Notes under the pieces: model-generated
Told to the model about the DNA's origin: nothing
Database searches by the model: none
The model's input: only the letters and a program-made list of their open reading frames with translations
Position numbers and translations under genes: made by a program
Origin: Pseudomonas sp. BN102
Lineage (GTDB): Bacteria; Pseudomonadota; Gammaproteobacteria; Pseudomonadales; Pseudomonadaceae
Assembly: GCF_029871245.1 (NCBI RefSeq)
Contig: NZ_SSON01000075.1
Span: 14,943 to 78,942, forward strand
Reading direction: 5' to 3'
Length of the DNA stretch: 64,000 nt
Shown: positions 1 through 64,000 of the stretch, piece by piece
Layout of the letters: each line of letters opens with the position of its first letter
Position numbering within the stretch: the first letter of the stretch is position 1

Positions 1-994
1 TCTTGATGGCCATCATCGGGCCTTCGAAGGTGGACATGCCGTAGAAGGCCAGGGACACCACCAAAAAGCGCAGGATCGGGTCGTCGCGCAGCTTATGCCA
101 GGCGCCGGAGAGGGTCATCATGCCGTTGATCATGCCGCCCCAGCTGGGCGCCAGCAGGATGATCGACATCACCATGCCGAGGGACTGGGCCCAGTCCGGC
201 AGAGCGGTGTAGTGCAGGTGGTGCGGGCCGGCCCAGATGTACAGGGTGATCAGCGCCCAGAAGTGGACGATGGACAGCCGGTAGGAATACACCGGGCGCC
301 CGGCCTGCTTGGGGATGAAGTAGTACATCATCCCGAGGAAACCTGTGGTGAGGAAGAAACCCACGGCGTTGTGGCCGTACCACCACTGCACCATGGCGTC
401 GGTGGCGCCGGAGTAGACCGAGTAGGACTTGAACCAACTCACCGGGATGGCCAGGTGGTTGACCACGTGGAGCATGGCGGTGACCAGGATGAAGGCGCCG
501 AAGAACCAGTTGCCGACGTAAATGTGCTTGGTCTTGCGCTTCAGGATGGTACCGAAGAAGACCGCCCCATAGGCGACCCAGACGATGGCCATCCACACCG
601 CGCCGGTGAATTCCACCTCGGCGTATTCCTTGGTCGAGGTCAAGCCCTGGGGCAGCGTGACCAGGAGGATCACCACCAGCGCCTGCCAGCCCCAGAAGGT
701 GAAGGCCGCCAGCTGGCCTCCATAGAGCCGCGCCTGGCAGGTGCGCTGCACCGTGTAGTAGCTGGTGGCGAACAGCGCGCTGCCGCCGAAGGCGAAGATC
801 ACCAGATTGGTGTGTAGCGGGCGCAGGCGGCCGAAACTGGTCCAGGGCAGGTCGAGGTTCAGATCCGGCCAGACGAGCTGGGCGGCGATGAACACCCCCA
901 TACCCATGCCGACTATGCCCCAGACCAGGGTCATGAGAGTGAACTGACGGACCACCTTGTAGTTGTAGGTGGGTTCGTGGATTGCGGTGTTCAT
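1..994 (-). CDS. ccoN: cbb3-type cytochrome c oxidase subunit I, 5' part only
   Basis: The gene starts at the ATG at 994 and runs off the left edge, so about 331 N-terminal residues are present. The protein begins [15 protein letters not shown] and has the multi-spanning haem-copper oxidase pattern, with histidine-bearing helices such as [31 protein letters not shown] and [13 protein letters not shown]. CcoN is the catalytic haem b/b3-CuB subunit of the high-affinity cbb3 oxidase in the inner membrane. It is divergent from a siroheme reductase, and no ccoO/ccoP is on this side. P. aeruginosa has orphan ccoN copies in a comparable setting (recalled), so this may be an orphan, but the downstream side is not visible. 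No convincing ANR box (TTGAT-N4-ATCAA) was found upstream. Confidence 0.93.
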
Positions 995-1105
995 GTGCAG
1001 GCCTTTCGAGTGGGAACGAGGCGAGGTGCCACTCTAGAAAGCCCACCGAAAAGGAAACAGACTCAGATCGATGCACTTTTTGGTGCTCAGATAGGAATGG
1101 CACCC

Positions 1106-1162
1106 TGTAAGAGCGAGCTTGCTCGCGAAAGACGTCCATTCGCGAGCAAGCTCGCTCCTACA
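1106..1162. repeat. REP palindrome pair (GAGCGAGC family)
   Basis: Two inverted arms, GAGCGAGCTTGCTCGCGAA and its reverse complement, face each other across about 10 bases between the divergent ccoN and reductase genes. This is the common Pseudomonas intergenic REP/BIME type. Whether it acts in transcription here is unknown. Confidence 0.85.
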
Positions 1163-1261
1163 GTTCAATCTGATACGGTTTTTCGTGTCGAACCTGAAGC
1201 TGTTTTCGTCTTGCTCCCGTGGCCATAGTGACGCCTCCGCCCGCCTTGCTGGAGCCCTTGC

Positions 1262-2932
1262 ATGTACCACTACGACGACTACGACCGCGCCCTGGTGCAG
1301 GAGCGCGTCGCGCAATTCCGCGACCAGGTGGCGCGGCGTATCAGCGGCGAGCTCACCGAGGAGGAGTTCCTGCCGCTGCGGCTGCAGAACGGCCTCTACC
1401 TGCAGAAGCACGCCTACATGCTGCGGGTCGCCATCCCCTACGGCACCCTATCGTCGAACCAGCTGCGCTGCCTGGCGCGCATCGCCCGCGAGCACGACCG
1501 CGACTACGGCCACTTCACCACCCGGCAGAACATCCAGTTCAACTGGATCGAACTCGCCGAGGTGCCAGACATTCTCCAGCAACTGGCCGAGGTTGAGATG
1601 CACGCCATCCAGACCTCCGGCAACTGCGTGCGCAACATCACCACCGAAGCCTTCGCCGGGGTGGCTTTCGATGAGCTGCTGGACCCGCGCCCGCTGGCGG
1701 AAATCCTCCGCCAGTGGTCGACCATCAACCCGGAATTCCTCTTCCTGCCGCGCAAGTTCAAGATCGCCCTGTGCGCCGCCGAGGAAGACCGCGCAGCGAT
1801 ACAGATGCACGACATCGGCCTCTATCTCTACCGCGACGACGCCGGTGAAATGCGCCTGCGGGTGTTGGTGGGTGGCGGCCTGGGGCGCACGCCGATCCTC
1901 GGCCAGCAAATCCGCGACGGATTGCACTGGCGGCACCTGCTGTCCTATGTCGAAGCCATCCTGCGGGTCTACAACCGCCATGGGCGGCGCGACAACAAGT
2001 ACAAGGCGCGGATCAAGATCCTGGTCAAGGCGCTGGGCATCGAGGCCTTCTCCCGCGAGGTGGAGGCCGAGTGGCAGCACCTGAAAGACGGCCCCGCCGA
2101 GCTGACCGAGGCCGAATACCAGCGGGTCGCCGCCAACTTCGACACGCCGCCCTACGCGCGCCTGGACGACACCGACCTGGGCTTCGGCAGCCACCTGGCG
2201 CGGGACCCGGAGTTCGCCCGCTGGGCGGCGCGCAACCTGCAACCGCACAAGGTGCCGGGCTACACCTCGGTAGTGCTCTCCACCAAGCCGGGGCCCGACG
2301 CCCCGCCTGGGGACGTGACCGCCGCACAGATGGAAGCGGTGGCGGACTGGGCCGAGCGCTTCGGCTTCGGCGAGATCCGCATCGCCCACGAACAGAACCT
2401 GGTGTTGCCGGACGTGCGCAAGGCCGACCTGCACGGCCTCTGGCTGCGGGCCCGCGAGCAGGGCCTGGCGACGCCCAATATCGGCCTGCTCACCGACATC
2501 ATCGCCTGCCCCGGCGGCGACTACTGCTCGCTGGCCAACGCCAAGTCCATCCCCATTGCCCAGGCCATCCAGGCGCGCTTCCCGGACCCGGCCGCGCTGC
2601 AGGAGCTGGGCGAGCTGAGCCTGAACATCTCCGGCTGCATGAACGCCTGCGGCCACCACCACATCGGCAACATCGGCATCCTCGGCGTCGACAAGGGCGG
2701 CAGCGAGTGGTACCAGATCACCCTCGGCGGCGCCCAGGGCATGGATAGCGAACTGGGCAAGGTAATAGGCCCGTCCTTCAGCGCCGCAGAGGTGCCCGAA
2801 GTCATAGTTCGCGTGGTGGACACTTTCCGCGACTACCGCGAGCCGGAGGAGCGCTTCGTCGACACGGTGCGGCGCATCGGCCTGGAGCCCTTCAAGGAGC
2901 GGGTCTACGCCAAGGCGGAGGTGCCGGCATGA
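1262..2932 (+). CDS. Siroheme [4Fe-4S] nitrite/sulfite reductase
   Basis: A 556-residue haemoprotein that carries out six-electron reduction of nitrite to ammonia or sulfite to sulfide in the cytoplasm. The siroheme/Fe-S ligands are visible as C416-x5-C422 (CPGGDYC) and C459-x3-C463 (SGCMNACG), the family signature. Two ferredoxin-like half domains (for example HFTTRQNIQFNW near residue 85) and two siroheme half domains are in the expected order. ATG 1262 has GGAG seven bases upstream. It overlaps the DUF934 gene by 4 bases (ATGA), implying translational coupling. P. aeruginosa has two close paralogues of this family, CysI and a NirA-type enzyme near an orphan ccoN (recalled). The ccoN neighbour favours the NirA type, but substrate cannot be settled from sequence. 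Confidence 0.9.
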   Translation: MYHYDDYDRALVQERVAQFRDQVARRISGELTEEEFLPLRLQNGLYLQKHAYMLRVAIPYGTLSSNQLRCLARIAREHDRDYGHFTTRQNIQFNWIELAEVPDILQQLAEVEMHAIQTSGNCVRNITTEAFAGVAFDELLDPRPLAEILRQWSTINPEFLFLPRKFKIALCAAEEDRAAIQMHDIGLYLYRDDAGEMRLRVLVGGGLGRTPILGQQIRDGLHWRHLLSYVEAILRVYNRHGRRDNKYKARIKILVKALGIEAFSREVEAEWQHLKDGPAELTEAEYQRVAANFDTPPYARLDDTDLGFGSHLARDPEFARWAARNLQPHKVPGYTSVVLSTKPGPDAPPGDVTAAQMEAVADWAERFGFGEIRIAHEQNLVLPDVRKADLHGLWLRAREQGLATPNIGLLTDIIACPGGDYCSLANAKSIPIAQAIQARFPDPAALQELGELSLNISGCMNACGHHHIGNIGILGVDKGGSEWYQITLGGAQGMDSELGKVIGPSFSAAEVPEVIVRVVDTFRDYREPEERFVDTVRRIGLEPFKERVYAKAEVPA

Positions 2933-3405
2933 ACAACCTGATCAAGCTGCTGGATGGCCAGGCGCGCCTGGTGGACGACCCCTGGACCCTGGTGCGCGAG
3001 GCGCAGGAGCCGCTTCCGGCAGGGCAGCTGATCCTGCCCATGGCGCTCTGGCGCGAGCGTGGTGGAGTCGACGGCCTGCTGCTGCAGCCGGATGACGAGG
3101 TGGAGGAGCTGGTGCCCTATCTCGCCGGGCTGTCGCTGATCGCCATCGACTTCCCCAGCTTCCGCGACGGCCGTGGCTACAGCCAGGCCTACCTGCTGCG
3201 CACCCGCCTGGGCTGGCGTGGCGAGCTGCGAGCGGTGGGCGACGTGCTGCGCGACCAGCTCAGCCATATGCGCCAGTGCGGCTTCGATGCCTTCGCCGTG
3301 CGCGAGGACAAATCCGCCGAAGATGCGCTCAAGGGGTTGGCCGGCGTGAGCGTGCTCTACGGACGTTCCGTCATAGAGCCGAGGCCCTTGTTCAGACGTC
3401 GTTAA
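2929..3405 (+). CDS. DUF934 domain protein, partner of the siroheme reductase
   Basis: A 158-residue soluble protein of the DUF934 family, which almost always follows a sulfite/nitrite reductase gene. Conserved blocks are visible near residues 60-85 (AIDFPSFRDGRGYSQAYLLR) and 100-125 (AVGDVLRDQLSHMRQCGFDAF). No catalytic residues are known for the family. Its start ATG overlaps the reductase stop, and a strong terminator follows, so the two genes form a two-gene operon. A role in assembling or feeding electrons to the reductase is inferred from context only. Confidence 0.88.
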   Translation: MNNLIKLLDGQARLVDDPWTLVREAQEPLPAGQLILPMALWRERGGVDGLLLQPDDEVEELVPYLAGLSLIAIDFPSFRDGRGYSQAYLLRTRLGWRGELRAVGDVLRDQLSHMRQCGFDAFAVREDKSAEDALKGLAGVSVLYGRSVIEPRPLFRRR

Positions 3406-3430
3406 GAGATTTCATACATCATTGGTAAAG

Positions 3431-3459
3431 ATTTCCGGCTTAAAGCCGGAAATTTTCTG
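3431..3459 (+). terminator. Rho-independent terminator after the reductase operon
   Basis: A perfect inverted repeat (ATTTCCGGCTT / AAGCCGGAAAT) with a minimal loop is followed by TTTCTG, 26 bases after the DUF934 stop. Confidence 0.8.
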
Positions 3460-3680
3460 ACCTAGCATTTGCAGTTCGTTTATCCGAACCGGAAACCAAT
3501 GAACAGCGATTGTTGCAAGCCGCCCCCTGCGTCCCAGGGTGCGGCACCCCATCCCTCCGGCGCACTGGCGCGCCAATCCGAATTGCAGCGCCCCGCTGCA
3601 TGCTCCCCACACAGGTCGAAGCAACGCCAACCGGCGTGGCTCGTGCGTGCCCGTAACGTTCTCCCGAGAGCCTGACCCCC
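3460..3680 (+). other. Long 5' leader of the TerC-family gene
   Basis: About 220 bases without a supported gene precede the TerC-family gene. It is GC-rich with several short inverted repeats. An in-frame ORF from ATG 3499 to 3675 (58 codons) has no good ribosome binding site and low-complexity composition, so it is not called. Some TerC-family genes carry Mn2+ or pH-sensing leaders; the yybP-ykoY core was looked for and not recognised. Confidence 0.4.
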
Positions 3681-5234
3681 ATGGAATGGATAGCTGACCC
3701 CACGGCCTGGTTGGGCCTCTTGACCCTGATCGTCCTGGAAATCGTCCTGGGCATCGACAACCTGGTGTTCATCGCCATCCTGGCGGACAAGCTGCCGCCC
3801 CATCAGCGTGACCGCGCGCGGCTGTTCGGCCTATCGCTGGCGCTGATCATGCGCCTGGGACTCCTGGCCAGCATCTCCTGGCTGGTGACCCTGACCGAGC
3901 CGCTGATCGACATCGTCGGCAAGAGCTTCTCCGGCCGTGACCTGATCATGCTGGGCGGCGGTGTGTTCCTGCTGTTCAAGGCCACCATGGAGCTGCACGA
4001 ACGCCTGGAGGGCCGCGTCCATAGCCAGGGCGGCAGCCGGACCTACGCCCTGTTCTGGCCGGTGGTGGCGCAGATCGTGGTGCTCGACGCAGTGTTCTCC
4101 CTGGACGCGGTGATCACCGCCGTCGGCATGGTCGAGCACCTGGAAGTGATGATGATCGCCGTGGTCGTATCCATCGGCCTGATGATCATCGCCAGCAAGC
4201 CGCTGACCGCCTTCGTCAATGCGCACCCGACGGTGATCATCCTGTGCCTGGGCTTCCTGATGATGATCGGCTTCAGCCTCACCGCCGAAGGCCTGGGCTT
4301 CCACATCCCGAAAGGCTATCTGTACGCCGCCATCGGCTTCTCGCTGCTGATCGAGGCCGCCAACCAGCTGGTGCGCTGGCGCCGCAAGCGCCACCTGCAG
4401 GGCGGCCGCGACCTGCGTGAACGCACCGCCCACGCGGTTCTGCGCCTCATGGGCGGGCGCAGCGTCGAGGCCGAGGAGGTGGGCGAGGAAATCGCCGACC
4501 TGCTGGGCGGCAACGATGCTGGTGCAGTGCCCTTCGACCGCCGCGAACGGATCATGATCAGCGGCGTGCTGGGCCTGGCCGAGCGCCCGATCCGCACCCT
4601 GATGACCAATAGGGGAGAGGCGGAGCGCATCGACCTGGATGACCCGCGCGAGGCCATCCACGATGCCCTGCTGCGCTCATCCCACTCGCGCCTGCTGGTG
4701 ATCCGTGGCGGCGATGTCGACGAGCCCCTGGGCTACGTACACAAGAAGGAACTGTTGCGCGAACTGCTGCAGGGCGAGGACCCGGATATCGAGCAACTGC
4801 TGCGCATCCCGCCGAACCTGCCGGAAAGCGCCTCGGTGCTGGGTGCCCTGGAGGAAATGCGCAAGGCCTCGACCCACGTGGCCTTCGTGGTCAACGAGTT
4901 CGGCGGCTTCGAGGGCCTGCTGACCATGACCGATATCCTCGAATCCATCGCCGGCGAGTTGCCCGATGCCAGCGAGGTGGACGGCCTGGATATCGAGACT
5001 TGCGAGGATGGCTGGAAGGTCAGCGGCGCGGTGAACCTGAGCCTGCTGGGCGAGCGCCTGGGGTTCTCGGCCAAGTCTGGGGAGGACTACCAGACCCTGG
5101 CCGGCCTGGCCATGAGCCTGCTTGACCGCCTGCCGGTGACGGGCGACTCCCTGGAGTTCGCCGGCTGGCAGCTGCAGGTGATCGAGGTGAAGGAACGGCG
5201 GGTCAACCGGCTGCTGCTGAAACCGCTGGCGTAG
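3681..5234 (+). CDS. TerC family integral membrane protein with CBS pair and CorC_HlyC domain
   Basis: A 517-residue inner-membrane protein. The N-terminal ~230 residues form a TerC domain of about seven helices with conserved acidic membrane motifs ([14 protein letters not shown] near residue 20; [14 protein letters not shown] near 135), suited to metal-ion transport. A CBS pair follows at about residues 290-420, then a C-terminal CorC_HlyC transporter-associated domain (about 430-515). This architecture matches E. coli YoaE/YegH. TerC relatives act in Mn2+ export or tellurite resistance, but the substrate here is unknown. ATG 3681 is the first start that keeps the membrane domain whole; its Shine-Dalgarno is weak. 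Confidence 0.88.
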
Positions 5235-5246
5235 GTTGGGAGGCCT

Positions 5247-5346
5247 GGTAGGGGCGAACTCATTCGCCAAGCGGACCGCAGGTTCGCCCTGCAAGCCCAA
5301 GGGGGGGCCGCTTCGCGACCCATAGCGAATGAATTCGCCCCCACAG
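5247..5346. repeat. REP palindrome pair (GGGGGCGAATTCATTCGC family)
   Basis: The arms GTAGGGGCGAACTCATTCGC and GCGAATGAATTCGCCCCCAC lie in inverted orientation around a 60-base spacer, just after the TerC-family stop. The same family recurs at 21713-21812, and a single arm lies at about 8062-8076. Confidence 0.85.
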
Positions 5347-5348
5347 GT

Positions 5349-5384
5349 GACAACGGCGCCCAGATGGCGCCGTTGTCGTTTCTG
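5349..5384 (+). terminator. Terminator between convergent terC-family and mscL genes
   Basis: A 12-bp perfect stem (GACAACGGCGCC / GGCGCCGTTGTC) with loop CAGAT is followed on the plus strand by GTTTCTG. The hairpin could also serve mscL on the minus strand, although the U-tract is better on the plus side. Confidence 0.75.
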
Positions 5385-5393
5385 CAATGTCCG

Positions 5394-5810
5394 TCAGGGC
5401 TGCCTGTCCTGCTGCGACTTCAGCAGGTCGCGAATCTCGGTCAGCAGGGTTTCCTCGGGAGTGGGCGTCGGCGGCAGTTCCGGGGCGGCGGCTTCTTCGC
5501 GCTTGAGCTTGTTGATCACCTTGATCCCCATGAAGATGGCGAAGGCGACGATGACGAAGTCCAGAATCGTCTGGATGAACTTGCCGTAGCTCAACATGAC
5601 TGCCGGGATCTCGCCCTCGGCGGCCTTGAGGGTGATGGCCAGGTCGGAGAAGTCAACCCCGCCGATCAACAGGCCGATCGGCGGCATGATCACGTCTCCG
5701 ACGAAGGACGAGACGATCTTGCCAAAGGCCGCGCCGATGATGATACCCACGGCCATGTCGACCACGTTGCCCTTGACGGCGAAGGCTTTGAATTCGTTGA
5801 GCAGACTCAT
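5394..5810 (-). CDS. mscL: Large-conductance mechanosensitive channel MscL
   Basis: A 138-residue homopentameric inner-membrane channel that opens under membrane tension to release solutes during hypo-osmotic shock. It shows the N-terminal amphipathic S1 segment ([20 protein letters not shown]), TM1 (residues ~18-45, with [13 protein letters not shown]), TM2 (~75-100, [19 protein letters not shown]) and a charged C-terminal helical bundle containing [11 protein letters not shown]. Length is typical for the family. The start is preceded by GAGGGAG at good spacing. Confidence 0.97.
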
Positions 5811-6021
5811 GTTTCACTCCCTGAGGTTCTGGTTTTAACGCTGAAGTGTAATTCAGCCGGTCGAGGCCGCCAGCGTTGGCCACCTCCCTGTGCAACGGCG
5901 CACATGCTAGGGCTCTGGCATGCGCCGTGCCAAGCCTGTGAAGGGTTTCCGTCAGGCGGCGTTTCCCCGCGCCGAGCCCTGGTCTAGCCTGAGGGGAGGC
6001 TTCAAGAGGAGGGTCGCAGCC

Positions 6022-6267
6022 ATGCCGCTAGAACATCATCCGCTCAACCGTGAATTCCCTGAGTTCAAGGACACCATGCGCAGCCTGCTGCAGAGCGATG
6101 CGCACTTTGCCCGGTTGGCGGGGGAGTACCAGGATCTGGATTCGCGCATCTACGAGGTCGAGGACGGCAATCAGGCCCTCGACGACAACACACTGCACGG
6201 CTTGAAGGTCCAGAGGGTCGCCCTCAAGGACGAAATCGCCCGAATGCTCAAGGGCGCCAAGGGCTGA
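6022..6267 (+). CDS. YdcH family (DUF465) small coiled-coil protein
   Basis: An 81-residue acidic/basic helical protein with the DUF465 pattern HHPLNREFPEF, followed by HFARLAGEYQDLDSRIYEVE and a C-terminal LKDEIARMLK. ATG 6022 is chosen because AGAGGAGGG lies 8 bases upstream; an in-frame extension to 5920 lacks a site and is not conserved in style. Family members are small cytoplasmic proteins of unknown function, predicted to form a helical hairpin. Confidence 0.85.
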   Translation: MPLEHHPLNREFPEFKDTMRSLLQSDAHFARLAGEYQDLDSRIYEVEDGNQALDDNTLHGLKVQRVALKDEIARMLKGAKG

Positions 6268-6344
6268 ACCCTGGATTGACCGGGATCAACAGGGCCCGGG
6301 AGGTGACCGGATAGGCTGGGCATCCATCATCCGGAGCCTGTCCC

Positions 6345-6623
6345 ATGCCTACCACCCCCCAGCTGTCCGGCGCGGACCTCTCATCCGCGTCGCCGGTTTC
6401 CCTTGAGCGCCAGGAAGCCATCGAACGCCTGGCCCGCCTGCAACAGCAGTACGACCTGCTGCAACGCCGCATCGAGCGCGTCGAGGCGGGAAGCGAGCCG
6501 CTGGACGGCTCCAGCCTGAACGCCTTGCGCATGCGCCTTGACGGCCTGCAGCAGGACCTGGAGCGCCAGCGCCGGCGCGCCAGTGGCCAGTGCTGCAACT
6601 GTGGGGGCGGTTGCCGAGCGTGA
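6345..6623 (+). CDS. Small coiled-coil protein with cysteine-rich tail
   Basis: A 92-residue protein I do not recognise by family. Residues ~20-80 form a heptad-rich helix (LERQEAIERLARLQQQYDLL) similar in layout to the YdcH-type gene just upstream. The C-terminus is CCNCGGGCRA, four cysteines in eight residues, which could bind a metal. GGAG precedes the ATG at suitable spacing. It lies 40 bases before radA and may share its transcript. Confidence 0.7.
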   Translation: MPTTPQLSGADLSSASPVSLERQEAIERLARLQQQYDLLQRRIERVEAGSEPLDGSSLNALRMRLDGLQQDLERQRRRASGQCCNCGGGCRA

Positions 6624-6663
6624 TCCGCTATCATGCGGGCTTTGTTTTTCACGGAGTCCGCTG

Positions 6664-8028
6664 ATGGCCAAGGCCAAGCGCATGTACGGCTGCACCGAGT
6701 GCGGCGCCACCTTCCCCAAATGGGCCGGTCAGTGCGCCGACTGCGGGGCCTGGAACACCCTGGTGGAAACCGTGCTGGAGGGCGCCGCCGCCTCGTCCGG
6801 TGGGCGTACCGGCTGGACCGGCCAGCAGGCGCAGATCAAGACGCTGGCGGAAGTCAGCGTCGAGGAAATGCCACGCTTCTCCACGGCGTCCAACGAACTC
6901 GACCGCGTCCTCGGCGGCGGCCTGGTGGATGGCTCGGTGGTGCTGATCGGCGGCGATCCGGGCATCGGCAAGTCCACCATCCTCCTGCAGACCCTCTGCA
7001 ACATCGCCGCGCGCTTCCCCGCGCTCTATGTCACGGGTGAGGAGTCCCAGCAGCAGGTGGCCATGCGCGCCCGCCGCCTTGGTCTGCCGGAAGACAAGCT
7101 GAAGGTCATGACCGAGACCTGCATCGAGTCCATCATCGCCACCGCACGGGTGGAGAAGCCCAAGGTGATGGTGATCGACTCCATCCAGACCATTTTCACC
7201 GAACAACTACAGTCGGCTCCCGGCGGCGTGTCCCAGGTGCGCGAAAGCGCCGCGCTGCTGGTGCGTTTTGCCAAGCAGAGCGGCACAGCGATCTTCCTGG
7301 TGGGGCACGTCACCAAGGAAGGCTCCCTGGCCGGCCCCCGCGTGCTGGAGCACATGGTGGACACCGTGCTCTATTTCGAGGGCGAATCCGATGGCCGCCT
7401 GCGCCTCTTGCGGGCGGTGAAGAACCGCTTCGGCGCGGTCAACGAACTGGGCGTGTTCGGCATGACCGACAAGGGACTGAAGGAAGTGTCCAACCCCTCC
7501 GCGATCTTCCTCACTCGCGCCCAGGAGTCCGTGTCCGGCAGCGTGGTGATGGCCACCTGGGAAGGCTCGCGGCCCATGCTGGTGGAGGTACAGGCGCTGG
7601 TGGACACCAGCCACCTGGCCAACCCCCGCCGCGTGACCCTGGGCCTGGACCAGAACCGCCTGGCCATGCTCCTGGCGGTATTGCACCGCCACGGCGGCAT
7701 TCCCACCTATGACCAGGACGTGTTCCTCAACGTGGTGGGTGGGGTAAAGGTGCTGGAAACCGCCTCCGACCTGGCGCTGATCGCGGCCATCATCTCCAGC
7801 CTGCGCAACCGGCCACTGGCCCATGATGTCTTGGTGTTCGGCGAAGTCGGCCTGTCCGGCGAAGTGCGCCCGGTGCCTAGCGGCCAGGAGCGCCTGAAGG
7901 AAGCGGCCAAGCACGGCTTCAAGCGTGCGATCGTGCCCAAGGGCAATGCCCCCAAGGAGGCCCCTCCAGGGCTGGTGGTGATGCCAGTAACTCGATTGGA
8001 GCAGGCGCTGGACGCGCTGTTCGAGTAG
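6664..8028 (+). CDS. radA: DNA repair protein RadA
   Basis: A 454-residue RecA-like ATPase that promotes branch migration of recombination intermediates. Visible in order: an N-terminal C4 zinc finger (CTECG...CADCG, residues ~10-27), Walker A GGDPGIGKST near residue 98, the RadA-specific KNRFG motif (VKNRFGAVNELG, ~255), and a C-terminal Lon-protease-like domain (~300-454). ATG 6664 is selected over the upstream in-frame extension because it has GGAG at about 8 bases and gives the family's normal N-terminus (MAKAKRMYGC). Confidence 0.97.
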   Translation: MAKAKRMYGCTECGATFPKWAGQCADCGAWNTLVETVLEGAAASSGGRTGWTGQQAQIKTLAEVSVEEMPRFSTASNELDRVLGGGLVDGSVVLIGGDPGIGKSTILLQTLCNIAARFPALYVTGEESQQQVAMRARRLGLPEDKLKVMTETCIESIIATARVEKPKVMVIDSIQTIFTEQLQSAPGGVSQVRESAALLVRFAKQSGTAIFLVGHVTKEGSLAGPRVLEHMVDTVLYFEGESDGRLRLLRAVKNRFGAVNELGVFGMTDKGLKEVSNPSAIFLTRAQESVSGSVVMATWEGSRPMLVEVQALVDTSHLANPRRVTLGLDQNRLAMLLAVLHRHGGIPTYDQDVFLNVVGGVKVLETASDLALIAAIISSLRNRPLAHDVLVFGEVGLSGEVRPVPSGQERLKEAAKHGFKRAIVPKGNAPKEAPPGLVVMPVTRLEQALDALFE

Positions 8029-8034
8029 GGCAGG

Positions 8035-8056
8035 GCAGGCCCTCGGCCTGCTTTCT
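8035..8056 (+). terminator. Short hairpin after radA
   Basis: GCAGGCC-CTC-GGCCTGC followed by TTTCT, between the convergent radA and mapZ stops. It is a modest intrinsic terminator candidate. Confidence 0.5.
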
Positions 8057-8078
8057 CGAGTGGATTCGCCCCTACAGG

Positions 8079-8447
8079 CTACGGCTCGCCCAGCGCCGTC
8101 AGGTCGCGCTCCAGCAGCTCCTCGTCCCCCAGGTTGAGCTCCACCAGGCGGCGCAGGTGGCTGATGGAGTCGAGATCGATATGGCGGCAGACGAAGCCGA
8201 GCTGGTCGCCCTCGGAGCGGGTCAGTTCCACTTCCATTTGCACCTCAATGCCGGCGCCCAGGCTGATCCGCGCGTCGAAGAGCCGGGCCGGATCGCCATC
8301 CCAATCCGCCGGGCGAATCACCAGGATGCCCTTGAGGGAGATGTCGTGCAGCTCCGCTGCCCAGCGATTGGCGCCCTGGGTGATTTCCGTGGCAGCGTCG
8401 AAGTTGATGCGGTGGAAGCGCCGACGTTCGTTGGCGGTTTCACTCAT
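8079..8447 (-). CDS. mapZ: PilZ-domain c-di-GMP receptor, MapZ ortholog
   Basis: A 122-residue single PilZ domain. The c-di-GMP ligands are intact: RRRFHR (RxxxR) at residues ~8-13 and the second-strand motif DISLKG (D/N-x-S-x-x-G) near 43-48. The C-terminal helix [20 protein letters not shown] is nearly that of P. aeruginosa MapZ (PA4608, recalled), which binds the chemotaxis methyltransferase CheR1 when loaded with c-di-GMP and alters flagellar switching. The ATG at 8447 is chosen because AGGAGC lies 8 bases upstream. It is convergent with radA, the same context as in P. aeruginosa. Confidence 0.92.
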
Positions 8448-8644
8448 GACCGTGCTCCTGCGAGGTTTCAACCACTATAGACAAGGCTGGCGGGCTTCTG
8501 GGGGGGCAGTGGAACCGGAATACGGCGCATTGCATCCGCAATGGTCGGAGCCGGCAACGCCGCACGGTGGCTAGTTTGACAGTTCTTCATCTGTCGCCAA
8601 AGCTGCTTAGGCGGTTTTTCTATAAATCCATGCGGAGCGCAAAA

Positions 8645-9151
8645 ATGGATAAGCGACTGCTTAGCAAAGGGCTGATCGTCGGACTGCTCGGGGCAGCCAG
8701 CTTGGCGGCGCAGGCCGACCAGGCCGGTGGCGGCGGCTGCGGCTGGGGGAACATGTTGTTCGAAGGCCAGCGCGGCCTGTTTCCCCACCTGCTGGCGACC
8801 ACCACCAACGGTACTTCCGGCAACGCCACCTTCGGCCTGACTTCCGGCACCAACGGCTGCGACTCCAGCGTGCGTCTGGGCTACGGCGGGCGTTCGCTGC
8901 TGGCGATGAACGGGATGCTGGACAACATTGCCGAGGACATGGCCCAGGGCAAGGGCGAGGCGCTGGACGCCTATGCCACCCTGCTGGGCATCGAGCAAAC
9001 CGACCGCGCCCATTTCGCCCAGGTCACCCAGGCCAATTTCTCCACCATCTTCTCCGCACCGGACGTGACCGGGGAACAGGTGCTCGCCGCCACTCTCGAT
9101 GTGATGAGTCGCGACCAGCAATTGGCGCGCTACGCCAAGCTGCCGAGCTAA
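8645..9151 (+). CDS. DUF3015 family secreted protein
   Basis: A 168-residue exported protein. The N-terminus MDKRLLSKGLIVGLLGAAS with cleavage likely after SLAAQA is a Sec signal peptide. The mature part begins with a Gly/Cys-rich segment (DQAGGGGCGWGNMLFEGQRG) and carries a second Cys in TSGTNGCDSS, the DUF3015 pattern. Function is unknown. The start at 8645 uses GCGGAGC upstream; the ATG at 8630 would overlap this site. A terminator follows directly, so it is probably monocistronic. Confidence 0.85.
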   Translation: MDKRLLSKGLIVGLLGAASLAAQADQAGGGGCGWGNMLFEGQRGLFPHLLATTTNGTSGNATFGLTSGTNGCDSSVRLGYGGRSLLAMNGMLDNIAEDMAQGKGEALDAYATLLGIEQTDRAHFAQVTQANFSTIFSAPDVTGEQVLAATLDVMSRDQQLARYAKLPS

Positions 9152-9171
9152 GCCCTGCAGCGCATAAGGAG

Positions 9172-9197
9172 GCCGGGCAATTGCCCGGCTTTTTTCT
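9172..9197 (+). terminator. Terminator after the DUF3015 gene
   Basis: GCCGGGCAA/TTGCCCGGC stem immediately followed by seven T residues. Confidence 0.9.
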
Positions 9198-9305
9198 ATC
9201 CCTCGTCGCTGAAAAGCCCGTTCCAGACAACAGCCTGCCAACCCTCGACGCAGGAGCGGCTAAGCTTGTGCGGTGGCTTGTCTGTTCACCCATTCGGAGC
9301 TTCCT

Positions 9306-11372
9306 ATGAACAATAACAACAGCGTCCTGCGCCACCTGCCCTGGGCAGCGCTGGCTGTGGCCGGCGCCTGTGCCCTGGGTGTCGTCGCATTGCGCCGCGG
9401 CGAAGCGATCAACGCCCTGTGGATAGTGGTAGCCGCCGTCGCGCTCTACCTGGTTGCCTACCGCTACTACAGCCTGTTCATCGCCACCCGGGTGATGCAG
9501 CTGGACCCTACCCGCGCCACGCCGGCGATCATCCACAATGACGGCCTGGACTATGTCCCGACCAACAAGCACGTCCTCTTCGGTCACCACTTCGCCGCCA
9601 TCGCCGGTGCCGGCCCGCTGGTGGGCCCGGTGCTCGCGGCGCAGATGGGCTACCTGCCCGGCACGCTCTGGCTGATCGCCGGGGTGGTCTTTGCCGGGGC
9701 GGTGCAGGACTTCATGGTTCTGTTCATTTCCAGCCGGCGTAACGGCCGCTCGCTGGGCGAGCTGGTTCGCGAGGAAATGGGCCAGGTGGCGGGCACCATC
9801 GCGCTGTTCGGCGCCTTCATGATCATGATCATCATCCTCGCGGTGCTCTCGCTGATCGTCGTGAAGGCCCTGGCCGAGAGTCCCTGGGGCATGTTCACCG
9901 TGATGGCGACCGTCCCCATCGCGATGCTGATGGGTATCTACATGCGCTATATCCGCCCGGGCCGCATCGGCGAGATTTCGGTGGTCGGCGTGGCGCTGCT
10001 GTTGGCGTCCATCTGGCTCGGTGGCCAGGTGGCCGCGGACCCGGTCTGGGGCCCGGCCTTCACCTTCACCGGCGTGCAGATCACCTGGTTGCTGATCGGC
10101 TACGGCTTCGTCGCCGCGGTACTGCCGGTGTGGCTGATCCTGGCGCCGCGCGACTACCTGTCGACCTTCCTCAAGATCGGCACCATAGTCGGCCTCGCGA
10201 TCGGCATCCTGATCCTCGCCCCTGAGCTGAAAATGCCGGCGCTGACCCAGTTCGTCGACGGCACCGGCCCGGTGTGGAAGGGCACCCTGTTCCCCTTCCT
10301 GTTCATCACTATCGCCTGTGGCGCGGTCTCCGGCTTCCATGCGCTGATCTCCTCGGGCACCACGCCCAAAATGCTGGCCAGTGAGTCCCATGCCCGTTAC
10401 ATCGGCTACGGCGGCATGCTGATGGAATCCTTCGTCGCCATCATGGCCATGGTCGCCGCCTCGGTGATCGAACCGGGCGTGTACTTCGCCATGAACAGCC
10501 CGCCGGCCGTGGTCGGCGCCGATGTCACCAGCGTCGCCGCAGCGGTCAGCAACTGGGGCTTCGCCATCACTCCCGAGGCACTGGAAGCCACCGCCAAGGA
10601 CATCGGTGAGCACACCATCCTGGCCCGCGCCGGCGGTGCGCCGACCCTGGCCGTGGGCATCGCGCAGATCCTCCACCAGGTGCTGCCGGGCGAGAACACC
10701 ATGGCCTTCTGGTACCACTTCGCGATCCTCTTCGAGGCGCTGTTCATCCTCACCGCGGTGGACGCCGGCACCCGCGCCGGGCGTTTCATGCTGCAGGACC
10801 TGCTCGGCGAGTTCGTCCCGGCCCTCAGCAACACCGAGTCCTGGACCGCCAACGTCATCGCCACCGCCGGCTGCGTGGCCATGTGGGGCTGGCTGCTGTA
10901 CCAGGGCGTGATCGACCCGCTGGGCGGCATCAACACCCTCTGGCCGCTGTTCGGCATCTCCAACCAGATGCTCGCGGGCATCGCCCTGATGCTGGGCTGC
11001 GTGGTGCTGATCAAGATGAAGCGCCAACGCTATGTCTGGGTCACCCTGGTACCGGCGGTTTGGCTGCTGATCTGCACCACCACCGCAGGTGTGATCAAGC
11101 TGATCGACCCGAACCCGGCGGTGGGCTTCCTCGCCCTGGCCAAGAAGTACAGCGATGCGCTGGCCGCCGGCCAGGTGCTGGCCCCGGCCAAGGACATCGG
11201 CCAGATGCAGAACGTGATCTTCAACGCCTACACCAACGCGACCCTGACCGCGCTGTTCCTCTTCGTGGTGCTCAGCGTACTGTTCTATGCGATCAAGGTA
11301 GGGCGCAATGCCAGGATGAAGCCGGAGCGCACCGACAAGGAAGCGCCGTTCCAGCCGATTCCGGATGCCTGA
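9306..11372 (+). CDS. cstA: CstA family carbon starvation / pyruvate transporter
   Basis: A 688-residue polytopic inner-membrane protein with about 16-18 predicted helices. Diagnostic CstA segments include NKHVLFGHHFAAIAGAGPLVGP (residues ~80-100) and GAVSGFHALISSGTTPKML (~340). Family members import pyruvate, and in some species peptides. ATG 9306 has GGAG 6 bases upstream; the upstream in-frame extension to 9273 is unsupported. It is followed at 11 bases by ybdD, the usual partner. The first codons are AAC AAT AAC AAC, which match the Hfq/Crc target pattern. Confidence 0.95.
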   Translation: MNNNNSVLRHLPWAALAVAGACALGVVALRRGEAINALWIVVAAVALYLVAYRYYSLFIATRVMQLDPTRATPAIIHNDGLDYVPTNKHVLFGHHFAAIAGAGPLVGPVLAAQMGYLPGTLWLIAGVVFAGAVQDFMVLFISSRRNGRSLGELVREEMGQVAGTIALFGAFMIMIIILAVLSLIVVKALAESPWGMFTVMATVPIAMLMGIYMRYIRPGRIGEISVVGVALLLASIWLGGQVAADPVWGPAFTFTGVQITWLLIGYGFVAAVLPVWLILAPRDYLSTFLKIGTIVGLAIGILILAPELKMPALTQFVDGTGPVWKGTLFPFLFITIACGAVSGFHALISSGTTPKMLASESHARYIGYGGMLMESFVAIMAMVAASVIEPGVYFAMNSPPAVVGADVTSVAAAVSNWGFAITPEALEATAKDIGEHTILARAGGAPTLAVGIAQILHQVLPGENTMAFWYHFAILFEALFILTAVDAGTRAGRFMLQDLLGEFVPALSNTESWTANVIATAGCVAMWGWLLYQGVIDPLGGINTLWPLFGISNQMLAGIALMLGCVVLIKMKRQRYVWVTLVPAVWLLICTTTAGVIKLIDPNPAVGFLALAKKYSDALAAGQVLAPAKDIGQMQNVIFNAYTNATLTALFLFVVLSVLFYAIKVGRNARMKPERTDKEAPFQPIPDA
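9309..9320 (+). promoter_or_regulatory. Candidate Hfq/Crc catabolite-repression (CA) motif in cstA mRNA
   Basis: AACAATAACAAC directly after the cstA start codon matches the AAnAAnAA motif bound by Hfq-Crc in Pseudomonas carbon catabolite repression. Its position, overlapping the initiation region, is typical of Crc targets. Regulation is inferred. Confidence 0.6.
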
Positions 11373-11383
11373 GGAGGTAGTCC

Positions 11384-11587
11384 ATGTTCAACGACCTCAG
11401 CCGCATGGGTAAGTACTTGGGCCAGGCCGCCCGCATGCTGGTGGGCATGCCCGACTACGACAACTACGTCGAGCACATGCGCAGCAAGCACCCGGACAAG
11501 CCGGTGATGACCTATGAGGAGTTCTTCCGCGAGCGGCAGGAGGCCCGTTATGGAGGTGGCAAGGGGCGGCCCGTACGCTGCTGCTGA
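11384..11587 (+). CDS. YbdD/YjiX family (DUF466) small protein
   Basis: A 67-residue protein with the DUF466 core [18 protein letters not shown] and [15 protein letters not shown]. It sits just downstream of cstA with GAGGAGG before its ATG. In enterics the equivalents (ybdD, yjiX) are cotranscribed with the pyruvate transporters CstA and BtsT and are needed for full uptake, so an accessory role is likely. Confidence 0.9.
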
Positions 11588-11608
11588 ACCCGTCGATGCG
11601 GTAACCTG

Positions 11609-11638
11609 AGCGCCACGCATGCCGTGGCGCTTTTTTTG
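11609..11638 (+). terminator. Terminator of the cstA-ybdD operon
   Basis: AGCGCCACG-CATGC-CGTGGCGCT stem followed by a run of T residues. Confidence 0.9.
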
Positions 11639-11800
11639 ATTGCAGGGTAGATCGAGTACCCTGCAATGCGACCGGTCTCATATGGGGGGACCACGCTTCA
11701 CCGGTCCACCGGCGTGTCCCGTAGGTGTAAGCGAGGTTCCCGGAAGCCCCCGATGGAGGAAATCCGCAACATAGCCGGGCAGGAAATCCAGGGGCGGCGG
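11639..11800. other. Unassigned stretch between two terminators
   Basis: This 160-base stretch lies between the ybdD terminator and the glyA terminator. It opens with a 10-bp inverted repeat (TTGCAGGGTA / TACCCTGCAA, 11640-11666), then GC-rich sequence including GACCACGCTTCACCGGTCCA. Short ORFs on both strands have no ribosome binding site. A small RNA or the remnant of a repeat is possible, but nothing can be named. Confidence 0.35.
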
Positions 11801-11831
11801 CAAACAAAAAGCCCGGCATTCGCCGGGCTTC
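11801..11831 (-). terminator. Terminator of glyA
   Basis: Read on the minus strand, AGCCCGGC-GAAT-GCCGGGCT is followed by TTTTTGTTTG, 17 bases after the glyA stop. Confidence 0.9.
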
Positions 11832-11847
11832 TTCATAGCGCTGTCGC

Positions 11848-13101
11848 TTACTTGCCGTAAACCGGCAGCTTGGCGCAAACGGCCTTCACCTGCTCGCGGA
11901 CGCGGTCGATCACGGACTCGTCGCCCATGTTCTCCAGGATGTCGCAGATCCAGGTGGCCAGCTCGCGGCACTCGACTTCCTTGAAACCACGGGTGGTCAC
12001 AGCCGGGGTGCCGATGCGCAGGCCGGAGGTGACGAAGGGCGAGCGCGGGTCGTTGGGCACCGAGTTCTTGTTCACGGTGATGAAGGCGCGACCCAGGGCG
12101 GCGTCGGCGTCTTTACCGGTGATGTCCTGCTTGATCAGGCTGAGCAGGAACAGGTGGTTCTGGGTGCCGCCGGAAACCACGTCGAATCCGCGGTCGAGGA
12201 AAACCTGGGCCATGGCCTGGGCGTTCTTCACCACCTGCTGCTGGTAAGCCTTGAACTCGGGCTGTAGGGCTTCCTTGAAGCACACGGCCTTGGCGGCGAT
12301 GACGTGCTCCAGCGGGCCGCCCTGGGCACCCGGGAAGACGGCGGAGTTCAGCTTCTTCTCGATTTCCTCGTTCTTGCGCGCGAGGATCAGGCCGCCGCGC
12401 GGGCCGCGCAGGGTCTTGTGGGTGGTGGTGGTGACCACGTCGGCGAACGGAACCGGGTTCGGGTACACGCCAGCGGCGACCAGACCGGCCACGTGGGCCA
12501 TGTCGACGAACAGGTAGGCGCCTACCTTGTCGGCGATGGCGCGGAAGCGCGGGAAGTCCAGGACCTGGGAGTAGGCGGAGAAACCGGCGACGATCATCTT
12601 CGGCTTGTGCTCGACGGCCAGGCGCTCGACTTCGTCGTAGTCGATCAGGCCGTTAGCGTCGATGCCGTACTGCACGGCGTTGTACAGCTTGCCGGAGGAG
12701 GAAACGCTGGCGCCGTGGGTCAGGTGACCACCGTGGGCCAGGCTCATGCCGAGGATGGTGTCACCGGCCTGCAGCAGGGCCAGGTAGACGGCGCTGTTGG
12801 CCTGGGAACCGGCATGGGGCTGGACGTTGGCGTAGTCGGCGCCGAACAGCTCCTTGGCTCTGTCTATCGCAAGCTGCTCGACCACGTCGACGTACTCGCA
12901 ACCGCCGTAGTAGCGCTTGCCCGGGTAGCCTTCGGCGTACTTGTTGGTCAGCACCGAGCCCTGGGCTTCCATCACCGCCGGGCTGGTGTAGTTCTCGGAA
13001 GCGATCAGCTCGATGTGCTCTTCCTGGCGCTGGGCTTCTTGCTCCATAGCGGCGAACAGGTCGGCATCGTAGCGGGCGAGGGTCAAATCACGGCTGAACA
13101 T
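11848..13101 (-). CDS. glyA: Serine hydroxymethyltransferase
   Basis: A 417-residue PLP enzyme interconverting serine plus tetrahydrofolate with glycine plus 5,10-methylene-THF, the main source of one-carbon units. The PLP-lysine motif [16 protein letters not shown] is intact, as are [14 protein letters not shown] and HGGHLTHG near the folate/substrate site. The ATG at 13101 is preceded by AGAGGA and gives the standard N-terminus ([12 protein letters not shown]); an in-frame extension further upstream is unsupported. The genome may carry further glyA copies, as P. aeruginosa does. Confidence 0.97.
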
Positions 13102-13232
13102 GGCGGTCCTCTGTTGGGAACGGTGCAGGGGAAAGGCGCGCATTCTACCTGATCGGTCGCTGGCTGGCATATGAAGGTCGGTCATGTGACAGACAAGTGG
13201 CCTTCATTCGGCGTCGCAGCGGTGGTCGGCTT

Positions 13233-13267
13233 GATGGGTATCGCAGGCTCGCGAAGCGATACCCATC
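13233..13267. repeat. REP-like palindrome (GATGGGTATCGC family)
   Basis: GATGGGTATCGC and GCGATACCCATC form a perfect 12-bp inverted repeat around an 11-base loop, between the glyA start and the morA stop. It could also act as the 3' hairpin of morA, but no T-run follows on the minus strand. Confidence 0.7.
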
Positions 13268-13270
13268 GGT

Positions 13271-16200
13271 TCAGCTGAGAATGAAGTCCGCGCTGACGCC
13301 GAACAGGCGCTCGAACTGGGCGGCCGGCACCGGGTGGCCGAACAGGTAGCCCTGCACCTCGTCGCAGCCGTGCTCGCGGAGGAAGCCCAGCTGGGCGTGG
13401 GTTTCCACGCCTTCGGCGATCACCGCCAGGTTCAGGCTGTGGGCCATGGCGATGATGGCGCGGGCGATCTGTGCATCGCGCTCGCCGTCGGGCAGGCCGT
13501 CGACGAAGCTGCGGTCGATCTTCAGCACGTCGATGGGGAACTGCTTGAGGTAGTTGAGCGAGGAGTAGCCGGTGCCGAAGTCGTCGACCGCGATGCACAG
13601 GCCGAGACGCTTGAGGTTCTCCAGGACGTTCATGGCTTCGGCCACGTCGCGCATCAGGATGCTCTCGGTCAGCTCGAGCTCCAGGCAGGCCGGCGGCAGG
13701 CCGCTGTCTTCGATGATCGCGGCGATGCGGTGGGCCAACTGGCCGTCGGCGAACTGGCGGGCGGAGATGTTCACCGAGATCTTTGGCAGGCGCATCTTTG
13801 CCTGGTGCCAGGCCTTGAGCTGGCGGCAGGCTTCGCTCAGCACCCAGTCGCCCACCTGCACCACCAGACCGAGCTCTTCCAGTACCGGGATGAAGTCGCC
13901 CGGCGGCACCAGGCCGCGCTTGGGGTGACGCCAGCGGAGCAGGGCCTCGACCCCGGTGAGGCGCTTGCCATCGCCGGAGAACTGCGGCTGGTAGTAGAGC
14001 AGGAACTCGCCCTGCTCCAGGGCGTGGCGCAGGTCGCTTTCCAACTCCAGGCGCTCCAGGGCGCGAGCGTTCATGTCCGCCTGGTAGAACTGGAAGTTGT
14101 TCTTGCCGCGCTCCTTGGCGTGGTACATGGCGGTGTCGGCGTTCTTCATCAACTGGCTCAGCTCGCGGCCGTCCTGGGGCGAGAGGGCGATGCCGATGCT
14201 GGCAGTGACGAAGAACTCGCGGCCTTCGAGGACGAAGGGGCGGGCGAGGCTGGCGAGGATCTGCTCGGCGACGTGGATGGCCCGGTTCAGCGCGCCCTCG
14301 CGAGTGGCGCGCGGTTGCAGCAGCAGGGTGAACTCGTCGCCGCCCATGCGCGCCACGGTGTCGTCCTCATCGACACAGGTGGCCAGGCGCACGGCCACCT
14401 CCTTGAGCATGCGGTCTCCGGCGGCATGGCCGAGGGAGTCGTTGATCGGCTTGAAACGGTCGAGGTCGAGGAACATCAGCACCACCCATTCCTGGTGCCG
14501 CTCGGCGTGCTGCAGGGCGGTGTGCAGGCGGTCCTGGAACAGGGTGCGGTTGGGCAGGTGGGTCAGGCCGTCGTAGTAGGCCAGGCGGTGGATGCGCTGT
14601 TCGCTGGCCTTGCGCTCACTGATGTCGCTGAAGAAGCAGACGTAGCTGACCAGGTCGCCGTCCTCGTCTTGCACAGCGGTGATGCCGACCCAGGCCGGGT
14701 AGGTGTCGCCCGCCCGGCGCTTGAGCCAGATCTCGCCTTCCCAGCTGCCGCGCTGGTTGAGCTGGCTGATGATGTAGTTGAGCTGGTTGGCCTGCTGGCG
14801 GTCGGCGGTGAACATCGAGGGCAACTGGTCCAGCACCTGGCTGGCATCGTGGCCGGTGATGCGGCAGAAGGCTTCGTTGACCTGGACGATGTAGCCGGCC
14901 GGGTCGGTGACCAGGATGGCCGAGGTGGAATGCTCGAACACCGTGGCCGCCATGCGCATGTCTTTTTCGGCGCGGCGCTGCTGGCTGATGTCGCGGCCGA
15001 CGCCGAGCATGCCTTCGAAGCGCCCGTATTCGTCCCACATCAGCATGGTGCGCAGTTCCACCGGAATCTTCTGCCCATCGGCGCGCATGCAGTCGAAGAG
15101 GAACAGCCGCGCCGGCATCTGGCTACGCAGTTCGGCCAGGCGCTGGGGGTTGCCCAGGGCATTGCGGATCTGCTCCAGCTGTTCGAACAGGGTAACCATG
15201 TGCCGCGGGTCGGCGGCCATGCCGTTGAAGCCGTTGGCGAGCGTCCACTCGGCGCTGTAGCCAAGCACCGGCAGCACCGAGGGGCTCACGTAGTTGAGCT
15301 CGAGCTCGCTGTCGGTGGTGAAGATCACGTCGCTGATGCTTTCCGCGAGCATGCGGTAGCGGCGTTCGCTCTCGCGCATGGATTCGGCGGCTTCGATCTG
15401 TTCGGTGATGTCCTTGGCCACGCCGATCAGCCGGCTCACCCGGCCCTTCGCGTCGCGGGCCAGGGCCTGCTCGCGGATGTCGAACCAGTGCCAGCTGCCG
15501 TCCTTGTGTCGCCAGCGCAACTGGCACTGCAGCAGCAGGCCGTCGCCCACCACCTGTTGCAGGCTGCGCACGCGCCAGTACTGCTCGGCGTCATCCGGGT
15601 GCAGGATATCTTCCCAGAAGCGCTCGCCCATCCGGTAGATATCCCTGCGGCTGTAGCCCAGCTGCTGGCCGAGGCGGTTGTTGGTGAGCATCACCCGCTT
15701 GCCGATGATGTCGTGCACGTAGAGGGTGTCGGGCACCGCAAGCACCACGTCGGACCAGAAGCGTTCGCGCTCGATCAGCGACAGCTCCACCTGCTTGCGG
15801 CTGGTGATGTCGTTGATGCTGAGGGTGACGGCGTCCAGGTCCTGGATCATGTCCGGCAGGTGCAGCACCAGCCAGATGTGTCGTTCCTGGCCCTGGGCGG
15901 TGACGATCCGGCTTTCCATCTCCAATTGCTTGCTGCCGCCCAGCAGTGCCGCCATCAGCTGGAATCGAATGCCGCCCTCATGCAGCGGCCGGGAGCCGAT
16001 CAGTTGCTGCCAGGCCTGCTCGGCGTCGCTGATCTCCAGAAGGCGCATGGCCACCTGGTTGACCTCGGTAATGCGCAACTGGCGCAGTAGCTCCGGGTTC
16101 CGCTGCGGGTTGTCCTTGATCCAGGCCGCCAGGCTCGCCTTGTCGCGCACGCCTTGGCGGATCAGGTAGCCGCGCAGGTCGGCGAGGTCGAGCACGCAGA

Positions 16201-17515
16201 GGGCGATGCCGCTGCCTTCGAAGATGTCCTGGTACCGCCGCCGGGTTTCCTTCAGCACGCGCAGGGCGCGCTGCTCTTCGGTCACGTCGCGCAGTACCCA
16301 GACGTAGCCGAGCAGTTGCGCGCCGTCGTTGAGGTCGTTGCGGGTCACGGCCAGCAGGCGCTGTTCGCCGCCGTGCCGGAACTGCACCAGGTCCGAGCCC
16401 AGTTCCTGGCTGAGGCCGGGAGCATTCAGCAGCAGCGGGTCGAGACCAGGCAGCAGCGCCAGCAGGTGGTGGTCCTGGGCCGCCGCGCCGCTGATGCCGA
16501 ACAGGCTCTCGGCCTGGGGGTTGAGGTAGCTCAGGCGGCCGTCCACCTCGGTCACCAGCACCCGCTCCTCGATCACGCCGAGGGCGCTGGCGGCTTGGCG
16601 CAGGGAGCGCCGCGAAGCGTCGTTGAGTTCGCGCAGGCCGCGTTGCTCGCGCTGCAGGTAGTAGAGCGCGATCAGCGCCAGGCTGGCGCTGATGAGGAAC
16701 AGCAGCAGCTTGCTCAGGAGCTCGGGCAGCAGGCCGCTGCGCACCTGGCGCTCGTCATGGAGGGCGCGGACCTGCCAGTCGCTGTGGTCCAGGGGCGAGA
16801 CGAGTATGGTCTGCCCCTCCTGCTCGGCGGTCAGCGGCATGACGATGGGGCTGGCGCGGTCCGGCTTGCCGCTCTGCACCAGGACGCGCTCGAGGAAGTG
16901 GTCCTCCAGCAGCCAGCGGTAGTCGCGGTCCTCATGTTTGAGCAACCAGGTGCGAATGGCCTCGGCGTCCAGGCGCAGGGCCCAGTAGCCGCTCGGTTCG
17001 GGCAGCGGTGACTGGCGCAGGAGCAGATACACCCGGCCACGGCCCTGGGCGCTAAACGCGAAATGGTATACCTCGCCCTCGCTGCGCTGGACCAGGCTGG
17101 CGAGGAACAGGGCGTCGTCGCTATCGGCCTGGGTATCGGCCAGCAGGCTGCCGTTGGGATTGAGCCAGGCCAGGCTTTGCAGCGAGGGCAGTATGGGCCG
17201 CAGGAGGCCCAGCGCGACCAGACGGTGGTTTTCCACCTGCGCGTCGGGCGACTGCTGGCGGAGCAGGGCGAGCACCGCGTCGACCTTCATCCGCATGATG
17301 AGTTCGAGGTGGCTGGCCAGTTCGCGGGTCAGGGTGTAGTTGCGATCCCGCGCGCCGTTCTGCAGCTGGCGGTATTCCTGATGCAGCTGCCAGAGCAGCA
17401 GGGCCAGCATCAGCAGCACCAGGCCCACCAGCAGGCCTTTGACCGAGCGGCGTACGGGAGCGTCGGACGGCTTTCCGGGCTCGTGCTGGGCGGGGGGGAT
17501 CGGGCTGTCTGGCAC
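13271..17515 (-). CDS. morA: MorA-type membrane sensor with PAS, GGDEF and EAL domains
   Basis: A 1414-residue c-di-GMP regulator. From the N-terminus: TM1 at residues ~28-44, a periplasmic sensing region, TM2 at ~267-288, several PAS/PAC modules (~310-980), a GGDEF domain with intact GGDEF at 1058-1062, and an EAL domain with EALLRW starting at 1190 and DDFGTGYSSL downstream. Both catalytic motifs look intact, so it may synthesise and degrade c-di-GMP. P. aeruginosa MorA (about 1415 residues) affects motility, biofilm and protease secretion. The GTG at 17515 is chosen because AGGA lies 9 bases upstream and the length then matches; in-frame sequence continues to 17674 without a good site. It neighbours glyA as in P. 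aeruginosa. Confidence 0.92.
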   Translation of the reverse strand: MPDSPIPPAQHEPGKPSDAPVRRSVKGLLVGLVLLMLALLLWQLHQEYRQLQNGARDRNYTLTRELASHLELIMRMKVDAVLALLRQQSPDAQVENHRLVALGLLRPILPSLQSLAWLNPNGSLLADTQADSDDALFLASLVQRSEGEVYHFAFSAQGRGRVYLLLRQSPLPEPSGYWALRLDAEAIRTWLLKHEDRDYRWLLEDHFLERVLVQSGKPDRASPIVMPLTAEQEGQTILVSPLDHSDWQVRALHDERQVRSGLLPELLSKLLLFLISASLALIALYYLQREQRGLRELNDASRRSLRQAASALGVIEERVLVTEVDGRLSYLNPQAESLFGISGAAAQDHHLLALLPGLDPLLLNAPGLSQELGSDLVQFRHGGEQRLLAVTRNDLNDGAQLLGYVWVLRDVTEEQRALRVLKETRRRYQDIFEGSGIALCVLDLADLRGYLIRQGVRDKASLAAWIKDNPQRNPELLRQLRITEVNQVAMRLLEISDAEQAWQQLIGSRPLHEGGIRFQLMAALLGGSKQLEMESRIVTAQGQERHIWLVLHLPDMIQDLDAVTLSINDITSRKQVELSLIERERFWSDVVLAVPDTLYVHDIIGKRVMLTNNRLGQQLGYSRRDIYRMGERFWEDILHPDDAEQYWRVRSLQQVVGDGLLLQCQLRWRHKDGSWHWFDIREQALARDAKGRVSRLIGVAKDITEQIEAAESMRESERRYRMLAESISDVIFTTDSELELNYVSPSVLPVLGYSAEWTLANGFNGMAADPRHMVTLFEQLEQIRNALGNPQRLAELRSQMPARLFLFDCMRADGQKIPVELRTMLMWDEYGRFEGMLGVGRDISQQRRAEKDMRMAATVFEHSTSAILVTDPAGYIVQVNEAFCRITGHDASQVLDQLPSMFTADRQQANQLNYIISQLNQRGSWEGEIWLKRRAGDTYPAWVGITAVQDEDGDLVSYVCFFSDISERKASEQRIHRLAYYDGLTHLPNRTLFQDRLHTALQHAERHQEWVVLMFLDLDRFKPINDSLGHAAGDRMLKEVAVRLATCVDEDDTVARMGGDEFTLLLQPRATREGALNRAIHVAEQILASLARPFVLEGREFFVTASIGIALSPQDGRELSQLMKNADTAMYHAKERGKNNFQFYQADMNARALERLELESDLRHALEQGEFLLYYQPQFSGDGKRLTGVEALLRWRHPKRGLVPPGDFIPVLEELGLVVQVGDWVLSEACRQLKAWHQAKMRLPKISVNISARQFADGQLAHRIAAIIEDSGLPPACLELELTESILMRDVAEAMNVLENLKRLGLCIAVDDFGTGYSSLNYLKQFPIDVLKIDRSFVDGLPDGERDAQIARAIIAMAHSLNLAVIAEGVETHAQLGFLREHGCDEVQGYLFGHPVPAAQFERLFGVSADFILS

Positions 17516-17749
17516 GGATGGCGTTCCTGCTGCTACTACTCGAATGGCAGGTGGCGGGACGTCCCGGAGCCTTGGCCGCGGGGCGGCTAGCATGCCTTGA
17601 AGGCGTGCAAAGTGCCAGTACGACCGACGAGCGTCGTTTGCCCTCCCTGGCGCATTCCGGTAGCTTTGCCGCACGCGCGAGGGAGCGCCTGTTCCCAGTT
17701 TGTCGCTCCCCGCCTTTATCCAACATTCGTCACAGCACCAAGGTCAGTC

Positions 17750-19417
17750 ATGGCTCAATACGTCTACACCATGCACCGGGTCGGCAAGGTCGTGCCCCCG
17801 AAGCGTGAGATTCTCAAGGACATTTCCCTGTCTTTCTTCCCGGGCGCCAAGATCGGCGTGCTCGGCCTGAACGGCGCGGGCAAGTCGACCCTGCTGCGCA
17901 TCATGGCCGGGGTGGACACCGAGATCGACGGTGAAGCCCGCCCGATGCCGGGGATCAAGGTCGGCTACCTGCCCCAGGAGCCGAAGCTGGACCCGGTCAA
18001 GACCGTGCGTGACATCGTCGAAGAGGCCGTTGGCGAGATCAAGCAGGCCCAGGCCCGCCTCGACGAAGTCTATGCCCTGTACGCCGAGCCGGACGCCGAC
18101 TTCGACGCCCTGGCCGCCGAGCAGGCCAAGCTGGAGGCCATCCTCCAGGCTTCCGACGGCCACAACCTGGAGCGCCAGCTGGAAGTCGCCGCTGACGCCC
18201 TGCGTCTGCCGCCGTGGGACGCGAAGATCGAACACCTCTCCGGTGGCGAGAAGCGCCGCGTGGCGCTCTGCCGCCTGCTGCTGTCGGCCCCCGACATGCT
18301 GCTGCTGGACGAGCCGACCAACCACCTGGACGCCGACTCCGTGGCCTGGCTGGAGCACTTCCTCCATGACTTCCCCGGCACAGTGGTGGCGATCACCCAC
18401 GACCGTTACTTCCTCGACAACGTCGCCGGCTGGATCCTCGAACTGGACCGTGGCTACGGCATCCCCTTCGAGGGCAACTACTCCGGCTGGCTGGAATCCA
18501 AGGCCAACCGCCTGGCCCAGGAAGCCAAGCAGGAGGCTTCTCACGCCAAGGCCATGAAGGCCGAACTGGAGTGGGTGCGCCAGGGCGCCAAGGCTCGTCA
18601 GTCCAAGTCCAAGGCCCGTCTGCAGCGCTTCGAGGAAATGCAATCGCAGGAATTCCAGAAGCGCAGCGAGACCAACGAGATCTACATCCCGGCCGGTCCA
18701 CGCCTGGGCGACAAGGTCATCGAGTTCAATAACGTCACCAAGGGCTACGGCGACCGCGTGCTGATCGAGGACCTGTCCTTCAGCGTGCCCAAGGGCGCCA
18801 TTGTCGGTGTGATCGGCGGTAACGGCGCCGGCAAGTCGACCCTGTTCCGCATGGTCCTGGGCAAGGAGCAGCCGGACTCGGGCAGCATCGAGATCGGTGA
18901 GACTGTGCAACTGGCGAGCGTCGACCAGAGCCGTGACAGCCTGGAAGGCACCAAGACCGTGTGGGAGCAGATTTCCGACGGTTTCGAGCAGATCAGGATC
19001 GGCAACTACGAAGTCCCGTCGCGCAGCTACGTCGGCCGCTTCAACTTCAAGGGCGCCGACCAGCAGAAGTTCGTCAAGGACCTCTCCGGTGGTGAGCGTG
19101 GCCGCCTGCACCTGGCCCTGACCCTGAAGCAGGGCGGCAACGTGCTGCTGCTCGACGAACCGTCCAACGACCTGGACGTGGAAACCCTGCGTGCCCTGGA
19201 AGAGGCGCTGCTGGACTTCCCCGGCGCCGCCATCGTGATCTCCCACGATCGCTGGTTCCTGGACCGTATCGCCACCCACATCCTGTCTTACGAGGACGAC
19301 GGCAAGGTGGCCTTCTTCGAAGGCAACTACACCGAGTTCGAGGCGGACCGCAAGAAGCGCCTTGGCGAGGCGGCGTCCCAGCCGCACCGCGTGCGCTACA
19401 AGAAGCTGGCGCAGTAA
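17750..19417 (+). CDS. ettA: Energy-dependent translational throttle ABC-F protein EttA
   Basis: A 555-residue ABC-F ATPase with two nucleotide-binding domains and no membrane segment. Walker A GLNGAGKSTLL (residues ~40) and GGNGAGKSTLF (~355), signatures LSGGEKRRVALC and LSGGERGRLHLA, and Walker B LLDEPTNHLD and LLDEPSNDLD are all present. The EttA arm insertion lies between the first Walker A and signature. EttA binds the ribosomal E site and gates entry into elongation according to ADP/ATP ratio. ATG 17750 gives the standard N-terminus MAQYVYTMHRVGK; an upstream in-frame extension is not supported. Confidence 0.96.
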   Translation: MAQYVYTMHRVGKVVPPKREILKDISLSFFPGAKIGVLGLNGAGKSTLLRIMAGVDTEIDGEARPMPGIKVGYLPQEPKLDPVKTVRDIVEEAVGEIKQAQARLDEVYALYAEPDADFDALAAEQAKLEAILQASDGHNLERQLEVAADALRLPPWDAKIEHLSGGEKRRVALCRLLLSAPDMLLLDEPTNHLDADSVAWLEHFLHDFPGTVVAITHDRYFLDNVAGWILELDRGYGIPFEGNYSGWLESKANRLAQEAKQEASHAKAMKAELEWVRQGAKARQSKSKARLQRFEEMQSQEFQKRSETNEIYIPAGPRLGDKVIEFNNVTKGYGDRVLIEDLSFSVPKGAIVGVIGGNGAGKSTLFRMVLGKEQPDSGSIEIGETVQLASVDQSRDSLEGTKTVWEQISDGFEQIRIGNYEVPSRSYVGRFNFKGADQQKFVKDLSGGERGRLHLALTLKQGGNVLLLDEPSNDLDVETLRALEEALLDFPGAAIVISHDRWFLDRIATHILSYEDDGKVAFFEGNYTEFEADRKKRLGEAASQPHRVRYKKLAQ

Positions 19418-19430
19418 GCGCCAACGCGAC

Positions 19431-19459
19431 AACGGAGCCGCAAGGCTCCGTTTTCGTTT
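19431..19459 (+). terminator. Terminator after ettA
   Basis: AACGGAGCC-GCAA-GGCTCCGTT followed by TTCGTTT, located 13 bases after the ettA stop and just before the next gene's ribosome binding site. Confidence 0.8.
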
Positions 19460-19470
19460 CTGGAGGTTCG

Positions 19471-20001
19471 ATGAAAGGATTCAACCACTACCTGTTCTGG
19501 CTCTCGACCCTGGCGCTGTTCGGCGTCTGCGGGCTGTACTTCTCCTTCTACCCGTCAACGGCCTGGAAACTTGGCTCGGTGGTCTGTGCCCTGCTGCTGG
19601 GAGGCGGACTCTACGCCTGGCTGGCCTGGCGCGAGCGCTTCGTCGCGCTGTTCGGGCTGGAGACCGCATCCGCCCGTCTGCAGTTGCACCTGACCCTGGG
19701 GGCACTGCTGGTGCTGGTGGTCTGGGGCGCGCTGCAGGTCCCGGTGGCCGCTCTCTTTACCCAGTGGCTGGGCAAGGAGGTGGACTTCTCCGCACGGATC
19801 CTGGGCAAGGACCAGGGTGGCCTGGGCTGCGAATACCGTGTGCATCTGGTGCTGGATGCTGCAGCGCAGGGGATGGGCGTGTGCGTATCGGAAGACGTCT
19901 GGCTGTCCTTGCCGGAAAGTGGCGTGGTGGTAATGCGCGGCAAGCGCAGCGGGCTGGGCATCAATCCCAGGCAGGTGCTACACGAATCGGTGGGAGGCTG
20001 A
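19471..20001 (+). CDS. Small membrane protein of unknown function
   Basis: A 176-residue protein with three predicted helices: ~7-27 (FWLSTLALFGVCGLYFSFY), ~33-51 (LGSVVCALLLGGGLYAWLA) and ~70-92 (LTLGALLVLVVWGALQVPV). A soluble C-terminal half of about 80 residues follows, with two cysteines (GLGCEYRVH, GVCVSEDVW) that could form a disulfide if periplasmic. GGAGG precedes the ATG. No family was recognised. The ettA terminator separates it from the upstream gene. Confidence 0.75.
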   Translation: MKGFNHYLFWLSTLALFGVCGLYFSFYPSTAWKLGSVVCALLLGGGLYAWLAWRERFVALFGLETASARLQLHLTLGALLVLVVWGALQVPVAALFTQWLGKEVDFSARILGKDQGGLGCEYRVHLVLDAAAQGMGVCVSEDVWLSLPESGVVVMRGKRSGLGINPRQVLHESVGG

Positions 20002-21687
<1,686 letters not shown>

Positions 21688-21712
21688 CGCCGCGCCTTGC
21701 TTGAAGGTGGCC

Positions 21713-21812
21713 TTGTGGGGGCGAATTCATTCGCTGAGCAGCCCGCAGGGCTGCCCTGCAGGGGTTCCGGGGGCAGCTGCGCTGCCCATTGCGAATGAAT
21801 TCGCCCCCACAG
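21713..21812. repeat. REP palindrome pair (GGGGGCGAATTCATTCGC family)
   Basis: GTGGGGGCGAATTCATTCGC and its complement GCGAATGAATTCGCCCCCAC face each other across about 60 bases, between the convergent gdhA and lipoprotein genes. It belongs to the same family as 5247-5346. Confidence 0.9.
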
Positions 21813-21829
21813 TTGTCCGCAGCCGCCGA

Positions 21830-22186
21830 TCAATCGGGATGCAGCGCCCTGCCCATGGCGTTGTCCCGATTCCGCTCCCACGCATCGTCGTCCCGGTCGC
21901 GCATCCTGTCCTCATACTCCCGCCGCTCCTCGCTCCGCACCTGGGCCTGGCACTGGCGGAAGCCGTCGTCCCAGCCCCCTGCGTAGGTGGCTTCCCCAAG
22001 GTAGCGCGGCACATTCTTGCGGAACTCGCCGCTGATCACCCCGGCCGCCTGGCGTCCACTGCTGCAGCCGTCGGCGAAGGCCGGTGGGTAACCCTCGGCG
22101 ATCAGGTGGTCGTGGGTGGTTTCGCAGCCCGCGAGCAGGCTGCCCAGGAGCAGGCAGCAGATCAGGCAGGCATGGCGCGATGCCAC
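21830..22186 (-). CDS. Putative small lipoprotein
   Basis: A 118-residue protein starting at GTG 22186, with GGGAG 6 bases upstream. The N-terminus has a hydrophobic stretch ending in the lipobox LLAGC (CLICCLLLGSLLAGC), so it should be lipidated by the SPII pathway. The mature part has two further cysteines (FADGCSS, FRQCQA) and ends in a charged, arginine/aspartate-rich tail. No family was recognised. It is convergent with gdhA and separated from rtcA by 80 bases. Confidence 0.75.
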   Translation of the reverse strand: MASRHACLICCLLLGSLLAGCETTHDHLIAEGYPPAFADGCSSGRQAAGVISGEFRKNVPRYLGEATYAGGWDDGFRQCQAQVRSEERREYEDRMRDRDDDAWERNRDNAMGRALHPD

Positions 22187-22266
22187 GGTGGACTCCCGGT
22201 GCGCTCTAGTGCGCACGTTCTGGGGGATGTTGCAGACAGCCTAGCGCCGGACTCGTGATGAAATCG

Positions 22267-23292
22267 TCAAGGCGAGCTGACGACGACGCGGTACCGATTC
22301 GCGGCCAGCGCCTCGCTGTGGATGTGCACCGGCAGAAAGCGTTCGATCACCTGCCAGTTGCTCCGCAAATGGTCGCTCAGGCGCAGGGTGGTGAAGCTGC
22401 CGGCGCCGGCCAGCGCCATGGGAAGTAGCAACTGGTCGGCCAGGTGCTCGCCCACCGCGCAGTGACTCGCCAGCCAGGCCTCGGCCTGGACGATGGCCTG
22501 GCCGGCCACGCGCTCGGCGCTGACGCGCGGCTGGCCGAAGGCGGCGAAAGTTTCCCGAACCTGTTCGCAGTCGATTTCCAGCAAAAGTACGTTGCCGGGC
22601 CCCTGATCCTGCGGCAGGAATACCAGCTGTCGTTCGCCGTCGCTCCAGCCCAGGCGGCGCCTTACCCGTTCCAGTTCGCGTTCGCCGATATGCATCGGCA
22701 GGCCGGCGAGCAGGGCGCGGGCGCGCCGCTGGCGGATCGCGCCGGGGCGTTCCAGGTGCAACGGCTGCCAGCGCGCCGGGCGCACCCTGGCCAGGATCTC
22801 GCCGCCACCGGCGGGAACGAAGCCGTGCCGGAGCAGCTCCAGTTCCACTTCCGCACCCATCCTCCGCAGCAACGGCAACCAGCTGTTCTGCAGGAAGTCG
22901 GCCGGTGGCGCCAGCGGGTTGTGGGTGCCCCCGGTGATACGCACCTGGCTCTCGCCGCGAGCCATCAGCAAGGCCGGCAGCAAGGTCTGCAAGACCAGCG
23001 AGCAGCTGCCGGCGGTGCCGATGGCGAAGGCATAGTGGCCGGCGCGGATCGGGCCGGGGCGAAAGCTCAGCTCCCCCGAGCCCAGCTCCGCACCTTCGAC
23101 CTGGGCCCCGCAGACCTCGGCGGCCGCCCGCACGGCGGTAAGGTGCTGGCGCAGCAATCCCGGGCGGCTGCGCTGGCCCCTGATGGTGTGGATGCGGAAG
23201 GACCGTGCGCTGATCATCGACAGGCTGAGGGCGCTGCGCAGAATCTGCCCGCCGCCTTCGTTGCCGTCGAGTTCGATGATGTCCTGTTTCAT
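22267..23292 (-). CDS. rtcA: RNA 3'-terminal phosphate cyclase
   Basis: A 341-residue enzyme converting RNA 3'-phosphate ends to 2',3'-cyclic phosphates through an enzyme-AMP intermediate. The N-terminal signature DGNEGGGQILRSALSLS, the central GTAGSCSLVLQTLLPALL and the C-terminal LSDHLRSNW are visible; H308 in that last motif matches the adenylated histidine of E. coli RtcA. AAGGAG precedes the ATG. It lies 67 bases downstream of rtcB on the same strand and forms the rtcBA RNA-repair operon. Confidence 0.96.
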   Translation of the reverse strand: MKQDIIELDGNEGGGQILRSALSLSMISARSFRIHTIRGQRSRPGLLRQHLTAVRAAAEVCGAQVEGAELGSGELSFRPGPIRAGHYAFAIGTAGSCSLVLQTLLPALLMARGESQVRITGGTHNPLAPPADFLQNSWLPLLRRMGAEVELELLRHGFVPAGGGEILARVRPARWQPLHLERPGAIRQRRARALLAGLPMHIGERELERVRRRLGWSDGERQLVFLPQDQGPGNVLLLEIDCEQVRETFAAFGQPRVSAERVAGQAIVQAEAWLASHCAVGEHLADQLLLPMALAGAGSFTTLRLSDHLRSNWQVIERFLPVHIHSEALAANRYRVVVSSP

Positions 23293-23359
23293 GCTGCTCC
23301 TTGGGCGCGGCGCCGGCCCATCTGGCGCAGGCGGCGGTCCGAGTGCGCTCGGCGCTGGC

Positions 23360-24580
23360 TTATCCTTTCACGCACACCACCTGGCGCAAGGTATGCACCA
23401 CTTCCACCAGGTCGCGCTGGGCGGCCATCACCGCGTCTATGTCCTTGTAGGCCATGGGAATCTCGTCGATCACGTCCTTGTCCTTGCGGCATTCCACATG
23501 GGCGGTGGCGCGGACCTGATCCTCCACGGTGAACAGCTTCTTCGCCCGACCGCGGCTCATGCTGCGGCCGGCACCGTGGCTGCAGGAGCAGAATGCCTCT
23601 TCGTTTCCCAGGCCGCGGACGATGAAGCTCTTTGCGCCCATGGAGCCGGGGATGATGCCCAGCTCGCCCTTCTGCGCCGACACCGCGCCCTTGCGCGTCA
23701 CCAGCACCTCGCGACCGAAGTGCTGCTCCTTCTGCACGTAGTTGTGGTGGCAGTTCACCGCTTCCAGATTGGCTTCGAACGGCGTGCCGATGGCCTTGCG
23801 CGCGGCGGCGATCACCGCCTGCATCATCAGGGCGCGGTTCTGCCGGGCGAAGTCCTGGGCCCAGCCCACGGCTTCCACATAGTCGTCGAAGTGCCGGCTG
23901 CCTTCCTCGAAATAGGCCAGGTCGCGGTCCGGCAGGTTGGCCAGGTGCTGGCGCATGTCGGCCTGGGCCAGTTCGATGAACTGGGTGCCGATGGCATTGC
24001 CGACCCCGCGCGAGCCGCTATGCAACATGAACCAGACGCGGTCGGCCTCGTCCAGGCAGACCTCGATGAAGTGGTTGCCGGTGCCCAGGGTGCCGAGGTG
24101 ATGGCGATTGTTGGTCTTTTCCAGCCGGGGGTACTTGGCGGTGATCGACTTGAATCGCATGGCCAGGGAGCGCCAGGCCTGGTCGGCGGCTTCCGGCACG
24201 TTGTCCCAGGCGCCCTGGTCGCGTCGGCCGAAGGTCTTGCCGTGGGGCACGGCGTGCTCGATGGCGCTGCGCAGGCCACGGAGGTTATCCGGCAGGTCGG
24301 CGGCCCGCAGGGAAGTGAGGGCGGCGATCATGCCGCAGCCGATGTCCACACCGACTGCGGCGGGAATGATGGCGCCAACCGTGGGGATCACGCTGCCGAT
24401 GGTCGAGCCCTTGCCCAGGTGCACGTCGGGCATTACCGCCAGGTGCTTGAAGATGAAGGGCATCTTCGCCGTATTGATCAGTTGCTGGCGGGCTTCCTCT
24501 TCCACGGGCACTCCCTCGGTCCAGAGCCGGATGGGTTTGCCGCCAGCCACTTCCAGCAGTTGCGGACTGTTCTGTTTCAT
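23360..24580 (-). CDS. rtcB: RNA-splicing ligase RtcB
   Basis: A 406-residue GTP/Mn2+-dependent ligase that joins 2',3'-cyclic-phosphate or 3'-phosphate ends to 5'-OH ends. Metal-binding and catalytic motifs are present: MPDVHLGKGSTIGSVIPT, GVDIGCGM (metal Cys), GNHFIEV (metal His) and CSHGAGRSMSR, whose His is the guanylylation site. The start at 24580 (MKQNSPQLLEV) matches the family; a longer in-frame reading enters the upstream REP. No rtcR activator gene and no clear sigma-54 promoter were found next to it, unlike E. coli. Confidence 0.96.
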   Translation of the reverse strand: MKQNSPQLLEVAGGKPIRLWTEGVPVEEEARQQLINTAKMPFIFKHLAVMPDVHLGKGSTIGSVIPTVGAIIPAAVGVDIGCGMIAALTSLRAADLPDNLRGLRSAIEHAVPHGKTFGRRDQGAWDNVPEAADQAWRSLAMRFKSITAKYPRLEKTNNRHHLGTLGTGNHFIEVCLDEADRVWFMLHSGSRGVGNAIGTQFIELAQADMRQHLANLPDRDLAYFEEGSRHFDDYVEAVGWAQDFARQNRALMMQAVIAAARKAIGTPFEANLEAVNCHHNYVQKEQHFGREVLVTRKGAVSAQKGELGIIPGSMGAKSFIVRGLGNEEAFCSCSHGAGRSMSRGRAKKLFTVEDQVRATAHVECRKDKDVIDEIPMAYKDIDAVMAAQRDLVEVVHTLRQVVCVKG

Positions 24581-24665
24581 CTGCGCTGCCTGATGAAGGG
24601 TGGATAACCATTCTGGGCCTGTTCGCGCAGGCCGGGCGCGCATCTTACCGACGGAGCCATGAGAA

Positions 24666-24720
24666 TGTAGGAGCCAGCTTGCTGGCGAATAGCGATTCGC
24701 CAGCAAGCTGGCTCCTACAG
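24666..24720. repeat. REP palindrome pair (TAGGAGCCAGCTTGCTGGC family)
   Basis: TGTAGGAGCCAGCTTGCTGG and its exact inverse flank a short core, between rtcB and the DUF4105 gene. It is a distinct REP sequence from the GAGCGAGC type at 1106. Confidence 0.9.
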
Positions 24721-24740
24721 GACGGCATCCCTTGTGCGTG

Positions 24741-26600
24741 TCAGTAGTGATACCACTTGAGTTCCAGCATCACCTCGTTCACCGGCGCGGCGAGCTGGCT
24801 GAACTCACGCTGGGCGGAAAAGCGCAGGCCGAGGTTGCGGGAGATCTCCCATTGCTGGTTGAGGGACAGGCGGCGACGCACTTCGCCGTTGTGGAAGTAG
24901 TCGCCGGCCGCCTCCAGGCTGAGGCTGCCCAGCGGGTTGTGCCAGAGCAGGCCGGTGTCGAAGCCGGCTGCGGTGGCGATGAAGGGCGCGAAGTCCTCGT
25001 TGTGCTCGATGCGGGCCGTAGCCAGGGCGAAACCCAGGGCATCCTCGCCGAACTGCCAGGAGCCGCCGACACCGCCGTTCAGGTGGCTGACCAGGCGTCC
25101 GTCGCCGTCTTCGCCGAGCACGCGCTCCAGGCCGCCAGCCACCTGCCAGGACCAGGGTTTGAGCAGTTCGCCGCGCGGGGTGAGGGAGCGAATGGTGGCC
25201 AGGTCCAGGCGTTGCAGCTGCCAGTGGTTGTTTTCGTACTGGCGCAGCTTGGCCTGGAGAATCTCGATCTGGGCGCCCAGGGGAAAGCCGGACAGATTGT
25301 CGTTTAGATCGTGATAGGCCATGCGCAGACCGTACTCGGCGAAGGCCTCGTCATCACGGCTACCCAGGCCCAGCTGCCAGGTGCGCGACTCGTGGCCTTC
25401 CTCGGGCAGGCTGGGGCGTTCGACCTGCAGGGCGGGCGGCGGATTGCGGTTGATGCCCTGCAGCAACTTGAAACTGCGGGTGGTGTTTTCGCGGGTACGT
25501 TGCTCGCCGGTGGCACGATAGCGTACCAGGCGGAAGGCGGCGTCCTGGATCAGGGCGCGGCGTGGGGTGGGCTGGGCGAGGAAGGCCGGATCATCCAGCA
25601 GCTTCTCGTCAGCGGCCAGGCGCAGCACCCACTGCTGCTCGGCGGCGTCCAGCGGCTCGGCGCGCGCCAGCAGCTCCTTCTCCCGCGAGGGACGGTAGTC
25701 GATGCTCTCCACCAGGCCGGATTGCTTAACCGCGCGTACCGTGTCCGTGGGGATGGCGGTGAGGGGGAAGTCGTCGGTCAGCTCCAGGCCGGGGCGGGCG
25801 ATTTCCAGCAATTCCAGCAGGCGGTAAGAGCAGTTCTCGTCGAAGAAGTAGTAGTCGAAGCGGACCTGCTTGAGTTCCCAGACGTGCTCCACCATGCGCC
25901 CGGTTTCTTCGGGGCTCAGGTTCAGGCGGTATTCCCAGAGGTCGCGGTTCTCCAGGCGGCTGTATTCACTGAGCTTCTCGCGGTAGGGCACCAGGGCGAA
26001 AAGCCCCGGATAACCGCCCATCAGGCCCTTCCAGGCATAGAGGATGCTGTTGTCGGCACCCTCGATGAAGGCGCCGAAGTTCAGCGCGTAGCTGAGCAGG
26101 GCGGTGTTGTTCTCGTGCACGTCCGGCTGGTCGATGCGCAGCAGGGTGTGGCCGAACATCGACGACGGGCTGTTCAGGTAGGCCGCCGGGAATACCAGCA
26201 CCGTGCTGTGCGGGTTGACGTCGCTGTACCAGGTGCGGAATTCGTTGCAGTCCGGTTGCGGCAGGTCGCTCAACCGGAGCTGTTCGCGCAGCCAGCGGGT
26301 GCGCGCCGGATAGCTGCATTGGGGATGCTTGTCGCCGAGGCTGGCCGGGGCGTAGAGGGCATCCAGGGTGGCGCGCAGTTCGGCGGCCGGGTTGCTGGGG
26401 CCATCGTCGGCGAAGAAGAACTTCGGGTCGTCCACGTAGCTGCGCCAGCCGCCCAGCTTGCCGGTTTCGTAATGGCCGAGGGCGATCCAGTAGGGATCGT
26501 CTGCCAGCGCCTGGAGACGTTCGGCGGGGAGGTCGGGGGCGGCGTGGGCAAGGGGCCAGATACTCAGGGCGAGGTACGGCAAAATCCGTTTCAAGGGCAC
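24741..26600 (-). CDS. DUF4105 (Lnb-type) protein with predicted outer-membrane C-terminal domain
   Basis: A 619-residue exported protein starting at GTG 26600, with GAAGAAGAG upstream. Signal peptide MPLKRILPYLALSIWPLAHA is followed by the DUF4105/Lnb N-terminal periplasmic domain (~120-300), with conserved PSSMFGHTLLRID and the YYFFDENCSYRLLELLE motif; the His, Asn and Cys of this fold suggest a NlpC/P60-like catalytic centre. The C-terminal third (~380-619) has alternating residues, repeated aromatic ends and a final WYHY, as in beta-barrels. Function is not established. Confidence 0.8.
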   Translation of the reverse strand: MPLKRILPYLALSIWPLAHAAPDLPAERLQALADDPYWIALGHYETGKLGGWRSYVDDPKFFFADDGPSNPAAELRATLDALYAPASLGDKHPQCSYPARTRWLREQLRLSDLPQPDCNEFRTWYSDVNPHSTVLVFPAAYLNSPSSMFGHTLLRIDQPDVHENNTALLSYALNFGAFIEGADNSILYAWKGLMGGYPGLFALVPYREKLSEYSRLENRDLWEYRLNLSPEETGRMVEHVWELKQVRFDYYFFDENCSYRLLELLEIARPGLELTDDFPLTAIPTDTVRAVKQSGLVESIDYRPSREKELLARAEPLDAAEQQWVLRLAADEKLLDDPAFLAQPTPRRALIQDAAFRLVRYRATGEQRTRENTTRSFKLLQGINRNPPPALQVERPSLPEEGHESRTWQLGLGSRDDEAFAEYGLRMAYHDLNDNLSGFPLGAQIEILQAKLRQYENNHWQLQRLDLATIRSLTPRGELLKPWSWQVAGGLERVLGEDGDGRLVSHLNGGVGGSWQFGEDALGFALATARIEHNEDFAPFIATAAGFDTGLLWHNPLGSLSLEAAGDYFHNGEVRRRLSLNQQWEISRNLGLRFSAQREFSQLAAPVNEVMLELKWYHY

Positions 26601-26758
26601 AACTCTTCTTCGCGAGAGATTTGTCGGCCGGAGCTTTGGGGAACGCCGGGGCGGGTGTCAAGCAAGGTCATCGTGGACAATTGCGCAAGTTTGCCGACGC
26701 GGGGTGCAGGCTCCGTTACAGCGTCCACACTTAGGGGGTGAACTGGGGAGATTCCACC

Positions 26759-27082
26759 ATGACCGCCACCGACCCTCGGGCTGCCCTCGACGCCCTGATA
26801 GCGGAGTACACCGTTCGCGCCAACGCCATTCGCGAAGACCTGGCCCGCAGCCATTCGCCCGACTTCGCCGAGCAGGCGATCCAGCGCGAGAACGACGAAG
26901 TGCTGGAGGCCATCCTAGCCGAGACCGAGGCGGCCTTGCGCCGGGTCGGCATGGCCAAGCTGCGCCTCGCCGACGGCAGCTACGGCTATTGCCAGCGCTG
27001 TGGCGAGCCCATCGAGGCGGCGCGCCTGGCAGTTTTGCCGGCCGCCGAGTACTGCCTGGGCTGCGCCGACCTCGCCCGCTGA
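26759..27082 (+). CDS. TraR/DksA family zinc-finger protein
   Basis: A 107-residue protein with an N-terminal helical region (LIAEYTVRANAIREDLARSH), a coiled-coil middle and a C-terminal C4 zinc finger (CQRCGEPI...CLGC). DksA-like proteins insert a coiled coil into the secondary channel of RNA polymerase. This one is shorter than DksA, and its tip residues cannot be equated by eye. ATG 26759 has GGGGAG at 8 bases; the upstream GTG 26738 would place the site inside the gene. It is divergent from the DUF4105 gene and 89 bases before the Lon-like protease. Confidence 0.85.
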   Translation: MTATDPRAALDALIAEYTVRANAIREDLARSHSPDFAEQAIQRENDEVLEAILAETEAALRRVGMAKLRLADGSYGYCQRCGEPIEAARLAVLPAAEYCLGCADLAR

Positions 27083-27171
27083 ACGCTGCATGGCGCAATG
27101 CCTTGCCAGTCATGACGGGGCGGCGCCAGAATGCGGCCATCGCTTCTTTGCCGAGCCACTAAGGACTCTCG

Positions 27172-29682
27172 ATGCCTGATTCCTTCGCTGCCAGTCTGCG
27201 ACTGGCGCCCGATGCGCTGACCCGTCCCTTCGAGCCTCAACAGTTCAGTTTCAAGTCCACCGAGGATCTTGAGCCTTTCCGTGGCGTGCTCGGTCAGGAG
27301 CGCGCGGTGGAGGCCCTGCAGTTCGGCGTCGCCATGCCGCGCCCCGGCTACAACGTCTACGTGATGGGCGAGCCCGGTACCGGCCGCTTCTCCTTCGTCC
27401 AGCGTTACCTCAAGGCCGAAGGCAAGCGCCTGGCGACGCCGGTGGACTGGGTCTACGTCAACCATTTCGACGAACCCCGCGAGCCGCGCGCCATCCAGCT
27501 GCCGCCTGGTGAAGCCCAGGGCTTCATCAGTGACATCGAGCACCTTGTGGATAACTTGCTGGCAACCTTCCCGGCCGTGTTCGAGACGCCCACCTTCCAG
27601 CAGAAGAAGAGCGCCATCGACCGCGCCTTCAACCAGCGCTATGACCGCGCCCTGGATGTGATCGAGCGCCTGGCGCTGGAGAAGGACGTCGCCCTCTACC
27701 GCGACAGCGCGAACATCGCCTTCACCCCCATGAAGGACGGCAAGGCCCTGGACGAGGCGGACTTCGCCCAACTGCCGGAGTCCGAGCGCGAACGCTTCCA
27801 TGAAGACATCGCCGCCCTGGAAGAGCGCCTGAACGAGGAACTCTCCAGCCTGCCGCAGTGGAAGCGCGAGTCGAGCAACCAGCTGCGCCAGCTCAACGAG
27901 GAAACCATTGCCCAGGCCCTGCAGCCGCTGCTTTCGCCGCTCTCGGAAAAGTATGCGGAGTACGCCGGGGTGGTGGCCTATTTGCAGGCGATGCAGTGCA
28001 ACCTGCTGAAGACGGTGGTCGACCAGTTACTCGACGAGAAGCCCGACGCCCAGCGCCGCGAGCTGCTCGAAGAGCAGTACTGCCCCAGCCTGGTGGTGGG
28101 CCACCACGCCAGCGGCGGCGCGCCCGTGGTGTTCGAGTCCCACCCGACCTACGACAACCTGTTCGGTCGCATCGAGTACGGCACCGACCAGGGCGCCCTC
28201 TATACCAGTTATCGGCAACTGCGCCCGGGCGCGCTGCACCGCGCCAACGGCGGCTTCCTGGTGCTGGAGGCGGAGAAGCTGCTGGGCGAGCCCTTCGTCT
28301 GGGATGCGCTCAAGCGCGCCCTGCATTCGCGCCAGCTGAAGATGGAATCCCCCCTCGCGGAGCTGGGCCGCCTGGCCACCGTGACCCTGACCCCGCAGGT
28401 GATCCCGCTGCAGGTGAAGGTGGTGATCATCGGCTCGCGCCAGCTCTACTACACCCTGCAGGACCTGGATCCCGACTTCCAGGAGATGTTCCGGGTGCTG
28501 GTGGACTTCGACGAGGAGATCGCCCTGTCGGACGACAGCCTGGAGCAGTTCGCCCAGTTGCTGAAGACCCGCACCTCGGAGGAGGGCATGGCGCCCCTGA
28601 CGGCAGAGGCCGTGGCCCGCCTGGCGACCTACAGCGCACGCCTGGCCGAACACCAGGGACGCCTGTCGGCCCGTATCGGCGACCTGTTCCAACTGGTCAG
28701 CGAGGCGGACTTCATCCGCCACCTGGCCGGCGAGACCATGACCGGGGCCGGCCATATCGAGCGCGCCCTGAAGGCCAAGGCGACCCGCACCGGCCGTGTT
28801 TCGGCGCGCATCCTCGACGACATGCTGGCGGGCATCATCCTGATCGACACCGCTGGAGCGGCCGTGGGCAAGTGCAACGGCCTGACCGTACTGGAAGTGG
28901 GCGACTCGGCATTCGGCGTGCCGGCGCGTATCTCCGCCACCGTCTACCCGGGCAGCTCGGGCATCGTCGACATCGAGCGCGAGGTCAACCTCGGCCAGCC
29001 CATCCACTCCAAGGGCGTGATGATCCTCACCGGCTACCTCGGCAGCCGCTACGCCCAGGAATTCCCCCTGGAAATTTCCGCGAGCATCGCCCTGGAGCAG
29101 TCCTACGGCTACGTGGACGGCGACAGCGCATCGCTGGGAGAGGCCTGCACCCTGATTTCCGCCCTGTCGCGTACGCCGCTCAAGCAATGCTTCGCCATCA
29201 CCGGTTCGATCAACCAGTTCGGCGAGGTACAGGCGGTCGGCGGGGTCAACGAGAAGATCGAAGGCTTCTTCCGTCTCTGCGAGGCGCGCGGTCTGACTGG
29301 CGAGCAGGGGGTGATCATTCCCCACGCCAACATCGCCAACCTGATGCTCGACGAACGCGTGCTGGAGGCGGTGCGCGACGGGCAGTTCCATGTCTATGCC
29401 GTTCGCCAGGCCGACGAGGCCTTGAGCCTGTTGGTGGGCCAGCCTGCCGGCGTGCCGGACGACAAGGGCGAGTTTCCCAAGGACAGCGTCAACGCGCGGG
29501 TGGTAGAGCGCCTGCGAGAAATCGCCGAGATGGGGCTGGAGGAGGAGGAGAAGGCCGGTCCGGCCCATGAAGTGGTAGACGCCGTTTCCAAGGCCGCAGC
29601 CCCGCCCAAGCCGGCCCGCAAAGGGCCGAAGCAAGAGCCGGGCAAGGTGCCGGTTCCGGACAAGACCCAGGGCCCGGTCTGA
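27172..29682 (+). CDS. Lon-like (S16 family) ATP-dependent protease
   Basis: An 836-residue protein of the Lon-related AAA protease group that includes E. coli YcbZ/LonH. The C-terminal protease domain has the Ser-Lys dyad: S652 in DGDSAS and K695 in GGVNEKIEG, 43 residues apart as in E. coli Lon (S679/K722). The N-terminal ATPase part has a non-canonical P-loop, GEPGTGR at 66-72 followed by Phe, so the usual Lys-Ser/Thr is Arg-Phe. The Walker B-like segment GGFLVLEAEKLL has Glu. The C-terminal ~45 residues are Lys/Pro-rich. AAGGA precedes ATG 27172. Confidence 0.9.
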   Translation: MPDSFAASLRLAPDALTRPFEPQQFSFKSTEDLEPFRGVLGQERAVEALQFGVAMPRPGYNVYVMGEPGTGRFSFVQRYLKAEGKRLATPVDWVYVNHFDEPREPRAIQLPPGEAQGFISDIEHLVDNLLATFPAVFETPTFQQKKSAIDRAFNQRYDRALDVIERLALEKDVALYRDSANIAFTPMKDGKALDEADFAQLPESERERFHEDIAALEERLNEELSSLPQWKRESSNQLRQLNEETIAQALQPLLSPLSEKYAEYAGVVAYLQAMQCNLLKTVVDQLLDEKPDAQRRELLEEQYCPSLVVGHHASGGAPVVFESHPTYDNLFGRIEYGTDQGALYTSYRQLRPGALHRANGGFLVLEAEKLLGEPFVWDALKRALHSRQLKMESPLAELGRLATVTLTPQVIPLQVKVVIIGSRQLYYTLQDLDPDFQEMFRVLVDFDEEIALSDDSLEQFAQLLKTRTSEEGMAPLTAEAVARLATYSARLAEHQGRLSARIGDLFQLVSEADFIRHLAGETMTGAGHIERALKAKATRTGRVSARILDDMLAGIILIDTAGAAVGKCNGLTVLEVGDSAFGVPARISATVYPGSSGIVDIEREVNLGQPIHSKGVMILTGYLGSRYAQEFPLEISASIALEQSYGYVDGDSASLGEACTLISALSRTPLKQCFAITGSINQFGEVQAVGGVNEKIEGFFRLCEARGLTGEQGVIIPHANIANLMLDERVLEAVRDGQFHVYAVRQADEALSLLVGQPAGVPDDKGEFPKDSVNARVVERLREIAEMGLEEEEKAGPAHEVVDAVSKAAAPPKPARKGPKQEPGKVPVPDKTQGPV

Positions 29683-29690
29683 TCTGAGTC

Positions 29691-29733
29691 CTGACCAGCC
29701 ATGCCGGGTCCGGTTCCCGGTGTGGCTGGTCAG
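29691..29733 (+). terminator. Long hairpin after the Lon-like gene
   Basis: CTGACCAGCCA / TGGCTGGTCAG forms an 11-bp perfect outer stem with a CCGGG/CCCGG inner stem, 8 bases after the stop. No T-run follows, so it is a weak terminator or a 3' stabilising hairpin. Confidence 0.45.
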
Positions 29734-29803
29734 TCATTGAGCGGCAGGGACAAAGCTTGTGCAGCGTGCATCCCGCCGTGTTTCCCTCACCCTGTTCACA
29801 GGG

Positions 29804-29826
29804 TTATCCACAGTTCGCGTGGATAA
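29804..29826. promoter_or_regulatory. Inverted pair of DnaA-box-like sequences
   Basis: TTATCCACA (perfect consensus, 29804-29812) is followed after a few bases by CGTGGATAA (29818-29826), an inverted match with one difference. The pair lies in the intergenic region upstream of the small gene at 29895. DnaA binding is inferred from the motif only. Confidence 0.45.
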
Positions 29827-29894
29827 GCGTCGCGCTTTCGCAGGTCGAAACTCGGGTGTAGGCTGAAAACCAGGCCCCTGCGAGGAAAGCCGCC

Positions 29895-30236
29895 ATGACG
29901 CGCAACCTCTGCCTTACCCGCCAATGCCTGGGACTGGTGACTCGGATCGAATGCGTGATCCGTCCGCTGGCGGGAGAGAATGGACTCTGGACGCTGCTCT
30001 GTGCGGCGGGGATGTCGGGGGAACAACCCTCGGCGATCAAAGCCCAGGGCCCATTCCACGGGCCTCTCGTGGCCGAGTCGGTGCTGTCCGCAATTGCCGA
30101 CTGCCTGGCTGAACAGGGCTACACCGAAGCTGACGATCCGCCGATCTGGCGCCTGCACCTGCAGGGCGAGTTGCGACGACTCAACGGCACCCGTTGTCGA
30201 CATCTGGGTGACTACCAGTTCCGGCCAGAAACCTGA
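29895..30236 (+). CDS. Conserved hypothetical protein
   Basis: A 113-residue protein starting MTRNLCLTRQCLGLVTRIEC, with no signal peptide or membrane segment. Four cysteines in the first half and one in GTRCRHLGD are notable. P. aeruginosa has a similar small gene between its Lon-like protease and UPF0114 genes (PA4575, recalled), so it is likely a real conserved gene. I do not know its function. Confidence 0.75.
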   Translation: MTRNLCLTRQCLGLVTRIECVIRPLAGENGLWTLLCAAGMSGEQPSAIKAQGPFHGPLVAESVLSAIADCLAEQGYTEADDPPIWRLHLQGELRRLNGTRCRHLGDYQFRPET

Positions 30237-30262
30237 CGCGCAGCTGGCCAGCACTTGATCAG

Positions 30263-30284
30263 CCTCCGCCAGCCGGCGGCGGAG
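30263..30284 (+). terminator. Hairpin after the small hypothetical gene
   Basis: CCTCCGCC-AGCCGG-GGCGGAGG, 26 bases after the stop, without a clear T-run. Confidence 0.4.
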
Positions 30285-30428
30285 GGCCCGTCTGCGTGAC
30301 GTTCCAGTGCCCATGCACAGACTCATCCACAGTGTTTGGGGACAATTCCTCGCGTGTTGCCATTATTTTTCTGTAGGAATCTCGCCGCTATACTCGCGTC
30401 CGGTTTTTTTGACTGACTGCGAGAGGCC

Positions 30429-30923
30429 ATGGAACGCTTTGTAGAAAACTCGATGTATGCCGCGCGCTGGTTGCTGGCGCCCATTTATTTCGGCCTGTCC
30501 CTGGCGCTGCTGGCGCTGACGTTGAAGTTCTTCCAGGAAATCCTGCACATCCTGCCCCACGTCTTTGAGAAGACTGAAGCGGACCTGATCCTGGTGCTGC
30601 TCTCCCTCATCGACATGTCGCTGGTGGGCGGCCTGCTGGTGATGGTGATGATCTCCGGCTACGAGAACTTCGTCTCGCAACTGGATATCGACGAAGACAA
30701 GGAAAAGCTGAGCTGGCTGGGCAAGATGGATTCCGGCTCGCTGAAGATGAAGGTGGCAGCCTCCATCGTGGCGATTTCCTCCATCCACCTGCTGCGCATT
30801 TTCATGGATGCCCAGAACATCGATAACAGCAAGATCATGTGGTACGTGGTGCTGCACATGACCTTCGTCATTTCGGCTTTCGCCATGGGCTACCTGGACA
30901 AGATGACCAAGCACGACCACTGA
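30429..30923 (+). CDS. UPF0114 / YqhA family membrane protein
   Basis: A 164-residue inner-membrane protein with four predicted helices: ~15-37, ~52-77 ([20 protein letters not shown]), ~107-125 and ~133-152. The family signature ESR-like start [18 protein letters not shown] and [12 protein letters not shown] are present. Function of the family is unknown. A TATACT -10-like hexamer lies 35 bases upstream at 30389. Confidence 0.92.
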
Positions 30924-30945
30924 TCCCCTTCCTGCCGCCGCCCAG

Positions 30946-30986
30946 ACCGCCCGGCCGCCGAAAAGCGGACGGGCGGTTGCGTTTCT
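30946..30986 (+). terminator. Terminator after the UPF0114 gene
   Basis: ACCGCCCG...CGGGCGGT stem with an inner GCCGC/GCGGA pairing and AAAA loop, followed by TGCGTTTCT. Confidence 0.7.
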
Positions 30987-31048
30987 GCCGTCGGTATCGG
31001 GGGCTGTGCATTAGATTTGTGGTGTACAGCGCGCGCGAGGGCGAAGCC

Positions 31049-31354
31049 ATGAAATTGCACGACCTCACCAGCCATGCCCGTGCCGGGCACGTCGAAGAGA
31101 TCAACCTGATTTCCCTTGAAGGTGGCATCTACCTGCTGGAAGCGCTGATCGACGGTCGCTCCCACGCCCTGGATGACGGTCGTGGCCATGTCATCCACCT
31201 GCGTTCGGTGGAACACGCCCGCGAGGTGCTGCACGAGTTCCCGGAAGTGCCTTTCCACCTGGTGCACAGCGTGGTGCATGACGAGATGTGCGGAATGGAA
31301 GCGGACAGCCAGGATACGGTGCGCGTACCGATCTCGACCCGAGTGTCCCACTGA
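31049..31354 (+). CDS. DUF6482 family small protein
   Basis: A 101-residue soluble protein, MKLHDLTSHARAGHVEEINL at the N-terminus and a core GGIYLLEALIDGRSHALDD...HEFPEVPFHLVHSVVHDEMCG. It matches a Pseudomonas-wide small family of unknown function. ATG 31049 is chosen because in-frame upstream sequence covers the previous gene's terminator; the site GAGGGCGAAGCC is moderate. Confidence 0.8.
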   Translation: MKLHDLTSHARAGHVEEINLISLEGGIYLLEALIDGRSHALDDGRGHVIHLRSVEHAREVLHEFPEVPFHLVHSVVHDEMCGMEADSQDTVRVPISTRVSH

Positions 31355-31440
31355 GGCGGAACAGCCCGGCAGGAGCCTGCTCCGGGGAGGAAAAGCTGTG
31401 CTAGTCTGGCCCGCCTTTTTTTCCTGAGCGGAGCTCCGCG

Positions 31441-32058
31441 ATGTCCCAACTCGAACTTTCTACCGACGAAACCCGCGTCAGCTACGGCATCGGCCGTCAA
31501 CTCGGCGACCAGATCCGTGACAACCCTCCGCCCGGCGTGAGCCTGGAAGCCGTGATCGCCGGCCTCAGCGATGCCTTCCAGGGCCTGGAAAGCCGCGTCG
31601 ACGGCGCTGCACTGTCGGCCAGCTTCAAGGTGATTCGCGAGCTCATGCAGGCCGAAGCCCAGGCCAAGGCCGAGGCCGCCGCTGGCGCCGGTCGCGAGTA
31701 TCTGGTGGAAAACGCCAAGCGCGACGGCGTTACCGTCCTGCCGTCCGGCCTGCAATACGAAGTGCTGGTAGCGGGCGAGGGCGCCAAGCCGTCGGCCGAA
31801 GACACCGTACGCACCCACTACCACGGCACCCTGATCGACGGCACCGTGTTCGACAGCTCGTACGATCGCGGCCAGCCGGCCGAATTCCCGGTTGGTGGCG
31901 TGATCGCCGGTTGGGTCGAGGCCCTGCAGCTGATGAACGCCGGCAGCAAGTGGCGCCTGCACGTGCCGAGCGAGCTGGCCTACGGCGGCCAGGCCGTCGG
32001 CAGCATCCCGCCGCACAGCGTGCTGGTGTTCGACGTGGAACTGCTGGAAATCCTCTGA
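31441..32058 (+). CDS. fklB: FKBP-type peptidyl-prolyl cis-trans isomerase FklB
   Basis: A 205-residue proline isomerase/chaperone. An N-terminal helical dimerisation domain (~1-90, FKBP_N, with VSYGIGRQLGDQI) is followed by the FKBP catalytic domain (~100-205). Conserved active-site positions are visible in HYHGTLIDGTVFDSSYDRGQ, GVIAGWVEALQLM and PSELAYGGQAVGSIPPHSVL. There is no clear signal peptide, so it resembles cytoplasmic FklB rather than periplasmic FkpA. GAGCGGAG precedes the ATG. Confidence 0.94.
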   Translation: MSQLELSTDETRVSYGIGRQLGDQIRDNPPPGVSLEAVIAGLSDAFQGLESRVDGAALSASFKVIRELMQAEAQAKAEAAAGAGREYLVENAKRDGVTVLPSGLQYEVLVAGEGAKPSAEDTVRTHYHGTLIDGTVFDSSYDRGQPAEFPVGGVIAGWVEALQLMNAGSKWRLHVPSELAYGGQAVGSIPPHSVLVFDVELLEIL

Positions 32059-32071
32059 TTCCGGAAGTGAC

Positions 32072-32102
32072 CCTTGGGCGGGCCTTCCCTGGCTCGCCCA
32101 AG
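32072..32102 (+). terminator. Hairpin after fklB
   Basis: CTTGGGCGGGCC and GGCTCGCCCAAG pair (one G-T) around TTCCCT, 14 bases after the stop. No T-run, so efficiency is uncertain. The rest of the gap to 32200 holds nothing recognisable. Confidence 0.45.
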
Positions 32103-32200
32103 AACCGGCGAGGGTGCCTGTGCCCTCGCTGCAAGGCCTACGCCCGGGCGATGGCCTTGCGGATGATGCATCCCGGCATCATCGATATCTTTCCCTTCCC

Positions 32201-32443
32201 TCACTGCGTCTCGCTGCAGGGCCGCAGCGCCCTGGCGTAGCAGAACAGGAAGAGGTTGCGCACCAGCTCCTTGAGTACCAGCGGTTCGCTGGAGCTGAGG
32301 CCGGCAAGGTCGAGGTCGCCCTGGTCGCGCAGTTCGTCCAGGGCTTCCTCTTCCAGCACGGCGCAGACCTCACCGGTTTCCCGGTGCAGTATCCGCAGGT
32401 AGGGGTGGGGGCGATCCAGCCAGGCATCGATCAGGTAGGTCAT
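32201..32443 (-). CDS. Small conserved protein, predicted iron-repressed
   Basis: An 80-residue cytoplasmic protein (MTYLIDAWLDRPHPYLRILH...LEEEALDELRDQGDLDLAGL). It closely resembles P. aeruginosa PA4570 as recalled, a gene strongly induced by iron limitation. AAGGAGA lies 8 bases before the ATG at 32443. A Fur box is 29 bases upstream of the start. Function is unknown. It is convergent with fklB and followed upstream by ispB on the same strand, with a terminator between them. Confidence 0.85.
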   Translation of the reverse strand: MTYLIDAWLDRPHPYLRILHRETGEVCAVLEEEALDELRDQGDLDLAGLSSSEPLVLKELVRNLFLFCYARALRPCSETQ

Positions 32444-32471
32444 GGCTCATCTCCTTGAAAAGCGTTGAGAT

Positions 32472-32490
32472 GAGAATAATTCCTATTATC
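32472..32490 (-). promoter_or_regulatory. Fur box
   Basis: The 19-mer GAGAATAATTCCTATTATC matches the consensus GATAATGATAATCATTATC at 13 of 19 positions, with both outer hexamers nearly perfect. Being 29 bases upstream of the small gene's ATG, Fur-Fe2+ would block its transcription. Confidence 0.75.
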
Positions 32491-32531
32491 AAAATAGCAA
32501 GAGCCAATCGATACCTTTCGTCGAGGCAGAA

Positions 32532-32556
32532 AAAAGCCCGTCGCAGGACGGGCTTT
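32532..32556 (-). terminator. Terminator of ispB
   Basis: AAAAGCCCGTC-GCAG-GACGGGCTTTT is a nearly symmetric hairpin with T-runs on both strands, 17 bases after the ispB stop. Confidence 0.9.
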
Positions 32557-32572
32557 TCTGACGGTTCCGGCC

Positions 32573-33541
32573 TCAGTGGGTCCGGGCCACGGCGAACTCG
32601 CTGAGTTCGATCAAGGCATCGCGATAGACGTTGGAGGGCAGCAGGTCCAGGCAGGCGATGGCGCGGGTGGCGTAGTCGCGGGCCAGGTGCGCGGTGTAGT
32701 CCAGGGCGCCGGCGGCTTCCACGGCGGCGCGGATGCCTTCCAGGTCCTGGCTGCCACCCTGCTGGATGGCCTTGCGTACCAGGCTGGCCTGTTCCGGGGT
32801 GCCGTCACGCATGGCGGCAATCAGCGGCAGGGTGGGCTTGCCTTCGGCCAGGTCGTCGCCGACGTTCTTGCCGAGGCTGGCGGCGTCGCCGCGGTAGTCG
32901 AGCAGGTCGTCCACCAGCTGGAAGGCGATGCCCAGGTAGTCACCGAAGGTACGCAGCGCCTCGGCCTGCTCGGCGGAGGCGCCGGCCAGCATGGCCGCGC
33001 TGTGGGTGGAGGCCTCGAAGAGCATCGCGGTCTTGCCGCGGATGACTTCCATATAGGTTTCCTCGGTGGTGCTGGCGTCGCGGATCTTCGACAGCTGCAG
33101 CACTTCGCCCTCGGCGATCACTCGGGTGGCCTGGGAAATGATGCGCATCACCGGCATGGAGCCGAGTTCCACCATCATTTCGAAGGAGCGCGCATAGAGG
33201 AAGTCGCCTACCAGCACGCTGGGCGCGTTGCCCCACAGCGCATTGGCGGTGGAGCGGCCACGGCGCAGGCCGGAGGCGTCGACCACGTCGTCATGCAGCA
33301 GGGTGGAGGTGTGCAGGAACTCGATGGTGGCGGCCAGCAGGCGCAGTTGGTCACCGCCAAAACCCAGAGCGTTGCCGCTGAGCAGTACCAGCAGCGGGCG
33401 CAGGCGTTTGCCGCCGGCGGAGACGATGTAGTCGCCGATCTTCTCCACCAGGGGGACGCGGGAGGTCAGTTGTCGACGAATGATTTCGTCGACTGCGGTA
33501 AAATCGTCCGCCACCACGCGGTAGAAAGCCTGGGGTTGCAT
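32573..33541 (-). CDS. ispB: Octaprenyl/polyprenyl diphosphate synthase IspB
   Basis: A 322-residue trans-polyprenyl transferase that builds the ubiquinone side chain from IPP. Both aspartate-rich motifs are present: first LLHDDVVD (DDxxD) at ~83-90, second LVDDLLD at ~212-218, with GGKRLRPLLVLL near the N-terminus and GKTAMLFEAS between. Pseudomonas quinones usually have nine prenyl units, so the exact chain length is not fixed by the name. It is divergent from rplU. Confidence 0.95.
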   Translation of the reverse strand: MQPQAFYRVVADDFTAVDEIIRRQLTSRVPLVEKIGDYIVSAGGKRLRPLLVLLSGNALGFGGDQLRLLAATIEFLHTSTLLHDDVVDASGLRRGRSTANALWGNAPSVLVGDFLYARSFEMMVELGSMPVMRIISQATRVIAEGEVLQLSKIRDASTTEETYMEVIRGKTAMLFEASTHSAAMLAGASAEQAEALRTFGDYLGIAFQLVDDLLDYRGDAASLGKNVGDDLAEGKPTLPLIAAMRDGTPEQASLVRKAIQQGGSQDLEGIRAAVEAAGALDYTAHLARDYATRAIACLDLLPSNVYRDALIELSEFAVARTH

Positions 33542-33620
33542 CAGCCAGAGGTGCTCCTGTTAGGTTGCGCGGCATGCTAGGGACCGGGCCGGAGGCTGTC
33601 AAGGCGAGCCCCGGCGGTGC

Positions 33621-33649
33621 TTGCGCGGCAATCGCGGCTTGCGTACAAT
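33621..33649 (+). promoter_or_regulatory. Predicted sigma-70 promoter of rplU-rpmA
   Basis: TTGCGC (33621-33626), 17-bp spacer, TACAAT (33644-33649). It leaves a leader of about 130 bases before the rplU ATG. Confidence 0.65.
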
Positions 33650-33785
33650 CGCGGCCCCTGAACTTCCTTGGGCATTTTCCTGCCTTACGCAATTGCACGG
33701 GCGTCAGTTCCGGCCCCATGCAGCCATGCCGACCCATACCTCTTTCTATAAAGCGTCGGGTGAGCAGGTTTAACGGAGAAAATCC

Positions 33786-34097
33786 ATGTACGCAGTTATC
33801 GTTACCGGCGGCAAGCAATACAAAGTCGCTGAAGGTGAATTCCTGAAGATCGAGAAGCTCGAAGTCGCCACCGGCGAATCCGTGACTTTCGATCGCGTCC
33901 TGCTGATCGGCAATGGCGAAGACGTGAAAATCGGTGCTCCGGTCGTCGATGGCGCCAAAGTAGTCGCTGAAGTGGTCTCTCAAGGCCGTCACGACAAAGT
34001 GCGCATCATCAAGTTCCGCCGTCGTAAGCACCACATGAAGCGCCAGGGCCACCGCCAGTGGTTCACTGAAATCAAGATCACCGGCATCCAGGCCTAA
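33786..34097 (+). CDS. rplU: 50S ribosomal protein L21
   Basis: A 103-residue ribosomal protein beginning [20 protein letters not shown], the L21 signature, and ending with the conserved [20 protein letters not shown] motif. It binds 23S rRNA with L20. GGAG lies 7 bases before the ATG. It forms an operon with rpmA, 24 bases downstream. Confidence 0.99.
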
Positions 34098-34121
34098 TTT
34101 CCTTTTTGGAGGATTTGACTC

Positions 34122-35737
<1,616 letters not shown>

Positions 35738-35772
35738 CTCCGGCGCCGCCCGGCGCTGTGGGATGTTCGCAT

Positions 35773-35799
35773 GGCCGCGCGCCTTGCCGCGCGGCCTTC
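35773..35799 (+). terminator. Hairpin between obgE and proB
   Basis: GGCCGCGC-GCCTTGCC-GCGCGGCC followed by TTCT. It may partly terminate obgE, or act as an intra-operon hairpin. Confidence 0.5.
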
Positions 35800-35817
35800 T
35801 AGCTAAGGTTGGACGAT

Positions 35818-36936
35818 ATGCGGGACAAGGTGACTGGCGCGCAGCGCTGGGTGGTGAAGATCGGAAGTGCATTGCTGACGGCTGATGGCCGCGGGCTGGA
35901 TCGTTCGGCCATGGCGATCTGGGTCGAGCAAATGGTGGCCCTGCGCAATGCGGGCGTGGAACTGGTGCTGGTGTCTTCCGGCGCCGTTGCCGCCGGGATG
36001 AGCCGCCTGGGCTGGAATAGCCGTCCGAGTGCCGTGCACGAGCTGCAGGCGGCGGCGGCGGTGGGGCAGATGGGCCTGGTCCAGGCCTGGGAGTCCAGTT
36101 TCGCCGAGCATGGCCGGCACACTGCGCAGATCCTGCTGACTCACGACGACCTTTCCGACCGCAAGCGTTACCTGAACGCCCGCAGCACCCTGCGCACCCT
36201 GGTGGAACTGGGCGCCATCCCGGTGATCAACGAGAACGACACCGTGGTCACCGATGAAATCCGCTTCGGCGACAACGATACCCTGGCCGCCCTGGTGGCG
36301 AACCTGGTAGAGGCCGACCTGCTGGTGATCCTCACTGACCGCGACGGCATGTTCGATGCCGATCCGCGCCACAATCCCGATGCCCAGCTGATCTTCGAGG
36401 CCCGTGCCGATGATCCGGCGCTGGATGCCGTGGCCGGCGGCACCGGCGGCGCCCTGGGGCGTGGAGGCATGCAGACCAAGCTGCGCGCTGCACGCCTTGC
36501 GGCCCGCTCCGGAGCTCACACCGTAATCGTGGGTGGACGAATCGAGCGGGTGCTGGATCGCCTCAAGGCGGGCGAGCGCCTGGGGACTCTGCTGGCTCCC
36601 GAGCGTGGCCTGCTGGCGGCGCGCAAGCAGTGGCTGGCTGGCCATCTGCAGACTCGCGGCACGCTGGTGCTGGATGCGGGGGCGGTCAAGGCGCTGCGCG
36701 AAGATCGCAAGAGCCTGCTGCCGGTGGGTGTGAAGGCCGTCCAGGGCAGTTTCCGTCGTGGCGAGATGGTGGTCTGCGTGGGGCCGGATGGCGCCGAAAT
36801 CGCCCGTGGCCTCGCCAACTACAGTGCCTTGGAGGCGCAGAAGATCATCGGCCAGTCGTCGGATCTCATCGAGAAACTGCTCGGCTATGTCGACGAGCCG
36901 GAGCTGGTGCATCGGGACAACCTGATTCTGGTCTGA
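35818..36936 (+). CDS. proB: Glutamate 5-kinase
   Basis: A 372-residue kinase catalysing the first step of proline synthesis (glutamate plus ATP to glutamyl-5-phosphate). The amino-acid-kinase domain shows [36 protein letters not shown] and [15 protein letters not shown]; a C-terminal PUA domain (~280-372) follows. ATG 35818 ([11 protein letters not shown]) is preceded by AAGGTTGG and matches the P. aeruginosa length. It follows obgE, as in P. aeruginosa. Confidence 0.97.
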
Positions 36937-36952
36937 GTGGGTGGAGGGATAG

Positions 36953-37417
36953 ATGCGCCTTTTCAAGGGATTGGCGGCGGCCCTGGCGGCTATGCCGCTG
37001 CTGGCCGTGGCTGAAGAGATCGGTTCGGTGTCCACCGTGTTCAAGTGGGTGGGGCCGAACGACAAGATAGTGGTCGAGGCGTTCGATGATCCCGGGGTCG
37101 AGGGCGTGACCTGCTACCTGTCGCGGGCCAAGACTGGTGGGGTGAAGGGCGGTCTCGGGCTGGCCGAAGACCGTGCCGAGGCCTCCATCGCCTGTCGCCA
37201 GGTGGGGCCCATTCGCTTCAAGGGCGAGCTCAAGGAGGGCGAGGAGGTGTTCAAGGAACGCACCTCGCTGGTGTTCAAGACCATGCAGGTGGTGCGTTTC
37301 TTCGACCGCAAGCGCAATAGCCTGGTCTATCTGGTTTATAGCGACAGGGTGATCGAGGGGAGTCCGCAGAATGCGGTGACTGCCATCCCGATCATGCCCT
37401 GGCCGGTGAAGCCCTGA
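36953..37417 (+). CDS. creA: CreA family periplasmic protein
   Basis: A 154-residue exported protein with signal peptide [20 protein letters not shown]. The mature part has CreA-family motifs: [40 protein letters not shown] and the C-terminal [20 protein letters not shown]. Two cysteines (TCYLS and IACRQVG) may pair in the periplasm. Function is unknown. GGAGGG precedes the ATG and it lies 16 bases after proB. Confidence 0.9.
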
Positions 37418-37428
37418 CCTGATGCGAG

Positions 37429-37453
37429 AAGCCCGACGAGTTCGGGCTTTTTT
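37429..37453 (+). terminator. Terminator of the proB-creA unit
   Basis: AAGCCCGA-CGAG-TTCGGGCTT with a run of T residues, 12 bases after the creA stop. Confidence 0.92.
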
Positions 37454-37487
37454 GCGGCTCGATGGTGGGGCAGGCTATTTCGCGGGC

Positions 37488-37516
37488 AATAAAAAACCGG
37501 CCAGGAGGCCGGTTTT
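37488..37516 (-). terminator. Terminator of rpsT
   Basis: On the minus strand AAACCGGCC-TCCT-GGCCGGTTT is followed by TTTATT, 17 bases after the rpsT stop. Confidence 0.92.
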
Positions 37517-37532
37517 TCGCAAGAACTCAAGC

Positions 37533-37808
37533 TTAGGCAGCAGCTTGACCGAGCGCCTTGATGTGGGCGTTCAGGCGGCTCTTGTGACGAGCAGCTTTGT
37601 TCTTGTGGATGATGCCTTTGTCGGCCATGCGGTCGATCACCGGTACAGCGGCGGTGAAAGCGGCTTGAGCCTTGGGCAGGTCTTTGGCGTCGATAGCCTT
37701 GACCACGTTCTTGATGTAGGTACGAACCATGGAGCGCAGGCTGGCGTTATGGCTACGACGCTTCTCAGCCTGTTTGGCGCGTTTTTTGGCAGAAGGTGTA
37801 TTGGCCAC
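37533..37808 (-). CDS. rpsT: 30S ribosomal protein S20
   Basis: A 91-residue basic helical protein binding 16S rRNA. It begins with [20 protein letters not shown] after initiation at GTG 37808, the standard S20 start; GAGGAG lies 8 bases upstream. The C-terminal [18 protein letters not shown] is conserved. A non-ATG start is common in rpsT and lowers initiation, which fits its known autoregulation in E. coli. It is divergent from murJ. Confidence 0.98.
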
Positions 37809-37853
37809 CGTCAAGCTCCTCGAAACTGGGGGATACATTCAAATAAGGCCGCG

Positions 37854-37883
37854 AATCTTGCCTACCCGTCCGATCCTTGTCAA
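37854..37883 (-). promoter_or_regulatory. Predicted sigma-70 promoter of rpsT
   Basis: On the minus strand TTGACA (37883-37878), 18-bp spacer, AAGATT (37859-37854), ending about 45 bases upstream of the GTG start. Confidence 0.6.
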
Positions 37884-38022
37884 GGGCAATCGGGAGGCCG
37901 CGGCGACGAGCGTGCATTCTCGCACAGGATGATTTATTCCCGCTCGGCCTCTACACTCGGCAGCCTTGACCGCCCGGCCCGTACAGCGTCGCCGGGTCGC
38001 GCGTTTCCTGTCCGGACCCCTT

Positions 38023-39558
38023 ATGAACCTGCTCAAGTCGCTGGCGGCCGTCAGCTCCATCACCATGCTTTCCCGCGTCCTGGGTTTTGTCCGCGACACC
38101 ATAGTTGCGCGCTACTTCGGCGCCGGCATGGCCACCGACGCCTTCTTCGTTGCTTTCAAGTTGCCCAACCTGCTGCGCCGGATCTTCGCCGAAGGCGCCT
38201 TCTCGCAAGCTTTCGTGCCCATCCTGGCCGAGTACAAGACCCAGCAGGGCGAGGAGGCGACCCGCACTTTCGTCGCCTATGTCTCGGGCCTGCTGACCCT
38301 GATCCTGGCACTGGTGACCCTGCTGGGCATCCTGGCCGCCCCCTGGGTGATCTGGGTAACCGCGCCGGGTTTCGCCAAGGAGCCCGAGAAGTTCGCCCTG
38401 ACTACCGACCTGCTGCGGGTGACCTTCCCCTATATCTTCCTGATCTCGCTGTCGTCCCTGGCGGGTGCCATCCTGAATACCTGGAACCGCTACTCGGTGC
38501 CGGCATTCGTGCCGACCCTGCTGAACGTCAGCATGATCGGCTTCGCGCTGTTCCTGATTCCCTATTTCGATCCGCCGATCATGGCGCTCGGCTGGGCGGT
38601 GCTGGCCGGCGGCCTGGCCCAGTTGCTCTACCAGCTGCCGTCGCTGAAGCGCATCGGCATGCTCGTGCTGCCGCGGCTGAACCTGCGCGATACGGGCGTC
38701 TGGCGGGTGCTGAAGCAGATGGGGCCGGCCATCTTCGGGGTTTCCGTCGGGCAGATTTCGCTGATCATCAACACTATCTTCGCTTCCTTCCTGGCGGCGG
38801 GCTCGGTGTCCTGGATGTATTACGCCGATCGCCTGATGGAGCTGCCTTCCGGCGTGCTGGGCGTTGCCCTGGGCACCATACTGCTGCCCTCCCTGGCCAA
38901 GACCTACGCCAGTGACGACCGCCATGCCTACTCGCAGCTGCTCGACTGGGGCCTGCGCCTGTGCTTCCTGCTGGTGCTGCCCTGCACCCTGGCCCTGGCA
39001 CTCCTGGCCGAACCCTTGACGGTGTCCCTCTTCCAGTACGGCAAGTTCAGCGCCAACGACGCGCTCATGACCCAGCGTGCGCTGATCGCCTACGCCGTCG
39101 GCCTGCTCGGGATCATCCTGGTGAAGGTGCTGGCTCCTGGGTTCTACGCGCGGCAGAACATCCGCACGCCGGTGCGCATCGCCATCTTCACCCTGGTGGC
39201 GACCCAGCTGATGAACCTCGCCTTCGTCTTCCCCCTGCGGCATGCCGGCCTGGCCCTGTCCATCAGCCTGGCCGCCTGCCTGAATGCCGGGCTGCTCTAC
39301 TGGCAGCTGCGCAAGCAGCAGCTGTTCCAGCCGCAGCCGGGCTGGGGCCGGTTCCTCGCCAAGCTGGTTCTGGCGGTGCTGGTGATGTGCGCCGTGCTGC
39401 TGGGTGTGATGTTCCTGATGCCGGCCTGGGAGCAGGGCGGCATGACCGAGCGGCTGCTGCGCCTGGGTGCGCTGGTAGGGGCGGGCGTAGTGGCCTATTT
39501 CGGCATGTTGGCGCTGCTGGGATTCCGCCCACGCGACTTCGCCCGGCGGGCCGTCTGA
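38023..39558 (+). CDS. murJ: Lipid II flippase MurJ
   Basis: A 511-residue MOP-superfamily inner-membrane protein with about 14 helices that moves lipid II across the membrane for peptidoglycan synthesis. Signature segments are [20 protein letters not shown] (residues ~15-35, with the essential Arg residues) and [19 protein letters not shown] (~50-70). ATG 38023 gives the canonical N-terminus [14 protein letters not shown] although its ribosome binding site is poor. It is upstream of ribF as in P. aeruginosa. Confidence 0.96.
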
Positions 39559-39613
39559 TTCGCTGACGCCCATCCCGTGGCCACTTGTCGCACTGGCGGG
39601 CGTGTGCCGCCTG

Positions 39614-39640
39614 TTGTCCGGCGCCGGCTGTGCGTATAAT
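39614..39640 (+). promoter_or_regulatory. Candidate sigma-70 promoter of the ribF-ileS operon
   Basis: A perfect TATAAT at 39635-39640 with TTGTCC 15 bp upstream (39614-39619). The spacing is short of optimal, but TATAAT lies 28 bases before the ribF start. Confidence 0.5.
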
Positions 39641-39668
39641 CGACCACTTTGTGAACAAGACTTGTGCT

Positions 39669-40607
39669 ATGCAGCTGGTTCGAGGCCTACACAACCTGCG
39701 CCCCCAACATCGGGGCTGTGTCGCCACCATTGGCAATTTCGACGGCGTGCACCGCGGCCACCAGGCCATTCTCAAGCGGTTGCGCGAGCGTGCGGCTGAG
39801 CTGGGTTTGCCCAGTTGCGTGGTGATTTTCGAGCCGCAGCCGCGCGAATACTTCGGCCCGGATACAGCGCCTGTGCGCCTGACGCGCTTGCGCGACAAGC
39901 TCGAGCTGCTGGCGCGCGAGGGCGTGGACCGGGTGCTCTGCCTGGCTTTCAACCGCCGCCTGCGCGAGCTCAGCGCCGCGGAGTTCGTCCATGCGGTGCT
40001 GGTTGAAGGGCTGGGAGCGGCGCACCTGGAGATCGGCGACGATTTCCGCTTCGGTTGCGATCGTGCCGGCGATTTCGCCTTCCTCCTGCAGGCTGGCGAC
40101 GCCGAGGGCTTCAGCGTCGAAGCCGCGGCTACCGTGGAGCTGGATGGCCAGCGGGTCAGTAGCACGCGGGTGCGCCAGGCCCTGGCCGCGGGCGACTTCC
40201 CCCTCGCCGAGCGCCTGCTGGGCCGTCCCTTCACCATTACCGGCCGGGTGCTGCACGGTCAGAAGCTCGGCCGCCAGCTGGGCACCCCGACCGCGAACGT
40301 GCAGCTCAAGCGCCGCCGCGTCCCGCTCAACGGCGTGTACCTGGTGAGCGTGGAGCTGGACGACCAACAACTGCCTGGCGTCGCCAACATCGGCGTACGT
40401 CCCAGCGTCAAGGGCGACGGGCGCGCCCACCTGGAGGTCCACCTGCTGGACTATTCCGCCGACCTCTACGACCGGCGGATCAGCGTGACCTTCCACCACA
40501 AGCTGCGCGATGAGCAGCGTTTTGCCTCCCTGGAGGCGCTGAAGTCGGCGATCGATGCGGATGTCGCTGCCGCCCGTGCCTATTGGCAGGGTACTCAATC
40601 AAATTGA
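39669..40607 (+). CDS. ribF: Bifunctional riboflavin kinase / FAD synthetase
   Basis: A 312-residue enzyme making FMN and then FAD. The N-terminal nucleotidylyltransferase has GNFDGVHRGHQAIL (residues ~24-37) and SSTRVRQALAAGDF. The C-terminal flavokinase has LGTPTANVQL and GVANIGVRPSV. ATG 39669 (MQLVRGLHNLRPQ) fits the family; its Shine-Dalgarno is weak. The stop lies 15 bases before ileS. Confidence 0.97.
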   Translation: MQLVRGLHNLRPQHRGCVATIGNFDGVHRGHQAILKRLRERAAELGLPSCVVIFEPQPREYFGPDTAPVRLTRLRDKLELLAREGVDRVLCLAFNRRLRELSAAEFVHAVLVEGLGAAHLEIGDDFRFGCDRAGDFAFLLQAGDAEGFSVEAAATVELDGQRVSSTRVRQALAAGDFPLAERLLGRPFTITGRVLHGQKLGRQLGTPTANVQLKRRRVPLNGVYLVSVELDDQQLPGVANIGVRPSVKGDGRAHLEVHLLDYSADLYDRRISVTFHHKLRDEQRFASLEALKSAIDADVAAARAYWQGTQSN

Positions 40608-40622
40608 AGAGCCTGGACTGAA

Positions 40623-43457
40623 ATGACCGATTACAAAGCGACCCTCAACCTGCCGGACACGGCATTCCCGATGAAGGCCGGTCTGCCCCAGCGCGAACCG
40701 GAACTGCTGCAGCGCTGGAACAGTATCGACCTGTACAGCAAGCTGCGGCAGATCGGCGAAGGGCGCCCGAAGTTCGTCCTGCATGATGGCCCGCCCTACG
40801 CCAACGGCAGCATTCACATCGGTCACGCGGTCAACAAGATCCTCAAGGACATCATCGTTCGCTCCAAGACCCTGGCGGGCTTCGATGCCCCCTACGTTCC
40901 GGGCTGGGACTGCCACGGCCTGCCAATCGAGCACAAGGTCGAGACCACCCACGGCAAGAACCTGCCCGCGGACAAGACCCGCGAGCTGTGCCGCACCTAC
41001 GCCGCCGAGCAGATCGAGGGCCAGAAGGCCGACTTCATCCGCCTGGGCGTGCTGGGTGAGTGGGACAACCCCTACAAGACCATGGCTTTCGCCAACGAGG
41101 CCGGCGAGATCCGTGCCCTGGCCGAAATGGTCAAGCAGGGTTTCGTGTTCAAGGGCCTGAAGCCGGTGAACTGGTGCTTCGATTGCGGCTCGGCCCTGGC
41201 CGAGGCCGAAGTCGAGTACCAGGACAAGAAGTCCGACGCCATCGACGTCGCCTTCGCCGTGGAAGACGCCGACAAGCTGGCCGCCGCCTTCGGTCTGGCG
41301 AGCCTGGCCAAGCCGACCGCCATCGTCATCTGGACCACCACGCCCTGGACCATCCCGGCCAACCAGGCGCTCAACGTCCACCCCGAATTCAACTACGCGC
41401 TGGTGGATACCGGTGCGCGCATCCTGCTGCTGGCCGAAGAACTGGTGGAGTCGTGCCTGTCGCGCTACGGCCTGGAAGGCGAGGTCATCGCCACCGCCAA
41501 GGGCGAGGCGCTGGACCTGATCCGCTTCCGCCATCCCTTCTACGAGCGCCTCTCGCCGGTCTACCTGGCCGAGTACGTCGAACTGGGCGCCGGTACCGGT
41601 ATCGTCCACTCCGCGCCGGCTTACGGTGAGGATGACTTCCGTACCTGCAAGCAGCACGGCATGAGCAACGACGACATCCTCAGCCCGGTGCAGAGCAATG
41701 GCGTCTATGTCGAATCGCTGCCCTTCTTCGGCGGCCAGTTCATCTGGAAGGCCAACCCGGCCATCGTCGCCAAGCTGGAAGAAGTGGGCGCGCTGCTCAA
41801 GCACGAGAGCATCAGCCACAGCTACATGCACTGCTGGCGCCACAAGACCCCGCTGATCTACCGCGCCACCGCGCAGTGGTTCGTCGGCATGGACAAGCAG
41901 CCCGCCGCGGGTGCCACCCTGCGCGAGCGTGCGCTGGCCGCCATCGAGCGCACCGAATTCGTCCCGACCTGGGGCCAGGCGCGCCTGCAGGGCATGATCG
42001 CCGGCCGTCCCGACTGGTGCATCTCGCGCCAGCGCAACTGGGGCGTGCCGATTCCCTTCTTCCTGCACAAGGCCACCGGTGAGCTGCACCCGCGCACCGT
42101 CGAGCTGATGGAGCAGGTCGCCCAGCGCGTCGAGCAGGAAGGCATCGAGGCCTGGTTCAAGCTGGACGCCGCCGAACTGCTCGGCGACGAAGCCGGCCAG
42201 TACGACAAGATCAGCGATACCCTGGACGTCTGGTTCGACTCCGGCACCACCCACTGGCACGTGCTGCGCGGCTCCCACGCCGAGCTGGGGCACCCCAGCG
42301 GCCCGGCCGCCGACCTCTACCTGGAAGGCTCGGACCAGCACCGTGGCTGGTTCCACTCGTCCCTGCTGACCGGTTGCGCCATCGACGGCCATGCGCCGTA
42401 CCGCCAGCTGCTGACCCACGGTTTCACCGTGGACGAGAGCGGCCGCAAGATGTCCAAGTCCCTGGGCAACGTGATTGCCCCGCAGCAGGTCACCGACAGC
42501 CTGGGCGCCGACATCCTGCGCCTGTGGGTATCGGCGACCGACTATTCCGGCGAGATGGCTGTCTCCCAGCAGATCCTCCAGCGCAGCGCCGATGCCTACC
42601 GTCGAATCCGCAATACCGCGCGCTTCCTGCTGGCCAACCTGAACGGCTTCGAGCCGGCCAGGGACCTGCTGCCCGCCTCGGACATGCTGGCCCTGGACCG
42701 CTGGGCCGTGGACCGCGCCCTGCTGCTGCAGCGCGAGCTGGAAGAGGCCTATAGCGAGTACCGCTTCTGGAACGTCTACTCCAAGGTGCACAACTTCTGC
42801 GTGCAGGAGCTGGGCGGCTTCTACCTGGACATCATCAAGGACCGCCAGTACACCACCGCGGCCGACAGCGTGGCGCGCAAATCCTGCCAGACCGCGCTGT
42901 TCCACATCGCCGAGGCGCTGGTGCGCTGGGTCGCACCGATCCTGGCCTTCACCGCCGAGGAGATCTGGCAGTACCTGCCGGGCGAGCGGAACGAATCCGT
43001 CATGCTCAACACCTGGTACCAGGGCTTGGCCGAGCTGCCGGAAGGCACCGAACTGGATCGCGAGTTCTGGGAGCAGGTGATGGCCGTCAAGGCCTCGGTC
43101 AACAAGGAGCTGGAGAACCTGCGTAGCACCAAGGCCATCGGCGGCAACCTGCAGGCCGAGGTGACCCTGTTCGCCGAAGACGCCCTGGCTGCGCGCCTGG
43201 CCAAGCTGGGTAACGAACTGCGCTTCGTGCTGATCACTTCCGTCGCTGAAGTCCAGCCGCTGGCCAGCGCCCCGGCCGATGCCGTGGAAACCGACGTGGC
43301 CGGCCTCAAGCTGAAGATCCACAAGTCCGCCTTCACCAAGTGCGGCCGCTGCTGGCACCACCGCGCCGACGTCGGCCAGTTCGTGCAGCATCCGGAGCTG
43401 TGCAGCCGTTGCGTGGAGAACATCGATGGCGCTGGTGAGGTTCGTCATTATGCCTAA
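40623..43457 (+). CDS. ileS: Isoleucyl-tRNA synthetase
   Basis: A 944-residue class I aminoacyl-tRNA synthetase. HIGH motif [10 protein letters not shown] (~57-66), KMSKS motif [10 protein letters not shown] (~610), the editing domain with [13 protein letters not shown] (~240), and a C-terminal zinc site (CGRCWHH...CSRC, ~905-930) are all present. Its 3' end overlaps lspA by 8 bases, so translation is probably coupled. The length is normal for gamma-proteobacteria. Confidence 0.98.
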
Positions 43458-43953
43458 GGGATACGGCCGCCTCGGCTGGCTCTGGCTGACCGTACTGGTG
43501 TTCGTGGTGGACCAGGCGAGTAAGTGGTTCTTCGAGACCGAGCTCAGTCTCTACCAGCGGATCGTGGTCATTCCCGACCTCTTCAGCTGGACCCTGGCCT
43601 ACAACACCGGCGCGGCCTTCAGCTTCCTCGCCGACAGCTCCGGCTGGCAGCGCTGGCTGTTCGCCCTGATCGCCATCGTGGTCAGCGCCGTGCTGGTGGT
43701 CTGGCTCAAGCGCCTCAAGCCCGGCGAGACCTGGCTGGCCATCGCCCTGGCCCTGGTGCTGGGCGGTGCGCTGGGCAACCTGTACGACCGCATCGTGCTC
43801 GGCCATGTGGTCGACTTCATCCTGGTGCACTGGCAGGACCGTTGGCGCTTCCCGGCATTCAATGTGGCCGACAGCGCCATCACAGTCGGCGCAATCATGC
43901 TGGCGCTGGACATGTTCAAATCGAAGAAATCCGGAGAAACCGCCCATGACTGA
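43450..43953 (+). CDS. lspA: Lipoprotein signal peptidase II
   Basis: A 167-residue inner-membrane aspartyl protease that cuts prolipoproteins before the lipidated Cys. Four helices are visible. The two catalytic Asp motifs are [16 protein letters not shown] and [14 protein letters not shown] 43450 lies inside the end of ileS; the longer in-frame reading from 43426 is less likely because it lacks a site. Its stop overlaps fkpB by 8 bases. Confidence 0.97.
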
Positions 43954-44383
43954 ACATCGCATAGGGCCGGACATGCAGGTCACCCTGCATTTCGCCATCA
44001 AGCTCGACAATGGCGATGTGGTCGACAGCACCTTCGAGAAGCAACCCGCCACCTTCAAGGTGGGCGACGGCAACCTGCTGCCGGGCTTCGAGAGCGTGCT
44101 CTTCGGCCTCAAGGCCGGCGACAAGCGCGTGCTGGCGATCGAGCCCGAGCAGGGCTTCGGCCAGCCCAACCCGCAGAACGTGCAGGTGATGCCCCGCGGC
44201 AACTTCCAGGACATGGAACTCTCCGAAGGCCTGCTGATCATCTTCAATGACGCGGCCAACGCCGAGTTGCCCGGGGTGGTCAAGTTCGTCGATGACAGCC
44301 ACGTGACCATCGACTTCAACCACCCGCTGGCCGGCAAGCCGCTGTCCTTCGAAGTGGAGATCCTGTCGGTCCGCCCCGTCTGA
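43946..44383 (+). CDS. fkpB: SlpA-type FKBP peptidyl-prolyl isomerase
   Basis: A 145-residue FKBP with the insert-in-flap domain of the SlyD/SlpA group. FKBP motifs: [40 protein letters not shown], and the insert [19 protein letters not shown]. There is no His-rich metal tail, so it is SlpA/FkpB rather than SlyD. ATG 43946 has GGAG at 9 bases and overlaps lspA. The position between lspA and ispH is standard. Confidence 0.95.
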
Positions 44384-44397
44384 AGGGGCGGGCAACT

Positions 44398-44437
44398 GTA
44401 GGAGCGAGGGGGACGCCGAGTTCTTGCTCGCGAATGG
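44398..44437. repeat. Degenerate REP copy
   Basis: TGTAGGAGCGAGG...CTTGCTCGCGAATG between fkpB and ispH resembles one arm of the GAGCGAGC REP family with an insertion in the middle. It lies inside an apparent operon. Confidence 0.55.
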
Positions 44438-44475
44438 GCAATTCCCGGCCGCGACGGCTGTACGAGGTAACCAGC

Positions 44476-45423
44476 ATGCAAATCAAACTCGCCAACCCCC
44501 GTGGCTTCTGCGCCGGCGTCGACCGCGCCATCGAGATCGTCAACCGCGCCCTCGAGGTGTTTGGCCCGCCGATCTATGTGCGCCATGAAGTGGTGCACAA
44601 CAAGTTCGTGGTCGAAGACCTGCGCGCCCGCGGCGCCGTGTTCGTCGAAGAGCTGGACCAGGTGCCGGACAACGTCATCGTCATCTTCAGCGCCCACGGC
44701 GTTTCCCAGGCCGTGCGCCAGGAGGCCGCGCGCCGCGGTCTCAAGGTGTTCGACGCCACCTGCCCGCTGGTGACCAAGGTGCACATGGAAGTCGCGCGCT
44801 ACAGCCGTGACGGCCGCGAATGCATCCTCATCGGCCATGCCGGGCACCCGGAAGTCGAAGGGACCATGGGCCAATACGACGCCAGCAACGGCGGTGCCAT
44901 CTACCTGGTGGAAGACGAGGAAGACGTCGCCCGTCTGGTGGTGCGCAACCCCGAGGCCCTGTCCTTCGTCACCCAGACCACCCTGTCGATGGACGACACC
45001 AGCCGCGTCATCGACGCACTGCGCGCCAAATTCCCCAGCATCGGCGGCCCGCGCAAGGACGACATCTGCTACGCCACCCAGAACCGCCAGGACGCGGTCA
45101 AGCAATTGGCCGGCGAAAGCGACGTGGTCCTGGTGGTCGGCAGCCCCAACAGCTCCAACTCCAACCGCCTGCGCGAACTGGCCGAACGCATGAACACCCC
45201 CGCCTACCTGATCGACGGTGCCGAGGACCTCAAGCGCGAGTGGTTCGACAAGGCGCAGAAGGTCGGCATCACCGCCGGCGCATCGGCTCCCGAAGTGCTG
45301 GTGCAGGGTGTGATCGAGAAGCTCAGGGAGTGGGGCGCCGAAGTCGCGGTCGAGCTGGATGGTCGTCCGGAGAATGTGACTTTCTCCATGCCGAAGGAAT
45401 TGCGGGTAGTCAACGTCGGCTGA
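44476..45423 (+). CDS. ispH: 4-hydroxy-3-methylbut-2-enyl diphosphate reductase
   Basis: A 315-residue Fe-S enzyme performing the last MEP-pathway step, giving IPP and DMAPP. The three cluster ligands are C12 (GFCAGV), C96 (DATCPLV) and C198 (DDICYAT), at the same positions as in E. coli within one residue. Substrate-binding [13 protein letters not shown] and SSNSNRL are intact. ATG 44476 is preceded by GAGGTAACC. It closes the ribF-ileS-lspA-fkpB-ispH run. Confidence 0.97.
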
Positions 45424-45440
45424 CATTCCCCTTCAGGCCA

Positions 45441-45956
45441 TCAACATGGGCCGGGTTGTTCTTTGGTACGACGCACCCGGCCTGTAGCACTGATCACCAA
45501 TTTTCGGACGGCCAGCTTGCCGTTGGCATGGCAGAGCACCAAGGTTCCAGCCTGAAAAGCGCCGCTGGGCATTGATGTCCGCCCTGTCGGCATATAACGC
45601 ACAAAGCGCCGCACGGGCCCGTTCCCCTTGATGATCAGCCCGTCAGGCTGCGGGCCAACCTCAGCCAACACCTGCTCACCTTCGTCCCACCTGGCGTTGT
45701 TGTTCTGATCGGCGTAAACACGCCATCCTGCGGACCAATTCTCGCCCTGGTTGTCGACCAGAACCGGGACCCTCCTGGTGACCGAAGCTTGTCTCGCCTG
45801 GTTGAAACTGACGAAGAGCGCGTGGCTTGCCGTGCTCAGTTGGTAGGACCGTATGAAGTCCGTCATTGCTGGCACGCCAAGGCTGATGAGTAGTGTGATG
45901 AGCGTCAGCACAACCAGCGCTTCGATGAGCGTGAAACCGCGAGGGATTCCAGCCAT
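45441..45956 (-). CDS. GspH/FimT family type IV pseudopilin
   Basis: A 171-residue prepilin. The leader MAGIPRG is followed by FTLIEALVVLTLITLLISLG, with Gly at -1 and Glu at +5 for PilD processing, and then a GspH domain with WSAGWRVYADQNNNARWDEGE. It is FimT-like. It is convergent with ispH (17 bases between stops) and divergent from the first minor-pilin operon. P. aeruginosa has a fimT next to its fimU operon, but on the same strand (recalled). Confidence 0.88.
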   Translation of the reverse strand: MAGIPRGFTLIEALVVLTLITLLISLGVPAMTDFIRSYQLSTASHALFVSFNQARQASVTRRVPVLVDNQGENWSAGWRVYADQNNNARWDEGEQVLAEVGPQPDGLIIKGNGPVRRFVRYMPTGRTSMPSGAFQAGTLVLCHANGKLAVRKLVISATGRVRRTKEQPGPC

Positions 45957-46309
45957 GGCATCCGTGCTCTCCTGGCGTGAACGAGTGGGCGACCTGTCGT
46001 CGGTGGTCTTGGCCCGCCCGTCGCCGATGAAAGGACGTCAGTCGGAACCGACCTATAAGCTTCTGGAATTGAAGGATTTTCTCAATGTCGCCCGATCTTT
46101 GAGGTAACGAAGAAATCTCCGGAATTTGGCGGCAGGTCACTTTGTAGCCTGTAGGAAAGGCGCATCCTATATGCGCGATTGTGCTAAGGCTTAACGCGGC
46201 CCAGTTGTTTCGCGTGGGGTCTGTCGAGTTGTCGGGTGCCAGAGACGAGGCAGGCCCGACCAAGGCTGTTGTTGGTGTGGAAGTTGCGGCAGCAGTTGGA
46301 GGGTGGAGA
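45957..46309. promoter_or_regulatory. Divergent promoter region upstream of minor-pilin operon 1
   Basis: About 350 bases with no supported gene between the FimT-like gene and the 26-codon ORF. The part around 46070-46180 is A+T-richer and probably holds promoters in both directions. No AlgR box, sigma-54 promoter or Vfr site was recognised. An ORF from 46181 runs in frame into the short ORF below but has no ribosome binding site. Confidence 0.4.
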
Positions 46310-46390
46310 ATGAGCGAGTTGAAAGGATCTCAACTGATGTCGAGGGCCGCGAAGCTGAATCCGGCATTCCTCCGGTCGTACAACCAATAA
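46310..46390 (+). CDS. Putative 26-residue leader peptide of minor-pilin operon 1
   Basis: ATG 46310 is preceded by GGAGGG at 7 bases, the best ribosome binding site in the region. The ORF reads MSELKGSQLMSRAAKLNPAF then LRSYNQ and stops 10 bases before the GTG of the first pilE-like gene. It is basic and has no membrane segment. It could be a regulatory leader peptide or a chance ORF; nothing in its sequence was recognised. Confidence 0.4.
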   Translation: MSELKGSQLMSRAAKLNPAFLRSYNQ

Positions 46391-46399
46391 GGTGACCCC

Positions 46400-46783
46400 G
46401 TGGGCAGAACGAAACAGGGTGGTTTTACCCTCATAGAACTCATGATTGCGGTCGCGATCGTTGGCATCCTGGCTGCAATCGCCTATCCCAGTTACCAGCA
46501 ATATGTGATTCGCGGGAACCGGGCTGCGGCCCAGGCGCAGATGATGGATATCGCCAACCGCCAGCAGCAGTATCTCCTGGCCAATCGTACCTATGCGACC
46601 AAGGAGCAACTTGGATACAGCCTGGAGAGTGATCTGGTCGGCAGGTACACCGATAGCGTCACTCTTGGCACTGGTGCCGTTCCCACCTTCACCATCACCT
46701 TTACCGCGACCGGCTCGCAGTCGAGCGATGGCAACCTGACCCTCAACAATGAAGGGGTCAAGACCCCGGCGGCGAAGTGGTAG
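46400..46783 (+). CDS. pilE: PilE-like type IV minor pilin, operon 1
   Basis: A 127-residue prepilin starting at GTG 46400 with AAGGTGA upstream. Leader MGRTKQGG is followed by [20 protein letters not shown], with Gly(-1) and Glu(+5). The body has the PilE pattern [20 protein letters not shown] and ends GVKTPAAKW, the typical C-terminus of environmental PilE proteins without a C-terminal cysteine pair. It is the first gene of the cluster, unlike the terminal pilE of the second cluster. Confidence 0.88.
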
Positions 46784-46788
46784 GTGCG

Positions 46789-47361
46789 ATGAGATCGTTT
46801 TCGTCCTTGAACCCACAGCGTGGCCTGACCCTCATCGAGGTACTGGTCACTATCCTCATCCTTTCCATAGGGTTGCTTGGTATGGCGGGCCTGCAGGCGC
46901 GGCTTCAGCAGTCCGAGATGGAAGCCTATCAGCGTGCCCAAGCGTTGCTGCTGCTCGATGACATGGCCAATCGCATCGCCGCTAATCGCAACGTGGCCTC
47001 GACTTACGTCACCGGAACGAGTAGCCCGCTGGGAGCCGCAATGACCTGTGCAACCGTGACCGGAACCTCCTCACGGCGCGACCGGGACATCAGCGAATGG
47101 TGCAACACTTTGCAAGGCGCGGCGGAAACGTCCGGCACGAGCAAGGTCGGCGCCATGGTCGGAGCGCGTGGTTGTGTGCAGTCACTCGGCAGCAGCCAGT
47201 ACATGGTCACCGTGGCCTGGCAGGGGATGACGCCGATTTCGGCTCCACCGGCAGGGGTGGCGTGCGGGGCCAACAGCTACAACGGCGCGACCGGGGCCGT
47301 CTGCCAGAACGATCTCTGCCGTCGTGTGGTAACCACCATAGTGCGTGTCGCGAACCTATGA
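46789..47361 (+). CDS. pilV: PilV-like type IV minor pilin, operon 1
   Basis: A 190-residue prepilin with leader MRSFSSLNPQRG before LTLIEVLVTILILSIGLLGM, the PilV/GspI signature. Longer than the PilV of operon 2 (145 residues); the extra sequence has several Cys (MTCATV, EWCNTL, RGCVQS, VACGAN, VCQNDLC). ATG 46789 is chosen over GTG 46777. It ends with a 4-base overlap with pilW. Minor pilins form the tip complex that primes pilus assembly and carries PilY1. Confidence 0.87.
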   Translation: MRSFSSLNPQRGLTLIEVLVTILILSIGLLGMAGLQARLQQSEMEAYQRAQALLLLDDMANRIAANRNVASTYVTGTSSPLGAAMTCATVTGTSSRRDRDISEWCNTLQGAAETSGTSKVGAMVGARGCVQSLGSSQYMVTVAWQGMTPISAPPAGVACGANSYNGATGAVCQNDLCRRVVTTIVRVANL

Positions 47362-48503
47362 ATGACAAGAACGTACCAATTCGCGGAATCGCGTCCGAAG
47401 GTTGCGGTCGCGGGCGGCAGTCGGGATTCAGCCTGGTCGAGCTGATGATCGCAGCCACTATCAGCTTGCTGATAATGGCGGCGGTCCTGACGCTTTTCCT
47501 GGATGTGTCGAGGACCAACGATGAAATGGCCAGGACCAATGCTCAGATCGAGAATGGCCGGTTTGCGCTGCAACTGCTCCAGGAAGACCTGGCCCATGCC
47601 GGCTTCTGGGATGGCTATGTCCCGGAGTTCGACGACCTGAGCAAGAGCGCCGTGCCGAGCGACGTTCCCACCGTGGTACCCGGACCCTGCTCGTGGAGTG
47701 CGGCCGATAATACGAATCTGATGGGTATCTCCGTGCAGGCGTATGACGATGTGCCTCCCGGTTGCAACACGATAGTCACCAACAAGAAAGCCAACACCGA
47801 TGTGCTGGTCATCCGGCATGCGGAAACCTGCCGCCCCGGGGTGGGCAACTGTGAAGCGGAAGTTGCCGGAAAGCTCTATTTCCAACCCTCTTTTTGTGCG
47901 ACCGATCCGGCGCGCTACGTGCTGGGCACCAGTGGCTTCACCATGAAGAAGAGGAACTGCACCACGCTTTCGGAGAAGCGCAAGTTCGTCTCCAACATCT
48001 ACTACGTCCGCGATTTTTCCGTGACTGCCGGGGATGGCATACCCACGCTCATGCGCTCGACATTCGGGGCAGGGGCGGCTCCAGAGGCAGCGGAGTCCCT
48101 CATTGAAGGGATAGAGGGCTTCCGAGTCGAGCTGGGCCTCGACAACGTCGGAGATGGTGGCGTGGCGAACGACTATACAGCGGCGGTCAGCTTCGCCCTG
48201 GATACCAATGGCGAAGCTGATCGCTCACGGCCAACCAACCGGGGCAACGGCGCCGCAGACGGCAACTTCGTGCGTTGCCCGGCCGCTGGCTGCACGGTGA
48301 GCCAGCTAATCGACGTGGTCGCGGTCAAGGTCTTCCTACTGGTGCGTGGCATTCAACCTTCTCCGGGTTACAGCGACGGCAAGACGTACGCCCTGGGTCT
48401 CGCCGATCCCGCCGCGGAAATTGTCGGCAGCAACTACAAGCGCCATGTCTATTCCACGACCGCGCGCCTGGTCAACGTTTCGGGACGGAGGGAAACGCCA
48501 TGA
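47358..48503 (+). CDS. pilW: PilW-like type IV minor pilin, operon 1
   Basis: A 381-residue prepilin with a long basic leader ending RGRQSG, then FSLVELMIAATISLLIMAAV (Glu +5). PilW is the GspJ-like minor pilin. Typical PilW text follows: IENGRFALQLLQEDLAHAGF and, near the C-terminus, VVAVKVFLLVRGI. It overlaps both neighbours by ATGA, so the operon is tightly coupled. It is somewhat longer than the 343-residue PilW of operon 2. Confidence 0.88.
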   Translation: MNDKNVPIRGIASEGCGRGRQSGFSLVELMIAATISLLIMAAVLTLFLDVSRTNDEMARTNAQIENGRFALQLLQEDLAHAGFWDGYVPEFDDLSKSAVPSDVPTVVPGPCSWSAADNTNLMGISVQAYDDVPPGCNTIVTNKKANTDVLVIRHAETCRPGVGNCEAEVAGKLYFQPSFCATDPARYVLGTSGFTMKKRNCTTLSEKRKFVSNIYYVRDFSVTAGDGIPTLMRSTFGAGAAPEAAESLIEGIEGFRVELGLDNVGDGGVANDYTAAVSFALDTNGEADRSRPTNRGNGAADGNFVRCPAAGCTVSQLIDVVAVKVFLLVRGIQPSPGYSDGKTYALGLADPAAEIVGSNYKRHVYSTTARLVNVSGRRETP

Positions 48504-48997
48504 TTACAAGCGCTTCGAAACGCGATCAGCAGGGCGCGACCCTGGTCGTCGGGCTGATCATGTTGCTGATGCTCACCCTCCTGGTTGGCAGCGCGTTCAC
48601 CATGAGCGGCAGCAGCCTCAAGTCGGTGGGCAATATGCAGGCGCGTGATGAAGCGCTCGCGGCTGCCAACCTCGCGACCGAACAGGTGGTCAGCTCGCCA
48701 TTCACGGATGCACCGACTGCCGAATGGATCAACGTGGATATCAATAATGACGGTGCAACTGATTACACCGTCAGCATGGCGCCCCCAACTTGCATCAGCG
48801 AAACGGAACTTCCCGTAGTCGCCGAAGGCAAGGAAAGTGGTATACGCGCAGGGGTAGTGACGCCGGATTCGCAGTGGAACACAGTCTGGGAGCTGGCGGC
48901 GACAGTGACCGACCCGGTCAGTGGTGCTGCTACGAAAGTTCGTTCGGGCGTGCGGGTCGTGCTCTCGCAAAGCGAAAAGGAAAGTGTGTGTCCGTAA
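48500..48997 (+). CDS. pilX: PilX-like type IV minor pilin, operon 1
   Basis: A 165-residue prepilin: leader MITSASKRDQQG, then ATLVVGLIMLLMLTLLVGSA. Position +5 is Val rather than Glu, as in the second PilX here and in tip-type GspK proteins. The PilX_N helix continues NMQARDEALAAANLATEQVV. Its ATG overlaps the pilW stop. In known systems PilX sits with PilV and PilW beneath PilY1. Confidence 0.87.
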   Translation: MITSASKRDQQGATLVVGLIMLLMLTLLVGSAFTMSGSSLKSVGNMQARDEALAAANLATEQVVSSPFTDAPTAEWINVDINNDGATDYTVSMAPPTCISETELPVVAEGKESGIRAGVVTPDSQWNTVWELAATVTDPVSGAATKVRSGVRVVLSQSEKESVCP

Positions 48998-49022
48998 CCG
49001 AGGATTGTTTTAGGAGAGCGGC

Positions 49023-52000
49023 ATGAGAACGGGGTTCTTGAAAGGAATGGTGGCCGCTGTGGCCCTGGCGTACTGGCTACCTGGACACGCCGAGGATATC
49101 GATCTTTTTGTGAGTTCCGCTCCCAGTGCCAACGATGTGCCGAATGTGCTGATCGTCTTGGATAACACTGCCAACTGGAACAATGCCTTCGCCAACGAAA
49201 TGGCGGCTCTGGGTACTGTGCTGAGTGGTCTGGATGCCGACAAGTTTCGTGTTGGCCTGATGTTGTTCACGGAAACTGGACAGGGCAACTCCAATACGGA
49301 TGGCGCATATGTGCGCGCGGCCATTCGACTGATGAACAGCACCAACAAGGTCAAGTACCAAGAGCTGATTCAGAGCCTCCACATCACCGATGACAAGTCC
49401 AACGGCGGCAAGGCAGGCTTGGCTATGTGGGAGGCGTACCAGTATTTTTCTGCTGGCGCACCCCATGCTGGCAATGGCAAGAACAAAGCGGACTACACAG
49501 CGAATAATTTCGGTACGGCTGCCTCAAAAGCGATTTATGCGATTTCGGAGAATGCACTTTCCTCCAAAAATGCGACCGCTTACAACACGCCTATTGCTTC
49601 GGGCTGCGCGAAAAATTTCATCATCTATATCAGTAATGGTGCAGCGCAGGACAACAACTCCGATATAACCATAGGCACCGCTGCGCTTGCCGCCGCGGGC
49701 GGTAGAACGACCGCCATTCCAATTTCCCCCAGTGGTTCGCAGGATAACGTAGCGGACGAATGGGCCCGCTTCATGAGGGCAAGCGATCTCAATATCAAGA
49801 CCTACACGCTTGATGTAAACAAGTTGACCACAGGCCAGGGGCCCGGTTGGACCGCCTTGATGAAGAGCATGGCGAACTCCAGTGGTGGGAAGTATTTCGA
49901 CGTGACGAGTACGGGGTCGGAAATTGCGGATGCACTGAATGCGGTGTTTTCTGAAATTCAACCCGTGAACAGCGCATTCGCCTCTGTCAGCCTGCCTGTG
50001 AGCGTCAATACACAAGGTACTTACCTGAACCAGGTATTCATAGGGATGTTCCGCCCTGATGAGAACATGCTGCCCCGCTGGGATGGCAACCTGAAGCAAT
50101 ACAAACTTGGTATATCCGATGGTGTCTTGAGGCTGCAAGACGCTGCTGGGAAAACAGCGGTCAATAGCTCGACCAACTTCATTACACCCTGTGCGCGTAG
50201 TTTCTGGACGCCCACGACATTGGATAGTTATTGGGCATTCAGTGGCGATGCGCAGGGTACCTGTACTGAGATTGCCAACTCGGAAAGTTCGAATACTCCG
50301 GATGGTAATGTGGTTGAGAAAGGGGGGCAGGGCTATCTATTGCGAGGTGACACTTCGCGCACCGTATACACCTGTAACCCAACCTTTGCCTCGTGCACCG
50401 AACTGACCGAGTTCACATTCAGCAACACCGACGTCTCGGCGAGCCTGCTCGGCGTCTCGGCGACAGATGATCCTTCGGATGTAGATACAATCGATGAGCG
50501 AACCGAACTGATCAACTGGGCGCGTGGCCTAGATCTCGACGACGAGAACGGAGGTGCGGTAACCACGGAAATGCGTCCTTCCGTACATGGAGACGTCGTG
50601 CACTCTCGCCCGGTAGCGATCGACTATGGCACGACTGGGGCACCAGAGGTTGTCGTGTTCTATGGCGGCAATGACGGTGTATTCCGAGCAATCAATGGCA
50701 ATCGTAGTAACAGCATCGGTGACGTCGCGGCCGGAGATGAACTCTGGTCATTCGTTCCGCCCGAGTTCTACGGAAAGCTCAATCGTCTTCGCGAAAATAC
50801 GACGACCATCCGATTCCAAGGTAGCGAGGGTGGCGAGCCCAAGGACTACGGCATTGATGGGCCGATCACGGCGTTTCGCGGAAGCATCAGCGGCACGCAG
50901 AAGACCTTCATTTACGCGGGAATGCGTCGCGGCGGACGAGCTCTTTACGCATTCGACGTTACCGATCCGGCCAGCCCGGAGCTGAAGTGGAAGGCCGGCT
51001 GCCCGAACCAGGGCGACGATACTGGCTGCAGCGTCGGCATGAGTGGAGTTGGTCAGACCTGGTCATCCGCGATGGTGCTGAAAGCCTCAGGCTATGATTC
51101 TGGAAACTCGCCGCTACTGATCATGGGCGGGGGGTATGACAACTGCGAGGATACAGACGACGGCACGTCCAATCATTCATGTACCAGTTCCAGCAAGGGC
51201 AACAAGATATATGTACTGGACGCCCAAACCGGTGCGGTGCAAGCAACGCTGAATACCTTGCGGGGCGTAATTGGCGACGTGACCGTGGTGCCCGACAGCT
51301 CCGGACTGGCAGCATATGCATATGCTGCGGATCTCGGGGGAAATATCTATCGAATCGCCATGGGCAACGCCGCACCAGGGAGCTGGTCAATCACCCGTAT
51401 CGCAGCGCTGGGATGTGACAATGGCGGTAGTTGCGATAGCAACCGGAAGTTCATGTTCGCGCCAGAGGTCGTTTCCTCTGGTGGAAGCTACTTCTTGCAG
51501 ATTGGTTCGGGAGATAGGGAAAAACCATTGAGCAGCTATGCTGCGACAGCCGGCGTTGCCAACTATTTCTTCAATATCAAGGATCGGCCGACCGACGCTG
51601 ACTGGCTTTCTACTGGTACATGTACGGGTAGTGTGATCTGCCTGGATTCACTGCTGGAGATTTCCGATAGTTCCAACCCGACCCAGGCGGATCTGAACTC
51701 TAAGCCAAAGGGCTGGCGCCTTGCGTTGTCTCCCGCGGAACAGGTGGTGACCTCGGCGGTGACTGTGTTCGGTCGGATTGTATTCAATACCCATGAGCCT
51801 ACGCCTCCTGATCCGGGCGCCTGTACCACTCTCGGTACCAACCGTGCCTATAACATTGCCTACACAGATGCCTCGGGATTGGATGGGGATCGCTTCGTCG
51901 AACTCGAGGGGGGTGGATTGTCCCCATCCCCAGTGGCAGGCACGGTCAAACTGGATGATGGCACCGAACTGCCATTTGTCTGTATGCTCGATTGCTTTGA

Positions 52001-52070
52001 GCCGGACCCTGAGTTCACTTCGGTTGTACAACCCAAAGGCCGGGTTTACTGGAGCATCGACCGAGAATGA
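49023..52070 (+). CDS. pilY1: PilY1-like pilus tip adhesin, operon 1 (divergent copy)
   Basis: A 1015-residue exported protein. Signal peptide MRTGFLKGMVAAVALAYWLP with cleavage near GHA-ED. An N-terminal von Willebrand A-like domain (~38-330) starts VLIVLDNTANWNN, where the metal-binding DxSxS is replaced by D-N-T-A-N. The C-terminal PilY1 propeller (~515-960) contains VVFYGGNDGVFRAINGN, YAGMRRGGRALYAFDVTDP and AADLGGNIYRI. The calcium-loop position reads D758-S-S-G-L, lacking the usual acidic ligands. The gene is clearly richer in A+T than its neighbours. AGGAGA precedes the ATG. Confidence 0.9.
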   Translation: MRTGFLKGMVAAVALAYWLPGHAEDIDLFVSSAPSANDVPNVLIVLDNTANWNNAFANEMAALGTVLSGLDADKFRVGLMLFTETGQGNSNTDGAYVRAAIRLMNSTNKVKYQELIQSLHITDDKSNGGKAGLAMWEAYQYFSAGAPHAGNGKNKADYTANNFGTAASKAIYAISENALSSKNATAYNTPIASGCAKNFIIYISNGAAQDNNSDITIGTAALAAAGGRTTAIPISPSGSQDNVADEWARFMRASDLNIKTYTLDVNKLTTGQGPGWTALMKSMANSSGGKYFDVTSTGSEIADALNAVFSEIQPVNSAFASVSLPVSVNTQGTYLNQVFIGMFRPDENMLPRWDGNLKQYKLGISDGVLRLQDAAGKTAVNSSTNFITPCARSFWTPTTLDSYWAFSGDAQGTCTEIANSESSNTPDGNVVEKGGQGYLLRGDTSRTVYTCNPTFASCTELTEFTFSNTDVSASLLGVSATDDPSDVDTIDERTELINWARGLDLDDENGGAVTTEMRPSVHGDVVHSRPVAIDYGTTGAPEVVVFYGGNDGVFRAINGNRSNSIGDVAAGDELWSFVPPEFYGKLNRLRENTTTIRFQGSEGGEPKDYGIDGPITAFRGSISGTQKTFIYAGMRRGGRALYAFDVTDPASPELKWKAGCPNQGDDTGCSVGMSGVGQTWSSAMVLKASGYDSGNSPLLIMGGGYDNCEDTDDGTSNHSCTSSSKGNKIYVLDAQTGAVQATLNTLRGVIGDVTVVPDSSGLAAYAYAADLGGNIYRIAMGNAAPGSWSITRIAALGCDNGGSCDSNRKFMFAPEVVSSGGSYFLQIGSGDREKPLSSYAATAGVANYFFNIKDRPTDADWLSTGTCTGSVICLDSLLEISDSSNPTQADLNSKPKGWRLALSPAEQVVTSAVTVFGRIVFNTHEPTPPDPGACTTLGTNRAYNIAYTDASGLDGDRFVELEGGGLSPSPVAGTVKLDDGTELPFVCMLDCFEPDPEFTSVVQPKGRVYWSIDRE

Positions 52071-52603
52071 GCGGCTTACCCATGAACGTGGGGAGGGCGG
52101 GCGGCGCCAGGCGGCGCTGCTCCGCAGGCTTCACCCTGATCGAGTTGATGGTCACGCTGGTGGTGTTGGCAGTCTTGCTGGGAATCGCAATTCCCTCCTT
52201 TACCGACGTCACCCTGGCTAGCAAGCTTCGGTCCCAGGCGAACGAGCTGGTTGCCGGAGCGCAGCTCGCTCGCAGCGAGGCCATCAAGCGCAACCAGCCG
52301 GTGACGTTTTGCGCTTCGGCAAACGGCTCAACCTGCGCTTCGTCGGGAGGCTGGGAGCAGGGCTGGATAGTGCGCAACTCCGGCGGCACGGTGGTGCAGG
52401 CCCATCCGGCTGCTCCGAGCGGGTACCTGATTTCCTCCGCTGTGCAGAGCATTGCATTCCAACCCACGGGCACGGCCTCGGCGAGCGCTGTATTGAAGGT
52501 CTGCCGCGCTTCTCCGGATGAGGGCGATCAGGAGCGTCTGATTTCCATCAGCGTCACGGGACGCGCCTCGGTGTCCAAGACTAACGACGGTACCTGTCCC
52601 TGA
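52067..52603 (+). CDS. FimU/FimT-like (GspH family) minor pilin, operon 1
   Basis: A 178-residue prepilin, last gene of operon 1. A long leader (ending RRRCSAG) precedes FTLIELMVTLVVLAVLLGIA with Gly(-1) and Glu(+5). The GspH body has ANELVAGAQLARSEAIKRNQ and WEQGWIVRNSGG, with paired cysteines in FCASANGSTCAS. The ATG at 52067 overlaps the pilY1 stop (ATGA); ATG 52082 is an alternative. Its first 20 mature residues closely match FimU of operon 2, but the DNA differs at many wobble positions. Confidence 0.87.
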   Translation: MSGLPMNVGRAGGARRRCSAGFTLIELMVTLVVLAVLLGIAIPSFTDVTLASKLRSQANELVAGAQLARSEAIKRNQPVTFCASANGSTCASSGGWEQGWIVRNSGGTVVQAHPAAPSGYLISSAVQSIAFQPTGTASASAVLKVCRASPDEGDQERLISISVTGRASVSKTNDGTCP

Positions 52604-52675
52604 CCCGGGACGTGCCGTCGCAAGGATCAATCGGGCGCACATCTTCACTTGCCGCTGCCTTAGAATCCCCTTCCC

Positions 52676-52697
52676 GGTGCCGGCTTCCGCCGGCACC
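52676..52697 (+). terminator. Hairpin between minor-pilin operon 1 and thiO
   Basis: GGTGCCGGC-TTCC-GCCGGCACC, a 9-bp perfect stem 73 bases after the fimU-like stop. There is no T-run. It may end operon 1 or lie in the thiO leader. Confidence 0.45.
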
Positions 52698-52798
52698 CTG
52701 ATACTGCGTTCATATTCTCCGGGCGCTGCTTGCGCGAGGCTCCCGTGGGCGCCCATTGCCTGCGACGCTCCGGATTTCCCAGTTGTTCTGGAGGTTCC

Positions 52799-53890
52799 AT
52801 GCGCGTTTTGCTGGTCGGTGGGGGGGCTATCGGGTTGCTGTCGGCATACCTGTTGGCACGGGACGGAGTCGAGGTCTGCTTGTTGGACAAGGGGCCTTGT
52901 GGCCGCGAGTCGTCCTGGGCCGGTGGCGGTATCGTCTCGCCGCTCTATCCCTGGCGCTATTCCTCGGCCGTGACGGCACTGGCGCATTGGTCCCAGGACT
53001 TCTACCCCCAGTTTGGCCAGCGCTTGTTCGCTGAAACCGGAATAGACCCGGAGGTCTATGAGACCGGCCTGTATTGGCTGGATCTGGACGACGAGGCCGA
53101 GGCCCTGGCGTGGGCCGCTCGCGAAGGGCGGCCGCTGGCGCCGGTGGCGATGGACCAAGTGCATGCCGCCGTGCCGCCGCTCGGGCCGGGTTTCCAGCGT
53201 GCCATCCATATGGCTGGCGTGGCCAATGTGCGCAATCCCCGACTGACGCGCGCCCTGCGCGAGGCTTTGCTGCGCATGCCGAACGTGACCCTGCATGAGT
53301 CCTGTGAGGTGCGTGGTTTCATTCGCGATGGTCAGCGAATCACCGGGGTGAGCACCGCTGGCGGAGAGTTCCTGGCGGACCGCGTGGTGCTGGCGGCCGG
53401 TGCCTGGAGTGGTGAGCTGCTGGCCAGTCTTGGTCTGGCCTTGCCGGTGGAGCCGGTGAAGGGGCAGATGATTCTCTTCAAGTGTGCCGAGAACTTCTTG
53501 CCGGCCATGGTGCTGGCGAAGGGGCGCTATGCGATCCCGCGCCGGGACGGGCATATCCTCGTGGGCAGTACTTTGGAGCATGCCGGTTTCGACAAGACGC
53601 CCACCAGCGAAGCCTTGGAAAGCCTGAAGGCATCCGCCTTCGAACTGCTGCCGCAATTGAAGGATGCCGAGCTGGTGGGGCACTGGGCGGGTTTGCGTCC
53701 GGGCTCGCCAGACGGGATTCCCTTTATCGGTCCTGTGCCCGGGGCGGACGGCCTGTGGCTGAACTGCGGCCATTACCGCAACGGGCTGGTGCTGGCGCCG
53801 GCATCGTGCCGATTGCTGGCGGACCTGATGTTGGGGCGTGCGCCGATCATCGATCCGCAGCCATACGCGCCGGTGGGGCGCCTGGGGTGA
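52799..53890 (+). CDS. thiO: Glycine oxidase ThiO / D-amino acid oxidase family
   Basis: A 363-residue FAD-dependent oxidase. The N-terminal Rossmann motif VLLVGGGAIGLLSAYLLARD (GxGxxG), ESSWAGGGIVSPLYPWRY, and the C-terminal GLRPGSPDGIPFIGPVPG with NCGHYRNGLVLAP are diagnostic. It would oxidise glycine or D-amino acids to the imine and H2O2; ThiO supplies iminoglycine for thiamine thiazole. GGAGG lies 5 bases before ATG 52799. In P. aeruginosa the same gene borders fimT/fimU; here it separates two pilin operons. Confidence 0.93.
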   Translation: MRVLLVGGGAIGLLSAYLLARDGVEVCLLDKGPCGRESSWAGGGIVSPLYPWRYSSAVTALAHWSQDFYPQFGQRLFAETGIDPEVYETGLYWLDLDDEAEALAWAAREGRPLAPVAMDQVHAAVPPLGPGFQRAIHMAGVANVRNPRLTRALREALLRMPNVTLHESCEVRGFIRDGQRITGVSTAGGEFLADRVVLAAGAWSGELLASLGLALPVEPVKGQMILFKCAENFLPAMVLAKGRYAIPRRDGHILVGSTLEHAGFDKTPTSEALESLKASAFELLPQLKDAELVGHWAGLRPGSPDGIPFIGPVPGADGLWLNCGHYRNGLVLAPASCRLLADLMLGRAPIIDPQPYAPVGRLG

Positions 53891-54077
53891 TGCCGGGATC
53901 GATCTGACGCACTTGGGGCTTGCGACCGGTGCCCTTGCAGGCCCCGGCCCCGGCGTTCTGTTAAATCATCCTCGGCAATCTTGTGGCCAAGCTCGCAGTT
54001 CGCGAAAACCCAATTTAAAACGAACGTGCCACTAAGCTACTATGCGCGCATAAATTGCCGCTGGTCGTTAGATTTCG

Positions 54078-54087
54078 ACCGCTCGTC
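54078..54087 (+). promoter_or_regulatory. AlgR-box-like sequence upstream of fimU
   Basis: ACCGCTCGTC differs by one base from the AlgR consensus ACCGTTCGTC, and lies 87 bases upstream of the fimU start of operon 2. In P. aeruginosa AlgR activates the fimU-pilVWXY1Y2E operon. Operation here is inferred. Confidence 0.6.
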
Positions 54088-54124
54088 ATGGAAGGTCGGC
54101 AAGGTCGGGGCAGGAAGCTCCGCG

Positions 54125-54144
54125 GCGTGAGCTCCGGCTCACGC
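54125..54144 (+). promoter_or_regulatory. Stable hairpin in the fimU leader
   Basis: GCGTGAGC-TCCG-GCTCACGC is a perfect 8-bp stem closed by a C-G pair around UCCG, a UNCG-type tetraloop. It ends 29 bases before the fimU ATG. It could affect mRNA stability or initiation; no known riboswitch was recognised. Confidence 0.5.
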
Positions 54145-54173
54145 AGGTCAGGACCATTCTATGAGGGCAGGGA

Positions 54174-54638
54174 ATGTCGCAGCGAGGTTTCACGCTGATC
54201 GAACTGATGGTCACGCTCGTCGTGCTCGCAGTATTGATCAGTTTGGCAGCACCGAATCTTTCCCAGATGCTTCGCGAGAACCAGGCAGCGGCAGAACTTG
54301 AAGCGTTCTCCGGCATGCTCAGCTATGCGCGACGCGAAGCGGTCCAGGGGGCTCAAACCGTAAGGCTCAAGGGGCCGCTGGCGGCCGATGGCAGCTGGCA
54401 GTTGTTGCGCGAGCGGGACAGCCTGGAACTGCGCCGCTTCCCGCCCCTCACCTCATTCGTGGCCGGACCGGCGGGGCTGCAAGACATTCTCTTCGACTCG
54501 CAGGGCCGCCTGGTCAGCGCGGCCAGGATGGCTTTCACCCTGGCGTTAAAGGACGCGTCACTGGGCTGCACCACTTTCAATCGCAGCGTTTCCATCGAGC
54601 TGTCCGGTTCGATTTCCCTGCAGAAGCGAGGCTGCTGA
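54174..54638 (+). CDS. fimU: FimU (GspH family) minor pilin, operon 2
   Basis: A 154-residue prepilin with a very short leader MSQRG before FTLIELMVTLVVLAVLISLA. Gly(-1) and Glu(+5) are present. The GspH-type body has LEAFSGMLSYARREAVQGAQ and ends in a Cys (LQKRGC) matching LGCTTFN, suggesting a disulfide. It is the first gene of operon 2 and overlaps pilV by one base (TGATG). FimU in P. aeruginosa links the PilVWXY1 tip complex to the major pilin. Confidence 0.9.
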   Translation: MSQRGFTLIELMVTLVVLAVLISLAAPNLSQMLRENQAAAELEAFSGMLSYARREAVQGAQTVRLKGPLAADGSWQLLRERDSLELRRFPPLTSFVAGPAGLQDILFDSQGRLVSAARMAFTLALKDASLGCTTFNRSVSIELSGSISLQKRGC

Positions 54639-55075
54639 TGAGTGCGTCGTCCCAACGAGGGGCCTCGCTCATCGAGGTCCTGGTCGCAGTGCTCCTCTTC
54701 TCCATTGGTGTACTGGGTCTGGCTGCCATGCAGCTCACCGCGTTGAAGGCGAACCAGACCGCGTCCGTACGCTCCCATGCGACCTTCCTGGCCTACGAGA
54801 TGGCGGATCGCATGCGCGCGGCGCGGGGAGATGCGCAGGCGGGGTTCTACAACCTGGCGGTTGGCGCCGCCCTGCCCTGTGATCCGGTCAAGGAAACCTG
54901 CCTGCCTTTCCAGCGGGACCTGGCGGAATGGCGCGCCAATCTTGCCCGGCAACTGCCGGAGGGGAGTGGCGGTGTGGTGCAGAACGGTGACCGCTTCACG
55001 GTGATCGTGCAATGGAACGAGGAGCGGGTGGGCGGAAACGCCGCTCAGCAGTTCTCCTTCGTCACGCAGATTTGA
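54638..55075 (+). CDS. pilV: PilV minor pilin, operon 2
   Basis: A 145-residue prepilin: leader MSASSQRG, then ASLIEVLVAVLLFSIGVLGL (Glu +5), the PilV signature, followed by NQTASVRSHATFLAYEMADR. Two Cys in LPCDPVKETCLPF likely pair. Translation is probably coupled to fimU through the overlapping TGATG. It is shorter than the operon 1 copy and closer to P. aeruginosa PilV in layout. Confidence 0.92.
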   Translation: MSASSQRGASLIEVLVAVLLFSIGVLGLAAMQLTALKANQTASVRSHATFLAYEMADRMRAARGDAQAGFYNLAVGAALPCDPVKETCLPFQRDLAEWRANLARQLPEGSGGVVQNGDRFTVIVQWNEERVGGNAAQQFSFVTQI

Positions 55076-55085
55076 CGGGGTGCTC

Positions 55086-56117
55086 ATGCGCAAGCAACGC
55101 GGCTTGAGCCTGGTGGAGCTGATGGTGGCCATGGTGATCGGCCTGGTCATCAGCCTGGCTGTCCTCCAGGTCTTCATCAGCAACAAGAACACCTTCCTCC
55201 TCCGGGGGGCAGCGGGAAAGCTGCAGGAAAACGGGCGCTTCGCCCTGCAATACCTCGCCGCCGAACTGCGCCCTGCGGGAGTGGGGGTGGGGACTCGGCT
55301 CGATGAGGACGACATCTGCGTGGTGGCCGCCAAAGGCGACTCCGCGGAATGGAGCGCCATGAACCGCCCCATCTGGGGAAAACGCATCACGGCAACCGGC
55401 GGCCTCGGGGTGGTAGGCACCGACCAGCTGGCGATCTTCGCCAATGACGGTTGCGAGTCCTTTCTCACCGCCGGCGAGCTGCTCAAGCCCTCGCTCAATG
55501 CGAATCTCAAGGTCACGGCCTACTGCCCGAGCATGCAGCAGGACCATGCGGTGATGGTGCTGGACATGGAGAAGGCGGTGGTCATCCGGATCACCAACAA
55601 GCCGAATTCGTCCGGCAACGGCCAGGTGACGCTGACCCATGCCGCGAGCAACAACGACATGAACGCCAAGTGCGGTGGCTTCAAGTTCTCGGATATCCAG
55701 TTCAACGCCCCGGCGCGGGTGGTGGGCTTCGCCTACAGGACCTTCTATGTGGCGGATACAGGCCGCGTCACGGCAACCGGGCAGCCCATCCGCGCCTTGT
55801 TCGTCCGCGACGCGGCGCAGATTCCCGCGCAGACCAACGAAGTCGTAGAAGGCGTTGAGTCGCTGCGCACCAGTTTCGGCGTGGCGGCGGACAACAGTGT
55901 CGGCGTGCAGACGTACCTGAGCCCGGCCGAGGTGGAAGCGGCCAACCGTTGGGATGATGTCCGCACGGTGAAGATCGATCTGCTGCTGGCCAGCAATGAT
56001 CGAGTAGCGGGAGCCCAGGACCAGGCTGTCCAGTTCGGGGGGGCGGCAGTGGCGGCGGATGGGCGCCTGCGCCAGGTATTCAGCACGGTAGTGGCCCTGC
56101 GCAACCGGGTCGACTGA
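55086..56117 (+). CDS. pilW: PilW minor pilin, operon 2
   Basis: A 343-residue prepilin with leader MRKQRG and mature start LSLVELMVAMVIGLVISLAV. The region LQENGRFALQYLAAELRPAG is typical of PilW. ATG 55086 gives the usual short leader; GTG 55080 is the only alternative. It starts 10 bases after pilV. Cysteines occur in DDICVVAA, DGCESF, AYCPSM and AKCGGF. Confidence 0.92.
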   Translation: MRKQRGLSLVELMVAMVIGLVISLAVLQVFISNKNTFLLRGAAGKLQENGRFALQYLAAELRPAGVGVGTRLDEDDICVVAAKGDSAEWSAMNRPIWGKRITATGGLGVVGTDQLAIFANDGCESFLTAGELLKPSLNANLKVTAYCPSMQQDHAVMVLDMEKAVVIRITNKPNSSGNGQVTLTHAASNNDMNAKCGGFKFSDIQFNAPARVVGFAYRTFYVADTGRVTATGQPIRALFVRDAAQIPAQTNEVVEGVESLRTSFGVAADNSVGVQTYLSPAEVEAANRWDDVRTVKIDLLLASNDRVAGAQDQAVQFGGAAVAADGRLRQVFSTVVALRNRVD

Positions 56118-56133
56118 TGAGGCAAGGATAAGC

Positions 56134-56646
56134 ATGCAAAAGCAAAAAGGAGCGGTGCTGCTGGTTTGCCTGATCGCTCTCCTGGCATTGACCGTGCTGG
56201 GGGTTACGGCGATGTCCGGCAGCACCCTGCAGGAGCGCATGGCCGGTGGTGCGCGGGACTACAACGTGGCGTTCCAGGCGGCCGAGAGCGCCTTGCGGGT
56301 GGGCGAGGCCTATGTGCGCCAACAGGTGGAGGCCAGCGTCGATCCTACCCAGTTGTTCCTGGCCAGCACCGATTGCCCGGCTGTCACGGCAGCACAGTGG
56401 ACGCCGCCCGCCGAACTCAACAGCAATCCGCGTAAGCCGGTCTGCAAGGTGCGCAATTTCTACGGTGCGTCGGGCGGCGCGACCACCTTCGTGTGCGAAA
56501 CCGACGGCTCGATCGCCGAGAACCGCGCGTTCGACTGCCTGAGCCGGACCTATCTGTTCAACGTCGAAGCCACCGGTTACGCCGGCGGGGATGCCGAAGT
56601 GCACCTGCGCTCCACCGTGGCCATTGCCATCCGCAGCCAGAACTGA
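56134..56646 (+). CDS. pilX: PilX minor pilin, operon 2
   Basis: A 170-residue prepilin: leader MQKQKG, then AVLLVCLIALLALTVLGVTA. Position +5 is Val instead of Glu. The PilX_N helix continues with STLQERMAGGARDYNVAFQA and AESALRVGE, a strong family match. AAGGA precedes the ATG. PilX is the minor pilin placed nearest PilY1 in current tip-complex models. Confidence 0.93.
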   Translation: MQKQKGAVLLVCLIALLALTVLGVTAMSGSTLQERMAGGARDYNVAFQAAESALRVGEAYVRQQVEASVDPTQLFLASTDCPAVTAAQWTPPAELNSNPRKPVCKVRNFYGASGGATTFVCETDGSIAENRAFDCLSRTYLFNVEATGYAGGDAEVHLRSTVAIAIRSQN

Positions 56647-56662
56647 TCGAAGGGAGACACGG

Positions 56663-59600
56663 ATGATCGGCTCGAAATACTTCTTTGCGGTACGGGCATT
56701 GCTGGCCGGCCTGCTGACCGCCGCAGTCAGCCACAGCGCCCTGGCGGCATTCGTGCCCGGGCAGGTGCCGTTGAACCTGGGGGGGCAGGTCGAGCCGAAC
56801 CTCGCCTTCATCCTGGACGACTCGGGTTCCATGCGCTGGGGCTTCCTGCCTGACGATCTGAAACCCTCCTATCTGGAGCGGACGGGCGATTGGTACGAGC
56901 GCAAAGAGTGTGCCGACAGGGGCAGCTATGCGGGCAGCAACCTGCATTTTTGCCCAAAGTCCGGTCATCGCTACCTGGCCTCCAGTCACTTGAACAAGTC
57001 CTACTACAACCCGACCGTGCAGTACCTGCCGCCCATCAAGAGCGACGGGCAACGCTACGCCAATGCCAGCTTCACGGCCGCCTACCTTAATGGCTATACC
57101 GGAGGGCAGACGGTCAACCTCGCCAGTAGCTATATGGCAATCATGGATGACTTCTTCTCGCCCAACAGCTACGAGTGCTTGAACAAGCGTTGCAGCGACG
57201 TCGCGTATTACAACGGCTTTGCCATAGGCTCGGCGAACGGGGGCGGCGCGGCCTTCTACTACGAGTTCACCGGAGGGGGCAGCTGTGTCAGCAATCCCCG
57301 CCAGGATGCCTGCTATGCCGAACGTAGCGTGGGCGCCGCTGAGCAACAGAACTTCGCCAACTGGTTCTCCTACTATCGGACCCGCATGATGTCGGCCAAG
57401 GCCGGGGTCAGTCAGGCATTTTCCGCGCTGCCCGGAGACATCCGGGTTGGCTACGGTGCGATCAACCTGACCGAGAACACCGTCGATTCGCGCAAGACCG
57501 ATACGCTGGTGCGCGGCGTGCGTCGATTCGAGGGGACCGGGCGCTCCGAGTTCTATGACTGGCTGTTCGCGGCCAACGCCTCGGGAGGCACCCCCCTGCG
57601 CAAGGCGCTGGGTGATGCGGGTGAGTATTACGCCCGCCAGGACGCGGTGGGGCCCTGGAGTTCGACGCCAGGTCAGGCCGGAGGGAAGGACTACGCCTGT
57701 CGGCAGAGCTATACCATCCTCACCACCGATGGTTACTGGAACGGTGATGCAGCGTCCAAGGAAGCCGCCCGCGCCAACGTGGATAACAGCAACGGCCCGG
57801 TGATCAGCGGGCCGGATGGGCAGACCTATCGTTATGTGCCCAAGGCGCCATTCAGCGACAGCGAGAAAAGTACCCTGGCGGACGTCGCCATGTACTACTG
57901 GAGCCGCGACCTGCATGACACCCTGGCCAACCGCGTGCCGACCGATCCGGCGGACCCCGCATTCTGGCAGCACATGGTGACCTTCGGCGTCGGTCTGGGC
58001 ATGAGCGGCACCATTGACCCGCAGACTGCGTTCGCCGCAGTCAAGAATGGCGCCGCGGTGACCTGGCCCAGCCCGACCAGCAGCGCCCCGGCCAAGCTGG
58101 ATGACCTGCTGCACGCGGCGGTCAATGGTCGTGGTGGTTTCTTCAGCGCCCAGGACCCACAGCAGTTCGCCACCGCCCTAGGCGAGACCCTGGCGTCGAT
58201 CAGCGATCGTACCGGCTCGAACACCTCGGCCGTGCCCAATGCACGCCGCCTGGACAGCAACACTCAGGTCTACGAGGCCTTCTATACCAGCTCGGACTGG
58301 TCCGGAAAATTGCTGGCGAAAAAGCCCAAGCAAACCAGCGCCGGCATCGTTTTCGAGGAAGTCTGGGAGGCGGGACAGAAACTGGGGCGCACCTCGCGCA
58401 GCCTGCTCACCCACGACGGCGTCGCGGGCGCCAATCATGGCCAGGCGTTGAACTGGAGCGGCCTCAGCGCGGAACTCAAGGCGCACTTCAATGACGATGA
58501 GGCGCTGTTCAACTACCTGATGGGCGATCGCACGAACGAGGCGCCGGCCGGCAGGAAATTCCGCAAGCGCTCCACCCTGCTCGGCGATATCGTCAACTCC
58601 ACCCTGGTGTTGGCCAACAAGCAGGATTGGGGCTTCCATGGCCGGGTGCCCGTCGCCAGTGGCGGCCAGACCTATGCCGAGTTCGTCGCCGCCAAGTCGA
58701 GCAAGTCGCCGGTGCTGTTCGTCGGCGCCAACGATGGCTTCTTGCACGCCTTCAACGCCAACAATGGCAACGAACTCTTCGCCTACATGCCCAACGGCGT
58801 GCTGGGTAACGTCAAGCTCCTGGCCAACAGCGACTACAAGCACCGCTACTTTGTGGACGGCAAACTGCACATCCGCGATGCCCGCCTGAACGGTGCCTGG
58901 CGTACCGTGCTGCTCGGCAGCCTCGGGGCTGGTGGGAAAAGCGTCTTCGCCCTGGATGTCACGGACGCCTCCGGCAGCACCGGATTCAGTGCCAGCAAGG
59001 TGCTGTGGGAGATCAAGGACGACGCCGACCTGGGCTACAACTTCGGCGAGCCATTGGTCGGGCGCATGAAGGACGGCAGCTGGGCGGCGATCTTCGGCAA
59101 CGGCCACGGCAGCACCAACGATGACTCGGTGCTGTTCATCGTCGACCTGGCCACCGGCGCCGTGAACAAGGTGCGCGCGGGCAAGGCCACGGGCGGCCTG
59201 TCCAGCCCGTCCTTCGTGTATGCCACCGACAGCTCGGGCAACATCTACGTGAAGGATGTGTACGCCGGTGATCTCGGCGGCAACCTGTGGAAGTTCAACC
59301 TCAAGGGCAATGGTTCCGGCGTCGGCGATTTCGAGGTCAGCCTGACCTCCGGCAACAAGCCGCAGCCGCTCTACGTCGCGACCGATACCGCGGGGACGCG
59401 CCAGCCGATCACCGTCAAACCGGAAATCGCCTACCACCCGGACGGCTATGCGCAGGGGGCCATCGTCTATTTCGGCACCGGCCGGCTCTATACCTCGGGG
59501 GATGTGGTCGACACGACCAAGCAGACCTTCTATGGCATCTGGGACAAGCTGACGAGCAACGGCTCCTCCACCGCCTTCAGCGGTCGTTCGGACCTTGAGC

Positions 59601-60118
59601 AGCGTTCGATACTGTTCGAGGGCGAGGCCTTCGATCGCGATGTGCGGGTGCTCGACGCACCGGCCACGGCCATTGACTGGAGCAAGAAACGCGGCTGGTA
59701 CCTTGATCTGACCTCTCCGGTCAAGGGCGCCCAGGGCGAGCGGGTAATCTTCGCGCCGCGCATCCTGCTCAATCGCCTGGTCATCGAAACCGCCATCCCC
59801 TCTGCCGACCCCTGTCTGGCCGGCGGTTCCGGCTGGACCATGGTGCTCGACCTGGCAACCGGCGGGCGGCTCAACTATGTCCTGCTGGACCTGAACAAGG
59901 ACGGCAAATTCACCGATGCAGATATGGTCACGGTCGGCGACCAGAAGCTTCCGCCGTCCGGCATCGGCTCTTCCGGCAGCATACCCACCGGATCATTCGA
60001 CCTGATCGATCCGCAGAAGTACTGGCTGTGCCGAGGCACCGGGGTGGATGACTGCATTCCGGCCGCCAATACCCTCAATGTTCTCGAAGGCCGTCAGTCC
60101 TGGAACCAGATTCGATGA
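56663..60118 (+). CDS. pilY1: PilY1 pilus tip adhesin / mechanosensor, operon 2
   Basis: A 1151-residue exported protein. Signal peptide about 1-29 (AVSHSALA-AF). The von Willebrand A domain starts FILDDSGSMRWG, with a canonical DxSxS metal site at 53-57, and a large Tyr/Cys-rich insert follows (~75-230). The C-terminal PilY1 propeller (~650-1060) contains VLFVGANDGFLHAFNANNG and YAGDLGGNLWKF. The propeller calcium loop position reads D856-S-S-G-N, weaker than the usual DxNxDG. A separate EF-hand-like DLNKDGKFTDAD lies at 1076-1087. PilY1 supports pilus extension, adhesion and surface-dependent virulence/c-di-GMP signalling. ATG 56663 has GGGAGA upstream. Confidence 0.94.
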   Translation: MIGSKYFFAVRALLAGLLTAAVSHSALAAFVPGQVPLNLGGQVEPNLAFILDDSGSMRWGFLPDDLKPSYLERTGDWYERKECADRGSYAGSNLHFCPKSGHRYLASSHLNKSYYNPTVQYLPPIKSDGQRYANASFTAAYLNGYTGGQTVNLASSYMAIMDDFFSPNSYECLNKRCSDVAYYNGFAIGSANGGGAAFYYEFTGGGSCVSNPRQDACYAERSVGAAEQQNFANWFSYYRTRMMSAKAGVSQAFSALPGDIRVGYGAINLTENTVDSRKTDTLVRGVRRFEGTGRSEFYDWLFAANASGGTPLRKALGDAGEYYARQDAVGPWSSTPGQAGGKDYACRQSYTILTTDGYWNGDAASKEAARANVDNSNGPVISGPDGQTYRYVPKAPFSDSEKSTLADVAMYYWSRDLHDTLANRVPTDPADPAFWQHMVTFGVGLGMSGTIDPQTAFAAVKNGAAVTWPSPTSSAPAKLDDLLHAAVNGRGGFFSAQDPQQFATALGETLASISDRTGSNTSAVPNARRLDSNTQVYEAFYTSSDWSGKLLAKKPKQTSAGIVFEEVWEAGQKLGRTSRSLLTHDGVAGANHGQALNWSGLSAELKAHFNDDEALFNYLMGDRTNEAPAGRKFRKRSTLLGDIVNSTLVLANKQDWGFHGRVPVASGGQTYAEFVAAKSSKSPVLFVGANDGFLHAFNANNGNELFAYMPNGVLGNVKLLANSDYKHRYFVDGKLHIRDARLNGAWRTVLLGSLGAGGKSVFALDVTDASGSTGFSASKVLWEIKDDADLGYNFGEPLVGRMKDGSWAAIFGNGHGSTNDDSVLFIVDLATGAVNKVRAGKATGGLSSPSFVYATDSSGNIYVKDVYAGDLGGNLWKFNLKGNGSGVGDFEVSLTSGNKPQPLYVATDTAGTRQPITVKPEIAYHPDGYAQGAIVYFGTGRLYTSGDVVDTTKQTFYGIWDKLTSNGSSTAFSGRSDLEQRSILFEGEAFDRDVRVLDAPATAIDWSKKRGWYLDLTSPVKGAQGERVIFAPRILLNRLVIETAIPSADPCLAGGSGWTMVLDLATGGRLNYVLLDLNKDGKFTDADMVTVGDQKLPPSGIGSSGSIPTGSFDLIDPQKYWLCRGTGVDDCIPAANTLNVLEGRQSWNQIR

Positions 60119-60531
60119 GAAGCAGCAAGGCATTCACCCTGATTGAACTGATGATCGTGGTGGCGGTGATCGGCATCCTCGCCGCGATCGCCTATCCCAA
60201 CTACGCGGAGCATGTGAGGCGGGGCAAGCGCGCCGAGGTGAAGGCGGCCTTGATGGAAGGCGCGCAGGCGCTGGAGCGTTACTACTCCACCCACGGCTCC
60301 TACCTCGATTCCGAAGGCAACTTTGCGGATACCTTTGCCACGCAGGCGCCGGCTTCAGGGGCGGCCAACTACACCATCGCCGCCCAGGGCGCCCCAACCG
60401 CAACCACCTACCAGCTGCGTGCCACCCGCACCGGCAGCATGGCGGATGACCCTTGCGGCGACCTCCAGATCAGCCACACCGGCGAGCGCACGCTGGCCAA
60501 TGCCACGCGTACGGTGGCCCAGTGCTGGTAG
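60115..60531 (+). CDS. pilE: PilE minor pilin, operon 2, with Ala at -1
   Basis: A 138-residue prepilin overlapping the pilY1 stop by 4 bases. The leader is MRSSKA before [20 protein letters not shown], so the residue before the cleavage site is Ala (codon GCA) instead of the near-invariant Gly. Glu(+5) is present. The body NYAEHVRRGKRAEVKAALME and the C-terminal disulfide pair (DPCGDL...AQCW) are typical PilE. No pilY2 gene intervenes, unlike P. aeruginosa. Confidence 0.92.
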   Translation: MRSSKAFTLIELMIVVAVIGILAAIAYPNYAEHVRRGKRAEVKAALMEGAQALERYYSTHGSYLDSEGNFADTFATQAPASGAANYTIAAQGAPTATTYQLRATRTGSMADDPCGDLQISHTGERTLANATRTVAQCW

Positions 60532-60562
60532 ACGGCAGAGGGTTTGCGATTCGATGCCCCGG

Positions 60563-60660
60563 GTAGGGTGCGCTGTGCGCACCAGGACGGGTCCCAGGGA
60601 ACGCGCCGGGATAAATTCTTCTGCAGGGCTTCGCCAGTCGGTGCGCATGGCGCACCCTAC
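60563..60660. repeat. REP-like inverted repeat (GTAGGGTGCGC family)
   Basis: GTAGGGTGCGCTGTGCGCACC and GGTGCGCATGGCGCACCCTAC-type arms face each other across about 55 bases, between the convergent pilE and pilR genes. It is a third REP family, distinct from the others in this window. Confidence 0.85.
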
Positions 60661-60699
60661 GAACCTACCCGGAGTGGGCTTGTTCCGAGGGGCCGGGCA

Positions 60700-62037
60700 T
60701 CAGTCGATGCCCAGCTTCTTCAGGCGATAACGCATCGAGCGGAACGTCAGGCCCAGACGCTGGGCGGCGGCGGTGCGGTTCCAGCGGGTTTCCTCGAGCG
60801 CCTGCATGATCAGCTTGCGCTCGATGTCTTCCAGATAGTCTTCCAGGTTGTCGATCTGCGCCAGGTTGGCTTCGCCGGCCTCGGCCGCGCCCGTGGCTTC
60901 GGAGAGACGCAGGTCGCGGGCCTGGATCTGGTCGTCCTCGCAGAGGGTATAGGCCCGCTCGAGCATGTTCTCCAGCTCGCGCACATTGCCGGGGAAGCGG
61001 TAGCACTTGAGCTTGTCCAGGGCTTCCGGCGCCAGGCTGGCGGCCGGCAGGCCGCTTTGCTGGGCCAGGCGCTTGAGCATGCTTTCCGCCAGCAGGGGGA
61101 TGTCCTCACGGCGCTCGCGCAGCGGCGGCACGCTGAGTTCAATGACGTTGAGGCGGTAGTAGAGGTCCTGGCGGAAGCGGCCGGCGGCCACCTCGGCGGC
61201 CAGATCCTTGTGGGTGGCGCTGAGGATGCGTACGTCCACCACCACTTCCTGCTGGCCGCCGACCGCGCGCACGGCCTTTTCCTGGATGGCGCGCAACAGC
61301 TTGACCTGCATCGCCAGCGGCAGGTCGGCCACTTCGTCGAGGAACAGGGTGCCGCCGTTGGCCGCCTGGAAGAGGCCCTGCTTGTCTTCCACCGCGCCAG
61401 TGAAGCTGCCTTTCTTGTGGCCGAAGAACTCGCTTTCCATCAGTTCGGACGGAATGGCGCCGCAGTTGACCGGCACGAAGGGGCGGTCGGCGCGCGGGCC
61501 CTGTTCATGGATCAGCCGCGCCACCAGTTCCTTGCCGCTGCCGGATTCGCCGCTGATGTAGACGGGGGCTTGGCTGCGGGCGAGTTTCTGGATCTGCTTG
61601 CGCAGGGCATTCATCGGCGGCGAGGCGCCCAGCAGGCGGCCGTCCACTGGCGCTTCGCCATCTTCTGGTGAGCGCAGGCGCAGGGCGGTATTGACCAGTT
61701 CGCGCAGGCGGCCGAGGTCCACCGGCTTGGTGACGAAATCGAAAGCGCCGGCCTTGAGGGCGTTCACCGCGGTGTCGAGGTTGCCATAGGCCGTGATCAT
61801 CGCCACTGGGACCAACGGGTGGCGCTGCTGGATGTGCTGAACCAGTTCCAGTCCGGTGCCGTCGGGCAGGCGCATGTCGGTCAGGCACAGGTCGAAGGGC
61901 TCGCGAGCCAGCCATTCGCGCGCTTCCTTGAGGTTGCGCGCGCTGCGGGTGTCGAGCTTCATCCGCCCGAGGGTGATCTCCAGCAGTTCGCGGATATCGG
62001 GCTCGTCGTCGACGATCAGGGCTCTCTGTCGGGTCAT
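60700..62037 (-). CDS. pilR: Type IV pilus sigma-54 response regulator PilR
   Basis: A 445-residue NtrC-family regulator. The receiver domain has phospho-acceptor D54 (LTDMRLPDG). The AAA+ domain has Walker A GESGSGKE (~168) and the sigma-54 loop GSFTGA (~213; Ser replaces the more common Ala). A Fis-type C-terminal helix-turn-helix (NRTAAAQRLGLTFRSMRYRL) follows. PilR activates pilA transcription with RpoN and, in P. aeruginosa, a wider regulon including flagellar genes. It sits 3 bases downstream of pilS. Confidence 0.96.
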   Translation of the reverse strand: MTRQRALIVDDEPDIRELLEITLGRMKLDTRSARNLKEAREWLAREPFDLCLTDMRLPDGTGLELVQHIQQRHPLVPVAMITAYGNLDTAVNALKAGAFDFVTKPVDLGRLRELVNTALRLRSPEDGEAPVDGRLLGASPPMNALRKQIQKLARSQAPVYISGESGSGKELVARLIHEQGPRADRPFVPVNCGAIPSELMESEFFGHKKGSFTGAVEDKQGLFQAANGGTLFLDEVADLPLAMQVKLLRAIQEKAVRAVGGQQEVVVDVRILSATHKDLAAEVAAGRFRQDLYYRLNVIELSVPPLRERREDIPLLAESMLKRLAQQSGLPAASLAPEALDKLKCYRFPGNVRELENMLERAYTLCEDDQIQARDLRLSEATGAAEAGEANLAQIDNLEDYLEDIERKLIMQALEETRWNRTAAAQRLGLTFRSMRYRLKKLGID

Positions 62038-62039
62038 GG

Positions 62040-63641
62040 TCAGCTCAGTTTGCGCGGGTGGGCAAAGGTGATGCGGAAGCAGCTGCCGCCTTGCTCGCGC
62101 GGTTTGTAGTCGAGGCGGGCCTGGTTGCTCTCGCAGAGTTCGCGGGAGATGTAGAGGCCCAGGCCCGTGCCCTTGCTTTCGGTGGTGAAAAAGGGTTCGA
62201 AGATATTGTGCACCTGCTCGGGTGGTATGCCTTCGCCGTCATCCTCGACTTCCAGCACCGGGAGGTCGTTTTCCGGATCACGGAAGAGCTTCAGCCAGAC
62301 CTGGCCCTGGGTGTTCTGCTTGGCGCTGTAGCGCAGGCCGTTCTGCACCAGGTTGGTCAGCACCTGGGTCAGCTGGTGCGGGTCCATGCGGGTCTGCAGG
62401 GTGCTGCCGAGGGTGGCCAGGTGCAGGGTCTGGCCGGGGCCGGCGGAGGTGCGGAACTCGCTGGCGAAGCGGGTCAGCCAATATTTGAGGTCAAGCAGCT
62501 GCGGCTCCGATTGCCGGCGGCGGGAGAGCTGCAGGACGTTCTCGATCACCAGGTTCATGCGCCGCGAGTGGTCCTGGATGATCTGCGCCAGGCGCCGGTC
62601 CGGGCCCTGCAGTTCTTCCGATTCCTGAAGGAGTTGGGCGGCATGGCTGATGGCGCCCAGGGGATTGCGGATCTCGTGGGCGATGCCGGCGGTCAGGCGC
62701 CCGAGGGCGACCAGTTTGAGCTGCTGGGCTTGCTGGGCGATCTGCGAGATGTCCTCGAGGAACACCAGGGTGTTCTGCTGGCTGCCACGCTGCAGGTGGA
62801 CGAAGCTTGGTTGCAGCGTCGGACCGTCGACGAAGGCCTGGATGCCCTGCGGTCGGAGGGTAGGGTTGGCCAGCCAGTGCTGGAGGCTCTTCAGCAACTC
62901 CGGGCACTGCGAGTCGAGCACCTGCCCGGCGAGTTCGTCCTTGCCCAGCAGGTTCTGGGCGCCGTTGTTGGCGAGCAGTATGTGGTTCTGCGGGTCCAGT
63001 ACCAGGATGCCGGTGCGCATGCGCTCGAGTATCTGGGCGTTCAGTGCTTCCAGGTTGGCGACGTCCTCGGCACGCTGTTCGGCCAGGGTTTCGCTGGTTT
63101 GCAGACGGCGGCTCAAAGCCTGGATGAACAGGGCCGCGGCGAAGCAGAGGGCGCCAAAGCCGCCGGCCTGGACGAACTGGCTGGAAGCTTGCGGGTGGCT
63201 GAGGCTGAGGTAGAAGGTCAGGTAGATCAGCCCTATGGTCGCCACCGCTGCCACCAGCAGGCCGATGCGCCCGCGCAGCAGGATATTGGAGATGGCCACC
63301 GAGACCACCACCAGGTTGGCGATGCCGCTGGGGGTGCCGCCCGCCGCGAAGAACAGGCAGGACAGAAGCAGCACGTCCACCAGGGCCAGACTGAACACCT
63401 GCACCATGCTCCGCGGGCGCTGCACCAGCGCGGCGATCAGGGTATTGAGGATCAGGTAGAACCAACTGGCCTTGCGGAACAGGTCCGGTTGGGCCAGGTC
63501 GAGCAGGCTGTCGTCCAGGTCGCTGGAGATCAGCAGCACCAGCGCCAGGCCGATCAGCAGCCGGTAGAGGCTGTAGAGACGGAAGATGCGCCGCCCCTGG
63601 GCGCTCAGGGAGCTGGGGGCGGGCCGGGTATCAGCGCTCAC
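62040..63641 (-). CDS. pilS: Type IV pilus sensor histidine kinase PilS
   Basis: A 533-residue membrane kinase. Six N-terminal helices (about residues 17-190) are followed by a PAS domain (~210-300). The HisKA phospho-site is AHEIRNPLGAISHAAQLLQE, and the catalytic ATPase domain has NLVQNGLRYSA (N box), DDGEGI (G1) and ESKGTGLGLYIS (G2). It senses PilA levels in the inner membrane and controls PilR. GTG 63641 is chosen because it gives the P. aeruginosa-like length; the in-frame extension to 63833 is Pro/Ala-rich shadow sequence over the upstream gene. Confidence 0.95.
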   Translation of the reverse strand: MSADTRPAPSSLSAQGRRIFRLYSLYRLLIGLALVLLISSDLDDSLLDLAQPDLFRKASWFYLILNTLIAALVQRPRSMVQVFSLALVDVLLLSCLFFAAGGTPSGIANLVVVSVAISNILLRGRIGLLVAAVATIGLIYLTFYLSLSHPQASSQFVQAGGFGALCFAAALFIQALSRRLQTSETLAEQRAEDVANLEALNAQILERMRTGILVLDPQNHILLANNGAQNLLGKDELAGQVLDSQCPELLKSLQHWLANPTLRPQGIQAFVDGPTLQPSFVHLQRGSQQNTLVFLEDISQIAQQAQQLKLVALGRLTAGIAHEIRNPLGAISHAAQLLQESEELQGPDRRLAQIIQDHSRRMNLVIENVLQLSRRRQSEPQLLDLKYWLTRFASEFRTSAGPGQTLHLATLGSTLQTRMDPHQLTQVLTNLVQNGLRYSAKQNTQGQVWLKLFRDPENDLPVLEVEDDGEGIPPEQVHNIFEPFFTTESKGTGLGLYISRELCESNQARLDYKPREQGGSCFRITFAHPRKLS

Positions 63642-63867
63642 CAGGGCTCTGGTCCTGTTCGAGATGGGCCCGGCTGCAGTACCAGCGGTCGTCCCGGGAC
63701 AGGGCGAGGGTGCGGGGAACGTGCACGCCGCATTGGGCGCAACGCACCATGGGCTGGGTTTCTTCGTCCTGGCGCGGGGCCGGGCGGGGCTTCGAAGGGG
63801 TCTTGAAGCGGCGCCACAGCCAGATGGCGGCAAAGATCACGGCAATCCAGAACAGCAGGCGAAACAT
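63631..63867 (-). CDS. PP0621 family small membrane zinc-ribbon-like protein
   Basis: A 78-residue protein with one N-terminal helix (MFRLLFWIAVIFAAIWLWRR), a basic linker, and a C-terminal CAQCGVHVPR...WYCSRAHL motif with three Cys and one His that could bind zinc. It matches the small gene normally just upstream of pilS in Pseudomonas (PP0621 family). Its stop overlaps the pilS start by 11 bases, so the two are probably cotranslated. The ATG at 63867 fits the family; an ORF extension to 63954 is not supported. Confidence 0.85.
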   Translation of the reverse strand: MFRLLFWIAVIFAAIWLWRRFKTPSKPRPAPRQDEETQPMVRCAQCGVHVPRTLALSRDDRWYCSRAHLEQDQSPGER

Positions 63868-64000
63868 GCCGAAGGTGCTCTCATTTCGATGGGAAGCTGG
63901 CAGTTTAGCCAAGCCGGCTGTCCGCGCACAGAGACCAGCCGCACGCTGTCGCACCTTGCCTGGTTTTCGCTGGGTGCGAGGCGGAGTATGGTGGCGATGA

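Follow-up and report, generated by a model that had tools for sequence, protein, structure and literature searches.

Two neighbouring minor pilin operons of Pseudomonas sp. BN102 are, in our main reading (probability roughly 0.8), each predicted to encode a complete type IVa pilus tip (priming) complex, and the first of them (operon 1) represents a separate lineage with a derived gene order, which in this genus forms an exchangeable cassette flanked by ispH/fimT on one side and thiO on the other. The DNA analysed, referred to below as the window, is a stretch of 64,000 nt from a genome of 6.48 Mb in 81 contigs. Close named relatives of the source are Pseudomonas sp. JM0905a and P. resinovorans, and we infer that it probably belongs to the Metapseudomonas group.

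Read along the + strand, the locus consists of ileS, lspA, ispH, a fimT-like gene (- strand), operon 1, thiO, the second operon (operon 2), and then pilR and pilS, both on the - strand. The left conserved flank is ispH (44479..45423, +), with ileS and lspA upstream; whichever operon comes next, its protein is 93-99% identical across 15 of the 17 remaining genus members (in G004 and G017, ispH lies outside the fetched stretch). On the right, pilR (60700..62037, -), followed by pilS, is 86-99% identical in 16 of these 17 genomes, its position in G001 being outside the fetched stretch. The fimT-like gene (45441..45956, -; PF12019, 60.5 bits), which encodes a GspH-domain pilin and is divergent from operon 1, is a third GspH-type gene that the initial annotation did not mention; the same is true of thiO (52799..53890, +), at the start of which the exchanged block described below ends.

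All twelve genes of the 2 operons are open and on the + strand, and adjacent genes within each operon either overlap or lie no more than 25 bp apart. Pfam and NCBIfam profiles were used to verify both the family of each gene and its start. Operon 1 begins with a PilE-type minor pilin gene (46400..46783; PF16732, ComP_DUS/PilE, 60.7 bits), followed by pilV (46789..47361; TIGR02523, 69.7 bits against a cut-off of 52.2), pilW (47358..48503; PF16074, 69.3 bits; start corrected), pilX (48500..48997; PF14341, PilX_N, 29.7 bits against a cut-off of 25.5; start corrected) and a pilY1 gene of 1015 codons (49023..52070; PF05567, 43.3 bits), and ends in the FimU position with a GspH-type minor pilin gene (52082..52603; PF12019, 71.7 bits). 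Operon 2 begins with its GspH-type gene (54174..54638; PF12019, 30.4 bits against a cut-off of 21), continues with pilV (54638..55075; TIGR02523, 97.1 bits), pilW (55086..56117; PF16074, 67.6 bits), pilX (56134..56646; PF14341, 49.5 bits) and a pilY1 gene of 1151 codons (56663..60118; PF05567, 191.9 bits), and has its PilE-type gene last (60115..60531; PF16732, ComP_DUS/PilE, 82.7 bits). Gene calls and profiles thus agree with the 2 orders given in the initial annotation, namely PilE-V-W-X-Y1-GspH type for operon 1 and GspH type-V-W-X-Y1-PilE for operon 2.

In both operons the prepilin N-terminal motif PF07963 was above cut-off in the PilE-type, PilV, PilW and GspH-type genes, and the PilV, PilW, PilX and GspH families were above their curated cut-offs. 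The C-terminal beta-propeller of PilY1 was found in both as well, the PF05567 match of operon 1 being partial (positions 41-282 of 411). Compared with the PilY1 structure PDB 3hx6, operon 1 PilY1 matched with E 8.8e-11 over residues 549-700 and operon 2 PilY1 with E 2.9e-83. A search for an N-terminal von Willebrand A domain gave only TIGR03436 at 20.2 bits (cut-off 81.25) for operon 1 PilY1, and none was listed at E 0.01 for operon 2 PilY1. The 2 operons differ in base composition, most of operon 1 having a lower GC3 (0.619-0.776, with PilY1 lowest at 0.619) than operon 2 (0.755-0.843), and the global identity of the six protein pairs is only 25-38%. With tblastn at E 0.001, operon 1 PilY1 found only itself in its own genome. 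Scans for regulatory sites gave little: the sequence CCGTTNGTC, which we take to be an AlgR-like box, occurs once in the window, within pilR, against a chance expectation of 1.42, and one sigma-70-like promoter was found in 45900-60800, where 3.4 were expected.

In P. aeruginosa, PilV, PilW, PilX and PilY1 have been proposed, in the portion of the source available, to form an initiating core that FimU and PilE link to PilA (PMC5979040). By analogy of gene content, each operon here would encode a PilV-W-X-Y1 core plus two linker pilins, one FimU-type (with the GspH domain) and one PilE. A single PilO and a single PF00114 pilin are encoded in the source genome, and most likely, therefore, both tip sets serve one machine; the two sets would then give alternative tips, with different PilY1 adhesins, on shared equipment. 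It is possible, though we think it somewhat unlikely, that the 2 operons instead serve distinct filaments or states, such as twitching versus DNA uptake. In Xylella, the accessible text of one report describes a minor pilin set needed for twitching and knock-outs of the other set with variable, mostly opposite, effects (PMC9956873). The single PilO and single PF00114 pilin argue for one machine, with which tips specialised for particular conditions would still be compatible. The adhesion targets of a type IV pilus, and the way a cell senses surfaces, are thought to be set by PilY1 and the minor pilins, and in genomes with two tips the reason for keeping both is directly testable by deleting one set.

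At genus, family and class level, loci were retrieved by means of an operon 1-like or operon 2-like PilY1, or by PilW, and their genes were typed with profiles built from the sequences analysed here. With H for the GspH-type and E for the PilE-type gene, three order classes were distinguished: class C, (H)H-V-W-X-Y1-E, which includes the canonical operon and operon 2; class M, E-H-V-W-X-Y1; and class A, E-V-W-X-Y1-H, which includes operon 1. Class A was found in many Pseudomonadaceae and in Variovorax, Ramlibacter, Caenimonas, Azoarcus and other Betaproteobacteria, and class M in Massilia, Noviherbaspirillum, Nitrincola, Stutzerimonas, a Gallionellaceae MAG and Cupriavidus metallidurans CH34. 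An operon 1-like PilY1, classes A and M taken together, was present in 43 of 198 family genomes at E 1e-60; the operons of these two classes were gathered by their similarity to operon 1 PilY1. A survey by PilW, independent of operon 1, placed none of 40 loci inside the A+M clade, these loci having been chosen by eye from the score-ranked PilW matches listed rather than drawn at random, and three of them (G142, G174 and G177) having been fetched earlier. Six of the 40 (L145, L147, L166, L169, L170 and L172) carry a second or partial second set, so stacked tip operons are not rare. One survey locus, L182 (G220), has the order E-V-W-X-Y1-H-E, with the first E gene 0.8 kb upstream, and belongs to a PilW lineage outside A+M. 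The PilE-first order arose independently in this case, so kinship cannot be proved from gene order alone. The inference from order to separate origin made in the initial annotation is to that extent weaker than claimed, and it is the trees described below that carry the point.

We observed that the ispH-thiO interval is occupied differently by close relatives. Of the 18 members of the genus, 7 have class A there, in every case followed by operon 2 beyond thiO; 1 has class M together with operon 2; 1 has class M with no second PilW, its contig stopping just past thiO; and 9 have the canonical class C operon. One of these 9 (G007; L068) has kept the canonical operon in place and has a class A operon at another site. 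(The G005 locus is split over two contigs.) In Pseudomonadaceae loci with class A or M at ispH-thiO, the fimT-like gene has the same position and orientation, with the exception of L105, in which an H gene adjoins thiO. We considered whether this gene might be a remnant of the canonical fimT; this was not supported, since it falls in its own clade and does not join canonical fimT, though the deep branches of that tree are weak.

In a tree of the flanks of 30 Pseudomonadaceae loci, a subset that we selected, operon class has changed at least 8 times, and classes A and M each need 6 changes, also when starred branches alone are counted. The shuffle mean was 13.3, and class thus still partly tracks kinship. 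Well-supported sisters of differing class in this tree are L103 (M) and L097 (A), L098 (A) and L105 (M), L026 (A) and L078 (M), and L102 (M) and L117 (C). Two of these pairs were aligned across the site. L026 and L078 are 96% identical over the 9.3 kb from thiO through operon 2 and 45-61% identical across the cassette, with the right border at the thiO frame and a left border less sharp than in the other two pairs that were compared. L103 and L097, from another genus, have left-flank identities of 94% and 90%, a left break ~84 bp past the start of the pilE motif, and a match that resumes at thiO. Together with the window and L077, treated below, these make three genome pairs from two genera in which the recombination block spans the cluster and spares the flanks.

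Replacement would run by ordinary homologous recombination between the conserved flanks, with the 5' end of pilE, which codes for the conserved N-terminal helix, acting as the left anchor; the incoming DNA would likely have been acquired by transformation. A dedicated mobile element (an integrase, transposon or plasmid) could in principle have moved the cassette instead, and we regard this as improbable. It would account for class A operons at other sites: in the Pseudomonadaceae, 11 of the 27 class A rows are at ispH-thiO, and the other 16, L068 of G007 among them, have no thiO in the fetched stretch and therefore sit elsewhere (among these, L093 has a match to ispH and L082 one to ileS). Against it, there is no tRNA in the window, the segment from ispH to pilR leaves no gap larger than 0.45 kb beyond the pilus genes and thiO, and none of 72,556 plasmid records carries a close relative; eight of these records matched operon 1 PilY1, the best, a Cupriavidus megaplasmid, at 32.6% identity. 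The ispH-thiO interval is in any case a favourite site of class A and not the sole one, and the 16 rows elsewhere lowered our confidence both in the cassette reading and in a broader one. In the latter, which we consider doubtful, whole tip cassettes of different lineage and gene order would dock generally at ispH-thiO, giving one pilus machine a new tip in several genera, and the pilE-first order itself would favour exchange: pilE at the front would place a conserved coding stretch at the cassette edge, later used as a recombination anchor. Outside the Pseudomonadaceae, class A or M adjoins ispH or thiO in L028, L030, L035, L055, L106 and L108. A site of whole-tip swaps, with borders precise almost to the base, constitutes a natural experiment on which tip parts are compatible with the machine and the shaft.

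The borders of the exchanged block were most clearly seen in the comparison of the window with L077. In 250-bp windows, identity was 92-99% in the left flank, 63-79% in operon 1, 86-98% in thiO and mostly 92-97% in operon 2, where it fell to 77-84% towards the 5' end of pilY1 and to 87% at the end of that gene. In 40-bp windows the left border fell near 46580, ~180 bp into pilE, identity being 95-100% at 46381-46580 and 68-78% thereafter, so that the first 180 bp of pilE go with the left flank in this pair; at the right border, 52801, identity climbed from 74% to 98%. The dS values for this pair, which were computed from stop-to-stop frames and in some cases take in bases before the start codon, were 0.5-2.0 across operon 1 as against 0.10-0.25 across operon 2; dN/dS was 0.10-0.28 throughout. 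Different rates of protein change therefore cannot explain the divergence. A comparison with L026 was less telling (dS of 0.6-1.7 in operon 1 and 0.6-1.0 in operon 2).

These data bear on the proposal that operon 1 was vertically inherited and has evolved fast under diversifying selection on exposed tips, which we consider very improbable. PilY1 and the minor pilins do face outside, and in the compared pairs ispH, thiO and pilR have diverged less than operon 1 PilY1; yet the synonymous-divergence contrast, on which plain fast evolution was rejected, comes with abrupt borders, and L078 has a class M operon beside a thiO and operon 2 that share 96% DNA identity with those of L026. Also, a sister relationship between the class A operons of the window and L077 was rejected (p-AU 3e-10; the pair was named after an earlier tree had been seen).

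The separate origin of operon 1 was examined in phylogenies of all six families. The main set comprised 102 operons (48 of class C, 35 of class A and 19 of class M), with 101 rows for E and X, and single-protein trees of PilY1, PilW, PilE, PilV and PilX were made with FastTree. Rows were left out when they came from the same genomes as other rows (L080, L075, L065, L088, L092, L091, L083 and L101), from short contigs or partial loci (L038, L041, L056, L094, L109, L111, L112 and L122) or from close relatives of rows that were kept (L034, L036, L046, L047, L048, L050 and L060), as were the second, partial PilY1 of L107 and the truncated H of L027; the H of L066 was renamed to class A. In the five single-protein trees class A formed one clade (support 98-100), and A+M was split from C with support of 97-100, but 82 for X. 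The order labels needed 2 changes in each of these trees, compared with ~43-44 in shuffles. In these five families class A arises from a grade of class M operons, itself nested among class C operons; of the trees of individual genes, only those of Y1 and V have starred branches that make M necessarily paraphyletic. A concatenation of V, W, X, Y1 and E from 50 operons, a subset of our choosing, gave 100/100 for A and for A+M with IQ-TREE, and M was paraphyletic in all 200 bootstrap trees counted. In a tree with few M rows, L078_M dropped to the base of A on a long branch.

The H family was analysed on 77 rows, likewise selected by us. The class A clade, which includes the GspH-type gene of operon 1, was recovered with 100/99, and A and M formed separate clades, unlike the nesting seen in the other five families; A+M as one clade was neither found nor rejected (p-AU 0.25). 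As predicted for a separate origin, all six operon 1 proteins thus fall in one E-V-W-X-Y1-H clade, share one outside lineage and lie apart from their operon 2 partners. The class A clade is common to Pseudomonadaceae and Betaproteobacteria. GTDB places Betaproteobacteria in Burkholderiales, and with all Betaproteobacteria so labelled, the class A PilY1 tree needs 5 host changes by parsimony, of which starred branches force only 2 (for the Pseudomonadaceae label). In the concatenated tree operon 2 is far from operon 1 and groups with its genus counterparts and with G521, G553 and G404.

A tandem duplication, in which either operon gave rise to the other and the end genes were rearranged later, might be suggested by the shared strand and core order of the 2 operons and by the mere 1.6 kb between them. 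It has a negligible probability in our estimate, given the 25-38% identities, the grouping of operon 1 with Betaproteobacteria and other Pseudomonadaceae in six families, paralogues that are not each other's closest relatives, the rejection of a joint clade of genus operon 1 and operon 2 copies (p-AU 1.2e-58), the locus of L096, where class A occupies this site and thiO is followed at once by pilR, and the 8 of 18 genus members that have neither operon. The initial annotation had argued against a simple tandem duplication on the ground that it would not produce the observed order. The trees do reject a duplicate, but the argument from order is the weaker one, for a duplication with subsequent gene loss would yield the rotated order E-H-V-W-X-Y1.

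Operon 2, located between thiO and pilR, is itself non-canonical and also falls outside the canonical operon lineages of the genus. Its PilY1 reaches only 1 of the 9 canonical members of the genus at E 1e-60 (G004, 40% identity), and its nearest kin on the tree are other operon 2 copies, followed by G521, G553 and G404; from this distance and this tree position, operon 2 is not descended from the sampled canonical operons. In L063, which lacks operon 2, the match blocks of thiO and pilR abut (15600/15606), and in the window they are 6.8 kb apart. In G521 the operon 2 lineage is located between a class M operon and thiO, and perhaps, therefore, the lineage was inserted more than once.

As for how the class A order arose, the sequence of events seems to have been C to M, with PilE taken to the front, and then M to A, with H taken to the back, a polarity that rests on a root among the class C rows, the chosen outgroup not forming one side of a branch. 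The VWXY1 core kept its order throughout, and it is the linker genes, PilE and GspH-type, that moved. The initial annotation had described the end genes as having exchanged ends; this was no exchange between the 2 operons of this locus, and there were apparently two steps, PilE forward and the GspH-type gene backward later. In the second step H may have been replaced rather than moved, the p-AU for A+M in the H family being 0.25. The different order would predate the transfer, with E moved forward and H then moved backward or replaced.

The canonical fimU-pilVWXY1-pilE operon of P. aeruginosa contains the same six families in the same core order, and canonical members of the genus have their operon in the same neighbourhood of ispH, thiO, pilR and pilS. 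Operon 1 differs from it in having PilE first and the GspH-type gene last, in lying on the other strand relative to ispH and in belonging to a separate lineage, and the locus described here differs in the presence of a second operon. For a P. stutzeri strain, the available part of one account proposes that a minor pilin cluster was horizontally acquired (PMC6505155). That cluster resembles ours in its low GC3 and its host family, and its order read backwards may fit E-H-V-W-X-Y1 if one 'fimT' is PilE-type; the same part of the account contains no second operon, borders or gene-order analysis (PMC6505155). More than one tip set per genome is also described in the accessible portions of reports on Myxococcus xanthus, which has several minor pilin/PilY1 sets, PilY1.3 being thought to be horizontally acquired (PMC13190605), and on Xylella fastidiosa (PMC9956873); there the sets occupy separate clusters or regions, and those portions describe no swap at a single site (PMC13190605, PMC9956873). 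Among the literature matches listed, in a search that covered titles and abstract openings of freely available papers, none concerned exchange between order classes at ispH-thiO or a two-step change of order. The closest parallel is the comC/fimU cluster of Acinetobacter baumannii, in which, according to the part of the source available, the whole cluster is a recombination block that spares its flanks (PMC10374093). In that system, as the same text has it, gene order is constant across the genus (PMC10374093), whereas here blocks of three order classes and of different lineage take each other's place at one site, with borders inside pilE and at thiO, and the locus has gained a second operon. 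Whole-cluster exchange is therefore known from Acinetobacter, and exchange between gene-order classes seems to be new.

When its genes were compared with those of two loci from other genomes, L026 and L073, operon 1 (window 46400-52603, plus strand; PilE-type pilin, PilV, PilW, PilX, PilY1, GspH-type pilin) looked mosaic, since its PilY1 was nearer to L026 than to L073 (84% vs 77%) and its PilE-type, PilV, PilW and GspH-type proteins were nearer to L073.

The PilE-first order is also found in L182, a minus-strand set (G220:C16:1-15000, 260-9711) that reads E-V-W-X-Y1-H-E in the gene letters of operon 1 and stands divergent from an H-V-W-X set. The PilW lineage of L182 does not fall within the operon 1 clade, and its PilE-first order is of separate, independent origin. 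In genomes chosen irrespective of operon 1, a second VWXY1 set, whole or partial, was observed at 5 loci (L145, L147, L169, L170 and L172), stacked in one direction.

Outside operons 1 and 2, a divergent fimT-like gene (window 45441-45956, minus strand) is retained next to operons of both class A, the order of operon 1, and class M (E-H-V-W-X-Y1); within the canonical loci of 7 members of the genus, its best matches were only 24-33% identical. A fourth GspH-domain gene of the genome from which the window comes (contig 78, 4099-4461, minus strand) is distant from both operons.

In the class A operon of L098 (genome G436), gene typing recognised no GspH-type gene after PilY1. In L037 (P. nicosulfuronedens), the class A PilY1 (2547-5840) appears to be divided between two open frames; the gene is broken, or the split is a sequencing error. 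Genome G007 retains a canonical operon at ispH-thiO, the interval that holds operon 1, and carries its class A operon (L068; contig 23, 7336-13482) at a second site; L068 offers an opportunity to observe entry of the cassette into a new location.
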